Positions 1 to 43,882 of a stretch of 43,882 bases of DNA are shown one piece after another. The position numbers and the translations under genes were made by a program. Source of the DNA: a virus; IMG/VR virus record IMGVR_UViG_3300020474_000033, positions 1 through 43,882 of that record. One strand, written 5' to 3'. The notes beneath the pieces were generated by a model. It saw only the letters and a program-made list of their open reading frames with translations. It did no database searches and had not been told where the DNA came from. The first letter of the stretch is position 1; each line of letters begins with the position of its first letter.

Positions 1-129
1 ATGTCACCTGACAATACATTCGGTGAAGGTTTTGATTGGGAAGAAGCACCATGGTTTGATGCGAATGGATTGAATGACATTGCACCCATGGGTAAAGAAA
101 CAGTGGTAGAAAAACTACAGAAACAATGA
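1..129 (+). CDS. Small acidic protein, possibly the 3' end of a longer gene
   Basis: An open frame runs from the first base of the window to a TGA at 127-129 and would encode 42 residues. It is acidic and Trp/Phe-rich in its first half (GFDWEEAPWFDANG). Because the ATG is the first three bases of the window, this may be an internal methionine of a gene that begins outside. The stop overlaps the next ATG (ATGA), so the two are probably cotranslated. I do not recognise the family. Confidence 0.5.
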   Translation: MSPDNTFGEGFDWEEAPWFDANGLNDIAPMGKETVVEKLQKQ

Positions 130-599
130 GTGACATCCACTTTAATAAGCATCGTGTGTTTAGAGAGACAGACGATGTTATTTTTTATGACATAACAGTA
201 GAAGCATCCAATGCTTCTGACCTTGTAGTCCATACTGGTGCTGCAATATCACCTCCACCCGATGTGGTTGGTGCTAAACAGTTTTATATACATCAATACC
301 AAGATGATTATAATAGGGTGGTGCAAGGAGAGAGGACTTTTGAATTGGTCAATGAGACATGGAAGTATCCTTATCACATAGTGAATCTTAATCGTGCTAG
401 TGGTGCTTTAGTTATACCTCGTGGCACATTTCATAGGTCACAATCAGGAGAGTCAGGTAGCATCGTGATCAACCAGTCACATAGGTATGAAGGGTTTGAT
501 GTGAGCACTGAGTTTATACCAGTGTCGTGTGCAGATGATGCCAGACTATATAATATATTGAAGACAGAAAAACCTGTCATACATACTTTAGGTGAATGA
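126..599 (+). CDS. Cupin-like hypothetical protein
   Basis: A 157-residue protein whose middle reads as a small double-stranded beta-helix: HQYQDDYNRVVQGERTF, a strand-rich stretch, then GALVIPRGTFHRSQSGESGS. A GERTF turn followed later by an IPRGTFH turn resembles the two conserved motifs of cupins, and the His residues could bind a metal. No substrate can be inferred. It overlaps the genes on both sides by 4 bases, consistent with an operon running to the terminator near 1190. The fold call is inference from the motif pattern. Confidence 0.55.
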   Translation: MSDIHFNKHRVFRETDDVIFYDITVEASNASDLVVHTGAAISPPPDVVGAKQFYIHQYQDDYNRVVQGERTFELVNETWKYPYHIVNLNRASGALVIPRGTFHRSQSGESGSIVINQSHRYEGFDVSTEFIPVSCADDARLYNILKTEKPVIHTLGE

Positions 600-829
600 A
601 AACTACTGAATCATATGAGCAACTCATCGCTCGTTTTACTAAGCGTACTATGCAACTGTCTGCTAGACAAGATGAATTAAAAGGATGGTATGAAGAGTAT
701 GTTAAGAATGAGACTGATCTCAAGAGACTAGAGGGATCAATGCAAGCAATTCAATACGTTGCGTATGGTAAGATGCCAGGCGACGGCAATCACGACAAAT
801 TCAAGGATCACAAACCTCATGGTAGTTAA
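596..829 (+). CDS. Small charged hypothetical protein
   Basis: A 77-residue protein rich in Lys, Glu and Asp. Residues about 5-50 look helical and possibly coiled-coil (TKRTMQLSARQDELKGWYEEY), and the tail is hydrophilic (GDGNHDKFKDHKPHGS). It begins within an ATGA overlap with the upstream cupin-like gene, and its last 11 bases overlap the glutaredoxin-like gene. I do not recognise the family. The translational coupling on both sides supports it as a real gene. Confidence 0.6.
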   Translation: MKTTESYEQLIARFTKRTMQLSARQDELKGWYEEYVKNETDLKRLEGSMQAIQYVAYGKMPGDGNHDKFKDHKPHGS

Positions 830-1142
830 AGTAGACAAGAGTCAAGAGTTTGTAAACAGTGGACAGAAACTTATCTCAGAGTATCCTCCACTAAAAGAAA
901 AACCTGTCACCATCTATTCAGATAGAGGACAGGAGTCTGAGAGAGCATGCCAACTAGTAGCAGCACTTGGTGGTAAGCATATAGAATATAAATTAGACGA
1001 TGACTTTACTAAGCAACAATTCCAAATGGAATTCGGTGGTGATGCATCCTATCCACAGATAACATTGGAAGGTGTGCACCTTGGATCATTAAAGGAAGCA
1101 CTGCACTTTCTACAAGAGCATGGTTACCTAAACCGAAATTGA
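819..1142 (+). CDS. Glutaredoxin-like protein with a single cysteine
   Basis: I chose the ATG at 819, giving 107 residues, rather than the in-frame ATG at 759, because the upstream residues lie wholly inside the preceding gene. The protein has the thioredoxin/glutaredoxin layout: beta strand PVTIYSDRG, helix with ESERACQLV, strand HIEYKL, then ASYPQITLEG (the usual cis-proline site) and a C-terminal helix. The expected CxxC is absent: only one Cys remains, in ERACQ, shifted into the helix. T4-like phages commonly carry glutaredoxins or thioredoxins that reduce ribonucleotide reductase. The missing active-site pair makes ordinary dithiol chemistry doubtful here. Confidence 0.7.
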   Translation: MVVKVDKSQEFVNSGQKLISEYPPLKEKPVTIYSDRGQESERACQLVAALGGKHIEYKLDDDFTKQQFQMEFGGDASYPQITLEGVHLGSLKEALHFLQEHGYLNRN

Positions 1143-1158
1143 CTTCCCGTTCACCGAG

Positions 1159-1188
1159 ACCCCGAAAAAAAATTCGGGGTATTTTTTT
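1159..1188 (+). terminator. Rho-independent terminator after the glutaredoxin-like gene
   Basis: The arms ACCCCGAA and TTCGGGGT pair around a loop of about six A, followed by ATTTTTTT. The hairpin begins 17 bases after the stop at 1142. The T-tract is on the plus strand only, so it ends the plus-strand operon just before the convergent minus-strand gp53 gene. Confidence 0.85.
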
Positions 1189-1217
1189 GTCTGTAGGGTC
1201 GCGATAAGTAAAAATAC

Positions 1218-2201
1218 CTAGTAACCCCCTCCATAACCAGATCCGCTACTTCCACTACTACTGCTACCAGAGCTACTACTGCTGCTACTGCTAGATGAAG
1301 AAGAAGAGCTACTGCTGTCACTAGTGCTACTATCCGTGCTTGTGTCTGTGCTTGTGTCTGTGAATGCTCCACTTGAATCATAAGGTGATAATGTTGCTGC
1401 AACGTTTGTGCCATTCTCTGTAGACCCAGTTGCAGGTGTATACACTCTTGAGGTAAGTTGCTGTTGTGCCAAGAATGTGAGAGATGGTGTTTTTCCGATT
1501 TCGGTCGAATATTCCTTTTTGGTCGGTTTGAAGATTTCTTCGACTGTGCGATAAGTTTTCTTCGTTGACCTTCCTAACCCATCTATGTCTAATTCGTCAT
1601 TTGGTAGATATGAGACTAAACTGAAGAATTCCTCTACAAAGTCATCTAGGTATTCTTGACGTAAAATGTAAATAAGACGTTTTCGCTCATTTTCCTTTAA
1701 TTCGTGTTGGTAGTAAGAAACAGGATTTACGAGATCTGCCTTGGGGACTACTACACCGTCTGGAAACGAATATTCAAAGTTTTCGGGGACTTCTAGATCT
1801 GCAGGTAAGTGCACTCTACCGTTTCTTTTTACTTCTTGTGTTATCCAATGTCTAGTTTGACCAATATCACTAGGATTACTAAAATTGTATTTTCTCATTA
1901 TATACTGAGTCAATTCATGCTCATTCATTGGCCAATCGTTGTATAGATTGGTTATTTCGTTGCATAGTAAAATAACCCAGTCATATTTGGTATCGTTATA
2001 AAACTTCTGAGCGAGTTGATCTGGTCTTTCAGCATTCTGAATATAATACTTCTCAAAACCCAAAATGATGTCTTCTAGCTCATCACGGATCTTAACTCTT
2101 CTGAATATATTCTTTGCATTAACATAAGGAGACCCGCTATCTTGACGATAACCAGTTTGTCTTATATTAATATTAGGCAGATATGAGAAATAATTTGACA
2201 T
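1218..2201 (-). CDS. 53: Baseplate wedge protein gp53-like with a long Ser-rich C-terminal tail
   Basis: A 327-residue protein. Residues 1-230 resemble T4-like baseplate wedge gp53: an N-terminal SNYFSYLPNI segment, a region with LAQKFYNDTKYDWVILLCN and INNDWP-like NLYNDWPMNEHEL, then the Tyr/Glu-rich middle. gp53 joins neighbouring wedges into the hexagonal baseplate. Residues about 275-327 are low complexity: DTST repeats, then more than 20 near-continuous Ser, then Gly/Ser and GYGGGY. It follows gp48 directly, sharing one base with it (stop-start overlap at 2201), and both read from the minus strand. The gp53 body is a confident family reading; the tail has no assigned role. Confidence 0.8.
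   Translation of the reverse strand: MSNYFSYLPNINIRQTGYRQDSGSPYVNAKNIFRRVKIRDELEDIILGFEKYYIQNAERPDQLAQKFYNDTKYDWVILLCNEITNLYNDWPMNEHELTQYIMRKYNFSNPSDIGQTRHWITQEVKRNGRVHLPADLEVPENFEYSFPDGVVVPKADLVNPVSYYQHELKENERKRLIYILRQEYLDDFVEEFFSLVSYLPNDELDIDGLGRSTKKTYRTVEEIFKPTKKEYSTEIGKTPSLTFLAQQQLTSRVYTPATGSTENGTNVAATLSPYDSSGAFTDTSTDTSTDSSTSDSSSSSSSSSSSSSSSSGSSSSGSSGSGYGGGY
1336..1359 (-). repeat. Two tandem 12-base units inside the gp53 Ser/Thr tail
   Basis: On the plus strand the unit GTGCTTGTGTCT occurs twice in direct succession at 1336-1347 and 1348-1359. In the minus-strand gene it encodes the DTSTDTST segment just before the poly-Ser run, suggesting growth of the tail by local duplication. Confidence 0.7.
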
Positions 2202-3217
2202 TAGCTTGTTGTAGTTTCGCTTTCATCACCATTCCAATCATCCCAATTCCATTCACCATCTTCACTATACTGATATTCGGGATCGTAGAAGTTTTTAACC
2301 ATAAGTGCTGTTTCACTGAAGGAAAGTGATAGATTGTAACTTACAGGACCATAATCATAGTCACTATAGTTATCCGTTTTACCAAAGAATGATTTAAGGG
2401 AGGCATAGTTGCCATCAGGTGCATAATCAATATTCATGTCTGTTAAGACAAGTTTAGTTGGGAATCTATATAAATCTTGCAATACACCGCCTTTTGAGCC
2501 AGGTGCAGTAATCTTTTCAGTTGTGCCATCGTCACTATATCTAATTACACTGATTTTGAAGTAATCAGGTATAGTTAACCACATCTTTTTACTTGAGCCA
2601 GGTAACATAGAGACACGAAGTGTCTTAATGATAGTAGATATCATTTCTACGTCTTTTGCACTCTTAGGCACTAATTTGAAGTTAAAATTATGTTTCCTGT
2701 AATTCATACCCTCAAAAGTAGTCTCTTCGTAGGGGTTAAAGACTCTTTTTTGAGTTAGAGCAGAAAGACTGTTAGCAGAAAGACTTGATTGTCCTCCTGT
2801 TGCACCAACCACTGCATTTATTGCTTGGGATCCCATTTTGAATCCTAATTGTGCTTTAGCACCTGTTGCAGCAGCTTTTACTTTGTCACTAAATCCTTCA
2901 CCCATACCTCCAGGTTGAGCAATGCCTAATGCAGCATTACCTGTCTGACCCATTTTGTGATTTGTGTAGTTAGCACTAAATTGCTCAGATATCTTGGGTG
3001 GGAGGTATAAATAAATTGAGGATCCTACAGTTGCAGTTGACTCTCCTCCTACATTATTGTAGGGGTTACCACTCTGACTATCGAATATATCTAATTTAAG
3101 GTAATCAACCACCTGAGTTGGATATGCGTCAAAATGCGATACATCGCCCCTAGTCTCAGAGCGACTTGCACCGTATGGTTTTGATCTTGGAAATACTAGT
3201 AGTCTATTATTTGACAT
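2201..3217 (-). CDS. 48: Baseplate tail tube cap gp48-like
   Basis: A 338-residue protein with the layout of T4-like gp48, which caps the baseplate and starts tail-tube assembly with gp54. Features include an N-terminal FPRSKPYG segment, a YLYLPPKISEQFSANYTNHKMG stretch typical of these proteins (residues about 69-90), a Gly/Ala-rich middle (90-150), and a C-terminal tail-tube-like fold ending in YNLSLSFSETALMVK and an acidic Trp-rich tail. It leads a two-gene minus-strand unit with gp53. Its start codon overlaps the start codon of the divergent gp4 gene, so its promoter must lie inside gp4; a perfect octamer is present there at 3281-3288. Confidence 0.8.
   Translation of the reverse strand: MSNNRLLVFPRSKPYGASRSETRGDVSHFDAYPTQVVDYLKLDIFDSQSGNPYNNVGGESTATVGSSIYLYLPPKISEQFSANYTNHKMGQTGNAALGIAQPGGMGEGFSDKVKAAATGAKAQLGFKMGSQAINAVVGATGGQSSLSANSLSALTQKRVFNPYEETTFEGMNYRKHNFNFKLVPKSAKDVEMISTIIKTLRVSMLPGSSKKMWLTIPDYFKISVIRYSDDGTTEKITAPGSKGGVLQDLYRFPTKLVLTDMNIDYAPDGNYASLKSFFGKTDNYSDYDYGPVSYNLSLSFSETALMVKNFYDPEYQYSEDGEWNWDDWNGDESETTTS
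3006..3013 (+). promoter_or_regulatory. T4-like late promoter octamer TATAAATA, candidate for gp4
   Basis: A perfect TATAAATA on the plus strand lies inside the minus-strand gp48 gene, about 200 bases before the gp4 start. Since gp4 has no intergenic space upstream, a promoter of this kind is needed. The octamer also encodes part of a YLYL stretch of gp48, so chance is possible. Confidence 0.4.
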
Positions 3218-3650
3218 GAGTTACTCGGGTAGGTACAGACCATCACATCCGAAAAAATATAAAGGAGATCCTACAAATATTATTTATAGGAGTTTGTGGG
3301 AAAGAAAGTTTATGGTCTGGTGCGATAAGAATGAAAATGTGCTCCAATGGGGTAGTGAAGAGATAGTTATACCCTATATTTCACCTGTAGATCGTCGTGT
3401 GCACCGATATTTCCCTGATTTTTATGTAAAAGCGAGGACTAAAGACGAGCGTATTAAGAAATATATCGTCGAAGTCAAACCAGAAAAACAATGTAAAGTG
3501 CCCAAGAGACCTAAAAGGCAAACAAAGAATTACATCACTGAAGTGAAAACTTTCGGTATCAACCAAGCAAAATGGAAAGCAGCAGTTGAATACTGTAAAG
3601 ACAGGAATATGGAATTTATGATATTAACTGAAAAACACCTAAAAGTATGA
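3216..3650 (+). CDS. 4: Head completion protein gp4-like, PD-(D/E)XK nuclease fold
   Basis: A 144-residue protein matching T4 gp4 in size (about 150 residues) and pattern. gp4 is needed to complete filled heads before tail joining. The sequence carries YRSLWERKFMVWCD (residues 24-37), RYFPDFYV with Asp68, and IVEVKP with Glu86 and Lys88, which form a PD-(D/E)XK nuclease signature like that of TnsA-type endonucleases. It starts divergently from gp48: the CAT of gp48 and the ATG of gp4 share two bases. It overlaps the next gene by 4 bases. Family assignment is confident; nuclease activity is inferred from the motif. Confidence 0.85.
   Translation: MSYSGRYRPSHPKKYKGDPTNIIYRSLWERKFMVWCDKNENVLQWGSEEIVIPYISPVDRRVHRYFPDFYVKARTKDERIKKYIVEVKPEKQCKVPKRPKRQTKNYITEVKTFGINQAKWKAAVEYCKDRNMEFMILTEKHLKV
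3281..3288 (-). promoter_or_regulatory. T4-like late promoter octamer for the gp48-gp53 unit
   Basis: The plus strand reads TATTTATA, which is a perfect TATAAATA on the minus strand, 63 bases upstream of the gp48 start. It lies inside the gp4 coding sequence. T4-like phages use this octamer as the late sigma (gp55) recognition site. Confidence 0.6.
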
Positions 3651-4114
3651 GTTTCAAGGATATTAGAGATCTAGCAAAAGGGGCGAGTAAATCAAAGGAT
3701 TGGTATCGCTCACAGGTTAGGTATGAACTAGAGCCTATAGGGCGTCCTTTACAAGCAGGTGATATCATATTCTATGACTATGTAGCACAGTCACCCAATT
3801 TAGACTGGTATGACATGCATCCCCTGACCTATGTGAGAGAGATTGATAGTTTTCTACAGCAGTTTAACGGTGGTAATATCCATTATCTACGCCCATCTAT
3901 ACGACAGGCAGTAGGAAAATCATTTGCATCGGGAGGTACGACGTATCCTGCTAAGTGCCATCATAAATACTTTATGTCGGCAGCATCGAATATATACTTA
4001 GTGCCACCCGAATATTTTACAGATTATGTGCCACTACCCTTAGAGCAGTTTCTGTTTACAAGAGCAGGAGTGAAAGTGGAAGTCCCTAGTAGCTTTATCT
4101 GGAGCAAAGTATGA
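3647..4114 (+). CDS. Conserved tail/baseplate-region protein of unknown function
   Basis: A 155-residue protein overlapping gp4 and the gp54-like gene by 4 bases each. It contains GDIIFYDYV (residues about 38-46), LDWYDMHPLTYV (about 51-62) and NIHYLRPSIR (about 76-85). This arrangement, a GxxxFYxY strand then YDxxPL and a HYL motif, recurs in small proteins of T4-like phage tail regions, but I cannot name the family securely. It lacks a signal peptide or membrane segment. Position suggests a virion assembly or baseplate role (inference). Confidence 0.65.
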   Translation: MSFKDIRDLAKGASKSKDWYRSQVRYELEPIGRPLQAGDIIFYDYVAQSPNLDWYDMHPLTYVREIDSFLQQFNGGNIHYLRPSIRQAVGKSFASGGTTYPAKCHHKYFMSAASNIYLVPPEYFTDYVPLPLEQFLFTRAGVKVEVPSSFIWSKV

Positions 4115-4929
4115 GTTATAGAGAGCCCAACTCGTTTAATAGATTTAGAGATCAGATCAACTCAGGTAATAAGACACCTGCGAGATCCAATCTCTTTCAA
4201 GTTGTAGTGAACCCTCCTCCAGTGATGTCATCTATTGGTGGTCTATTCCATCAAAAGACATCTACAGGCACGCAATTCTTAGATGAAGCACTTGGTCTAG
4301 TAGATAATCAAGCAGGTGTCATGAGTAGATATCGTGAGCACGCTGATATGATGAATTACTTTGCTGATACAGTGTCTATACCTGGCAGACGAATTACTGT
4401 TGGCACAGTAAGAGACGTAGGTGCAATGAGAAGATTTGCCACAGATACATCATTTAGTGAGATGCAAGTGTCATTCTTACTACCTAAAGACATGTATCAT
4501 AGAGAATACTTTGAAAGATGGATGAATTTCACAGCATCTGACTCAGAGAATAGAGTTGGTATGTATGATCAATATACGACTACAATGCGGTTGATTAAGT
4601 GGGAATTAGCATCTAATTACATGGGAAAACAAGGAATTACACCTGAGAAAGAAGTTACAAGACGTTTTAATGGTGTATCATCATGTTGGACAATGTATGG
4701 GGCATTCCCATTTGACATGTCTGCAATCACGCTAAATAATGGACCTACTGATCTAATTAAGTTAGATGTTTCTTTCTATTACGAAAGATACCGTATGGAC
4801 ACCCCTAACAATGCTAAGATGTTTAAGGGGTCACTTAAAGATATCACTATCCCAATGGATAACAATGAAGTGCTATCTTCTCTTAGCATAGACTCCAGCC
4901 TCGAGAATTTTGTCGGGATTGGTCTCTAA
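4111..4929 (+). CDS. 54: Baseplate tail-tube initiator gp54-like
   Basis: A 272-residue protein of the tail-tube superfamily. It has RSNLFQVVVNPP at about 25-36, then YFADTVSIPGRRITVGTVRDVG at about 88-109, the typical tube-protein loop, followed by DTSFSEMQVSFLL and FERWMNF. In T4, gp54 binds the gp48-capped baseplate and polymerises the first tube ring; size (T4 gp54 about 320 residues) and nearness to gp48 support this. A standard tail-tube gp19 is the main alternative, but gp19 proteins are shorter (about 160-200 residues). The stop codon overlaps a TCTAAATA late-promoter motif. Confidence 0.7.
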   Translation: MSYREPNSFNRFRDQINSGNKTPARSNLFQVVVNPPPVMSSIGGLFHQKTSTGTQFLDEALGLVDNQAGVMSRYREHADMMNYFADTVSIPGRRITVGTVRDVGAMRRFATDTSFSEMQVSFLLPKDMYHREYFERWMNFTASDSENRVGMYDQYTTTMRLIKWELASNYMGKQGITPEKEVTRRFNGVSSCWTMYGAFPFDMSAITLNNGPTDLIKLDVSFYYERYRMDTPNNAKMFKGSLKDITIPMDNNEVLSSLSIDSSLENFVGIGL

Positions 4930-4932
4930 ATA
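4925..4932 (+). promoter_or_regulatory. Late promoter-like motif TCTAAATA before gp26
   Basis: TCTAAATA ends 21 bases before the gp26 ATG at 4954 and spans the stop of the gp54-like gene. The same CTAAATA core recurs at this spacing before several other virion genes in the window. Confidence 0.55.
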
Positions 4933-4953
4933 TAGTTACAATTTGAGTATATT

Positions 4954-5664
4954 ATGCCTTTACCCAAACTTGCATTACCTGAGCATGACCTTACGATCCC
5001 TCTTACAGGTAAGAAATTATCTTACCGCCCATTCCTTGTTAAGGAAGAGAAACTCCTCTACCTCGCAATGGAATCGAAGAATGAGAAGGAGATGGTTAAA
5101 GCAGTCAAGACAATTATCAAAAACTGTACATCACTTTCAGAGAAGGACGTTGAAAAACTTGCGACTTTTGAAATTGAGTATGTTTTCCTCAAGATCCGCT
5201 CAAAGGCGGTCGGCGAGGTCAGTGAATTCAAGGTAACCTGCCCAGACGATGAAAAAACACAAGTAGATGTAAAAGTCCCACTTGATCAAGTCGAGCTTGA
5301 AGTACCTGAAGAGCATGATCCTAAGATTATGTTTACTGATGATGTAGGTGTCCTTATGAAGTATCCTTCACTTGACATCTTTGTTCAGCAAAACATGACT
5401 GAAGGAGATCAGACTATTGATGATGTTTTTCAATTAGCAGCGGGTTGTATTGCCCAAGCTTTTGATGGTGATGAAGTTTATGATAGTTTCACTAAGAAGG
5501 AAGCAGTTGATTTTCTCGAGAGTCTAAATTCAGATCAATTCGCTAAAATCCAGACATTCTTCGAGACTATTCCAAAACTTACATACACTATGACTGTGCG
5601 AAACCCTAAAACCAAAAAAGATAATGATATAACATTTGAGGGATTAGCAGCTTTTTTCGCATAG
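4954..5664 (+). CDS. 26: Baseplate hub subunit gp26-like / tail assembly chaperone
   Basis: A 236-residue protein matching the T4 gp26 family (T4 gp26 is 208 residues). It begins LPKLALPEHDLTIPLTGK, has KEEKLLYLAMES (about 30-41) and the FEIEYVFLKIRSKAVGE block (about 71-87) typical of the family, and a helical C-terminal half. Its last codons read GCT TTT TTC GCA TAG, which contain the slippery heptamer T TTT TTC at 5652-5658. The -1 frame then stays open to 5861. Together with the tape-measure-like gene that follows, this matches the frameshifted tail chaperone pairs (lambda G/GT type). Confidence 0.8.
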   Translation: MPLPKLALPEHDLTIPLTGKKLSYRPFLVKEEKLLYLAMESKNEKEMVKAVKTIIKNCTSLSEKDVEKLATFEIEYVFLKIRSKAVGEVSEFKVTCPDDEKTQVDVKVPLDQVELEVPEEHDPKIMFTDDVGVLMKYPSLDIFVQQNMTEGDQTIDDVFQLAAGCIAQAFDGDEVYDSFTKKEAVDFLESLNSDQFAKIQTFFETIPKLTYTMTVRNPKTKKDNDITFEGLAAFFA

Positions 5665-5691
5665 CCCTGTTGCACGATTCTCTAGAGAATC
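5652..5691 (+). promoter_or_regulatory. Probable -1 programmed ribosomal frameshift site at the end of gp26
   Basis: The heptamer T TTT TTC lies in the gp26 frame at 5652-5658. A -1 slip gives TTT TTT CGC ATA GCC CTG TTG and joins the downstream open frame without a stop. A perfect 16-base palindrome, GATTCTCTAGAGAATC at 5676-5691, could form a 6-bp stem with a CTAG loop 17 bases downstream. The spacer is longer than usual, so the stimulatory role is uncertain. Confidence 0.6.
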
Positions 5692-5861
5692 TTTATAAGA
5701 CGAATTTTGCGTTAATGCAACATCATAAGTATTCTTTGACCGAGTTAGAGAATATGATCCCATGGGAAAGAGATGTTTACGTTAATTTGTTACTAGGTTA
5801 TCTTCAAGAGGAAGAAAGACGACGTGCAGCAGAGAATAACAGAAATCGAGTAAATCTTTAA
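5658..5861 (+). CDS. gp51-like small hub/chaperone module, probably made as a frameshift extension of gp26
   Basis: The frame contains SLENLYKTNFALMQHHKYS, then LTELENMIPWERDVYVNLLL and a charged helix. The MIPWERDVYV pattern is typical of the small C-terminal tail-chaperone domain in many phages; cyanophage annotations often call this gene gp51. It has no ATG: the only local start is TTG at 5670, without a visible Shine-Dalgarno. Expression by a -1 slip at 5652-5658 would give a gp26 fusion of about 302 residues, with 67 residues from this frame. Independent translation from the TTG (63 residues) is the alternative. Confidence 0.65.
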   Translation, partial: RIALLHDSLENLYKTNFALMQHHKYSLTELENMIPWERDVYVNLLLGYLQEEERRRAAENNRNRVNL

Positions 5862-8641
5862 TGAGTGCAATTAGGTCATTCGTAAAAGTTAAAGCGTTTA
5901 AGTCCACGACCTCTGTAGGTCGCAACATGAATGGGCTTAGAATGAGTGTGAACAGACTCGGACGGACGACCACTAGTATTGGTAAATCATTTGAGTCAAC
6001 CTTTCAATTAATTGACTTTCAAAAGAGTTTTATAATTGAAACGAAAGAAAGAGATAAGGCATACGAAATAGCGAAAGATAAAGAAAAGAAGTTTCTCGCA
6101 GCTCGATACTTAGTGCAAGAAAGAAGAGCAAAGTTTAAACAGAAACGTGAAGACTCTGCAAAACTAGCAAAGAAACTTGCTGAGGAAAAGAAAAAGATAC
6201 AAGAGAAAAGAGGTAAAGAAATATTAGCTCCTTTCCAGAAGATGCTTGCAAGGATTGCAGGTTTCTTTGGTAGTCTATTTGGGGCATTTGCCATATTTGG
6301 TGGTTACTCATGGATGGCGAAGAATGGAGAGGCAATCAAAACTGTATTCAGAGTAGTTGCATCACTAGTAAAGTTTACATATAAGATTGCTAGTTTTGGT
6401 ATAGGTAAGGTCTTTAATGGCATGGTTAACATGTTTGGGACTGGCGTGCCTGGTGAAAATAAGATACAGAGAGTATTCAGATTCTTTACAGGTGGTTTGC
6501 AATTCCTAGTTGGTCTTGCAGCTCTTAAAAGTGCTCAATACATTCTTATGCCATGGAAGTTGTTTGGTGATGTACGTGCGTTAACAAGTATTTTCCAAGA
6601 TGCTAAGACAGCTGAAGATGGTGCTAATCAAGCATCACAGAGAGTAAAAAGTGGATATTATGATAAACAGACTGGTCGTTTCTATACAAAACAAGAGTAT
6701 AATACGATGCGTAAGTCTGCTAGGAAACAACCTGGCGGTATAAAATCATTTGAGAATAGAGTTAGACCAACCACAAAGATTGGTGGTATGAGAATGGGTG
6801 CTACCAGACGTATGGGTAACGCATTCAAAGGAATTAAAGGAAGGATACCTGGCGGTGGTGCTACGATGTTAGCAGGTGCTACATCTGCAATAGGTGGAAT
6901 ATCAAGAGCATTAGCAGGAGATCAAGAAGGAGAAGCAGCAGGCACAGCAGTAGGAGCAGGTGTAGGAAAGGCAGTTGGTGGTATAGCAGGAGCAGCAGCA
7001 GGTGGAGCATTGTTACCATTCTTAGGTCCTTTTGGTCCTATGATAGGTGCTGCTATTGGTGATTTCTTAGGTGGATTCATTGGTAGTAAGATAGGACCTA
7101 TTGTCCAACCTATCTTTGAGCCTATGGCACGAGCATTTGGCATGATGAAGGAGATATTCTTAGCACCACTTATGCCAGTGATTGAGCCAATGAAAGAGTT
7201 ACTTGGCACATTCTTCAGTGCATTGGGTAATATTATTAGCACTGTCTTGAAGGCATTTACTCCTATCATGAAGTTTGTGGGTCTCGTATTGGGCACAGGT
7301 ATTAAATTAATATTTAAGACACTATCATTTACATTCAATCTAATTAAGAATATTGTTGCATTCACTATAAATCCTATAGGATTTGCATGGGATGTCATAA
7401 GACGTAGGGATCCTGGCGAAGGCATAGATCTAGATCAGGTAGCAAATGCAAAAGGATCAGAGAAAAAACCAGATTTTGAGCAGTTTGCTAAGGGTGGAAA
7501 ATATGTTGGAAAGTTTTTCAATGCTGAGGTTATTACAGGAAATGCAGATGAAAACTTAGTAGCACCTAAGGTCGTAATACAGAAACCAAATGTAGCAAAA
7601 CCAGAAGAATTTGCTGTAGGTGGAATATTTAGATTTGCTATTAGAAAGTCATTAGCTTTCTTTGCAACAGGTATGATAGCTGTCCTTAAAAAAGCAGTAG
7701 CAAAACTAGAATCAGGAGATAAACCAGAAGAGAAAGCTGAAGGTGGTAATGTAAAAGTCCCATATGACTTTGTAAAAGCAAAGTTAGGTATAGATCCAGG
7801 CGTATGGGATACCTATAGAAATACAATAGGTGCCATTGAGTCTGGTAATAATTACACTGCAAAAGGTGGCAGTAATGATCATTATGATGGTAGATATCAA
7901 ATGGGTGCCATGGCAAAGTCTGATGGTGCAAGGTTGTTTGGTATTGAAGATCCTGGTCATAATCTTGCAACGAGACTGTTTTTCAGAAGGAGTCCACAAC
8001 TACAGGAGAATCTATTTGCAGGATATACTGCTGCGAATATGTCATACTTAACTCCTTATAAAGCGTTTATTAATCAACCTAAGTTAGATCAGATGGCAAT
8101 CTTGGGTTACGCACACAACACAGGGTGGAATGCTGCATTGAAATGGTTAGAGACAGGTAAGGTATCTTCAGATGGATTTGGCACAAAGAGCACCAAATTC
8201 TATGACGCATTGAAAAAAGCATTTGGAGATCCAAGTGGTTTCCAACCTACTATTATGCCAAAACCTATCCTTGAGCCTACAGTAAAACCGTCTAAAGAGG
8301 ACTCAGATTCAGAGTTAGAAATGAAAGATGATACGCAACCGACAGCAGAAAAAGGAAATTTACTTGACAATCTAGAAAACTTACTTAAGAAAGTGGGTGA
8401 TATGTTTAAGGGTGTTAAAATGCAAAGTCCTCTTACACCTCCTTCAACAGTAAGTAATGTCACAGATTATAGCAATAAAATAAAAACAAGTGCACAACAA
8501 CAAAAAGATTTAGAAAATGGTGCAATGATGGCAGGTAACATTGTCCCAGTCTCTGTCCCAGTGCCAATAAATAATAGTGCTACCCCCACTTCAAACCCTG
8601 TCCAAATCTTTACTCCCTTACATCCAGCTATTCATAAGTAA
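5861..8641 (+). CDS. Tape-measure/baseplate hub protein with a lytic transglycosylase domain
   Basis: A 926-residue protein. Residues 1-125 are basic and helical (a likely coiled coil around KDKEKKFLAARYLVQERRA). Residues 125-260 and 400-520 hold hydrophobic helices, and 340-410 a Gly/Ala-rich block (GAGVGKAVGGIAGAAAGGAL). Residues about 630-790 look like a lysozyme-fold transglycosylase: AIESGNNY with putative catalytic Glu660, GRYQMGAMA, and GYAHNTGWNAALKWL. The next-gene-after-chaperone position matches a tail tape measure (functional counterpart of T4 gp29), here with a peptidoglycan-cutting domain to open the wall on entry. The N-terminal role is inference; the enzymatic domain is well supported by motifs. 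Confidence 0.7.
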   Translation: MSAIRSFVKVKAFKSTTSVGRNMNGLRMSVNRLGRTTTSIGKSFESTFQLIDFQKSFIIETKERDKAYEIAKDKEKKFLAARYLVQERRAKFKQKREDSAKLAKKLAEEKKKIQEKRGKEILAPFQKMLARIAGFFGSLFGAFAIFGGYSWMAKNGEAIKTVFRVVASLVKFTYKIASFGIGKVFNGMVNMFGTGVPGENKIQRVFRFFTGGLQFLVGLAALKSAQYILMPWKLFGDVRALTSIFQDAKTAEDGANQASQRVKSGYYDKQTGRFYTKQEYNTMRKSARKQPGGIKSFENRVRPTTKIGGMRMGATRRMGNAFKGIKGRIPGGGATMLAGATSAIGGISRALAGDQEGEAAGTAVGAGVGKAVGGIAGAAAGGALLPFLGPFGPMIGAAIGDFLGGFIGSKIGPIVQPIFEPMARAFGMMKEIFLAPLMPVIEPMKELLGTFFSALGNIISTVLKAFTPIMKFVGLVLGTGIKLIFKTLSFTFNLIKNIVAFTINPIGFAWDVIRRRDPGEGIDLDQVANAKGSEKKPDFEQFAKGGKYVGKFFNAEVITGNADENLVAPKVVIQKPNVAKPEEFAVGGIFRFAIRKSLAFFATGMIAVLKKAVAKLESGDKPEEKAEGGNVKVPYDFVKAKLGIDPGVWDTYRNTIGAIESGNNYTAKGGSNDHYDGRYQMGAMAKSDGARLFGIEDPGHNLATRLFFRRSPQLQENLFAGYTAANMSYLTPYKAFINQPKLDQMAILGYAHNTGWNAALKWLETGKVSSDGFGTKSTKFYDALKKAFGDPSGFQPTIMPKPILEPTVKPSKEDSDSELEMKDDTQPTAEKGNLLDNLENLLKKVGDMFKGVKMQSPLTPPSTVSNVTDYSNKIKTSAQQQKDLENGAMMAGNIVPVSVPVPINNSATPTSNPVQIFTPLHPAIHK

Positions 8642-11370
8642 TGGATAAACCTAAGACCACTATTAAAAAACCTACTCTTTATAAGATGGTATCTTTTAAG
8701 GGAGTGGATAATAGTGCGAGTAAAGAAACCAAGGATGTACAATCGGGTTTGAAGGCAAATATAAGTGCTGTCAATAGTCTTGGTGGCACACTAAACTCTC
8801 TTTCATTAGTTGCTAATAAGATGGCAGGCACTATGAAAGAGATTGTAGACTTTCAGATATCAGAGAGAGGTATACAGGAGAGATATAGGAAGAGACGTGA
8901 TGAGGATGAGAAACGTGACAGAAATAGAGAAACAATAAGGAAGAAGAAAGAAACTCAAAGAGAGAATAGAGACGAAGCTGCAACTGTAGAGAAAACATCT
9001 AATAAATTTGTTGAAAGACTTGGATCAGTAACTAAGGCAATGTTTGGAGGTTTCTTTGAGACATTCTCGAAGATTGCTTCTTGGTTATTCACAGGTATAG
9101 TTAAGTTTGCAATATTTGATTTCTTGCTGAAGAATCCAGAAAAAGTCAGACGATTAGCACAGGGTTTGTATTCGATAGGTAAGTGGGCATTTGGTGTAAT
9201 TAGTTTCCTTGGGACATCTGCAGCAAATGGTCTTATAAAGTTTCTAGAGAATCCATTAAGTTTGAAAGGTTTCTTTGGGGTAATGCAGTTTGCGTTATCA
9301 TTAGCACCTTTGTTTGCAGGGTTTGCTTTACTTTCCAATCCAATAGCAGCACTTAAAGGTATTAAGGCAGTAGTAGGCATGCTATTTGGCATGGTGAAAA
9401 ACCTAATGAAGGCAGGTAAACTGGGAAGCAAACTTAAGAAATTTGGAGGAGCAGTTTTAGGTAGTCGTCTAGGTCGTGGTGTAGCATTTGGTGGTGCAGC
9501 ATATGCAGCTGCACGCATGAGTGGCATGGATCAGGCAGAAGCAATAGGGACTGGTGTTGGAGCAGGAGCAGGATCACAGGTAGGTGGTGCTATTGGTAGT
9601 GCCATTGGTGGACCTGCAGGTGCAATGTTAGGTCAAGCAGCAGGTGCATTTGTTGGTGGAGCAGCAGGTGGAGGTATTGCTAAAGCAATGGAGCCTATTA
9701 TTGCACCATTCAAAAGATTCTTTGGACAAGTTGCTGAAGTATTCGCAGCAGTCTTCACACCCATACAGGAGGCAGCAGGAGACTTCTTTAAGGCACTTGG
9801 TAATGCATTCACTCAGGTCTTAGATTTCATTGAGCCAGCAATGCCCACTATCAAGAAAGTTGCCACATTCTTTGGCTCAGCAGCATTTGCACCCTTGATT
9901 GGATTGATGAAAGCATTGACTTTTGTATTAGGTTTCTTTGCAGGTGGATCGGATAAAGAGAAGAAAGCTCCGAAAAAAGAGAAACCAAAAACAAAAACTA
10001 CAAAGACTACCACTAAGAAAACTATATCGAGTCGATTTGATATGGATTCTGGTAAGGGATATATTAACGATAAAGAAGTTTCTACAGATGAATATGTTGC
10101 TTACTTCAACATGAGTCGAGCTGAAAAGCTTGCTAATTATGGTGTACCTGCGAAAGCAGAAGGTGGTGTTGTAGTTGTCCCAGAAATGGCAGAAGGTGGA
10201 GAAAGTGCAGATTTAGGATTATCATCTGAAGATAATGAAGTGAATGGTGCACTAGGTAATGTCTTAGGATATATGAAAAAGGTGGTCGGACTCCTAAAGG
10301 GAGGAAACGGCGAAGGTGGATGGATGAATCCTAGTAATTGGTTTGCAGGTGGTGGTAAATTAGGTGGATGGATCAATGGTCCTCAGTCTGGTTATCCTGT
10401 AAGTTTAAATGGTGGTAAATCTACATCATTTATTGGTCACGGTTTGGAGTGGGTTGGTTATCCTAAGAAAGCAAGTGGTGGATCAGCATTTATCGTCCCA
10501 TTCAATACACCTAAGACAAAATCAAATGCAGGTCTAACTGGTCAGAGAATGAAAGAAGCAAAGAGTAAAGGTTATGCTTTACCTTTCGCTGCAGGTGGTG
10601 AATATAATTCATATCAAGAGTTGATTGCAGCAGGTGGAAGTGTAGAGGATACTGCTGCGGGTGATTTTAGAGCTGTTGAAATTTATGGACCTTGGGAATA
10701 CTATAGGACAGGTTTCTTAGGATTAAAGAAAGGAAAGAGGAGAGCTGTAAATAAATTCTATGTAGATGGTGACTATAAGCAGGCACAAATGCCTATCGCT
10801 GATTATGTTAATATGAAGATGGGTTGGAATGAGACCAACGCAACAGCAACTTTAAAGTCAAAAGCTGAGATTGAAGAGAAGAATAAGAAAAGGAAAAATC
10901 TAAGAGGACAGGGTGCTAAAGATAGAGGTAGAGAGGGTGGTAACTTTAGTGGTGACCAACAGATGAATGAGAGAGGTGAATATGCATTTAAAAATAGAGA
11001 AAATGAGAAAAAGATATCACCTTATAAAAAGTCAGGTGATCTAGACAAACTAAAGATGTATCTTTCTGATGAGAAAGAAGTCAAGAAGTCTGGTGAAACA
11101 ATAAATGAATTTAGAATACAAGAGAATGCTGAGTTACAAAAGATGGTAACTGAAAGTAACGATGCCATGGCATCTGCCGTTGAGCAACAGAATCAGATGG
11201 TAGCAAGTATGGCATCACAGTCTAGTGGAGGTGGTGGTCAACCAGAGGATGTCCCTATTATTACACCTAACTTCTCACAATGGAATGAAGCAGATCCATT
11301 CTTTGTTTCTAAATTTAATACCTTTAGCAGCAATACACCTGATATGCACTGCACTAACAAACTTAAGTAA
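8641..11370 (+). CDS. Second large tape-measure-like tail protein, paralogue of the preceding gene
   Basis: A 909-residue protein starting at an ATG that overlaps the upstream stop (TAATG). It repeats the architecture of the upstream gene: a charged coiled-coil-like N-terminus (ERYRKRRDEDEKRDRN at about 80-95), hydrophobic helices (130-260), and a Gly/Ala block (GVGAGAGSQVGGAIGSAIGG at about 305-324) followed by APFKRFFGQ-like helices. It has no transglycosylase motifs. The C-terminal half is hydrophilic and Gly-rich, with repeated AEGG segments. It is probably a tail lumen or hub-associated virion protein. The paralogy is read from order and motifs, not from an alignment score. Confidence 0.65.
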   Translation: MDKPKTTIKKPTLYKMVSFKGVDNSASKETKDVQSGLKANISAVNSLGGTLNSLSLVANKMAGTMKEIVDFQISERGIQERYRKRRDEDEKRDRNRETIRKKKETQRENRDEAATVEKTSNKFVERLGSVTKAMFGGFFETFSKIASWLFTGIVKFAIFDFLLKNPEKVRRLAQGLYSIGKWAFGVISFLGTSAANGLIKFLENPLSLKGFFGVMQFALSLAPLFAGFALLSNPIAALKGIKAVVGMLFGMVKNLMKAGKLGSKLKKFGGAVLGSRLGRGVAFGGAAYAAARMSGMDQAEAIGTGVGAGAGSQVGGAIGSAIGGPAGAMLGQAAGAFVGGAAGGGIAKAMEPIIAPFKRFFGQVAEVFAAVFTPIQEAAGDFFKALGNAFTQVLDFIEPAMPTIKKVATFFGSAAFAPLIGLMKALTFVLGFFAGGSDKEKKAPKKEKPKTKTTKTTTKKTISSRFDMDSGKGYINDKEVSTDEYVAYFNMSRAEKLANYGVPAKAEGGVVVVPEMAEGGESADLGLSSEDNEVNGALGNVLGYMKKVVGLLKGGNGEGGWMNPSNWFAGGGKLGGWINGPQSGYPVSLNGGKSTSFIGHGLEWVGYPKKASGGSAFIVPFNTPKTKSNAGLTGQRMKEAKSKGYALPFAAGGEYNSYQELIAAGGSVEDTAAGDFRAVEIYGPWEYYRTGFLGLKKGKRRAVNKFYVDGDYKQAQMPIADYVNMKMGWNETNATATLKSKAEIEEKNKKRKNLRGQGAKDRGREGGNFSGDQQMNERGEYAFKNRENEKKISPYKKSGDLDKLKMYLSDEKEVKKSGETINEFRIQENAELQKMVTESNDAMASAVEQQNQMVASMASQSSGGGGQPEDVPIITPNFSQWNEADPFFVSKFNTFSSNTPDMHCTNKLK

Positions 11371-12782
11371 TGGCAAATAGAAGATCAAAAGTTGTAGAGC
11401 TGAATGAAGCGTCCATTGCCTTTGGCGAAACAGGTAAGATGCAGTGGAATGAAGCATTGTCACCTAAAGCAAGACTTAAGGGTGATGATGTATATGACAT
11501 TCGTGATCTTGTTGCGTCTATAGATTACTATGAGTCTATTGACAGTCCGTTTCTAAGAGCAGACGTAGCGATAGTTGATTCTATTGACCTATACAAATCA
11601 ATTCGTGGTAAAGAAGTTGTAAAGATTAAATTCACATCAGAGAGCTCAGATAATGATCCTCTAGAGGTTGTTTTTCGTGTGTTTAAACTTGGTAGTTTTA
11701 TTAAGAATGAAAGAGCAGCGATGTATATTTTACATCTAACATCTCATGAAGCATTTTTGAATGAAGCAAATAGAATTTTTGGTGCATTTGGTCCTTGTGC
11801 AAAGCATAAAGATAAAGAGAATTTTCCTCAATATGTTGCAAAGGATATATTAAAGGGTGGAGAGAAAGTAAAAGCAGCGAATTTTGAAAAGCATAGTAAA
11901 GTATGTTTCAGCTCTCCTAACTGGAGACCATATGATGCTATTACATATGTTGCAGATAAAGTAATAAGACTTGCAGGTAAGGGTAAAGTATCTCAAGCTC
12001 AATCAGGATTTTTATTCTTTGAGAATAAGCATGGATTCCATTTTAAATCTATTGATAAGTTGTGCGAAGCGGATAATCTCTCAAAACAAGACACATATGT
12101 TTACATGCAGGCAGGTGTAGAGACAGATGATAAGAAAGAATATTTTAAGATTGAAACTATCACATTCCCAGATAAAGTTAATCATCTAGAGAAACTAAGA
12201 TCAGGTTTGTATAAGACATCAGTGTTAGGTATATCAATTAGTAGTGTTGGTATGAGTCATCTACCCACAGGACCTTCAAGTAAAGGCGATGAAGATTCTA
12301 CTCAAGTAAAGAGAGGTAACTATAAAGTTACTTACGAAAAGATATTTGATCAGGCAACTACGATTGACTCAGGTAGACCATTTCAGCAGACAGGTTTTGA
12401 TACAGAAACCCAACCTGCTACTAGGTTTAAGATGAGAATCATGCCAAGTTGGACACATCAAGATAAGATAGGATCTGATCCAAATGGTGGTACGAAAACA
12501 GAAGTTGACACATTAAGAGTTTCAAGTTATGCTACTGCTAGATACGCTTTACTTAATGCAATACAGTTAACTATTGTAGTGCCAGGTAATACTGCTCTAG
12601 TAGTTGGAGAGCAAATAAAAGTTAGCATTCCCGCATCTAGGACTGAAAATTCTAAGGATGTAAAGCAAGATCGGGTATATAGTGGTAAGTATCTGATTGC
12701 AAGTTTAAGACATGTTTATCGTAAAGAAGGCATGACTACCACTCTTTATCTTACTAAGGACTCGATCCGAGAAGATAAATAA
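11370..12782 (+). CDS. 27: Baseplate hub protein, gp27-like
   Basis: A 470-residue protein read as the phage hub fold (T4 gp27, gpD type). The N-terminal part has DIRDLVASIDYYESIDSPFLRADVAIVD (residues about 44-71), the typical two-strand entry of a hub beta-barrel, followed by KSIRGKEVVKIKF and a region with LHLTSHEAFLNE. The C-terminus ends GKYLIASLRHVYRKEGMTTTLYLTKDS, the usual hub ending where an OB-fold spike protein docks. T4 gp27 is 391 residues. Its expected partner gp5 lies downstream, separated by CP12, CpeT and mini-genes. Residues 145-200 (KHKDKENFPQYVAKDIL) are an insertion-like segment. Confidence 0.7.
   Translation: MANRRSKVVELNEASIAFGETGKMQWNEALSPKARLKGDDVYDIRDLVASIDYYESIDSPFLRADVAIVDSIDLYKSIRGKEVVKIKFTSESSDNDPLEVVFRVFKLGSFIKNERAAMYILHLTSHEAFLNEANRIFGAFGPCAKHKDKENFPQYVAKDILKGGEKVKAANFEKHSKVCFSSPNWRPYDAITYVADKVIRLAGKGKVSQAQSGFLFFENKHGFHFKSIDKLCEADNLSKQDTYVYMQAGVETDDKKEYFKIETITFPDKVNHLEKLRSGLYKTSVLGISISSVGMSHLPTGPSSKGDEDSTQVKRGNYKVTYEKIFDQATTIDSGRPFQQTGFDTETQPATRFKMRIMPSWTHQDKIGSDPNGGTKTEVDTLRVSSYATARYALLNAIQLTIVVPGNTALVVGEQIKVSIPASRTENSKDVKQDRVYSGKYLIASLRHVYRKEGMTTTLYLTKDSIREDK
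12774..12781 (+). promoter_or_regulatory. Late promoter-like octamer GATAAATA before CP12
   Basis: GATAAATA overlaps the end of the gp27-like gene and lies 23 bases before the CP12 ATG at 12805, the same geometry as the other late motifs. A TATAAT at 12796-12801 is too close to the ATG to be its promoter. Confidence 0.45.
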
Positions 12783-12804
12783 TAGTAATCATAGGTATAA
12801 TAAA

Positions 12805-13032
12805 ATGAAATCAATCGAGCAACACATTGAAAAGGATAAAAACATCCTTGACAATCCATCTACTAATCCACAAATGCGTCGCCATATTGAAGGTGAATTG
12901 CATGAATTAGAAGATTATGTCGATCACCATAAGAAGGAGATCGAAGCAGGAGATCACCACGATCCCAATGCACTTGAGTTATTTTGTGACCAACATCCAG
13001 AAGAGCCAGAGTGTTTAGTATATGATGACTAA
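12805..13032 (+). CDS. cp12: CP12-like Calvin cycle regulator
   Basis: A 75-residue protein ending NALELFCDQHPEEPECLVYDD. This is the C-terminal CP12 signature: a Cys pair separated by eight residues with a central Pro, then the VYDD end that enters the GAPDH active site. The preceding helix HIEGELHELEDYVDHH aligns with the CP12 core. The N-terminal Cys pair of plant and cyanobacterial CP12, which recruits phosphoribulokinase, is absent. In cyanobacteria CP12 links GAPDH and PRK and shuts down the Calvin cycle; cyanophages carry it to push carbon into the pentose phosphate route. It sits between baseplate hub genes rather than with other metabolic genes. Confidence 0.85.
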   Translation: MKSIEQHIEKDKNILDNPSTNPQMRRHIEGELHELEDYVDHHKKEIEAGDHHDPNALELFCDQHPEEPECLVYDD

Positions 13033-13037
13033 TTATT

Positions 13038-13121
13038 ATGAACAACATTGGACTTGAAATTGTTTTTTGGACTTCACTATCAGTATATTTGCTTGCAAAG
13101 GCAGGTGTATTTAAAAAGTAA
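13038..13121 (+). CDS. Mini-protein with one membrane helix
   Basis: A 27-residue frame beginning MNNIGLEIVFWTSLSVYLL, mostly one hydrophobic segment followed by a basic end (KAGVFKK). Its stop TAA shares a base with the next ATG, so the two are probably cotranslated. The tight packing in a series of tiny genes supports it; the family is unknown. Confidence 0.45.
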   Translation: MNNIGLEIVFWTSLSVYLLAKAGVFKK

Positions 13122-13279
13122 TGGCACTAGCAGACAAAACCCAAACCCTCTTGGACAAATTCGCTGCATGGGATAAGAGACTTCTTAAGAAGTTTCAAAA
13201 TAAATTTAACCTCAGCGACTACCAAATAGTATGGATCGCTTTTATAAAAGGATTCATAATTGGAGCGATAATTCTCTAA
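13121..13279 (+). CDS. Small membrane protein of unknown function
   Basis: A 52-residue protein with an amphipathic basic N-terminal half (DKFAAWDKRLLKKFQNKFN) and one C-terminal membrane segment (IVWIAFIKGFIIGAIIL). Start and stop are each fused to the neighbouring genes by single-base TAATG overlaps. No known family is recognised. The design, a cytoplasmic basic helix plus one C-terminal anchor, would suit a membrane-associated role during infection (inference). Confidence 0.55.
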   Translation: MALADKTQTLLDKFAAWDKRLLKKFQNKFNLSDYQIVWIAFIKGFIIGAIIL

Positions 13280-13410
13280 TGGCACACCGTAAAAAAACAA
13301 ACAAATTAAAAAATCCTCCATCAAAATGGAAAGATGAATTACTTGAAAAAGGACCTAAGTCTTTTATGCAAGCAATTCTATACGAACAACTTAAAAAAAA
13401 GCAACCCTAG
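13279..13410 (+). CDS. Small basic hypothetical protein
   Basis: A 43-residue Lys-rich protein (MAHRKKTNKLKNPPSKWKDE at its start; KKKQP at its end). It shares a TAATG overlap with the membrane mini-gene upstream and ends 6 bases before the next ATG. The family is not recognised. The basic charge could allow nucleic acid binding, but nothing else supports that. Confidence 0.5.
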   Translation: MAHRKKTNKLKNPPSKWKDELLEKGPKSFMQAILYEQLKKKQP

Positions 13411-13416
13411 AAACTT

Positions 13417-13719
13417 ATGTTATCAACCCAGTATCGTCTCCGACTGGAAGCAATATGTAAAGACATCGCCTCCAATTCAGAAGTAAAGTTAGAAGATATG
13501 ATTTGGGCAGAAAAATTAGCAAAAAGAAATACCTCCGCTAGAGGTATGTTATCGTCGGCAAGGAGACTATCAGTGGATCCAGACTCGACTTTTCTTAAGT
13601 ACTTGGATATTGGAGACTCCGATCCAAGGAAACATAAAAGGGGTTTCAACGGTGCTGATGATATAGCAGACTGGTTTAGGAATGATAACAGATCAGATGA
13701 TTGGAGACAGAGGGATTAG
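13417..13719 (+). CDS. Conserved hypothetical protein
   Basis: A 100-residue protein. Residues 1-50 are predicted helical (YRLRLEAICKDIASNSEVK, DMIWAEKLAKRN), and the rest is polar with a GADDIADWFRNDNRSDDW end. The clustering of Trp, Asp and Arg at the C-terminus is distinctive. I do not know the family. It lies between the mini-gene series and a perfect late promoter octamer at 13726. Confidence 0.6.
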   Translation: MLSTQYRLRLEAICKDIASNSEVKLEDMIWAEKLAKRNTSARGMLSSARRLSVDPDSTFLKYLDIGDSDPRKHKRGFNGADDIADWFRNDNRSDDWRQRD

Positions 13720-13725
13720 TTTGAG

Positions 13726-13733
13726 TATAAATA
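13726..13733 (+). promoter_or_regulatory. Late promoter octamer TATAAATA
   Basis: A perfect TATAAATA in the 44-base gap after 13719, 30 bases before the ATG at 13764. It probably drives the mini-gene and the CpeT-like gene. Confidence 0.65.
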
Positions 13734-13763
13734 CTGTTAGTAAACACTAACAATATTGTAACA

Positions 13764-13880
13764 ATGAGTACTACATCCACTAAAAAGGCAATAAAACGTT
13801 TAATCAAAAATAAAGAGGACTGGTCACCTGCAGAGGTGGCATATGCTAAGATGGTTAAGAAATCACTTAAAGATGATTAG
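13764..13880 (+). CDS. Mini-protein upstream of the CpeT-like gene
   Basis: A 38-residue basic protein (STTSTKKAIKRLIKNKEDWS, then PAEVAYAKMVKKSLKDD). It is the first frame after the TATAAATA octamer at 13726, and its last 8 bases overlap the next gene. It may be a real peptide or a translational leader for the CpeT-like gene. The family is not recognised. Confidence 0.45.
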   Translation: MSTTSTKKAIKRLIKNKEDWSPAEVAYAKMVKKSLKDD

Positions 13881-14340
13881 TTTTGAAGAAGCATTATGCG
13901 GACATTATACTAATAAAGCTCAAGCAACGTCAGATCCACAGAAGTGGCCATGGGTCAACATAGAGTGGACTGAAGTTAAAGAAGGTCAAGTTTTAGAATG
14001 TAAATCTTGGTATGAGTATGAAGGTCCTAATAAACCTTATAAACATTTCAGAGCAAAGATAAAAAGAATTCATGAAGATATCATTGAATGCGACACAATA
14101 GATCTTAAGAAAAATAAGAAAGGTTGTGGATTTGTTTTTGTAAAGATGGATGACGGCACATGGTGGGGTGAAACCAATGGTCCTTGTGTTGTCAATGATA
14201 TAAACATAACTGCACTTGCAAGATTCAATGGCACCGATTACTGGTCATTCGACAATGGTCGAAGACTTACATCAGGTGCTTTTGTTTGGGGAAAAGAGGA
14301 GAAAGATGGTGAATTTCATTTCACTAAACTCCCTAAATAA
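13873..14340 (+). CDS. cpeT: CpeT/CpcT-type phycobiliprotein lyase
   Basis: A 155-residue protein from the ATG at 13873; the in-frame start at 13843 would only add residues inside the upstream gene. It has the CpeT pattern: GHYTNKAQATSDPQKW (residues about 10-25, like the G-NRxQA-P entry of the family), a YEGPNKPYKHFRAKI strand (like E-PYR-R), then GTWWGETNGPCVV (like G--GK-C), and the FVWG...GEFHFTKL ending. T-type lyases attach or shuttle bilins on phycoerythrin, and cyanophages infecting marine picocyanobacteria carry copies. This phage copy is shorter than host CpeT (about 200 residues). Confidence 0.75.
   Translation: MISFEEALCGHYTNKAQATSDPQKWPWVNIEWTEVKEGQVLECKSWYEYEGPNKPYKHFRAKIKRIHEDIIECDTIDLKKNKKGCGFVFVKMDDGTWWGETNGPCVVNDINITALARFNGTDYWSFDNGRRLTSGAFVWGKEEKDGEFHFTKLPK
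14332..14339 (+). promoter_or_regulatory. Late promoter-like motif CCTAAATA before gp5
   Basis: CCTAAATA spans the stop of the CpeT-like gene, 21 bases before the gp5 ATG at 14361, matching the spacing of the motif before gp26 and the fibre genes. Confidence 0.55.
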
Positions 14341-14360
14341 CTTATATCCATACTAATATT

Positions 14361-16958
14361 ATGTTAACAGACTATACTGGATCGGACGGATTCACTTGGT
14401 GGGTCGGGGAAGTCGAGTCTAACAAAGACCCGATGGTGCTCGGTCGTGTCAAGGTGCGAATTTATGGATGGCACACAGGTGGTAATGATCAAGAAGATTA
14501 TTTAAAGAAGTTACCAACTGAAGCACTACCGTGGGCTACACCACTCGTCCCTAACGATAAACCACAAGTAAAACAAGTAGGTACTACCGCATCACTACAA
14601 GAAGGTGCTATGGTGGTAGGTTTCTTCATGGATGGAGAGGAAGGACAGATCCCAATGGTTTTGGGTGCTTTCCATACAGTGAAGGAGACAGGGACAATAG
14701 GCGATACCTTCGCTGCTGACCCAGAAGAAGCAAACAAAGATAAAGATAGTCCACCACAGGCAGAATCGTTAACAGGTGAAAAGGTAAACTCAGGTAATAC
14801 TGCACCTAAAGTAATTACAGTGCCAGCTAATCCTGGCGGAGAAGAAGATGAAGCAAGAGGTGCACTAGGAAAGGCAGCAGTTGTTAACTCAGGTCATGGA
14901 GACCCAACAACTAACCCTATGATCGTGCCATCTCAGATGGAGGGTGTTGCTGACGGTGTAAATGGATCAGCAGGATCAGGATTTAAAACAGACGTATCTC
15001 GTATGCTCACTGAGTTGGGTAATATGGGCAATCAGTTGGCAAGAGGAAAGGACGGACAATATATTTCTATCATCACTGGTAAGATTATACCTGGCGACCC
15101 TATCAAAGAAAGACTTGATAAGATTGTTAACTTCGTAAGTGGTGGTTTATCTGGTATGCTTGCACCTCTAAAGCAAGCCATGGCAGAAGCAGTAGCTAAA
15201 GCAGTTAATATTCTTGTGAAACTATTGGCAAAGTTTGTGCCACTTGCAGTGCTCAAGATTCTAATGGCAGCATTGGATCAGATCTTAGAGATCTTTTGTG
15301 TCCCAGTGCCTGCATGGTTGGGTCTAGTTAACAGTGCATTGGGTGATATTAGTAGTTTTACCAATGGACTAGTTAATAGTATTGTTGATAAGGTTACTAA
15401 TCAGATTGATAACATCACTAATAAGGTTGATAGTATTATCGATCGTATGTTAACTGGTGCACAGAATGCAATGGCAGACACTGCAAACACCATAGGCACC
15501 ATGATGACTGGTATCTTGGGCGTGGTAGCAGGTGGTAAAAAGATTGCAGCACTGACTGGTGCAGTTAAGACTATCCTCACTACAGACTTTTCTAAGTTAG
15601 ATTGGGGATCACTACTAGGTGTTATCTTAGGTATTCTAAAAGCATTATTCGCAAAAGATTGCGGACGAACGACGAAAGTTAATAAGACGAAAGGGTGGTT
15701 TCCTTTACTGGGGACTACTAAATGTGATTCATTTGGTGAGGCACTTATAGCAAGTGGGGCATCCCCTACTGCAGCCAATTATGCTGATGACAAGACTGGA
15801 AGAGGATTCTTTAATGATTTCTATAGTCAACTGGATCCGTATCGACAGACAACTCAGACATTCTTAAACGGCACAAGTATTGTTGAAGATGCTACGCCTG
15901 GTAAAGAAAAACGTATTGTATCAGGACCTGGTGGTGTGTCTATCATTGAGGATAGAATTGGTAACGTCCACACAAACGTCCCACATAACAACACAAGAAT
16001 CATAGCCAAGGATGATTGTGAGACAGTCAAAGGAAATAAAACATTAACTGTAGAGGGTGATTACTTCCTCAAGGTTATGGGTAACTATAATATAGAAGTT
16101 ATAGGTGCTATGAATGTGAGTCAGAGTAATGGAGATCCTACTGAGACAACAGGATCATCTAAACCTGGTAATGGCGTGCAGACTGAGAGTGCTATAGGAT
16201 CATCTACTACAGATAATGCTAATTTCTATAAACCACCTATGCCTGTATATGGATCACAGGTGTATCCTTCATATCCAAAAGAGCCAGGCTCAGATAAGTG
16301 GGGACGTAGACCAGGTGGATCACAGTTAGCAGTCCCTACTAAGTCTGGTAGTGATAAAGAGCAATCATCTGTAGAAGTGAAACATGGTGACCACACCATT
16401 GCATATAGTGGTATTGTAACCATGCAAGGAGCTGACATAAAACTACAAGCAGCCGACAAAGTTAATATCGCAGCACAGGTAACTAAGATTGAAGGTAACG
16501 CTATTGATCTAGTTGCTGATGGTGAGATTACTATGGAAGCAAACTGGATCAGTAAATTCTTGGGCTCAGGTGAGCTGGCATTTGTAAATATGTTTAGTCT
16601 TGATATCATGCCTAAGATCTCTGGTATATTCCAGATGGTTAAAGGATCTATTGTTGATGCATGTGTAGATCAACCAGGTATCCCACCTGCTACACCACCT
16701 TTACATATTCGTATTGCTAATGCTACCACTCTGGTTGGTGGTATGGCAGACGTAGTAAGTGGCACAACAGGAGCACATTTTACCTTTGTTAACACTGCCT
16801 CAGGTGGTATTGCAGAGATTGTAAATGCTGCGGGTGGTGCTATCATTAACCAAGTAAACAACGGTATCGCATCATATGGTGTGAATACTGGATTCTTCGC
16901 TGCAGGATGCTCTGCAGGTCCTACACAAATATATGGCTTGCCAGTTTTGTTAAACTGA
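14361..16958 (+). CDS. 5: Baseplate central spike protein gp5-like
   Basis: An 865-residue protein. Residues 1-115 form the gp5/VgrG-type OB fold (FTWWVGEVESNKDPMVLGRV, ALPWATPLVPND, EGAMVVGFFMDGEEGQIPMV). Residues 205-435 are hydrophobic and helical with Ile/Val-rich segments. Residues about 490-690 resemble the spike stalk (RIVSGPGGVSIIEDRIGNVH, then repeats like GNKTLTVEGDYFLKVMGNYN), and the last part is beta-rich and Ala/Gly-rich. gp5 is the membrane-piercing spike attached to the hub. I see no T4-type lysozyme in it; the cell-wall enzyme instead lies in the 5861-8641 gene. The helical insert is unusual compared with T4 gp5. Confidence 0.8.
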   Translation: MLTDYTGSDGFTWWVGEVESNKDPMVLGRVKVRIYGWHTGGNDQEDYLKKLPTEALPWATPLVPNDKPQVKQVGTTASLQEGAMVVGFFMDGEEGQIPMVLGAFHTVKETGTIGDTFAADPEEANKDKDSPPQAESLTGEKVNSGNTAPKVITVPANPGGEEDEARGALGKAAVVNSGHGDPTTNPMIVPSQMEGVADGVNGSAGSGFKTDVSRMLTELGNMGNQLARGKDGQYISIITGKIIPGDPIKERLDKIVNFVSGGLSGMLAPLKQAMAEAVAKAVNILVKLLAKFVPLAVLKILMAALDQILEIFCVPVPAWLGLVNSALGDISSFTNGLVNSIVDKVTNQIDNITNKVDSIIDRMLTGAQNAMADTANTIGTMMTGILGVVAGGKKIAALTGAVKTILTTDFSKLDWGSLLGVILGILKALFAKDCGRTTKVNKTKGWFPLLGTTKCDSFGEALIASGASPTAANYADDKTGRGFFNDFYSQLDPYRQTTQTFLNGTSIVEDATPGKEKRIVSGPGGVSIIEDRIGNVHTNVPHNNTRIIAKDDCETVKGNKTLTVEGDYFLKVMGNYNIEVIGAMNVSQSNGDPTETTGSSKPGNGVQTESAIGSSTTDNANFYKPPMPVYGSQVYPSYPKEPGSDKWGRRPGGSQLAVPTKSGSDKEQSSVEVKHGDHTIAYSGIVTMQGADIKLQAADKVNIAAQVTKIEGNAIDLVADGEITMEANWISKFLGSGELAFVNMFSLDIMPKISGIFQMVKGSIVDACVDQPGIPPATPPLHIRIANATTLVGGMADVVSGTTGAHFTFVNTASGGIAEIVNAAGGAIINQVNNGIASYGVNTGFFAAGCSAGPTQIYGLPVLLN

Positions 16959-16964
16959 TGTATG

Positions 16965-16987
16965 ATATAGGGACTAACTCCCTATAT
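16965..16987 (+). other. Nine-base-pair hairpin immediately before the next start codon
   Basis: ATATAGGGA and TCCCTATAT pair exactly around CTAAC. There is no T-tract, so it is not a typical terminator. The ATG of the next gene starts 2 bases after it, and the only Shine-Dalgarno-like sequence (AGGGA) lies in the left arm. It may control access to that start or act as an RNA end-stabiliser. Confidence 0.5.
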
Positions 16988-16988
16988 T

Positions 16989-17177
16989 ATGGATTCTGAT
17001 GCTGTTGCTCACATCTTCGTAAAGATGAGTCAACGTAAAATTACTATATTAGACGAAGCAGGCTACGAAGAAATTGTTAAATACAAATGGGATGACGAGG
17101 GTAGTGAAGGTTTCCAAGAAACCATTGCACAATTTCAAGCGGTAGTCCCAAAAGACATTATTACATACACACCATGA
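16989..17177 (+). CDS. Small hypothetical protein
   Basis: A 62-residue protein. After a 12-residue N-terminus it reads MSQRKITILDEAGYEEIVKY, then KWDDEGSEGFQETIAQFQAV. The start at 16989 follows a hairpin; an internal ATG at 17025 (MSQRK, 50 residues) is an alternative and neither has a strong Shine-Dalgarno. The stop overlaps the next ATG by 4 bases. The family is not recognised. Confidence 0.55.
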   Translation: MDSDAVAHIFVKMSQRKITILDEAGYEEIVKYKWDDEGSEGFQETIAQFQAVVPKDIITYTP

Positions 17178-17428
17178 GTAACATTATCACTCTTACTCAA
17201 GAAGAGATTGAAGGTAACTTTGATTTTGCTTTGAAACTTTGTGAAAAGGGTCATACGATCAAGGTTATTACAAAAGATGAAAAAGCAGTTTTGCTTACTC
17301 CAGTAATGGGATACACTCAACTACCAGATGATGTGAATATTCCAGACGCTGAAGAATTTGTCCCCGATCCTGCTGCTGTGGGCACATATGTAGCGGAATC
17401 TATGAGAGAAATGACTCAAGATTTCTAA
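17174..17428 (+). CDS. Phd/YefM antitoxin-like small protein
   Basis: An 84-residue protein whose first 45 residues, ITLTQEEIEGNFDFALKLC then EKGHTIKVITKDEKAVLLTP, follow the Phd/YefM N-terminal layout: a first strand, a helix with EExxxNFxxxL, a strand with G-T-KVI and a VLLTP strand. That domain binds operator DNA in toxin-antitoxin modules. The C-terminal 40 residues are acidic (DDVNIPDAEEFVPDP), as in toxin-binding tails. I see no RelE- or Doc-like toxin next to it; the following gene is a CxxC protein. The assignment is by pattern only and an adapted, toxin-less regulator is possible. Confidence 0.45.
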   Translation: MSNIITLTQEEIEGNFDFALKLCEKGHTIKVITKDEKAVLLTPVMGYTQLPDDVNIPDAEEFVPDPAAVGTYVAESMREMTQDF

Positions 17429-17724
17429 TGAATGGAAATGTCAAGTTAACAGAAAACTACTGTTACCTCGAGTTACCCGAAAACTCAGGGGGTAGACAAA
17501 TAGTCAAGTGTTATAAGATTGGTGGAATACCATATACATTTGACGAAATACCAGAGTTCATGCAGTCAGATCCAGAGATACAATTAGATGCAGATACATC
17601 TAATGAGTATGATATGGATGAAATGTATAGATACTCTTGTTATCTGTGCGAAGAGGAAATGCACCCACTTATGTGGGATTTGACTGGGTTTGTCGAAAAT
17701 TTCGAGGAAGTCCCAGACGCATAG
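17428..17724 (+). CDS. Small acidic protein with a CxxC motif
   Basis: A 98-residue acidic protein joined to the Phd-like gene by a TAATG overlap. It has a Cys at YCYLEL, one at VKCYKI, and YSCYLCEEEMHP, where a CxxC is followed by a His and could bind zinc with the earlier Cys residues. Asp/Glu are abundant (LDADTSNEYDMDEMY). The family is unknown. No toxin motif is seen despite the position after an antitoxin-like gene. Confidence 0.55.
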   Translation: MNGNVKLTENYCYLELPENSGGRQIVKCYKIGGIPYTFDEIPEFMQSDPEIQLDADTSNEYDMDEMYRYSCYLCEEEMHPLMWDLTGFVENFEEVPDA

Positions 17725-17733
17725 TGTTTATTG

Positions 17734-17757
17734 TATAAATAAAGTTGTAACTAAATA
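17734..17757 (+). promoter_or_regulatory. Double late promoter motif before the first fibre-region gene
   Basis: A perfect TATAAATA at 17734-17741 is followed by ACTAAATA at 17750-17757, in the 48-base gap before the GTG start at 17773. Two motifs 16 bases apart suggest strong or staggered late transcription of the structural genes downstream. Confidence 0.65.
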
Positions 17758-17772
17758 GCGAGCGGTTTTGCT

Positions 17773-19113
17773 GTGGCAACAAAGCGAATATCACAATTAA
17801 GTGCAATAACGGATGCAGAGGTTACTGGCGAGTCGATTCTCCCTGTAGTTATCTCTGACCCATTGCAACCAAACCGCAAAGCCAAAGTAAACCAGTTGCA
17901 TAGAGGTGTGAGTGCAGGAACTGCAGCCACGCCAGGTCTATGTTTCGATTTGGACAGGGACACAGGACTCTACCAAGCACAAGCAAATGAGATTGGTATA
18001 ACTTTTGGGTCTGCGACAATCTATAACACTAGAGTAGCAAACACTGATGGATCTTCAACGGTCAACATCACTGCTATAGATACTGCTAGTGCAAACAGTA
18101 ACGTACAAATCACTCCTCAAGGTAGTGGTTATTTTACTGTACAAGGTCTTACTCAGTTTAAAGACGTTGAGTTTTACTTAACAGGTGACCAAAACCCTGC
18201 GAAGAGAGCATTCTTCAATGCTGATACAATCTCTACGCAATCAGGTACAAAGAGATTTGACTTACCTGATGTAGGTGCAAACACATCTACAACGATGGTT
18301 GCTAATGACACCTTCCAGACATTGACAAACAAGTCGGTTATCATTAAAGATAGCGAATTGTCTATTACTGGATCAACATCAACTGATAAAATTGCAAAGT
18401 TTGAGTGTGACTCATGGCAGTCAGTAGGTACTCACTTCTATAAGTTACCTGATTTTGGTGCTACAGAGACACAATCTACTCTGATTGATGACATCACAGA
18501 GCAGAATATATTCAACAAGAACATGATTAACCCCACGTTCTCGAATACACCCTCTGGAGATCCTCAAAATCCTACAGCAAAGGTCATTTTTGATTCTTCT
18601 GGTCTAACCGCAGACCGTACTATTACATTTGATAACCTTAATGCTACACTTGTAGGTACAGACTCTACCCAAACACTAAGTAATAAAGTATATCAAGGTG
18701 CAATCTTTGCAGATACAACTGCAAGCGTCGGTATTAATAGGAAAGTAACGTTTGATTTATCTAATATTGAGGATAATCAAAACTATTCCTATAGTTTCCC
18801 TAATAACGACCCTTCTGCTCCCCTAAATACAAGTGACTCTTCAGTTTTAGTAACAGAATTGAAGACTCAAACGTTGGTTAATAAGACATTTGAATCCGCT
18901 AAGATTAACAACCCTAACGATTTAAACGGTCTTGTTACTATTGACGTCTCTAATATCACTGAAGCAGTATCGATTCAATTCCCTAATGCGGATGCGACTT
19001 TACTTTCAACGAATAACATCGCTGAGGTGGGTATTAGTTTTGGTGGTCCGATTTCGGCACCTGTCTTGGGAGGACAACTAAGACTACAATCACATTTCCA
19101 GTCAGGATGGTAA
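17773..19113 (+). CDS. Virion structural / tail-fibre-region protein
   Basis: A 446-residue protein beginning at GTG (MATKRISQLSAITDAEVTG), a start fixed by the late promoters just upstream. The N-terminal ITDAEVTGESILPVVISDP motif followed by KVNQLHRGVSAG is the entry of a widespread cyanophage virion protein. The rest is a series of short beta repeats: LTNKSVIIKDSELSI, LSNKVYQGAIF and LVNKTFESAKI each start with an LxNK turn, about 90 residues apart, suggesting a trimeric beta-helical fibre shaft. No enzymatic motif is seen. It is a likely fibre or fibre-attachment component (inference). Confidence 0.7.
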   Translation: MATKRISQLSAITDAEVTGESILPVVISDPLQPNRKAKVNQLHRGVSAGTAATPGLCFDLDRDTGLYQAQANEIGITFGSATIYNTRVANTDGSSTVNITAIDTASANSNVQITPQGSGYFTVQGLTQFKDVEFYLTGDQNPAKRAFFNADTISTQSGTKRFDLPDVGANTSTTMVANDTFQTLTNKSVIIKDSELSITGSTSTDKIAKFECDSWQSVGTHFYKLPDFGATETQSTLIDDITEQNIFNKNMINPTFSNTPSGDPQNPTAKVIFDSSGLTADRTITFDNLNATLVGTDSTQTLSNKVYQGAIFADTTASVGINRKVTFDLSNIEDNQNYSYSFPNNDPSAPLNTSDSSVLVTELKTQTLVNKTFESAKINNPNDLNGLVTIDVSNITEAVSIQFPNADATLLSTNNIAEVGISFGGPISAPVLGGQLRLQSHFQSGW

Positions 19114-19120
19114 TTAAGAA

Positions 19121-21325
19121 ATGACAGCAGGAAGACTAGCTGCAGTATCACCTGCAGCAACAACAGACACGTCGCTCTATAAAGCGAATATTACGGACAC
19201 AGCATCGACGGTAGTTAATGTATGCAACCAGAATGGATCTGGTAGCACATATAGATTGGCGTTGAGAGATTACGATCAAGTATTACATCTTGATGGATTG
19301 AATTCTAGTGCATATAAATTTGCTATAGGTAATCCAGTATCAAGTTATTATCTAGATCTTAATCCAGGTTTTACAGACACCCAAGCGGTGCCTGGCACAA
19401 ACTTTACGACAACTAATGGTGCCACTGGTACTATACTTGATGTATTCAAACCTACGACTGCTGTTACATATTACACTAAGGTCTCTGAGATCATTCAACT
19501 TAGTTTCGCTGCTGATTCTCTAACTGGTACACCTGTAGATGGTGAGACAATTACAGGGTCAACCTCTGGGGTCACTGCATCTAACCGTGGTTTGATTGGT
19601 GCAGGTACTTCTGGTTACATTGAGGTTGCTGATATCACCACAGGTGCTACTTCAGTAAACGTAGATAGAAATACTGGTCTTGCCGACGGTATGTATATTA
19701 CTGTTGGAGATCCATCTGCAACACCAAGTGATAGCACTGGTGAGATTATCTCTATTGATTCATCTGGTATTAATACTACGACTAATGTCTTGACCATTAC
19801 TCGTGGTGCACTAGGCACAACTCCTGCAGCAATTCCTGCAGGACGTCTATCTGTTGCGTGGTCAGCATCTGCTACTGTTACAACGATTGACGAGGGTGGC
19901 ACATATGCAGCGAGTGATGTAACTCTAACTGTAACTGACTCTACTGGTTTTGTTACTGGTGGTTTTATCTTGATTGATAACGAGATTCTAGAAGTTACAG
20001 GTGTTGCAGGTAATGACTTAACTGTTACTCGTGGGTCTTATGGTACATCTGACGTTAACCACAACAACGGTGCTAACGTTACATTGTTAACTAACAACGG
20101 ACAATATCTGCTCAACTGGTTTACAACTGATGAGCCTATTACCTTTGCAGGAGGAGCAGCAGCAACTGTATCATTCAGTGCAACTGCATCTCAGACAATT
20201 AGCACAAAGTTTGTTTTATCAACAACAGGTGCAAGTGCTACCGATCATATCTTTAACCAAGCACTACAATTAGACCTTAACAGGACTTACATCTTTGATC
20301 AAAGTAACTCAACTAACGCAGGTAATGCATTTAGATTTTCAGCAGATGATACTGAAGGTCCTAATGGATCAGGTACTGAATACACCACAGGTGTTACAAA
20401 GGTAGGTACTGCAGGATCTGCAGGTTGCACAGTGACTATTGGTGTCACATCATCTACCTCTAACCTCTTGAATGTATATTCAGAAGATGGAGTAGATCCC
20501 TCACTGACTACAGGTCGTGGTTTCACTGTTAACGTGTCACTAACACCAACATACACAAGAATTTACATTTACAATGTAGCAGGTGAAGCACTTGCAGCAG
20601 CAGATACATTTACTGTTGGATCCACTACACAAACAATAAATGCAAGTGGTGTCAGTGTAGGATCTTATGGATACGTCCATGGATATGACCCTGCAACCAA
20701 CCATCTAAAGGTTTCTATTGATAGAAATTCAGCAGCATTCTCTGTTGGTGATACTTTCTATGATTCCCCAACACTAATTAATGGCACAAGATCTATGTGC
20801 GAAGTTGTTGATGGTAAGATCTTAACTGTGGATACAATCGGTGCTGCTGATGCAAGTAGGACTGCCAACACATATACAGTAACTGGATCAACTAACGGTA
20901 GTGGCACAGGACAATCATTCCAAGTTGTAGTAGCAGCATCTACAGGTGCAGCAACCGTAACTGTATTGAATGGTGGTAAGAATCACACTGCAGGAAACAC
21001 TGTTACCATCCTTGATAGCGATCTAGGTGGTGGTGGAGCAGCAAACTTAACATTTAATGTCGCTACAATATCCTCAGGTATACAAACTTCTGCTACAGGA
21101 GTTTATAATGTAAGTGATTATGTCTTCTATGATAAGGCAATCGCTGCAAATGTAACTGACAAAAACTCATCCATAGTCGTCGGACCTGGTCAAAACCTAG
21201 TCTGTCGTGCAGCAAATACAGGAGTATCATTTGTTGTAAATGGATTTGAATCTAACTCCTCTGATTATGAAGTTGTGAATATGACCAAGACTACCACTGA
21301 TGGTGGTGGTGGAGCAGCACCCTAA
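19121..21325 (+). CDS. Large beta-rich virion structural protein
   Basis: A 734-residue Thr/Ser/Gly/Ala-rich protein with very few charged residues. It has two related segments, TSVNVDRNTGLADGMYITVG (about 175-194) and TLTVTDSTGFVTGGFILIDNE (about 266-286), each followed by an ITRGALGT or VTRGSYGT strand, so an internal duplication is likely. Later, YTVTGSTNGSGTGQSFQVVV then VLNGGKNHTAGNTVTI resembles fibre beta-solenoid repeats common in cyanophage structural proteins. It lies 7 bases after the preceding virion gene. It is probably a fibre or decoration protein; no catalytic residues are seen. Confidence 0.65.
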   Translation: MTAGRLAAVSPAATTDTSLYKANITDTASTVVNVCNQNGSGSTYRLALRDYDQVLHLDGLNSSAYKFAIGNPVSSYYLDLNPGFTDTQAVPGTNFTTTNGATGTILDVFKPTTAVTYYTKVSEIIQLSFAADSLTGTPVDGETITGSTSGVTASNRGLIGAGTSGYIEVADITTGATSVNVDRNTGLADGMYITVGDPSATPSDSTGEIISIDSSGINTTTNVLTITRGALGTTPAAIPAGRLSVAWSASATVTTIDEGGTYAASDVTLTVTDSTGFVTGGFILIDNEILEVTGVAGNDLTVTRGSYGTSDVNHNNGANVTLLTNNGQYLLNWFTTDEPITFAGGAAATVSFSATASQTISTKFVLSTTGASATDHIFNQALQLDLNRTYIFDQSNSTNAGNAFRFSADDTEGPNGSGTEYTTGVTKVGTAGSAGCTVTIGVTSSTSNLLNVYSEDGVDPSLTTGRGFTVNVSLTPTYTRIYIYNVAGEALAAADTFTVGSTTQTINASGVSVGSYGYVHGYDPATNHLKVSIDRNSAAFSVGDTFYDSPTLINGTRSMCEVVDGKILTVDTIGAADASRTANTYTVTGSTNGSGTGQSFQVVVAASTGAATVTVLNGGKNHTAGNTVTILDSDLGGGGAANLTFNVATISSGIQTSATGVYNVSDYVFYDKAIAANVTDKNSSIVVGPGQNLVCRAANTGVSFVVNGFESNSSDYEVVNMTKTTTDGGGGAAP

Positions 21326-21332
21326 CTAAATA
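21325..21332 (+). promoter_or_regulatory. Late promoter-like motif ACTAAATA
   Basis: ACTAAATA overlaps the end of the upstream stop codon and lies 19 bases before the ATG at 21352. Confidence 0.55.
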
Positions 21333-21351
21333 TTCAGTAGGCATTCTTTAA

Positions 21352-24300
21352 ATGGCACTAACTCGTCTTAAAAATATCATCACATCGAGGACTGGACGTA
21401 TTATATACGTCAACCCCGATGATTTTGATGCGTCAGATAGTTTTGACAATAGAGGTAACTCAGCGTTACGTCCATTCAAGACGTTGCAACGTGCGTTTTT
21501 AGAAGTATCGAGATTTTCATATAGAGTTGGTTTAAGTAATGACGAATTTGACGCATTCAGTATATACCTATATCCCTCAGAGTATGTTTTAGATAATAGA
21601 CCAGGTTTAACAGATTTTAACCAGATCCAACCATTCAATGAGAATAGTAACTTTGATTTAACGTCTGCATCCAATGAGCTTTACAAATTCAATTCAACTC
21701 GTGGTGGCATTATTGTACCCAGAGGTTGTTCCGTCGTGGGATCCGACCTCAGAAGAACTAAGATTGTACCTAAATATGTGCCGTATCCCACAGTACAAGG
21801 ATCCCTTGGTATAACTGCTGCTAACGAGCCTACTGCTACTGCAATCTTTAGATTAACTGGTGCGACATATTTCTGGCAGATGTCCTTCTTTGATGGGGAC
21901 AACAACGGTGTATTCTATAGAGACGATCTCTCACAGATAGCACCAAACTTCTCACATCATAAACTAACATGTTTCGAGTATGCTAATACTGCTGATCTAA
22001 ACTTATACTATCAAAAGATCTCAAAAGCATACGCAACGATTCCTGATTCCTCTGGTATCATAGCTCAAGACCAATTACAGGCAAGAGTCGAGGAAAACAG
22101 AATTGTAGGTCCGATCTCTGATGAATTTGCTGTATCACAGATCATAAGAAATGGACAAACAGCAACCGCATTTACCGTGGATGAGTTGGGTAACCCCAAG
22201 AACCACGGTTTCTCTGTTGGAGTAGCAGTTAATATATCTGGTGTAACAGGTCCTACTGAGCAAGATCAGTTACTATACAATGGATCATTCTTTGTAACGT
22301 CAGCACAGGGTAACCAGTTTACCTATCAAATGTCTGCTGAGCCATCTGGTAACGCTATTGGATCTAATATTCTTGTTAAGGTTGAGATTGACACAGTTGA
22401 CTCAGCATCACCATATGTATTCAACTGCTCTCTAAGATCAGTATGGGGTATCAATGGTATGCATGCTGATGGAGCAGAAGCAACTGGTTTCAAATCCATG
22501 GTTGTTGCCCAGTTTACAGGTATATCACTACAGAAAGACGACAGAGCATTCGTATTATATAACGCAACTACAGGTCAATATGAAGCACAAGCCGCAGGGT
22601 CTGGTGCACACATTAATGGTCTGGCAAAATATCGTAAGGGATGGCGTAACTGCCATATTAAAGCATCCAATGATGCATTTATACAGGTCGTTTCTGTGTT
22701 TGCTGTTGGATTTGGTGACCATTTCTTCTCTAGGAGTGGTGGTGACCTATCTATCACTAATAGTAACAGTAACTTCGGAAATACCTCTCTCAGATCTACT
22801 GGATTTAAGTCAGCAAGTTTCACCAAAGATAAGGCGGGACAGATTACGCACGTTATACCACCTAAATCCTTAGATGATGTAGAGGAAATCTCAGTTAACT
22901 GGGTGACTATCGATATTAACAAGACCAGAGCAGCAGCAGATCCAACAAAACTATTTTTATATGGTTACTCAGTAGAAACTGGCAAACCACCAAGTAAAGT
23001 CCAAGGCTATACTGTTGGTGCCAGAAGAGATGATGTCAACACACCTGACAGAGTTTATGTCTTGTTGGTAGCATCTGGTGCAAATGAGCCAACAACTCAT
23101 TACGCAGAGATTGCACCTTCAGGTCCTACTGTAACAGGCACATCACCTGGTGATGACGACTCTCCACTCAAGTGGGATGTTACACAAAGCAACTGGTATA
23201 TTCAAGTAAATGGTAGTGCAAACACAATTTACACTACACTACAGTCTAATACAACATATCAAAACTTAGGATTCACACCTACTACATTTGTAAGAAGAAT
23301 CCCTGATGCTAGAAACCTTGTTGACAGAATCTATCGTTATCGTTACGTCCTTGATAAAGACGCATTCCCAGTGCCTAGGACACCGATTACTGGTTTCGTT
23401 ATCGAGCCTAGATCATCAGAAACTAACTCTCCTGCATACTCGAGGACATATTACATTTATGCAGTCGAGACTTATCAAGAATTTGTTAGAGGTGTCACCG
23501 ATGGTATATACTATCTGACATTCCTTAATGCTTCAGTTAGCCCAACTACAACTAACTTCAACGACTTCGAGTTCTCACAACAGACAGTCGATCTCTACCC
23601 TGCATTTGACAGAGATAACCCAGTTGCAGACCCCTCTGCATCTATCTCTATCGCAGATAATGAAGTATTGGGATTAGTGAAGACCACTGATGGTGCATCA
23701 CCTACACCTAATGAGAATAAACAGTTGTCTATTACAAAAGAAACAACTCAATATTATCTACAGGAGTCGCAAAATAACTTAGGATACACTACAGCATCTA
23801 ACGTGTTGAATGGTATCTCAGTTACTGCACGAGCAGGTGAGGCAGAGGATAGGAAGATTCCTCTAAAACTAAATGCTGACAGTAGCGTCCAACCTGTATT
23901 AGTAGAGCTGAGACGATATTCAATCCTTAGAGCATCTGGACACACGTTTGAATACCTTGGTTTCGGACCAGGTAACTATTCAACTGCATTCCCATCTACA
24001 CAGGTGGAAGTATTGTCACCTGCTCAGGTTAGACTATCACAGTCACTAAAAGAAGCAGCAGGTGTTGCATACTACTCAGGTGTTAACAGTGATGGTGAAT
24101 TATTCGTTGGTAACCAGGTTATTAACCCAGTTACAGGTCAGATCACTAACGAAGATATTGCACAACTTAACGTGTTAGGTGAGGAAGGCACAACTATTGA
24201 GACATTCTCTGAGTTGGTCTTAACTGATAAACTAACTGTTATTGGTGGTGCATCTAACCAGTTAGAATCAGTATTCTCAGGTCCTGTTACCTTCCAGAAG

Positions 24301-24924
24301 AAAGTAACATCACAGGATGAGATCCAGTCATTAGAGTTTACATTCTCTAATAATGACGGCACGGTGCTGAGAAAAACATTCTTAGCTGAGGATGATGGAT
24401 CTGGGCTACCTGTTACACAGGCAGGATCAGCATTCAATACAGGAGACATGTGTTACAACATTGATTGGGCACCAGGTCAAGCACTTGGTTGGATCTATGA
24501 TAATAACACATGGTATAAGTTTGGTTTGAGTGATACCGCACCTATCACATCAAATCGTTATAGTGGCGTCACACACTATGGTGTTGGTATAGCACCCGAT
24601 GCTACAAATAGAATGAAGATTGGTGGTAACTTCTACATCGATGGTAACCTTGATGTATCAGGTAATTATGGATCAGCAGACAAATACACACTTGCAACTG
24701 GTATAGCAAACGCAAACAACGGCACAACATATAGTGGCGATGGAGCAACTGCAACCTTTGCTATCTCTGCAGGTCACACTTCATACTCACTCTTGGTATT
24801 CCTTAATGGAGTATGTCAAGTGCCAGGTGTTGACTATCAAGTGAGTGGAAACTCAGTTGATTTCTCTATAGGTACAGTGCCACAGTCAGGTGACACTATA
24901 CATGTAAGAGAGTTGGTTATCTAA
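21352..24924 (+). CDS. Large virion protein, probable tail-fibre/baseplate appendage
   Basis: A 1190-residue protein. The N-terminus (ALTRLKNIITSRTGRIIYVN, then NRGNSALRPFKTLQRAFLEV) is a right-handed beta-helix entry in which a GxxPFKTLQRA turn is typical. GCSVVGSDLRRTKIVPKYVP (about 122-141) reads like a pectate-lyase-type coil but no enzyme motif follows. The middle carries repeated strand-turn units (WGINGMHADGAEATGFKSMV), and the C-terminus (YSLLVFLNGVCQVPGVDYQV, then GTVPQSGDTIHVRELVI) is a common phage fibre ending. It is the longest frame here. Family members occur in cyanophage virions; its exact position on the particle is unknown. Confidence 0.65.
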   Translation: MALTRLKNIITSRTGRIIYVNPDDFDASDSFDNRGNSALRPFKTLQRAFLEVSRFSYRVGLSNDEFDAFSIYLYPSEYVLDNRPGLTDFNQIQPFNENSNFDLTSASNELYKFNSTRGGIIVPRGCSVVGSDLRRTKIVPKYVPYPTVQGSLGITAANEPTATAIFRLTGATYFWQMSFFDGDNNGVFYRDDLSQIAPNFSHHKLTCFEYANTADLNLYYQKISKAYATIPDSSGIIAQDQLQARVEENRIVGPISDEFAVSQIIRNGQTATAFTVDELGNPKNHGFSVGVAVNISGVTGPTEQDQLLYNGSFFVTSAQGNQFTYQMSAEPSGNAIGSNILVKVEIDTVDSASPYVFNCSLRSVWGINGMHADGAEATGFKSMVVAQFTGISLQKDDRAFVLYNATTGQYEAQAAGSGAHINGLAKYRKGWRNCHIKASNDAFIQVVSVFAVGFGDHFFSRSGGDLSITNSNSNFGNTSLRSTGFKSASFTKDKAGQITHVIPPKSLDDVEEISVNWVTIDINKTRAAADPTKLFLYGYSVETGKPPSKVQGYTVGARRDDVNTPDRVYVLLVASGANEPTTHYAEIAPSGPTVTGTSPGDDDSPLKWDVTQSNWYIQVNGSANTIYTTLQSNTTYQNLGFTPTTFVRRIPDARNLVDRIYRYRYVLDKDAFPVPRTPITGFVIEPRSSETNSPAYSRTYYIYAVETYQEFVRGVTDGIYYLTFLNASVSPTTTNFNDFEFSQQTVDLYPAFDRDNPVADPSASISIADNEVLGLVKTTDGASPTPNENKQLSITKETTQYYLQESQNNLGYTTASNVLNGISVTARAGEAEDRKIPLKLNADSSVQPVLVELRRYSILRASGHTFEYLGFGPGNYSTAFPSTQVEVLSPAQVRLSQSLKEAAGVAYYSGVNSDGELFVGNQVINPVTGQITNEDIAQLNVLGEEGTTIETFSELVLTDKLTVIGGASNQLESVFSGPVTFQKKVTSQDEIQSLEFTFSNNDGTVLRKTFLAEDDGSGLPVTQAGSAFNTGDMCYNIDWAPGQALGWIYDNNTWYKFGLSDTAPITSNRYSGVTHYGVGIAPDATNRMKIGGNFYIDGNLDVSGNYGSADKYTLATGIANANNGTTYSGDGATATFAISAGHTSYSLLVFLNGVCQVPGVDYQVSGNSVDFSIGTVPQSGDTIHVRELVI

Positions 24925-24927
24925 ATA
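24920..24927 (+). promoter_or_regulatory. Late promoter-like motif TCTAAATA
   Basis: TCTAAATA spans the upstream stop and lies 19 bases before the ATG at 24947. A GAGAGGAAG Shine-Dalgarno follows it. Confidence 0.55.
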
Positions 24928-24946
24928 AAATATCGAGAGGAAGTAG

Positions 24947-25849
24947 ATGTCTACTAAGATTAATGGTAATCAGATTGACGCTGCCACAAGAGCAATTATT
25001 ACTGCTCTAACTGTGACAGAGCAGATCAACCTGCCTGCCCTTACTCAAACAGCAATTAATGGTCTTGGTACACCTGCCTATGGTACTTTGGTTTATAACA
25101 CAACCGAAGACATGGCACAGATTTATCTTCAAGATGCTGCTGCAGGAGTGCCAGGTTGGGATGATGTAGGTGGTGGAGGACCTTCTGTTGGAGAAGATTC
25201 CATCGTCCGTACAAATGGACCTACAATCGGTGAGAATCTTACTGTAGGACCTATTGCAAATGGAGGAGTAGAGTTTACCAATGGTTTCACTGCAGGACCT
25301 ATTCAGATTGCGAGTGGAAATACAGTTACTATTGAAAACAATGCCACATGGTTTATCCTTGGTGGAGAAGAGAATGACCTAAAAGAGGGAGAGGTTGTGC
25401 AGGCAAAGTTTGCATCAACACCCCCAGATCGCTATCTAATTAGAAACAATAATTTAGTGCAGATACCTAACCTCGAAGTATCGATTGCACCTACACATAC
25501 AAACTCTAAAATTGTATTGATCGCAATGATTACAGGTAATGCTAGACACGTTACGTCATTTGGTTTCTTCCGTGATGGTAACCTAATTACTAGTGGACTC
25601 AACGGAAACTCCAACGTTGGTAGTGGATCTGTAGCGACTACATACACTGGTGACGACACTAGTGATCATATGTATTCGTGGCCAGTTAACTATCATGATA
25701 CACCTGGCACCACAAACGCAGTTACATATACTGTTGGTGCATCTGCATCATGGGGTGGGTCGATAAGAGATCTCTATATAAATGATAGATCTAGCAATGA
25801 CATGAGAAGTGTCAGCACACTTTTAGCACTAGAGGTGAGAGGTAACTAA
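24947..25849 (+). CDS. Tail-fibre-like structural protein
   Basis: A 300-residue protein with a clear GAGAGGAAG ribosome-binding site. It starts MSTKINGNQIDAATRAIITA, then has a YGTLVYNTTEDMAQIYLQD unit (residues about 45-63) typical of phage fibre proteins that precede an adhesive tip, and a Gly-rich hinge (DDVGGGGPSVGED). Residues 120-300 form a distinct beta domain (TVTIENNATWFILGG to LLALEVRGN) common at the C-termini of cyanophage structural proteins. It is probably a short fibre or tip. The stop overlaps the next start by one base. Confidence 0.65.
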   Translation: MSTKINGNQIDAATRAIITALTVTEQINLPALTQTAINGLGTPAYGTLVYNTTEDMAQIYLQDAAAGVPGWDDVGGGGPSVGEDSIVRTNGPTIGENLTVGPIANGGVEFTNGFTAGPIQIASGNTVTIENNATWFILGGEENDLKEGEVVQAKFASTPPDRYLIRNNNLVQIPNLEVSIAPTHTNSKIVLIAMITGNARHVTSFGFFRDGNLITSGLNGNSNVGSGSVATTYTGDDTSDHMYSWPVNYHDTPGTTNAVTYTVGASASWGGSIRDLYINDRSSNDMRSVSTLLALEVRGN

Positions 25850-26184
25850 TGATTGAAGCAGATTGGAAAAAGTTTTGTGAAAGAGTAAGGGATAAGCAAA
25901 CCATTGCTCAAGATGAGGTTGTAATTAAGGAAGCAATCGAAGCATTGCATCCTGGTGCAGCATATACAATGACAAACATTGATCCTTATAGAATAGTATT
26001 TGGAGATAGTAGAGAATATGATCCAGTTGCAATTCTAACTAAAGTTAAAGATATGACTTATACCGTCACTAACTTTAGACCTACAACAAATGAATTGCTT
26101 GACAAACTATGGAAAGACTTAGACGCAGGTACGCTAAATACTTCTGGGTCTTTCTATGAAGCACTGAAACCCTTTATAAGTTAA
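25849..26184 (+). CDS. Small protein between fibre genes, candidate fibre chaperone
   Basis: A 111-residue protein with a TAATG overlap to the upstream fibre gene. The N-terminal 35 residues are helical (DWKKFCERVRDKQTIAQDE); the middle has AAYTMTNIDPYRIVFGDS. It is less Gly/Ser-rich than its structural neighbours, and a small non-fibre protein in a fibre cluster is often an assembly chaperone. That role is inferred from position only; the family is unknown. Confidence 0.55.
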   Translation: MIEADWKKFCERVRDKQTIAQDEVVIKEAIEALHPGAAYTMTNIDPYRIVFGDSREYDPVAILTKVKDMTYTVTNFRPTTNELLDKLWKDLDAGTLNTSGSFYEALKPFIS

Positions 26185-26185
26185 C

Positions 26186-26995
26186 ATGGCACTATTAAGA
26201 GTAAATACAATTCAAGATACGTCAGGTGTTAATGGTTTTAGTATCACTAACACTACCATCTCGATCAATGGTACATTGACTGTTAGTGATCTAGTAGTAA
26301 ACGGAGTTATCTCTGGATCATCATCTTATATCGTACCTTCACAGTCAGGTCAAGGTGGAAAGTTTATGACTACTGATGGATCTAATCCGTCATGGTCAGC
26401 ATTGACAACAAGATCTGGAATCAGATCCATGTCAGTGTTTACTGGTAATGGCACATGGTCTAGACCAGATGAATGTAAAAACATCATGGTAACATGTGTT
26501 GGTGCAGGTGGTGGAGGATCAGGTTATACTGAATCAGGTGGTGCAGGCGGTATGTCACAACGTCAAGTTGATGTGCAGAATGTCAGCTCAGTATCAGTAA
26601 CAGTAGGAAATCCTGGTGGTGGCACAAACTACTCAGGGTGTGGTGGTAATGGAAACACATCATCATTCGGTGGATATTGTAGTGCATCTGGTGGGGTAGG
26701 AGCTAATTGCTCTCAGCAACATGCAGGTGGATATGGTGGAAACGGTAGTGGTGGTCAACTGAATGTGCATGGTGGCGGGGGTAATGGTCATGGATCACAC
26801 CATAGTTATGGTAACTATTGCTCTGGTGTAAGTTATTATGGAGGTGGACAACCTGGTGGACACAACCAAGTAAACTGGTCACATAGACATGAATTACACG
26901 CAGCGTGGGGATCTGGTGGAAATGGATCTCGACATAGTAACAGAGGTGCCCGAGGTCGTGAGGGTATTGTTGTTGTGCATGAGTATTGGGGTTAA
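26186..26995 (+). CDS. Gly/His-rich tail-fibre adhesin, first of three paralogues
   Basis: A 269-residue protein. Residues 1-85 are a fibre attachment module (ALLRVNTIQDTSGVNGFSI, then SSSYIVPSQSGQGGKFMTTD and GSNPSWSA). Residues 85-110 form GNGTWSRPDECKNIMVTCVG. Residues 110-269 are Gly-rich with fixed aromatics and His (AGGMSQRQVD, VSVTVGNPGGGTNYSGCGG, HGSHHSYG, WSHRHELHAAWG) and end VVVHEYWG. Gly-rich adhesins at fibre tips (T2 gp38 type) choose host receptors, which is the likely role. The same three modules recur in the next two genes. Confidence 0.7.
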   Translation: MALLRVNTIQDTSGVNGFSITNTTISINGTLTVSDLVVNGVISGSSSYIVPSQSGQGGKFMTTDGSNPSWSALTTRSGIRSMSVFTGNGTWSRPDECKNIMVTCVGAGGGGSGYTESGGAGGMSQRQVDVQNVSSVSVTVGNPGGGTNYSGCGGNGNTSSFGGYCSASGGVGANCSQQHAGGYGGNGSGGQLNVHGGGGNGHGSHHSYGNYCSGVSYYGGGQPGGHNQVNWSHRHELHAAWGSGGNGSRHSNRGARGREGIVVVHEYWG

Positions 26996-26998
26996 CTA

Positions 26999-28588
26999 AT
27001 GAGTTTATTAAAAGTATCATCTATTAATGATCTAACCGACACAGGTGGATTTTCTCTATCTAATGGTGGGGTAACTGCTACACTTCCTTTAGTAGTAGGT
27101 AATATTATAATCAACGGAGCGATATCAGGTAATTCTGGACATATCATTCCAAGACAGGCAGGAAATGCCGAGAAATTATTGCAGACTGATGGATCTAACC
27201 TTTCATGGGTAGAAGCAGCAGGACTTGCAGGTATTAGAAGTATGCAGGTGTGGACTGGTAACGGTACTTGGAATAGACCGTCAGACTGCACTAGTATCAT
27301 GGTCACAGCCGTCGGAGCAGGTGGTGGTGGATCAGGATATTGTGAGGCAGGTGGAGCAGGAGGAATGTCTCAACGTGTCATCGATGTAAACAACGTAACA
27401 TCTGTATCAGTAACAGTAGGAAATCCTGGCGGAGGTACAAACTACGCAGGATGTGGTGGAAACGGTAACTCTTCAAGTTTCGGCTCCTATGTGACTGGTG
27501 GAGGTGGAGGAGGATCAAATTGTATTCAGCAGCACGAAGGTGGTTTAGGGGGAGAAGGTATTGGTGGTACACTAAACGTATTTGGTGGAGGAGGAAACGC
27601 CCACGGATCCCATCATTCCTACGGAAACCACGCAGGAGGAGCAAGTTACTACGGAGGTAGTCAGCCGTCTTCTCATAACCAAGGTAACTATAGTCACAGA
27701 CATGAAGCTCACTCAGCATGGGGTGCAGGTGGTAACGGATCACAGCACGGTAATAGAGGTGCTAGTGGTAGACAGGGAGTTGTCGTAGTCCACGAATACT
27801 ACGGTAAACCATCATCACCAGATACCAGTTATGGTCAATCATCTGGCAACCCTGCCCAGTCTGCAGAGGAAATCAAGATTAGAAATCCTGGTGCAGGTGA
27901 TGGAGTTTATTGGATTAACCTACCTGGCGTAGGAGCAACACAAATCTATTGTCTAATGGATAATAGATGGTTAGGTGGTGGATGGATGATGGGTATGAAA
28001 GCAACTAGGGGCACCACATTTAACTGGGATTCTAGTTACTGGACATCTAACAACACTCTCAACACAGGATCAACAAATACCAACGATGGTGATGCTAAGT
28101 TTGAGGTTATGAATAGATTCCTTGCCAAGGACATCATGGGAATCTGGCCAGATATTGGTAATGGTGGATGTATTCCCGACACCAATAGAGGATGGACATG
28201 GTTTGAGACAGACTTCAACACAGGATATGGTAGAGGTGGTAGGATTGAGCCTATTAACTTCTGGAATCAGGTAGATAGATTCTATAAATCTAATGCCAAC
28301 GAATTTTGTGGTATTGGACAATTCTCTGGACAGTCACACGTTAGATTCTACGGATTTAACTACAGAAACAATCCAGGTTGGGCACGCACACGTTGGGGAT
28401 TCGGATGGAATGAAAACGGTGGTGGGTCTGGTGGATATCCAGAAGCGGATATGAACTCTGATGACGTATCAGGTGGTATTGGTATGAGTGGTAACTTTGG
28501 TAGTTACTCAGCAGGAGATCGTATCAACTGTTGCCAGAACCGTAACGGAATAAATAGATCAGCAAGGATTGAATTGTACTTCAGATGA
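26999..28588 (+). CDS. Gly/His-rich fibre adhesin with a C-terminal fibrinogen-like lectin domain
   Basis: A 529-residue protein. Residues 1-268 repeat the modules of the flanking paralogues (SLLKVSSINDLTDTGGFSL; GAGGGGSGYCEAGGAGGMSQ; YSHRHEAHSAWGAGG; VVVHEYYG). A linker (KPSSPDTSYGQSSGNP) leads to residues about 285-529, read as a fibrinogen-C/intelectin-like domain: GDGVYWINLPG, IYCLMDNRWLGGGWMMGMKA, a Trp/Asn-rich middle and the CCQNRNGINRSARIELYF ending. Such domains bind sugars in animals and occur in phage receptor-binding proteins. It is probably the receptor-binding tip for a surface glycan. The gene overlaps the next by 4 bases. Confidence 0.75.
   Translation: MSLLKVSSINDLTDTGGFSLSNGGVTATLPLVVGNIIINGAISGNSGHIIPRQAGNAEKLLQTDGSNLSWVEAAGLAGIRSMQVWTGNGTWNRPSDCTSIMVTAVGAGGGGSGYCEAGGAGGMSQRVIDVNNVTSVSVTVGNPGGGTNYAGCGGNGNSSSFGSYVTGGGGGGSNCIQQHEGGLGGEGIGGTLNVFGGGGNAHGSHHSYGNHAGGASYYGGSQPSSHNQGNYSHRHEAHSAWGAGGNGSQHGNRGASGRQGVVVVHEYYGKPSSPDTSYGQSSGNPAQSAEEIKIRNPGAGDGVYWINLPGVGATQIYCLMDNRWLGGGWMMGMKATRGTTFNWDSSYWTSNNTLNTGSTNTNDGDAKFEVMNRFLAKDIMGIWPDIGNGGCIPDTNRGWTWFETDFNTGYGRGGRIEPINFWNQVDRFYKSNANEFCGIGQFSGQSHVRFYGFNYRNNPGWARTRWGFGWNENGGGSGGYPEADMNSDDVSGGIGMSGNFGSYSAGDRINCCQNRNGINRSARIELYFR
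28549..28556 (+). promoter_or_regulatory. Late promoter-like motif AATAAATA inside the lectin-domain gene
   Basis: AATAAATA lies 28 bases before the ATG at 28585, within the coding end of the upstream gene. Spacing fits the other late motifs, though it may be chance. Confidence 0.4.
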
Positions 28589-29394
28589 GCACACTTAGAG
28601 TTAACAATGTAAAAGACCTTGCAGGTATCTCAGGGTTTGAATTAAGCACTGGTGGTATTATTGCCAATGCTACATTGATCGTGGGAGATATTACCATCAA
28701 CGGTAGTGTTACTGGATCATCAAAATATATTATCCCTAACATGTCAGGTCAGTCAGGAAAATTCCTGCAGACTGATGGCACAAACCTTTCATGGGTAGAA
28801 GCATCATCCGTCTCTGGATTTAGATCAATGCAGGTCTGGACATCTAATGGCACATGGAGCAAACCTGCTGACTGTAAAACTATCATGGTTACAGTATTAG
28901 GTGCAGGTGGCGGAGGATCAGGATATTGCGAAGCAGGTGGTGCAGGTGGTATGTCACAGAGAGTTATCGATGTGCAAAATGTCAGCTCAGTATCTGTTAC
29001 AGTAGGAAATCCTGGTGGCGGTACTAACTACTCTGGATGTGGTGGCAACGGCAACTCATCTAGTTTTGGTGGTTATTGCTCAGCAGGTGGTGGTGTTGGT
29101 GCAAATTGCTCACAACAACACGCAGGTGGATATGGTGGTAACGGCTCAGGTGGTGACCTAAACGTCCACGGAGGTGGTGGTAATGGTCATGGATCCCATC
29201 ACTCATATGGTAACCACGCAGGTGGTAGATCATACTACGGTGGATCGCAACCCTCATCACACAACCAAGGCAACTATTCTCATAGACACGAAGGTCATAG
29301 TGCATGGGGAGCAGGTGGTAACGGATCACAGCACGGTAATAGAGGTGCCTCTGGACGTGTTGGCGTGGTAGTAGTCCACGAATATTATGGCTAA
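28585..29394 (+). CDS. Gly/His-rich tail-fibre adhesin, third paralogue
   Basis: A 269-residue protein, exactly the length of the first paralogue. It begins STLRVNNVKDLAGISGFELS, then VTGSSKYIIPNMSGQSGKFL and TWSKPADCKTIMVTVLG. The Gly-rich region (GCGGNGNSSSFGGYCSAGGG; HGGGGNGHGSHHSYGNHAGG; YSHRHEGHSAWG) ends VVVHEYYG. It is nearer to the middle gene in its last third and to the first gene in its QQHAGGYGGNGSGG stretch, suggesting recombination among the copies. It overlaps the lectin-domain gene by ATGA. Confidence 0.7.
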   Translation: MSTLRVNNVKDLAGISGFELSTGGIIANATLIVGDITINGSVTGSSKYIIPNMSGQSGKFLQTDGTNLSWVEASSVSGFRSMQVWTSNGTWSKPADCKTIMVTVLGAGGGGSGYCEAGGAGGMSQRVIDVQNVSSVSVTVGNPGGGTNYSGCGGNGNSSSFGGYCSAGGGVGANCSQQHAGGYGGNGSGGDLNVHGGGGNGHGSHHSYGNHAGGRSYYGGSQPSSHNQGNYSHRHEGHSAWGAGGNGSQHGNRGASGRVGVVVVHEYYG

Positions 29395-29397
29395 ATA
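29390..29397 (+). promoter_or_regulatory. Late promoter-like motif GCTAAATA
   Basis: GCTAAATA overlaps the stop of the third Gly-rich gene and lies 24 bases before the ATG at 29422. Confidence 0.5.
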
Positions 29398-29421
29398 ACT
29401 AAGATTAATTTCAGTAATCAA

Positions 29422-29829
29422 ATGAAAAAAGCAATTATCCACGGAGAGTCTGGAATTATCACAGACATCTGTGAAGAAGGAGACGAATTTCAGATCTACG
29501 ATGGTGCTGACGCAACTATGAAGTGGATGGAAGTCCCTGACGACACAACTAACGAGCATCGTATGGTCAACGGTGTCATCTACCCAAGAGTAGAATTAGA
29601 AAATCAAGCAGAAGCATATCTTGTTGCACGCACGATTGCCTATGGTTCTGTGGGTGAGCAATTAGACATGCTCTATAAAGACCAAGTTAATGGCACAACA
29701 ACATTTAAAGACCACGTTGCAGCAGTAAAAGCAAACGTACCTAGTCCAAGTAGTGCACCTGCATTTACAGAGGATGTTAAGAAAGTGCAAGTAACAGGCA
29801 GAATGGCTTGGGATCCATACCCAAGTTAA
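29422..29829 (+). CDS. Conserved small tail-region protein
   Basis: A 135-residue protein. Residues 1-45 form a compact acidic domain (MKKAIIHGESGIITDICEEG), and residues 60-105 read QAEAYLVARTIAYGSVGEQL then DMLYKDQVNGTTTFKDHVAA. The YGSVGEQLDMLY pattern is common in small phage proteins encoded beside tail fibres. It is the last gene of the structural stretch; the halogenase island begins 25 bases later at its own promoter. It may be a fibre assembly factor or minor virion protein (inference). Confidence 0.6.
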   Translation: MKKAIIHGESGIITDICEEGDEFQIYDGADATMKWMEVPDDTTNEHRMVNGVIYPRVELENQAEAYLVARTIAYGSVGEQLDMLYKDQVNGTTTFKDHVAAVKANVPSPSSAPAFTEDVKKVQVTGRMAWDPYPS

Positions 29830-29837
29830 GAAAAGTA

Positions 29838-29846
29838 TGCTATAAT
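29838..29846 (+). promoter_or_regulatory. Extended -10 promoter TGCTATAAT before the halogenase island
   Basis: GTATGCTATAAT carries a TGn extension and a perfect TATAAT at 29841-29846, with the ATG at 29854. The expected start of RNA would be close to the ATG, giving a leaderless or very short leader. The same core precedes a candidate small RNA (38046) and the helicase (38154). It implies host-sigma70-type control, distinct from the late motifs. Confidence 0.5.
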
Positions 29847-29853
29847 CTATAGT

Positions 29854-31329
29854 ATGAAGATTTACATTATTGGTGGTGGGTCATCTGGATGGATGACAGC
29901 AACCACAATGCTGACAAAATTTCCCGAAGCAAACATCACAGTCGTAGAGTCGCCTGATACACCCCCTGTTGGTGTAGGTGAGTCTACGACTCAGTATTTT
30001 AGGATATGGGCAGAATATGTAGGACTCAAAGATGAAGAGTGGATGCCTGCATGTGATGCCACATATAAGATTAGTGTAAGATTTAGTAACTTTAATAAGG
30101 TAGATGACACACCATGGCAATATCCATTTGGTTATCATATCCAAGATCTACCTCAACCTGATGTTTATTTTTGGAATGCATATAAGAATAACTGGAGTAA
30201 TGATAAATTTGCCCGAGAATATTTTGTATCAGCAGAAGCAGCAGAAAATAATTTACTACCCATCAAGCATCCAAACTTTAATCTTAAAAAGAATACTGGA
30301 TTTCATTTTGATGCAGTAAAGTTTGCACACTGGTTAAAAGACAACAAATGCCAGAAGGTAAATCATATTATTGGTAAGGTAGATGATTTTGAGAAGGATG
30401 GAGACGAAATAAAATATCTATGGATAGATGAGAAACAACATGAAGCAGATTTATATTTTGATTGCACTGGATTTGCATCAGTACTTAATAAGTCTGAGTG
30501 GTTAGATTATAGTGAGTGGTTACCAAATGATACAGCATGGGTAACACGTCTAGACTATAGGGAAGGACATAAGAAAGAGGATCTCAAATCATATACACAG
30601 TGCACAGCATTGAGTAGTGGATGGGTGTGGACAGTGCCCACATTTGCCAGAATTGGGACAGGATATGTATTCTCTAGTAAGCATCAAGATCATCAGAGTG
30701 CATTAACAGAGTTTTCAAAATTTCTTAAGTATGATACTGATGGATTTAGGAAAATACATTTCAAGACAGGCAGAAAGAAAGAAGGATGGGTTGGTAATGT
30801 AGTGTCTATTGGTTTATCATATGGATTCCTAGAGCCATTGGAATCTAATGGTCTGTTATCAACACATGATAACTTGTTAAGATTCTGTAGGACGTGGAAA
30901 CCGAACACCACTCAAATGATGAGAGATACATATAACAAGGCGATAGCATTTGGTTTCGATGGGTTTGCAAGTTTCGTTGCTCTTCATTATGCTCTTACTC
31001 AACGTAGGGATTCTTCTTATTGGAGATATGTCTCAAGTATTAGATATCCTGATAAGGGGATAAATGAAGCAGCAAGAGTCACAATGATGGAAGAGTCACA
31101 TAATTTTTCCAGTAAACTAAACTTCAATCACAGCAGTGGTGCTTCACTGTTTTGTGTCATGGCAGGTCATGGATGGAATCCATTTAATGATGTCATTGAA
31201 AGTGAGATTAATTTTCATGGTGGAATACCTGATGACTCACATCTAAACAGTTGGACACATGAGTGGAATCGTGATAGACTGGGAGTTAATCCTTTAGATT
31301 ATTATAATAGGACATTGTATGCAGTATAG
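29854..31329 (+). CDS. Flavin-dependent tryptophan-halogenase-type enzyme 1
   Basis: A 491-residue protein of the Trp_halogenase family. It has the FAD motif IIGGGSSGWM (residues 5-14), GVGESTTQYFR (40-50), DATYKIS with Lys72 at the position of the catalytic Lys of PrnA/RebH, the halogenase-specific W257-V-W259 (WVWTVP) that keeps the site from acting as a monooxygenase, and EPLESNG with Glu330 matching the catalytic Glu. These enzymes use FADH2, O2 and halide to form a hypohalous acid that the Lys passes to the substrate. Marine cyanophages carry relatives, including the iodinating VirX1. The substrate is unknown. The gene overlaps the next by 11 bases. Confidence 0.85.
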   Translation: MKIYIIGGGSSGWMTATTMLTKFPEANITVVESPDTPPVGVGESTTQYFRIWAEYVGLKDEEWMPACDATYKISVRFSNFNKVDDTPWQYPFGYHIQDLPQPDVYFWNAYKNNWSNDKFAREYFVSAEAAENNLLPIKHPNFNLKKNTGFHFDAVKFAHWLKDNKCQKVNHIIGKVDDFEKDGDEIKYLWIDEKQHEADLYFDCTGFASVLNKSEWLDYSEWLPNDTAWVTRLDYREGHKKEDLKSYTQCTALSSGWVWTVPTFARIGTGYVFSSKHQDHQSALTEFSKFLKYDTDGFRKIHFKTGRKKEGWVGNVVSIGLSYGFLEPLESNGLLSTHDNLLRFCRTWKPNTTQMMRDTYNKAIAFGFDGFASFVALHYALTQRRDSSYWRYVSSIRYPDKGINEAARVTMMEESHNFSSKLNFNHSSGASLFCVMAGHGWNPFNDVIESEINFHGGIPDDSHLNSWTHEWNRDRLGVNPLDYYNRTLYAV

Positions 31330-32923
31330 ATCATTTTGTATTGTAGGTGGTGGGTCATCTGGTTGGATGGCAGCAGCAACAATGAAGAAGGCATTCCCAG
31401 AGTGTGAGGTCAGTCTCATACAACCTGAGGGTAGAAATATTATTGGTGTAGGAGAGTCTACTTTAGGACATATCAATAGGTTTTTTAGATTTCTTGGATT
31501 ACATGACAAGGAGTGGATGCCATATTGTAATGCCACATATAAATCATCTATTGCATTTAAGAATTTTAGGACAGGAGAGGGAGAGAGATTTCAATATCCA
31601 TTCGGACGTATAGATCGCAACGATTATCGTAGTGATTATATGACATTCTTTGAGTTGCAAGTAAAGTATCCACACTTGTATCCACCCGAAGAGTTTGCAC
31701 GTTTCTTTAATCCAAATACTATTCTGGCAGAAGAGAATAAACTAACGTCTGATTATATTTCCGAAGAAATGCGTAATTGGAATTTTGGTCAAGACACTGC
31801 ATACCACATGGATAGTCACAAGTTTGGTGAGTATCTACAAAAGAAATTTCCTGAGGTAAAAGTATACACAGGTAATGTAATCAATGCCACTCGAGGTGAG
31901 ACTGGTGACGTTATCACTATGAATACAGATAGTGGTGATAGAATCATGGCAGATCTTTATATTGATTGCACAGGTTTTAAATCCCTGATCCTAGAAAATA
32001 TGATGGGATCGAAGTTTGTATCATTTAATGATGTATTGTTTAATGACACAGCGTGGTCAGCAAAGGTAGAGTATTCAGATCGTATCATACAGATGGATAA
32101 CTATACAGATTGTGTAGCAATGTCTAATGGATGGATCTGGAATATACCACTATGGGATAGAGTGGGGATGGGTTATGTATTCAGTCAGAAATATCTTGAC
32201 CCTGACATAGCACAGGCAGAGTTTATGGGTTATATAGCACAACGCTATTCGCCCAAAATTGCCGACAATGCTGATTATCGCCTGATTAATATCAGACATG
32301 GTAAGAGAGAGAAAGCATGGGTCAATAATGTTGTAGGTATTGGACTAGCATATGGTTTCCTCGAGCCACTAGAGTCTACTGGACTCATGACTACACATGA
32401 GAATCTATTATATCTCGTGGATAGTCTCAAACGTCGTCCTATTACAACTAAGATTGATATCGATAGTTATAACTACACTGTAGATCATGCGATTGAGTCT
32501 ATGAAATACTTTATCGCTATGCATTATTTGTTATCTCAACGTCAAGATACAAAGTATTGGGTAGATGCTACTCAAAACACATCTATGTTTAGTAATCATG
32601 ACTTAACACAATACATGAATGATTGCCTAGGATGGCATTCTATGCTAGAATCACGAAGGGAATACTTCCAACTCTATGAAGGGTTAAGAAAGAATTTCTG
32701 GGCAGATAATAAATTTGATGGACTAATTTATATCGCAGCAGGTCAAGCATACAGACCAATTAATGAGCATAGTGTGGATGAAGCACACTTTATTTTCCCA
32801 CGTCGCAAAGGTGAGGTGGAAAGAGTGCATCAAGATTGGCAGCGTGACCGTAAAGCGATATATAATCAGGTGAGTCAACTACCAACACACTATGAGTATC
32901 TAAGGGATAACATCTATGGTTAA
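31319..32923 (+). CDS. Flavin-dependent tryptophan-halogenase-type enzyme 2
   Basis: A 534-residue paralogue of the preceding gene. It has IVGGGSSGWMAAA (residues 8-20), GVGESTLGHINR (43-54), NATYKSS with Lys75, WIWNIP with Trp272 and Trp274, and EPLESTG with Glu352. All key halogenase residues are kept, so both copies look active. It is longer by about 40 residues, through an insert near 85-130 (GRIDRNDYRSDYMTFFELQV). The start lies inside the end of gene 1, so translation is coupled. Two halogenases together suggest two sites or two substrates, or a hetero-oligomer. Confidence 0.85.
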   Translation: MQYRSFCIVGGGSSGWMAAATMKKAFPECEVSLIQPEGRNIIGVGESTLGHINRFFRFLGLHDKEWMPYCNATYKSSIAFKNFRTGEGERFQYPFGRIDRNDYRSDYMTFFELQVKYPHLYPPEEFARFFNPNTILAEENKLTSDYISEEMRNWNFGQDTAYHMDSHKFGEYLQKKFPEVKVYTGNVINATRGETGDVITMNTDSGDRIMADLYIDCTGFKSLILENMMGSKFVSFNDVLFNDTAWSAKVEYSDRIIQMDNYTDCVAMSNGWIWNIPLWDRVGMGYVFSQKYLDPDIAQAEFMGYIAQRYSPKIADNADYRLINIRHGKREKAWVNNVVGIGLAYGFLEPLESTGLMTTHENLLYLVDSLKRRPITTKIDIDSYNYTVDHAIESMKYFIAMHYLLSQRQDTKYWVDATQNTSMFSNHDLTQYMNDCLGWHSMLESRREYFQLYEGLRKNFWADNKFDGLIYIAAGQAYRPINEHSVDEAHFIFPRRKGEVERVHQDWQRDRKAIYNQVSQLPTHYEYLRDNIYG

Positions 32924-33782
32924 AAAACTATGGAAGAAAATTAAAGGTAAGTTTCAGAAACCGTGGATCCGTTTTTATTCAATGGATGCAGGGGTTGCTG
33001 AATTTTATCCTTTATATCCATCTCAGAAATTGAAACGTCAATGGCGAATCAATACACTGAAGGAGCAACATAAGAATAAATCTGATTGCCCTGTTGTAGC
33101 ACTCAAAGAAACCTTTGATAAGCTAAAGATGGAGGACAAAGGTATCAAGGAGCATGCAGCAACTTGCCCTGCACTCACTCAGATCATGGACAGTGGTTGG
33201 ATTTTGCCTGCACCTGCCGACTTCGCTATCCGTCCCAATAAAGAGAAAGGCACATTCCAATGGGTGACACGTCAGTTATTTGTTGGTGGTAAATATGTCA
33301 CGTCTCATATTGAGAGACAGACAGATGGAATGCGTGATCTTGTAAGTAAAGGACAGGATACGTTAGGACAGGTGGTGAAACTAGAGACACCGTGGAGGGT
33401 TATGGCACACCCCGATGTTTGCATCCTACAGATACCAGTATCTTATAGCGATGACATGCGTTTCTCAGCACCTACAGGGATCGTTGATCCATCATTCTCA
33501 TATGAGATCAACTTGCAACTGTTTTGGCATGCTATGGAGGGAGACCACATAGTTGAAGCGGGCACACCATTGTGTCAATGGATTCCAATTCCACGCAAAT
33601 GGTTGGACACAAAAGAGTTTGATGTCATTATTGAGACCGCCAATAATGAGGACTTTAAAGCAGAAAGGATGATGGATTATCTCAAGACTAAATCGTTTAT
33701 TGAGAATACCAAACTAAATGACCGCATTAAAGATCACAAGAAAATTAACTCACTAAATAAAAATCTAAAGAGGTTTGATTAA
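32916..33782 (+). CDS. Conserved protein of unknown function in the halogenase island
   Basis: A 288-residue protein overlapping halogenase 2 by 8 bases. Residues 1-20 are basic (VKKLWKKIKGKFQKPWIRF). Residues 90-125 have DSGWILPAPADFAIRPN, and the middle has ETPWRVMAHPDVCILQIPVS and GIVDPSFSYEINLQLFWHAM. WVTRQLFVGG and a GDHIVEAGTPLCQWIPIPR strand-turn suggest a beta-sandwich like that of DUF6065-type proteins, but I am not sure of the family. It lacks obvious metal, flavin or nucleotide motifs. Its position suggests that it binds or presents the substrate (speculation). Confidence 0.6.
   Translation: MVKKLWKKIKGKFQKPWIRFYSMDAGVAEFYPLYPSQKLKRQWRINTLKEQHKNKSDCPVVALKETFDKLKMEDKGIKEHAATCPALTQIMDSGWILPAPADFAIRPNKEKGTFQWVTRQLFVGGKYVTSHIERQTDGMRDLVSKGQDTLGQVVKLETPWRVMAHPDVCILQIPVSYSDDMRFSAPTGIVDPSFSYEINLQLFWHAMEGDHIVEAGTPLCQWIPIPRKWLDTKEFDVIIETANNEDFKAERMMDYLKTKSFIENTKLNDRIKDHKKINSLNKNLKRFD
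33752..33759 (+). promoter_or_regulatory. Late promoter-like motif ACTAAATA inside the halogenase island
   Basis: ACTAAATA lies 22 bases before the ATG at 33782, inside the end of the upstream coding sequence. If used, it would let the oxygenase genes be transcribed late and apart from the halogenases. Confidence 0.45.
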
Positions 33783-34150
33783 TGGAAGCAGAAAATCTTA
33801 GTAGTCCAACTACGGATGAAGTAAAACTCAATGAGTTAGCAGGTGTATCACCTGAGGAAAAACAAGGTATCTATTGTGATGAGGATGGTAACCCCATCAA
33901 ACTCACATACGATCAGTTAGTCCAAGACTTTTGCGATCAGCATAAAGATTGCATGGCAGACTATAAGAAGATGGGAGAGGCACTAGACAATATGTCTTAC
34001 TCATCTACTGTTACTCGTGTATCTCTTGAAGGATTACAGGAGAAAAAGGATAAACTAAACAAACTACAAGGTGCAGTTGAAGCACTATATCTTTATAAGA
34101 TGCATGTTGACCCAACTGTAACTGACAAAGATTTTACATTTGAAGAATAA
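33782..34150 (+). CDS. Small protein of unknown function in the halogenase island
   Basis: A 122-residue acidic protein, starting in a TAATG overlap. Residues 75-105 are a probable coiled coil (RVSLEGLQEKKDKLNKLQGA). Short charged N- and C-termini flank it. The next gene begins one base after its stop. It has no recognised enzyme motif and may be an accessory or scaffold subunit (inference). Confidence 0.6.
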   Translation: MEAENLSSPTTDEVKLNELAGVSPEEKQGIYCDEDGNPIKLTYDQLVQDFCDQHKDCMADYKKMGEALDNMSYSSTVTRVSLEGLQEKKDKLNKLQGAVEALYLYKMHVDPTVTDKDFTFEE

Positions 34151-34831
34151 ATGATTAAATGTGATTATTGGTTTCCTCGTGGCATTTGGCACAAGGAAGA
34201 CTGTGGACTTGATACAGATCATTTTAATGAATTTGCCACTATACATCGTGGATCGATGTCAGGTAGGAAAGCATCGAATGAGGGTGGATTCCAGTCATTT
34301 GACTGGGGTAGTGAAAGAATGCACACAATTAAACCACTATCTAACTTAACAGAAGCAGTTTATGATGTCGTAGATGTTGCATGTCAAGATCTAGGTTTCA
34401 AAGACTACGCTATGTTGTTAACAAATGGGTGGTTAAACATAAATGGACCTGGTGATCTTAATCATGTACATACACATCCTGGTGCAATGTTTGCAGGAGT
34501 TTATTACTCAAAAATGCCCGAGAAATGTGGTGGTATCACGTTTATGAGACCTCTTGATGAGTTGCATATGTTTAAATCATGGGGCACAGGACATAACTAC
34601 GACCATGGCACTAACCCATTAAACTTTGAAGTAGCAGCATATGACCCTAAACCAGATCAGTTGTTTATATTTCCTGCAAACTTGATGCACAAGGTCGAAA
34701 CAAACAGGGGTAGTGAAGAAAGAATCTCTTACTCATTCAACATTACATTATACTCTAAGCATATTAATTATGGTAGTATCCAGAAGTCTATCGAATCTTT
34801 TAACAACAACGTATCTGAATCGTCTGACTGA
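34151..34831 (+). CDS. 2OG-Fe(II) oxygenase-type protein (HxH variant)
   Basis: A 226-residue protein of the 2OG-FeII_Oxy_5 type. WLNINGPGDLNHVHTHPGAM then FAGVYYSKMP is the conserved entry: His105-V-His107 occupies the place of the iron-binding HxD, with His109 following. The distal side reads FIFPANLMHKVETN with His180, then ERISYSFNITL. These enzymes hydroxylate or otherwise oxidise a substrate using O2 and 2-oxoglutarate. An HxH rather than HxD triad is non-standard, so another first ligand, or loss of activity, is possible. It opens a run of five such genes. Confidence 0.7.
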   Translation: MIKCDYWFPRGIWHKEDCGLDTDHFNEFATIHRGSMSGRKASNEGGFQSFDWGSERMHTIKPLSNLTEAVYDVVDVACQDLGFKDYAMLLTNGWLNINGPGDLNHVHTHPGAMFAGVYYSKMPEKCGGITFMRPLDELHMFKSWGTGHNYDHGTNPLNFEVAAYDPKPDQLFIFPANLMHKVETNRGSEERISYSFNITLYSKHINYGSIQKSIESFNNNVSESSD

Positions 34832-34835
34832 TACA

Positions 34836-35444
34836 ATGACTAGTCGAGGGTTTCCGTGGTATTTTCTACCACATGATGTGACCTTTGGCAGTGGTTATAA
34901 CTATGCATTTGGCGATGTTAATCTGAATACAGATGACACGGATCTGAAATCCCCACCTAAACAAACTAGTGTGGGATGGACTCATGTGTTATATCATGAT
35001 GGCAACCCAGTCTCACAGTATTATGATCTCTTTATTCCTATTGTAGATCACATTCAAGATAGATTAGGTGTTGGTATCTTTGAGTTGTTTAGACTCAGGT
35101 TGGCAATGCTACATCATAATCATTTCGTAGAAGATTATAATACACCACATACAGATCATGATAGTAAACACATGACTGGCATATATTATTTCCACGATAG
35201 CGATGGGGATACTATTCTATTCGATCAACTCGATGACCCCAACGGTGATGTTAACCAACGGATCACCGATATATTTGCACAGGAGTATACAATAGCAGAG
35301 AGACATAAACCAGAGAAGAATAAGTTTATATTGTTTGATGGAAATAGATTCCACGCATCATCTAATCCTAGAATTAATCAGTATAGGATGGTGTTAAACT
35401 TTAACTTCAGACAGATGCCCGATGACATTCTTACTTCCGCTTAA
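34836..35444 (+). CDS. 2OG-Fe(II) oxygenase-type protein
   Basis: A 202-residue protein from the ATG at 34836; an upstream extension of the frame lies inside the previous gene and is rejected. The N-terminus (SRGFPWYFLPHDVTFG) is typical of phage oxygenases of this size. PHTDHDSKHMTGIYYFHD gives the facial triad His105-x-Asp107, and FDGNRFHASSNP has His173 with Arg in NQYRMVLNFNF. All elements of an active dioxygenase are present. It overlaps the next gene by 23 bases. Confidence 0.8.
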   Translation: MTSRGFPWYFLPHDVTFGSGYNYAFGDVNLNTDDTDLKSPPKQTSVGWTHVLYHDGNPVSQYYDLFIPIVDHIQDRLGVGIFELFRLRLAMLHHNHFVEDYNTPHTDHDSKHMTGIYYFHDSDGDTILFDQLDDPNGDVNQRITDIFAQEYTIAERHKPEKNKFILFDGNRFHASSNPRINQYRMVLNFNFRQMPDDILTSA

Positions 35445-36144
35445 ATTATTTGATAGAAATTGGGATCATGATTTGCCATTTTATTATGAGCAGGTCATGG
35501 ATAAGAAAGAGTGTGATGATATATGCACATGGAAAGATGTTGAATATTGCCTTAACTTGCCCAATTTTTTTGACATCGATGTAGTAAGTAAACACCAGAT
35601 ACAAAAGATAAATCCACAGAAACATCCAAGATCGTGGGCAGCACAAGGATGGGAAGAGAAGAGCGAGTTGTTTCAACTATTCAAGGAAGGTCACACATTC
35701 ATTATTAATAACTATTCTTATAGAAATGAGAAGGTGATGGATATGTTAGATCAATGGTCAAGTATATTCTCAGGTGATAGTCAGTTTCAAATATATTGTG
35801 GGATGGGACAGTCAAATAGTTTCTATATACATGAGGACTTGCCAAGTAATTTTATTGTGCAGTTGCGAGGTAAAACTAAATGGAAAGTATTTAACGAAAG
35901 GAGAGCAACATTTGTTTCTCAAGCACCACCAGGTGATGGACAGGTAGACTATGATAGTTTTACACCTGCTATCGATGTGGAGTTAAATGCAGGTGACGCA
36001 CTATACATACCACCACGTTGTTATCATCAAGCACAACCAAGCGAAGAGAGAATATCTCTAAGCATACCAGTCCACCACTATTCTTTATATCATGCTCACA
36101 GCATTACCAGACCAGTCGATTGGAAATGGTATAACCTCTATTAA
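35422..36144 (+). CDS. JmjC/cupin-type oxygenase
   Basis: A 240-residue protein with a cupin core: FYIHEDLPSNFIVQLRGKTK (HxD followed by the QLRGKTKWKVF strand), and DVELNAGDALYIPPRCYHQA then QPSEERISLSI. This order, HxD, RGxKxW, GD-LYxPxxxxH, is that of the JmjC/Cupin_8 (ribosomal oxygenase-like) enzymes, which hydroxylate proteins or small molecules. The N-terminal 110 residues carry a helical domain (KECDDICTWKDVEYCL). Its end overlaps the next gene by 53 bases, more than usual, implying tight coupling. Confidence 0.75.
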   Translation: MTFLLPLKLFDRNWDHDLPFYYEQVMDKKECDDICTWKDVEYCLNLPNFFDIDVVSKHQIQKINPQKHPRSWAAQGWEEKSELFQLFKEGHTFIINNYSYRNEKVMDMLDQWSSIFSGDSQFQIYCGMGQSNSFYIHEDLPSNFIVQLRGKTKWKVFNERRATFVSQAPPGDGQVDYDSFTPAIDVELNAGDALYIPPRCYHQAQPSEERISLSIPVHHYSLYHAHSITRPVDWKWYNLY

Positions 36145-36805
36145 TCCATATCCATTCATACTTAAATCACAATATAATCTCTCAGATATATGGAAAGATA
36201 TCAAGGGAGAGACAGATATCTTTTTGGATTTTATTGAGAGTCCAGACTCTACATATAAAAACTCAGCACTAGAGAAGGGGGGCACATCATCCGTGGGTAG
36301 ATGTAGAGTTGACCCACCACACGGATGGAAAATTTTTAGTGACCTTACTAACAATCATATCCCTAGTGTAGTAGATCAAATTTGGGACATGTGGTCACTT
36401 AAAGGTGTCTATCGTAATATGACTGAGAGTTGGATTAATAGACACCCACCCAAGGCAACAACCTTAGAGCATCATCATCACAATGTAACCGTTGCAATCG
36501 TTGCATACTTAGATGTGCCAGAAGACAGTGGTAACCTGCAAATTCTTAACCCTTTGCATACATTTAAGTATGCAGAACCAGTAGATGATGGATATGAAAT
36601 GCCTAGACAAGATCACTGGATTGAGATACCAGTTAAGACAAATGATATAGTATATTTTCCTGGTTGGTTAAAGCATAGGACAGGAGCAAACAACAGTGAT
36701 ACCAATCGATATGTATTAACTATGAATGTCACAGCATATGAAATGACTAACATAGATAGAGGTGGATATGATGAGTTTAATAATACTATTGGTTTTATAG
36801 AATGA
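36092..36805 (+). CDS. 2OG-Fe(II) oxygenase-type protein with a His cluster
   Basis: A 237-residue protein. NMTESWINRHPPKATTLEHH then HHNVTVAIVAYLDVPEDSGN gives the 2OG-FeII_Oxy_5 entry with a run of His (EHHHH) where the metal-binding HxD or HxH should fall. FPGWLKHRTGANNSDTNRYV then LTMNV gives the distal His and an Arg for 2-oxoglutarate. The exact first ligand is ambiguous. It follows the JmjC-type gene with a 53-base overlap and precedes the last oxygenase with a 4-base overlap. Confidence 0.7.
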   Translation: MLTALPDQSIGNGITSINPYPFILKSQYNLSDIWKDIKGETDIFLDFIESPDSTYKNSALEKGGTSSVGRCRVDPPHGWKIFSDLTNNHIPSVVDQIWDMWSLKGVYRNMTESWINRHPPKATTLEHHHHNVTVAIVAYLDVPEDSGNLQILNPLHTFKYAEPVDDGYEMPRQDHWIEIPVKTNDIVYFPGWLKHRTGANNSDTNRYVLTMNVTAYEMTNIDRGGYDEFNNTIGFIE

Positions 36806-37515
36806 AGCATCCATTAATTAAAATATATGATACTGACATACTGGACGATGATATTTGTCGTCAAGCGATTGAGTTACCTTATTATCATGGACGCCAAGAT
36901 TTGCCTGCACCTAATCTGGAAGAGGTAGATCTTAGAGGGACATACTACACACATGATTTCTATAGTGTAGATCATCATGGAAGTAAACCTTTCGATCAAT
37001 GCTCAGGTCATCATCTATATCAATGGGTGTTAGATAGACTCGAAGTTTGCTCACATGTGCCCGTACCTGCTCGTGATACGTTATACAGTGCATATATGAA
37101 TGTATTGAAACATGGTGATGCACCTCGTATACATTGCGATGCACCGTCATGGGTTGATAATCAATGCACTATGATAGTATATTTTAATCAGAAGTGGAAT
37201 CCTAACTTTGGAGGTGAAACTATATTCTATGATGACCAGTTAGATATTGTGCACGCAGTCGTCCCAAAACCAGGTAGAGTGGTCATTTTCGATGGTAGGA
37301 TACCACACTCAGGACGCACACCAACACCCTATTTCTTATGGAATAGATATATGATGGCATTCAAGTTTATGGGTAAAGAGGTGAGGAATGAGTTACTTGA
37401 CTGGGGAAGTAAGAATCACCCATATAAAGATGATGACATGGGTATAGCAGGATTTAGTCCTAGTAAAGTCAAGGAGTTAATGTATGAGCAAACCCTGTTA
37501 TTCTGGACAAAATAA
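36802..37515 (+). CDS. Prolyl-4-hydroxylase-like 2OG-Fe(II) oxygenase
   Basis: A 237-residue protein with a prolyl-hydroxylase-type core: RIHCDAPSWVDNQCTMIVYF with His111-x-Asp113, WNPNFGGETIFYDD, then KPGRVVIFDGRIPHSGRTPT with His169 and Arg172 and a final YMMAFKFMG strand. All triad and 2-oxoglutarate ligands are present. YFNxxWNPNFGGETxFY is characteristic of the P4Hc domain in phages. It is the last oxygenase of the island; the substrate could be a peptide proline or a small molecule. Confidence 0.85.
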   Translation: MKHPLIKIYDTDILDDDICRQAIELPYYHGRQDLPAPNLEEVDLRGTYYTHDFYSVDHHGSKPFDQCSGHHLYQWVLDRLEVCSHVPVPARDTLYSAYMNVLKHGDAPRIHCDAPSWVDNQCTMIVYFNQKWNPNFGGETIFYDDQLDIVHAVVPKPGRVVIFDGRIPHSGRTPTPYFLWNRYMMAFKFMGKEVRNELLDWGSKNHPYKDDDMGIAGFSPSKVKELMYEQTLLFWTK

Positions 37516-37529
37516 GTATCAGATTATAT

Positions 37530-37537
37530 AATAAATA
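37530..37537 (+). promoter_or_regulatory. Late promoter-like motif AATAAATA
   Basis: AATAAATA in the 43-base gap after the oxygenase island, 21 bases before the ATG at 37559. It lies in an AT-rich stretch, so significance is modest. Confidence 0.4.
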
Positions 37538-37558
37538 CTGTTACTAGTGGGGACTATG

Positions 37559-37738
37559 ATGTTTGCTAAAGATGCTATTCTAACAGACAGCGAGAAGAAT
37601 CTCGTAAGGAAGTGCTTGTTTTTATATCAAGCAAAACTTTGGAAGGACGTGGGTAATATTACAGCGAAGGATAAAGATCTTTTAAAAAATATTATTGATA
37701 AACTACATTTAACACATGACCATCCCACTTATTATTAG
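37559..37738 (+). CDS. Small hypothetical protein
   Basis: A 59-residue helical, basic protein (LTDSEKNLVRKCLFLYQAKL). I chose the ATG at 37559, six bases after a GGGG Shine-Dalgarno; the ATG at 37556 or the GTG at 37547 would add one or four residues. Its end overlaps the next gene by 23 bases. The family is unknown. Confidence 0.5.
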   Translation: MFAKDAILTDSEKNLVRKCLFLYQAKLWKDVGNITAKDKDLLKNIIDKLHLTHDHPTYY

Positions 37739-38042
37739 CAATGCAGATAGAATCGAATTACGAAACATTATGAAGCACTTGCAAGTGGGACATAAAGCAA
37801 AGTTTGGTGACATGGAAGGCACCATCGAATTTGTTTGTGATGACTACATCACCATATGTGTAGGTAAGAAATTAAATCCAGAGGGAGCAAGAAGAAAATA
37901 TAATAAATGTTGTTTATGTGTCTATAGACAAGACTGGGAAAATGTAGAAGTTGAAGCAATAAAACAATATGGTAAATCATACACTGGTAAAATTGATGAC
38001 CATCCTGGAAATGATATGTTACCAGAGGTTGACAAGAGATAA
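37716..38042 (+). CDS. Conserved cyanophage-type small protein
   Basis: A 108-residue protein. The middle, VGHKAKFGDMEGTIEFVCDD then YITICVG, is a small SH3-like beta barrel pattern. NKCCLCVYRQDWENVEVE carries a CCLC cluster that could bind metal. Proteins of this type, with a central FxG-x-Vx-Y-I-x strand set, are common among cyanophage hypothetical genes; function is unknown. The downstream gap to the helicase (141 bases) holds the candidate small RNA. Confidence 0.6.
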   Translation: MTIPLIISNADRIELRNIMKHLQVGHKAKFGDMEGTIEFVCDDYITICVGKKLNPEGARRKYNKCCLCVYRQDWENVEVEAIKQYGKSYTGKIDDHPGNDMLPEVDKR

Positions 38043-38048
38043 TAGTAT

Positions 38049-38056
38049 GTTATAAT
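38049..38056 (+). promoter_or_regulatory. Extended -10 promoter TGTTATAAT-like before the candidate small RNA
   Basis: The sequence GTATGTTATAAT has TATAAT at 38051-38056 with a TG extension. It shares its core with the promoters at 29838 and 38154. RNA should begin near 38063, where a strong hairpin starts. Confidence 0.5.
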
Positions 38057-38062
38057 AATTAT

Positions 38063-38152
38063 GGCGAAACAACATTTTTATTATGTTTGTTTCGTCCCAC
38101 CTATATGTGCCAATTAAATAACTGACCTAGGGGTGCACAGCACCCCATTTTT
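38063..38152 (+). ncRNA. Candidate small structured RNA
   Basis: From a probable start near 38063, CGAAACAACAT (38065-38075) pairs with ATGTTTGTTTCG (38083-38094) with one bulged base. A second hairpin at 38130-38146, GGGGTGC-ACA-GCACCCC followed by ATTTTT, ends the transcript at about 38152. The only frame inside (ATG at 38061, 18 codons) is too short and would sit at the RNA's end. A roughly 90-nucleotide RNA with its own promoter and terminator is inferred; no known RNA family is recognised. Confidence 0.45.
38130..38152 (+). terminator. Rho-independent terminator before the helicase
   Basis: GGGGTGC and GCACCCC pair around ACA, followed by ATTTTTAT. The GTG at 38133 falls in the stem, so a helicase start there is unlikely. 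Confidence 0.85.
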
Positions 38153-38153
38153 A

Positions 38154-38162
38154 TGCTATAAT
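38154..38162 (+). promoter_or_regulatory. Extended -10 promoter TGCTATAAT before the helicase
   Basis: TATGCTATAAT begins as the preceding terminator ends, with TATAAT at 38157-38162. It leaves 21 bases to the helicase TTG at 38184 and gives a clean boundary between transcription units. Confidence 0.5.
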
Positions 38163-38183
38163 GAGTCTAACGACACAAATACA

Positions 38184-39443
38184 TTGATTACACTTCGCCC
38201 ACATCAGCAGAGATCACTCGATGCTATGGACAAAGCAAATAAAGGTCAGATCATCGTCCCTACTGGTGGTGGTAAGACATTCATAATGATACAGCACGCT
38301 AAGAAACTATTGAATACTACAGACATGTATCTCAATAGACCTAAGCATATTGTTGTAGTTGCACCTCGTATATTACTTGCTCAGCAGTTATGTGACGATT
38401 TCATGGAGCAGATCAATGGACGTGTATGTCATGCTCACTCAGGTGAGACACATTACTACAGCACTACAAAGAGTGACCAGATCGCCAACTTCATCGAAGG
38501 ATGTCGTTGTTTACATGAGAATGCTATTATATTCACTACATATCACTCATTACACAAAGTATTGGATGCTGATTTCGATATTGATGCTATCTATTTCGAT
38601 GAAGCACACAACAGTGTAACAAGAGGATTCTTTCCTAAAGCGATGGATGCATCACAAACAGCAAAGAAGTGTTACTTTTTTACAGCAACACCTCGTAGTG
38701 CTCGTAAGCAAGAAGGAATATTTACTCGTGGTATGAATAATAAGCACGTTTATGGCGAAGTGTTAGAGTCGGTGCCTGCACCTGAGTTAATCAGCAACGG
38801 TAGTATTGTATCACCCACTATTGTGCCATTTAACAGTGACCGCTCTTTAACTAAAGAGAATATGCACGAGACACACACCGATACAGTTACCGAGATACTT
38901 GACACACTTGACGAAGATCACGCTAGTAAGGTATTGATCGCAGTGCCTAGCAGTAGACAGTTAGGTAATATGATAGGTCATACTACATTACTATCTCAGT
39001 TGAGACTCAGAGGTTATGACTATTTGCATGTTACATCAAAGTATGGTGCATATGTCAATGACCAGAAAGTAAACAGAGAAGTATTCATGGACACCCTTGC
39101 GAAGTGGGGACGTGATGATAGCAAGAAGTTTGTTGTTATGCACTACAGTATTCTATCTGAAGGTATTAACGTCCACGGTTTAACCCATTGCATTCTATTG
39201 AGAAATCTTAATATTGTTGCTATGGCACAAACAATAGGTAGAGTAATCAGGATGCATAAGGACGATGCTAGAGGAATTGCCGAGGGACGTATTCCTGCAG
39301 GTGCATGTCAGTTTTACAAAAAACCAACTGGTTATGTAACAGTCCCTATTCATAACAACTATGGTCAAGCAGTAGTCAAGAGATTACAAAGAGTTGTAGA
39401 TGAAATCTTTATTCAAGGAGTAGCACCCACCGCACTAATTTAA
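38184..39443 (+). CDS. SF2 DEAH-box DNA helicase (UvsW-like)
   Basis: A 419-residue helicase from a TTG start. The frame is open back to a GTG at 38133, but that lies in the terminator stem, and the next ATG would drop the Q-motif. Domain order: LRPHQ (residues 4-8), Walker A PTGGGKT (26-32), APRILLAQQL (motif Ia), DEAH (139-142), TATP (167-170), then the second RecA lobe with QTIGRVIR (349-356, Arg353 and Arg356). UvsW-type helicases unwind branched DNA and R-loops and switch replication to recombination mode. It is shorter than T4 UvsW (503 residues), so it may be another phage SF2 enzyme. Confidence 0.75.
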   Translation: MITLRPHQQRSLDAMDKANKGQIIVPTGGGKTFIMIQHAKKLLNTTDMYLNRPKHIVVVAPRILLAQQLCDDFMEQINGRVCHAHSGETHYYSTTKSDQIANFIEGCRCLHENAIIFTTYHSLHKVLDADFDIDAIYFDEAHNSVTRGFFPKAMDASQTAKKCYFFTATPRSARKQEGIFTRGMNNKHVYGEVLESVPAPELISNGSIVSPTIVPFNSDRSLTKENMHETHTDTVTEILDTLDEDHASKVLIAVPSSRQLGNMIGHTTLLSQLRLRGYDYLHVTSKYGAYVNDQKVNREVFMDTLAKWGRDDSKKFVVMHYSILSEGINVHGLTHCILLRNLNIVAMAQTIGRVIRMHKDDARGIAEGRIPAGACQFYKKPTGYVTVPIHNNYGQAVVKRLQRVVDEIFIQGVAPTALI

Positions 39444-39445
39444 TT

Positions 39446-39607
39446 ATGAAAAGGTATCAAATCAAATCCAAGTGGTATTACATATTCTGGGGAATAGCAA
39501 CTGTATCAGTCGTTACTGGTCAGGTGTTAGTCGCACAAGGTTATCACCGTATGAGTGTGTCAGTTGAGAAACTGACCACTATCTTACACTACCGCATGGT
39601 AAACTAG
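39446..39607 (+). CDS. Small membrane protein downstream of the helicase
   Basis: A 53-residue protein two bases after the helicase stop. It has a basic N-terminus (KRYQIKSKW), one membrane segment (YYIFWGIATVSVVTGQVLVA) and a short polar tail. It is not recognised. A TATAAT at 39608-39613 directly after it may serve the next gene. Confidence 0.55.
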   Translation: MKRYQIKSKWYYIFWGIATVSVVTGQVLVAQGYHRMSVSVEKLTTILHYRMVN

Positions 39608-39613
39608 TATAAT
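39608..39613 (+). promoter_or_regulatory. Possible -10 element before the endonuclease-like gene
   Basis: A perfect TATAAT lies in the gap 25 bases before the ATG at 39638. No convincing -35 or TGn extension is seen. It would set the putative restriction-modification pair as its own unit. Confidence 0.35.
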
Positions 39614-39637
39614 AAGAATATACGAAACACAAACACA

Positions 39638-40246
39638 ATGCAAACATCTAATCAAGACCTATCATCAGCACTATCTAAGATCATTCCAGTTGCTATTAAA
39701 CTCACTGAGCAACGTGTAGCAAAGATGCTAGAGATCGGTAGTGGTGGTAAAAAACCAGACCTAGATTCATTCTTTGGTGCTGACAATACAGTTGACAAGA
39801 CTAAGTTTCTAGCAAACATCTTTAACCCTGCACTAGAGGACTCAGCAAAACAGTTAGGTGTTGACTACATCACCGAGGAAACAGTTGGTTACGATGCTAT
39901 TCTATTAGATGAAGAGATCGAAAACAAAATGTCACTAGGTAGTAGCACATCATCATTCGCTACTGGTAACAATCATAGTAAGACTAAGGTTGACAAGATA
40001 TTTTGCATCAAGTTTACACAGAATGAGAATTCTTTCCCAAGTGTATTTGCATGTATTGTTGACTTATCTCTTAAACAGAATGAAGCAACTGGATGGACAG
40101 ATTCAGTTACAAAGACTGGTAAAAACAACAATGGATTCTCTACTCTTAGAATTCATAACGAAGACAGAATGTGTGTAACACCTATCTTTGGTAACGTAAG
40201 ACGCACTCAAAAGTTTATCCACACAGTATATGAAGATATCAAGTAA
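39638..40246 (+). CDS. Putative type II restriction endonuclease (PD-(D/E)XK type)
   Basis: A 202-residue protein. YDAILLDEEIENKMS holds a likely nuclease centre, Asp86 and Glu95-Asn96-Lys97. It is followed by SSFATGNNHSKTKVDKIFCI then KFT, a layout (E-x-K, then G-N-H-S-x-K, then a hydrophobic strand) common in type II restriction enzymes. The N-terminal 75 residues are helical. The C-terminus (RRTQKFIHTVYEDIK) overlaps the methyltransferase gene by 17 bases. Neighbouring a methyltransferase is the main support; the spacing between Asp86 and Glu95 is short, so this remains a candidate. Confidence 0.5.
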   Translation: MQTSNQDLSSALSKIIPVAIKLTEQRVAKMLEIGSGGKKPDLDSFFGADNTVDKTKFLANIFNPALEDSAKQLGVDYITEETVGYDAILLDEEIENKMSLGSSTSSFATGNNHSKTKVDKIFCIKFTQNENSFPSVFACIVDLSLKQNEATGWTDSVTKTGKNNNGFSTLRIHNEDRMCVTPIFGNVRRTQKFIHTVYEDIK

Positions 40247-41090
40247 TAACACATACCTAATGAGTTGTATAGATGGTATGCAACTCATGGATGAGCAGTC
40301 AGTTGACCTAGTAGTCACTTCACCACCATACGATGATCTCAGGACATACAACGATAGCAGTAAGTGGGACTTTAATGTCTTTAAAGAAGTTGCTAAGGGA
40401 TTGACCAGAGTATTAAAAGATGGTGGTGTTATCATGTGGAATGTTAATGACGCTACAATTAAGGGATCGGAGACTGGATCGAGTTTTAGACAGTGTTTGC
40501 ATTTCGTAGATGAATGTGGTTTAAGATTACATGACACAATGATATATGAGAAAACAGGCACCGCTTTCGCTAGTGGTGTTAAGTCAGTAAGATATACTCA
40601 GGTGTTTGAGTATTGTTTCATACTATCCAAGGGTAGACCCAAGAGTATTAACCTTATTCAAGATAAGAAAAACAAGTGGGCAGGGATAACATCATGGGGC
40701 AATGCTACATCACGCAATAAGGATGGGACAACGAATGACCCTAATCGAAAAAGCAATGCAATCAAGGAGTGGGGAGTAAGGACAAACATATGGAGGATTA
40801 AAAACAGTGGTGGTTTTGGACAATCGTCTAAAGCATCATATAAACATCCTGCTACAATGCCAGAAGAGTTAGCACGAGGTCACATTAAAACGTGGTCAAG
40901 TGTTAACGATGTAGTGCTAGACCCATTCATGGGTGCAGGCACTACCGCTCAGGTTGCAATGGAAGAGAATAGACAATACATAGGTTTTGAGATTGATAAA
41001 ACATATCACAAAATGTGTGTTGACAGAATGCTACCATTCAAAGATAACGTATTAACTAGACTATTACTTGAGGATTTAGACCATTGTTAA
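40230..41090 (+). CDS. DNA adenine/cytosine-N4 methyltransferase, beta class
   Basis: A 286-residue protein with motif IV TSPPY (residues 30-34, DLVVTSPPYDDLRTY) before motif I DPFMGAGTT (231-239, DPFMGAGTTAQVAME). This order marks the beta class; TSPPY enzymes methylate exocyclic amino groups (N6-A or N4-C). GRPKSINLIQ and ARGHIKTWS flank the target recognition region (about 130-225). It would protect phage DNA or act with the overlapping endonuclease-like gene upstream. Specificity cannot be read from sequence. It ends overlapping the next gene by 7 bases. Confidence 0.85.
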   Translation: MKISSNNTYLMSCIDGMQLMDEQSVDLVVTSPPYDDLRTYNDSSKWDFNVFKEVAKGLTRVLKDGGVIMWNVNDATIKGSETGSSFRQCLHFVDECGLRLHDTMIYEKTGTAFASGVKSVRYTQVFEYCFILSKGRPKSINLIQDKKNKWAGITSWGNATSRNKDGTTNDPNRKSNAIKEWGVRTNIWRIKNSGGFGQSSKASYKHPATMPEELARGHIKTWSSVNDVVLDPFMGAGTTAQVAMEENRQYIGFEIDKTYHKMCVDRMLPFKDNVLTRLLLEDLDHC

Positions 41091-41302
41091 GAAACAGAGC
41101 ACTAGTGGTGCCCAAATCTAATAAGGCACAACAGATATTCAACAAATATCTTAATAATAAGAATGAGGTAATTGTTGAAGAGATCAGGGGAAACAGAGTA
41201 TTTTGCTCAGCACCCGACTATCCCGACTTTTGGTTTTGGGTTGACAGACTAGAAGGTGGGGATGATAACTGGCAGATTCAACTATTAAACAATCGATTAT
41301 GA
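41084..41302 (+). CDS. Small hypothetical protein
   Basis: A 72-residue protein starting at TTG inside the methyltransferase end (GTG at 41105 or 41108 are alternatives). SNKAQQIFNKYLNNKNEVIV then VEEIRGNRVFCSAPDYPDFW suggests a helix followed by a beta hairpin. The stop overlaps the next ATG by 4 bases. Function is unknown; its position could tie it to the modification unit. Confidence 0.5.
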   Translation: MLRNRALVVPKSNKAQQIFNKYLNNKNEVIVEEIRGNRVFCSAPDYPDFWFWVDRLEGGDDNWQIQLLNNRL

Positions 41303-41514
41303 CTAATTTAATTGATAAGAATGACCCATTATGGTTTGCACAAACAAGTAATAAACCATATGATAGGCACCATTATAAAGTAATATCCAAATCAGGTGAG
41401 ACAAATGTGTTGACTTCCTATGATGAGGTGATCGAGACATGGTGGAATAAACGTCATTTTATAGATAGAATTGAAGTAATTGACAAACCAAAAAAGAGGG
41501 GTAAAGGTTTTTGA
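41299..41514 (+). CDS. Small basic hypothetical protein
   Basis: A 71-residue protein (NDPLWFAQTSNKPYDRHHYK, ending EVIDKPKKRGKGF). Its beta-rich middle and basic tail suggest a nucleic acid or protein partner, but no family is recognised. It overlaps the upstream gene by 4 bases and the downstream TTG start by 4 bases. Confidence 0.55.
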   Translation: MTNLIDKNDPLWFAQTSNKPYDRHHYKVISKSGETNVLTSYDEVIETWWNKRHFIDRIEVIDKPKKRGKGF

Positions 41515-42047
41515 TTGAAGTTGTTAGTGGGTTATTTCCTGACTGGTTAGTAGATCAGACAGCACAAAAACTCAGTGAGTATCCTATACGATGGACAAAT
41601 AGTCCATACGCATGTTATGATAAGGCACGATTCTTTGGCACAATGGTAGTCAGAAATGGTGAATTTATTGGTGCCGAGGATTCATGGTTTATAAAATACT
41701 TTAATGCTATGATGGAGCACCGACTACAGGCACATACATTAAGGACACTATTAAATGTGCAATTTAATAATATGGACAGTCAGATACACAACGATGGTGA
41801 CGTCAACAGTCTAGTGTCAGTTGTGTATCATGTAGCAGGCACCGATGGTGATACAGTATTTTACAATAGTGCAAACGAGGAAATTAAAAGAGTCCCTTTT
41901 AATATGGGTCAAGCGATTATTTTCCCATCGCACATTTATCACATGGGACTACCACCCAAGAGTGGCATACGAGTGACCCTAGGGTCAATCTATGATGTGG
42001 CAGATCAACAAGTGGCACAAGACACCACTCTACGACTAGTAGCATAG
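41511..42047 (+). CDS. 2OG-Fe(II) oxygenase
   Basis: A 178-residue protein from TTG 41511, overlapping the previous stop. SQIHNDGDVNSLVSVVYHVA has His93-x-Asp95; FPSHIYHMGLPPKSGIRVTL has His141 or His144 and the 2-oxoglutarate Arg. It has the phage 2OG oxygenase layout (N-terminal helix, then double-stranded beta-helix). It is separate from the five-gene island, about 4 kb away. The substrate is unknown. Confidence 0.8.
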   Translation: MIEVVSGLFPDWLVDQTAQKLSEYPIRWTNSPYACYDKARFFGTMVVRNGEFIGAEDSWFIKYFNAMMEHRLQAHTLRTLLNVQFNNMDSQIHNDGDVNSLVSVVYHVAGTDGDTVFYNSANEEIKRVPFNMGQAIIFPSHIYHMGLPPKSGIRVTLGSIYDVADQQVAQDTTLRLVA

Positions 42048-42049
42048 TC

Positions 42050-42122
42050 TATAATATTAGTAAGCAAGAATGCTAACATTCAAAAGTGCTTAGGGATACC
42101 TTTCTTGCTTTCTCTATTTTTT
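42050..42122 (+). terminator. Long inverted repeat with T-tract; terminator or small RNA
   Basis: AAGCAAGAA (42062-42070) pairs exactly with TTCTTGCTT (42102-42110), enclosing 31 bases, and is followed by a T-run ending near 42122. A TATAAT lies at 42050-42055, so RNA could begin at the hairpin base. It may be a terminator for the 2OG oxygenase unit or a short RNA; the long loop makes either uncertain. Confidence 0.4.
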
Positions 42123-42127
42123 ATATT

Positions 42128-42274
42128 ATGCAAAACGTCCCATTTTATGACTTTCCACAGTCACCAATTTTGATTATTGGATTCTTTGGTATTTTAACAG
42201 CACTCATAGTATTATATGTTGCTAATAACAAATACTTTAATTCACCTTTTAACGAGGACAACAATGCCAAGTAA
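42128..42274 (+). CDS. Small membrane protein
   Basis: A 48-residue protein from ATG 42128; an upstream TTG-started frame would run through the T-rich hairpin and is less likely. After VPFYDFPQSP comes one membrane segment (ILIIGFFGILTALIVLYVA) and a polar tail (NNKYFNSPFNEDNNAK). Not recognised. Confidence 0.5.
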   Translation: MQNVPFYDFPQSPILIIGFFGILTALIVLYVANNKYFNSPFNEDNNAK

Positions 42275-42479
42275 TCAAATTGAATTCGCAATCTCATCTA
42301 TGAGATATATTTACATGAAAAACATCGAAAGACATGTAGATGACAATAATATAGGTAACAGTGATGCTATCTTTCAAGAGTATATCATAGATAATAAAGA
42401 CCCCGAGGAATTAGATTATGAATGGATGTATTTACCCGATCTCAATGACCAACAAGAAGACATATCACATATACTTTGA
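42264..42479 (+). CDS. Small acidic hypothetical protein
   Basis: A 71-residue protein. I chose ATG 42264 because an AACGAGGAC Shine-Dalgarno sits just upstream; earlier in-frame starts lie in the membrane gene. It is acidic (DDNNIGNSDAIFQEYIIDNK, then a DPEELDYEWMY end). It overlaps the genes on both sides. The family is unknown. Confidence 0.55.
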   Translation: MPSNQIEFAISSMRYIYMKNIERHVDDNNIGNSDAIFQEYIIDNKDPEELDYEWMYLPDLNDQQEDISHIL

Positions 42480-42624
42480 AGATAAATGTATCTTTAAAGA
42501 TTTAGACCAAGATGAATTCGATCTGATTTGGGGACGAATTTATAGGTCATATCATACTCACTCACTATCATATAGTATGGTGAGCGATTTGCCCGATAGT
42601 GCTCTCGTAGAATCATCGTTTTAA
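42445..42624 (+). CDS. Small hypothetical protein
   Basis: A 59-residue protein from ATG 42445 (MTNKKTYHIYFEDKCIFKDL, then DQDEFDLIWGRIYRSYHT). The compact strand-helix-strand pattern resembles small cyanophage proteins of unknown role. It overlaps the preceding gene by 35 bases, and an earlier start at 42418 would overlap more. Confidence 0.55.
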   Translation: MTNKKTYHIYFEDKCIFKDLDQDEFDLIWGRIYRSYHTHSLSYSMVSDLPDSALVESSF

Positions 42625-42628
42625 AACT

Positions 42629-42865
42629 ATGGACAACAAACTAAACTACACTGAAATACGCAAATACTTCTCAACGAATGAGTGGCGATATATTTCAGAA
42701 GTAATTGATCGAGAGACTCATGACTTCGGACACACTGATATAAGTAGATCAGTGACTAGTAAGATCGATAAATTAAATCTAGATCAATGGGACAACCTTA
42801 GAGAAGAGAATACAATAATTGAATCATACTACAGACAACTCAATGACAAAGATCAAGGTAATTGA
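42629..42865 (+). CDS. Small hypothetical protein
   Basis: A 78-residue charged, helical protein (LNYTEIRKYFSTNEWRYISE, then EVIDRETHDFGHTD and SKIDKLNLDQWDNLREE). It begins 4 bases after the upstream stop and ends 2 bases before the next ATG. No family recognised. Confidence 0.55.
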   Translation: MDNKLNYTEIRKYFSTNEWRYISEVIDRETHDFGHTDISRSVTSKIDKLNLDQWDNLREENTIIESYYRQLNDKDQGN

Positions 42866-42867
42866 CT

Positions 42868-43011
42868 ATGAAAGCATATGCATTATACATTCTAATCGGT
42901 ATTGTTTTTTTAACTCTCATCCGTGGCACTCTACAGATTGATAGGAGTGAAAGAAACAATCGATTATATGAGGAATTATGTAAGGTTGACAAGGATTATT
43001 GTGCCAGTTAG
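42868..43011 (+). CDS. Small membrane protein
   Basis: A 47-residue protein with one N-terminal membrane segment (YALYILIGIVFLTLIRG), which could also be an uncleaved signal anchor, followed by a charged tail with two Cys (EELCKVDKDYCAS). A short terminator follows. Not recognised. Confidence 0.5.
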   Translation: MKAYALYILIGIVFLTLIRGTLQIDRSERNNRLYEELCKVDKDYCAS

Positions 43012-43027
43012 ATTACTGTCACACATG

Positions 43028-43050
43028 AGCACACTACGGTGTGCTTTTTT
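43028..43050 (+). terminator. Rho-independent terminator
   Basis: AGCACAC and GTGTGCT pair around TACG, followed by six T. It ends the mini-gene series starting near 42128. An AT-rich stretch at 43051-43065 may hold the promoter of the next series. Confidence 0.85.
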
Positions 43051-43079
43051 GTTATTATATTAATAGTTAAGAAACACAC

Positions 43080-43343
43080 ATGCACAACTTCAAAGAATTT
43101 CTAGACTATTGCGAATCATTCTATAGTCCAGAGCACCCTGACTGTCTGTATCCTATCGATGGACTAACAAGACAAGAGTTAGCACTTGCAACTCTCAACG
43201 TTTTAGATTTATGTGAAGAAGGCACTCATGTCACATGGGGTGGTGGTGATTCACTAGACCGTGAGCGTGTAAGAGATCAGGTAATCGAGACTAGAGCAGT
43301 TGATTACAACAGAATTCAGAAAATTTTCAAGGAGTATGCATAA
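43080..43343 (+). CDS. Small acidic hypothetical protein
   Basis: An 87-residue protein (HNFKEFLDYCESFYSPEHPD, GLTRQELALATLNVLDLCEE). The second part has GGGDSLDRERVRDQVI. It starts 29 bases after a terminator, so it opens a new unit, and shares a TAATG overlap with the next gene. The family is unknown. Confidence 0.55.
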   Translation: MHNFKEFLDYCESFYSPEHPDCLYPIDGLTRQELALATLNVLDLCEEGTHVTWGGGDSLDRERVRDQVIETRAVDYNRIQKIFKEYA

Positions 43344-43519
43344 TGACTATTACAAGATCAGACTGTCGTTATTACATCAACGAAATCAAAGACATGGCAA
43401 AAAACTTTGATGATAAGACAGAGGAAAAGATTAACCAAAAAGCAAGAAGCATTACATCTACAAATTTAAAGAAATTGTATAATGAATTGCTCGAAGAAAT
43501 TTACGGAGTGAATTACTAA
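43343..43519 (+). CDS. Small helical hypothetical protein
   Basis: A 58-residue, mostly helical protein (DCRYYINEIKDMAKNFDDKT, then ARSITSTNLKKLYNELLEEI). Start and stop are fused to its neighbours by single-base overlaps. No family recognised. Confidence 0.55.
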   Translation: MTITRSDCRYYINEIKDMAKNFDDKTEEKINQKARSITSTNLKKLYNELLEEIYGVNY

Positions 43520-43713
43520 TGAAAACTCAAGACCCGATCAACTTCCTCGTAGATATCTACGAAAATTGGTGTGATGACCAACGTCTACCGCTCATGGATG
43601 CCAGTGATTTGCTCGTAGCAGACACTAATGGCGAAGTATACCTACAAGATCATCATAAAGAGTGGATACACAATTTTATTGATCTTTGGGATGTAGTGGA
43701 GCAAAACTCATGA
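43519..43713 (+). CDS. Small acidic hypothetical protein
   Basis: A 64-residue acidic protein (DPINFLVDIYENWCDDQRLP, then LLVADTNGEVYLQDHHKEWI). It overlaps the previous stop by one base and the next start by 4 bases. No family recognised. Confidence 0.55.
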   Translation: MKTQDPINFLVDIYENWCDDQRLPLMDASDLLVADTNGEVYLQDHHKEWIHNFIDLWDVVEQNS

Positions 43714-43882
43714 AAACAATTAACTATCAAGTAACAGAAATTGATCTCTACTTATCTGAAGTTGGAGACGGAGACCCCGATTTGCAATTTACACCCCAAG
43801 AGGAATATGTCATGCACCAAAGATGTCTAGGCAGATGGACAGCATACAATGAAGATGACCTAAGAAATCGAATATTTGATTT
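43710..43882 (+). CDS. Hypothetical protein, cut by the window end
   Basis: An open frame begins at ATG 43710 and runs past the last base with no stop; 57 codons are visible (KTINYQVTEIDLYLSEVGDG to RNRIFD). The visible part is acidic with a possible C-terminal helix. It overlaps the upstream gene by ATGA. No family recognised. Confidence 0.5.
   Translation, partial: MKTINYQVTEIDLYLSEVGDGDPDLQFTPQEEYVMHQRCLGRWTAYNEDDLRNRIFD

Follow-up and report, generated by a model that had tools for sequence, protein, structure and literature searches.

A phage halogenase and oxygenase cassette exchanged together with glycine-rich fibre-tip genes: a possible maturation kit for the receptor-binding tip

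Fibre-tip genes and a downstream cassette of halogenases and oxygenases are exchanged jointly between genomes of marine cyanophages, as we show for the cassette of IMG/VR virus record IMGVR_UViG_3300020474_000033 (the window, the whole stretch of 43,882 nucleotides that was analysed) and its relatives. That the tip genes and the cassette move together suggests that the virus uses this chemistry to complete its own grip on the host, not to alter host metabolism. We favour, with a probability of roughly one half, that the cassette is a maturation kit modifying the phage's own receptor-binding fibre tip over the tailoring of a host metabolite. The original prediction, made from the nine enzyme-rich genes themselves, had pointed to a host metabolite, peptide or surface component as substrate; the constant partner is instead the gene of the receptor-binding fibre tip of the phage, located outside that block.

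The halogenases of cyanophages, like their multiple 2OG oxygenases, have long been listed as auxiliary metabolic genes (PMC2984593, PMC10452541, PMC9964418), with roles in antibiotics, DNA repair or nitrogen guessed for such genes, as far as the portions of this literature available to us go. Likewise, the literature consulted in part names no native substrate for the viral iodinase VirX1. The pairing with the fibre tip offers one concrete, testable substrate for VirX1, the cyanophage halogenases and the 2OG oxygenases, and, if true, post-translational chemistry would be a way to vary phage host binding in the ocean.

The nine-gene cassette

The ORF listing bears out a predicted cluster of nine genes on the same (plus) strand at 29854-37515, comprising two Trp_halogenase enzymes, a protein with a dUTPase-like fold (U), a small protein (B) and five 2OG/JmjC-type oxygenases; immediately 5' are a small gene (P) and, before it, three Gly_rich_2 genes (Table 1). 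Judged from the coordinates, hal1 and hal2 overlap by 11 bases, hal2 and U by 8, U and B by 1, ox2 and J by 23, J and ox4 by 53, and ox4 and ox5 by 4, with B and ox1 abutting. The best start of ox2 is the ATG at 34836, matching the annotated P-TIM40 homologue and leaving a gap of 4 bases to ox1; the alternative GTG at 34713 would generate an overlap with ox1. Across all nine genes dN/dS between the window and P-TIM40 is 0.07-0.20, and by this comparison all of them look to be under purifying selection.

Table 1. Features of the fibre region and the cassette in the window
Feature	Position	Strand	Basis
Late-promoter-like site TATAAATA	17734..17741	+	upstream of fibre genes
T, tail fibre protein	21352..24924	+	phrog_529, 1760 bits
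t, small fibre-associated protein	24947..25849	+	phrog_7459
G1, glycine-rich fibre-tip protein	26186..26995	+	PF21722 50.8 bits over 24.3; phrog_863
G2, glycine-rich fibre-tip protein	26999..28588	+	PF21722 31.7 bits over 24.3
G3, glycine-rich fibre-tip protein	28585..29394	+	PF21722 44.1 bits over 24.3
P, phrog_1787, possible fibre chaperone	29422..29829	+	role from position
hal1, flavin-dependent halogenase	29854..31329	+	PF04820 309 bits
hal2, VirX1-type flavin-dependent halogenase	31319..32923	+	PF04820 326 bits
U (unknown A), phrog_7084	32916..33782	+	AlphaFold2 pLDDT 92
B, small protein	33782..34150	+	ORF listing
ox1, 2OG-FeII_Oxy_5 type oxygenase	34151..34831	+	PF13759 73 bits
ox2, 2OG oxygenase	34836..35444	+	phrog_274 3e-37; HxD...H
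J, JmjC_2 (NO66/YcfD-like) oxygenase	35422..36144	+	PF08007 60 bits vs cut-off 22
ox4, 2OG-FeII_Oxy_5 type oxygenase	36092..36805	+	PF13759 58 bits
ox5, 2OG-FeII_Oxy_3 type oxygenase	36802..37515	+	PF13640 39 bits

Both halogenases pass the curated Trp_halogenase cut-off of 21 bits by a wide margin (309 and 326 bits). They keep GxGxxG (GGGSSGW) and the catalytic lysine column (invariant K75, hal2 numbering), in agreement with the two enzymes with intact motifs foreseen from the sequence, and the WxWxIP-type motif reads WIWNIP in hal2 and, slightly changed, WVWTVP in hal1. VirX1 (6QGM) is the closest solved structure of hal1 (1.9e-84) and aligns with hal2 over its full length (1.6e-136). This viral flavin-dependent halogenase from cyanophage Syn10 iodinates and brominates widely varied non-protein aromatics (PMC8407142); it was studied as a catalyst acting on free aromatics, and the part of PMC8407142 available to us discusses neither native substrate nor gene neighbourhood. 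Where the two were compared by eye, the VirX1 chain reads like gp42 of syn9, the halogenase in second place in the homologous cassette. The description of the pathway as undescribed is only partly right, the Syn10 halogenase in the same position being VirX1, already solved and assayed. The reported lack of a flavin reductase extends to whole genomes, as PF01613 was found in none of eight cassette phages, compared to 13 of 14 control genomes.

The oxygenase families predicted for the five downstream genes match, with ox1, J, ox4 and ox5 exceeding the Pfam cut-offs and ox2 remaining under (23.8 bits vs 27) yet matching phrog_274 at 3e-37. The HxD/E...H metal motif is present in ox2, J (H137, D139 and H202) and ox5. 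The prediction needs amending for ox1, where the sole HxE falls outside the domain, and ox4, which has no HxD/E; both display His runs in its place, a feature shared by the aligned part of 2RG4. A sequence search found no solved relatives of J other than the protein hydroxylases NO66 (7e-5) and YcfD (1.2e-4), whose structures are named histidyl or arginine hydroxylase and share the JmjC_2 domain and HxD...H with J. Ribosomal oxygenases of the NO66/YcfD family, however, have dimerisation and winged-helix domains C-terminal to the JmjC core. J measures 240 residues with the match ending at 217, leaving no space for extra C-terminal domains, and it was therefore not filed as a member of that group.

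Regarding the two proteins left unrecognised in the original prediction, one is now assigned (U is phrog_7084), and B stays without a clear family by profile searches, with no Pfam match over cut-off. The model of U resembles dUTPases at Z about 9-10 (best rmsd 4.9 over 128). With 288 residues U is however longer than these; it matches no Pfam family over cut-off, and no dUTPase family is among those listed for six U-family rows at E up to 5. Assignment as a dUTPase was consequently rejected, the likeness being one of fold, and DUF6065 was also discarded as a relative, reaching just 0.081 in one of six members. The dUTPase-like fold of the model may bind a cofactor or a substrate.

Fibre and fibre-tip genes upstream

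The tip protein G3 is predicted to adopt the fold of a known receptor-binding protein. The AlphaFold2 model of G3 (pLDDT 83) superposes on the Pam3 fibre 7ypx with Z 20.2 and rmsd 2.5 over 182 at 28% identity; the match comes from structure alone, as a sequence search with the G profile retrieved no solved relative at 0.001. The glycine-rich fibre protein of Pam3 is receptor-binding (PMC9608196), and the words 'halogen' and 'hydroxyl' are absent from the portion of that paper accessible to us. Thus the G3 model is alike in fold to Pam3 gp24, of the Pam3 gp24/S16 gp38 kind of glycine-rich receptor-binding fibre proteins, but here three tandem G copies are followed by modifying enzymes. G2 has an additional C-terminal domain (phrog_1325), for which neither a Pfam family over cut-off nor a solved relative was recovered (best E 0.22). 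For P, which may resemble fibre chaperones, no solved relative was retrieved from the PDB, and no Pfam family exceeded its cut-off.

An alignment of 48 G proteins shows conservation of 90% or more at His 226, 233, 235 and 238, at Tyr 149 and 164, and at Arg 253 and 258, and of 79% at Trp 241; these conserved residues may be structural. A link between the number of halogenases (one or two) and the residue at G 241, compared by eye, was dropped. The virion mass spectrometry of S-SZBM1 lists gp51-gp54 of the fibre run (PMC9146016 Table 1), including the T homologue gp52 and the t homologue gp51, and the G proteins gp48 and gp49 are missing from the table and the available text of that paper, an outcome that poorly detected peptides, shifted masses, low copy number or genuine absence could each produce. 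The same source, seen in part, describes long tail fibres as absent in S-SZBM1, S-WAM1, P-RSM6 and P-TIM40 (PMC9146016).

Sigma-70 and terminator counts were not clearly over chance. The fibre genes are preceded by TATAAATA, presumably a T4-type late-promoter-like motif, with no further full match from this site to the cassette end; since the window holds four matches of this type against 4.1 expected by chance, only the position of the site is suggestive.

Joint movement of fibre tip and cassette

P-TIM40 has an identical cassette order, a tblastn comparison of four of the genes giving protein identities of 81-91%, and related orders are present in syn9/Syn10, S-RIM44, Sf-FP1 and many IMG/VR contigs. 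A check of the block as a conserved unit had been proposed, with a lack of conserved adjacency counting against it; adjacency is conserved, because the P-TIM40 order is identical and related orders recur. Moreover, the unit frequently extends to the tip. All 19 annotated phage records matching G3 by tblastn have a halogenase on the same strand at most about 2.3 kb downstream. Among IMG/VR loci anchored on G that extend at least 4.5 kb downstream, 64 of 64 have a halogenase within 4.5 kb, and among those anchored on the halogenase that extend at least 4 kb upstream, 50 of 60 have a G gene within 6 kb; as the scans rank matches by likeness to the window, these pairing rates apply to relatives of this type. 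Distant G proteins were detected in S-RIM12, the genome of which is without halogenase, and in S-B64 and S-H35, where the halogenase is located elsewhere, far from G. Halogenases are also still found in 8 of 16 whole genomes with no G match over 50 bits, and that of Syn1 sits in the tRNA/talC region.

The order of G followed by halogenase was recovered in 108 locus clusters. Upstream sequence of 3.5 kb or more is available for 89 of them: in 48 the pair comes after the T/t fibre genes, and in 41 it sits in another context. On the halogenase tree (86 rows) five context changes are needed, at least three of them on starred branches; the tip genes and the cassette are exchanged jointly between genomes, the pair being kept through at least three changes of context. 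Congruent with this, a 7 kb flank is common to Syn1 and four S-RIM44 isolates at 96.6% over 91%, and the cassette query matches only the five other S-RIM44 records. The fibre query is covered to at least 80% only in those five cassette-bearing records, and the cassette-free Syn1/S-RIM44 genomes have one distant halogenase only. Syn1/S-RIM44 genomes whose 7 kb flanks agree at 96.6% or more have both fibre and cassette or neither.

Proposed role and alternatives

For maturation of the fibre tip, G1-G3 would presumably be made late, alongside the fibre genes directly upstream. The halogenases would act on G1-G3 during folding or ahead of assembly into the fibre: drawing FADH2 from the host, they would attach a halogen from seawater (bromide, iodide or chloride) to Tyr, Trp or His side chains that are exposed. 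The 2OG oxygenases, among them the NO66/YcfD-like J, would hydroxylate His, Arg and other residues in the glycine-rich loops of these proteins. Tips modified in this way could attach to the cyanobacterial surface in another manner or better withstand damage. In favour of this reading we count the pairing and joint exchange, the Pam3-like fold of the G3 model, the kinship of J with protein hydroxylases, the conserved His, Tyr, Arg and Trp residues of G, and the crowding of 2OG oxygenases behind the fibre gene even in cassette-free genomes. Counting against it are the S-SZBM1 virion table lacking G, the distant G proteins with no adjacent halogenase, the halogenases of genomes with no G match, and the acceptance of non-protein aromatics by VirX1. 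More tentatively, tailed phages may in general mature receptor-binding proteins by halogenation and hydroxylation with a tip-exchanged cassette, with the Syn9/Syn10 tip as the native substrate of VirX1. The portions of the literature consulted report no modified G residue, and searches of it returned no proposal of fibre modification by these enzymes.

It appears rather unlikely that the cassette is linked cargo, i.e. that the fibre-tip region is an exchange hot spot where cassette and tip are co-swapped with no functional tie and the enzymes serve another purpose. This would fit the differences in the fibre-tip region between phages, the position of the S-B64 and S-H35 halogenases, and the clustering of 2OG oxygenases near the fibre even in cassette-free genomes, where, across 12 genomes, 34 of 117 oxygenase places are at most 12 kb downstream of a fibre gene (expected 7.5). 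However, the pairing persists through at least three context changes and in every testable G-anchored locus, and ACG-2014b and S-RIM8, which have the T fibre and no G over 50 bits, lack a halogenase in the genome. We regard as unlikely a phage pathway in which a small molecule is halogenated and hydroxylated, for instance to shield the infected host or hinder competitors, for the partner of the cassette is a structural gene. Compatible with such a pathway are the many aromatics accepted by VirX1 and the pyrrolnitrin-type protection or metabolite effects suggested in the available parts of earlier work (PMC2984593, PMC10452541, PMC9964418). A pyrrolnitrin-type or other metabolite pathway was rejected as the cassettes examined hold no annotated pathway genes, except for a short gene annotated as ferrochelatase in syn9 and S-RIM44.

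Modification of a host-surface or lysed-cell surface molecule, for instance preventing reabsorption of progeny, is improbable, even if it would also explain the linkage to tips, as both must match the same receptor, and even if the S-SSM7 halogenase lies amid heptose and carbamoyl genes. Halogenases and 2OG oxygenases require FADH2, Fe(II) and 2OG, all of which are intracellular, and profile searches found sugar genes absent from this cassette. Highly improbable, finally, is DNA or nucleotide modification, in which U would act on a pyrimidine nucleotide while halogenases and oxygenases change the bases, as hinted at by the dUTPase-like fold and by a DNA methyltransferase gene downstream (40230-41090). 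The oxygenase families do not fit, with no TET/JBP-type among them, and U is missing from the P-RSM6, S-WAM1 and S-SZBM1 genomes although these have the cassette; it is with fibre tips that the cassette is linked, rather than with replication genes.

The cassette and its relatives

The window, an IMG/VR virus record of 43,882 bases, belongs to a T4-like cyanophage near P-TIM40 (Kyanoviridae), and the ORF listing with Pfam and PHROG profiles confirmed the nine named genes on the plus strand, with family matches. The halogenase-oxygenase island of the original prediction is real and conserved, with all nine genes present and an identical order in P-TIM40. Syn9, S-RIM44 and others retain the plan of halogenase, unknown A (U) and oxygenases, with halogenase count and oxygenase count and order varying. 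For both hal1 and hal2 the nearest solved structure is the viral halogenase VirX1 (6QGM), the alignment spanning the full length of hal2. The source of VirX1 is given as Cyanophage Syn10 (PMC8407142); since Syn10 and syn9 score equally in halogenase searches of annotated phages, and the VirX1 sequence letters read by eye as syn9 gp42, the VirX1 cassette is of the same kind as that of hal2.

The profile search returned no family match for U. Its model (pLDDT 92) adopts a dUTPase fold (Foldseek E 3e-4; Z about 9-10), and the S-CREM1 annotators name the homologue triphosphate nucleotidohydrolase. Downstream, with totals of promoter- and terminator-like sites in the window near chance, the next transcription unit seems to begin after the cassette, judging from the sequence. 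The short halogenase-like frames of P-TIM40, S-SSM5, S-ShM2 and S-SSM7 (367-393 residues, without the middle profile stretch) would be a reduced second lineage.

Features of the window and of related records
Feature	Record	Position	Observation
Nine-gene cassette	window	29854-37515	plus strand
C-terminal part of G2	window	27821-28588	phrog_1325; reads like fibrinogen/COLFI-type domain (E 0.074 for COLFI, under the cut-off)
ox1	window	34151-34831	PF13759; His runs in place of expected HxD
ox2	window	34836-35444	phrog_274
ox4	window	36092-36805	PF13759; His runs in place of expected HxD
ox5	window	36802-37515	phrog_274
Promoter-like site and hairpin	window	38029-38146	perfect TTGACA-16-TATAAT, TG before second hexamer, then 7-pair terminator-like hairpin; before helicase gene
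Sixth 2OG-oxygenase-like gene	window	41511-42047	phrog_274; past DNA methyltransferase gene
Short halogenase-like frame	P-TIM40	183734-184855	
Second G gene	syn9 (L004)	13150-14422	split over frames, with repeated stretch
One G copy	S-CREM1	54494-55291	five in-frame stops

Pairing with upstream fibre genes

Upstream lie, in order, a tail fibre gene (T, phrog_529), a phrog_7459 gene (t), a small family-less gene, three Gly_rich_2 fibre-tip genes (G1-G3) and a phrog_1787 gene, 24 bases from the cassette. The AlphaFold2 model of G3 (pLDDT 83) superposes on the Pam3 cyanophage fibre (Z 20.2, rmsd 2.5, 182 residues), which is also its top Foldseek match; the Pam3 protein is described as receptor-binding, its distal tip being rich in glycine, and compared to S16 gp38 (PMC9608196). 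A structure-database sequence search found no solved relative of the C-terminal part of G2. The split syn9 gene and the stop-bearing S-CREM1 copy would be decaying or recombining tip copies.

The cassette's usual partner is this receptor-binding fibre tip. By tblastn, G3 matched 19 annotated phage records (about ten distinct phages plus duplicates), all 19 with a same-strand halogenase at most about 2.3 kb downstream. Among 27 hand-chosen whole genomes, 10 of them taken from a halogenase listing, strong G (>250 bits) occurred in 8, with an adjoining halogenase in 8/8; three had distant G (about 100 bits), with a halogenase elsewhere in two and absent in one; and 16 had G absent or as traces (about 20 bits), eight with a halogenase and eight with none. 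IMG/VR scans, ranked by likeness to window proteins or cassette-phage alignments and with contigs overlapping among them, gave G in 50/60 halogenase-anchored loci (best 80, 20 dropped for short upstream sequence) and a halogenase in 64/64 G-anchored loci (best 80, less 16 with too little sequence downstream, though 12 of those still show it). Anchored on t, 48 of the best 80 were long enough, 47 having both and one (L154) G only.

We viewed the genes surrounding the ten halogenase loci without G, and for seven of them (all but L053, L088 and L108) a total of ten proteins were scanned: tail fibre or baseplate families lie near the halogenase in L041, L081 and L106, and the proteins of L082, L087, L099 and L075 fall in unknown-function families or none. 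Halogenases outside the cassette lie in a tRNA/talC region (Syn1), beside opposite-strand genes annotated L-shaped tail fibre assembly (P-SSM2), in a block that follows a fibre gene and includes carbamoyltransferase and heptose genes (S-SSM7), a few genes past a 10-kb structural gene (Sf-CH11) and beside an SbcC-like (gp46) gene (S-B64). Given these mixed contexts, the link to the fibre is common without being universal.

Oxygenases and the fibre gene were sought in 14 genomes; 12 of these have a long match to T (Syn1 and S-PM2 left out), all 12 without the cassette and three (P-SSM2, S-SSM5, S-ShM2) with a halogenase elsewhere. Counting weak matches, 34 of 117 merged phrog_81/phrog_274 places in the 12 lie downstream of the fibre gene at a distance of up to 12 kb, with 7.5 expected (binomial 4.6e-14, which kinship among the genomes causes to overstate the case); in P-SSM2 the count is 0 of 22. 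Oxygenase genes also stand directly 5' of G in several loci (e.g. L155, L163, L209, L222).

Joint movement between genomes

Shared-sequence clustering, which skipped loci with minus-strand G such as P-RSM6 and S-SZBM1, reduced 274 loci to 146 clusters, 108 with G then halogenase on the plus strand. At least 3.5 kb of upstream sequence was available for 89 of these: 48 follow a T/t fibre and 41 have another context; two of the 41 were annotated individually, S-RIM44 and Sf-FP1, where the module is downstream of a 10-12 kb gene (tail fibre/structural protein) adjoining gp13-gp15. A quick tree was built from 86 halogenases (faster model, three short sequences dropped, a warning on one long-branch pair); on it the context label requires 5 changes, no fewer than 3 of them on starred branches.

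In the Syn1/S-RIM44 group, a gp13-gp17 flank is common to five cassette-bearing and six cassette-free records (KU594607, KX349292, KX349295, KX349297 and two Syn1 records), the latter matching at 96.6% over 91%. The cassette query matches the five only, and among 20 matches listed the fibre query is held at 80% or more in these five alone, Syn1 having a 7% piece and the remaining cassette-free isolates falling outside those 20. Only one halogenase place is matched in the cassette-free records, at 29-30% identity. For this flank, the contrast counts as a single exchange between two haplotypes and not as eleven separate observations.

Candidate substrates and oxygenase features

Modification of the fibre tip by the cassette is, at about even odds, the best single explanation. 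Against solved structures, the JmjC_2 oxygenase J matched only the NO66 histidyl-hydroxylase and the YcfD arginine hydroxylase (7e-5 to 2.5e-4). The His, Tyr and Arg residues conserved in G may, on the other hand, be simply structural. Further evidence against tip modification comes from virions: in the portion of the S-SZBM1 report considered, the virion table lists gp51-gp54 of the fibre run, not gp46, gp48 and gp49, and S-SZBM1 and its relatives, P-TIM40 among them, are stated to lack long tail fibres (PMC9146016); for S-CREM1, virion mass spectrometry is given as finding only 14 proteins (PMC9964418). In the published excerpts considered, guesses on the role of these enzymes favour other functions. 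Both linked cargo, the enzymes merely accompanying the tip, and tailoring of a metabolite, which the original prediction had named beside a peptide or surface component, remain as rivals to tip modification.

From their sequences, ox1 and ox4 may be missing the carboxylate ligand, as is the case in 2OG-dependent halogenases. The family of ox2, ox5 and homologues (L003, L004) bears the label 'DNA endonuclease V', a name also found on 2OG oxygenases of RefSeq cyanophages (e.g. P-TIM40 gp051 and gp054), and syn9 has oxygenase genes named 'minor coat protein'; both names look like label carry-over.
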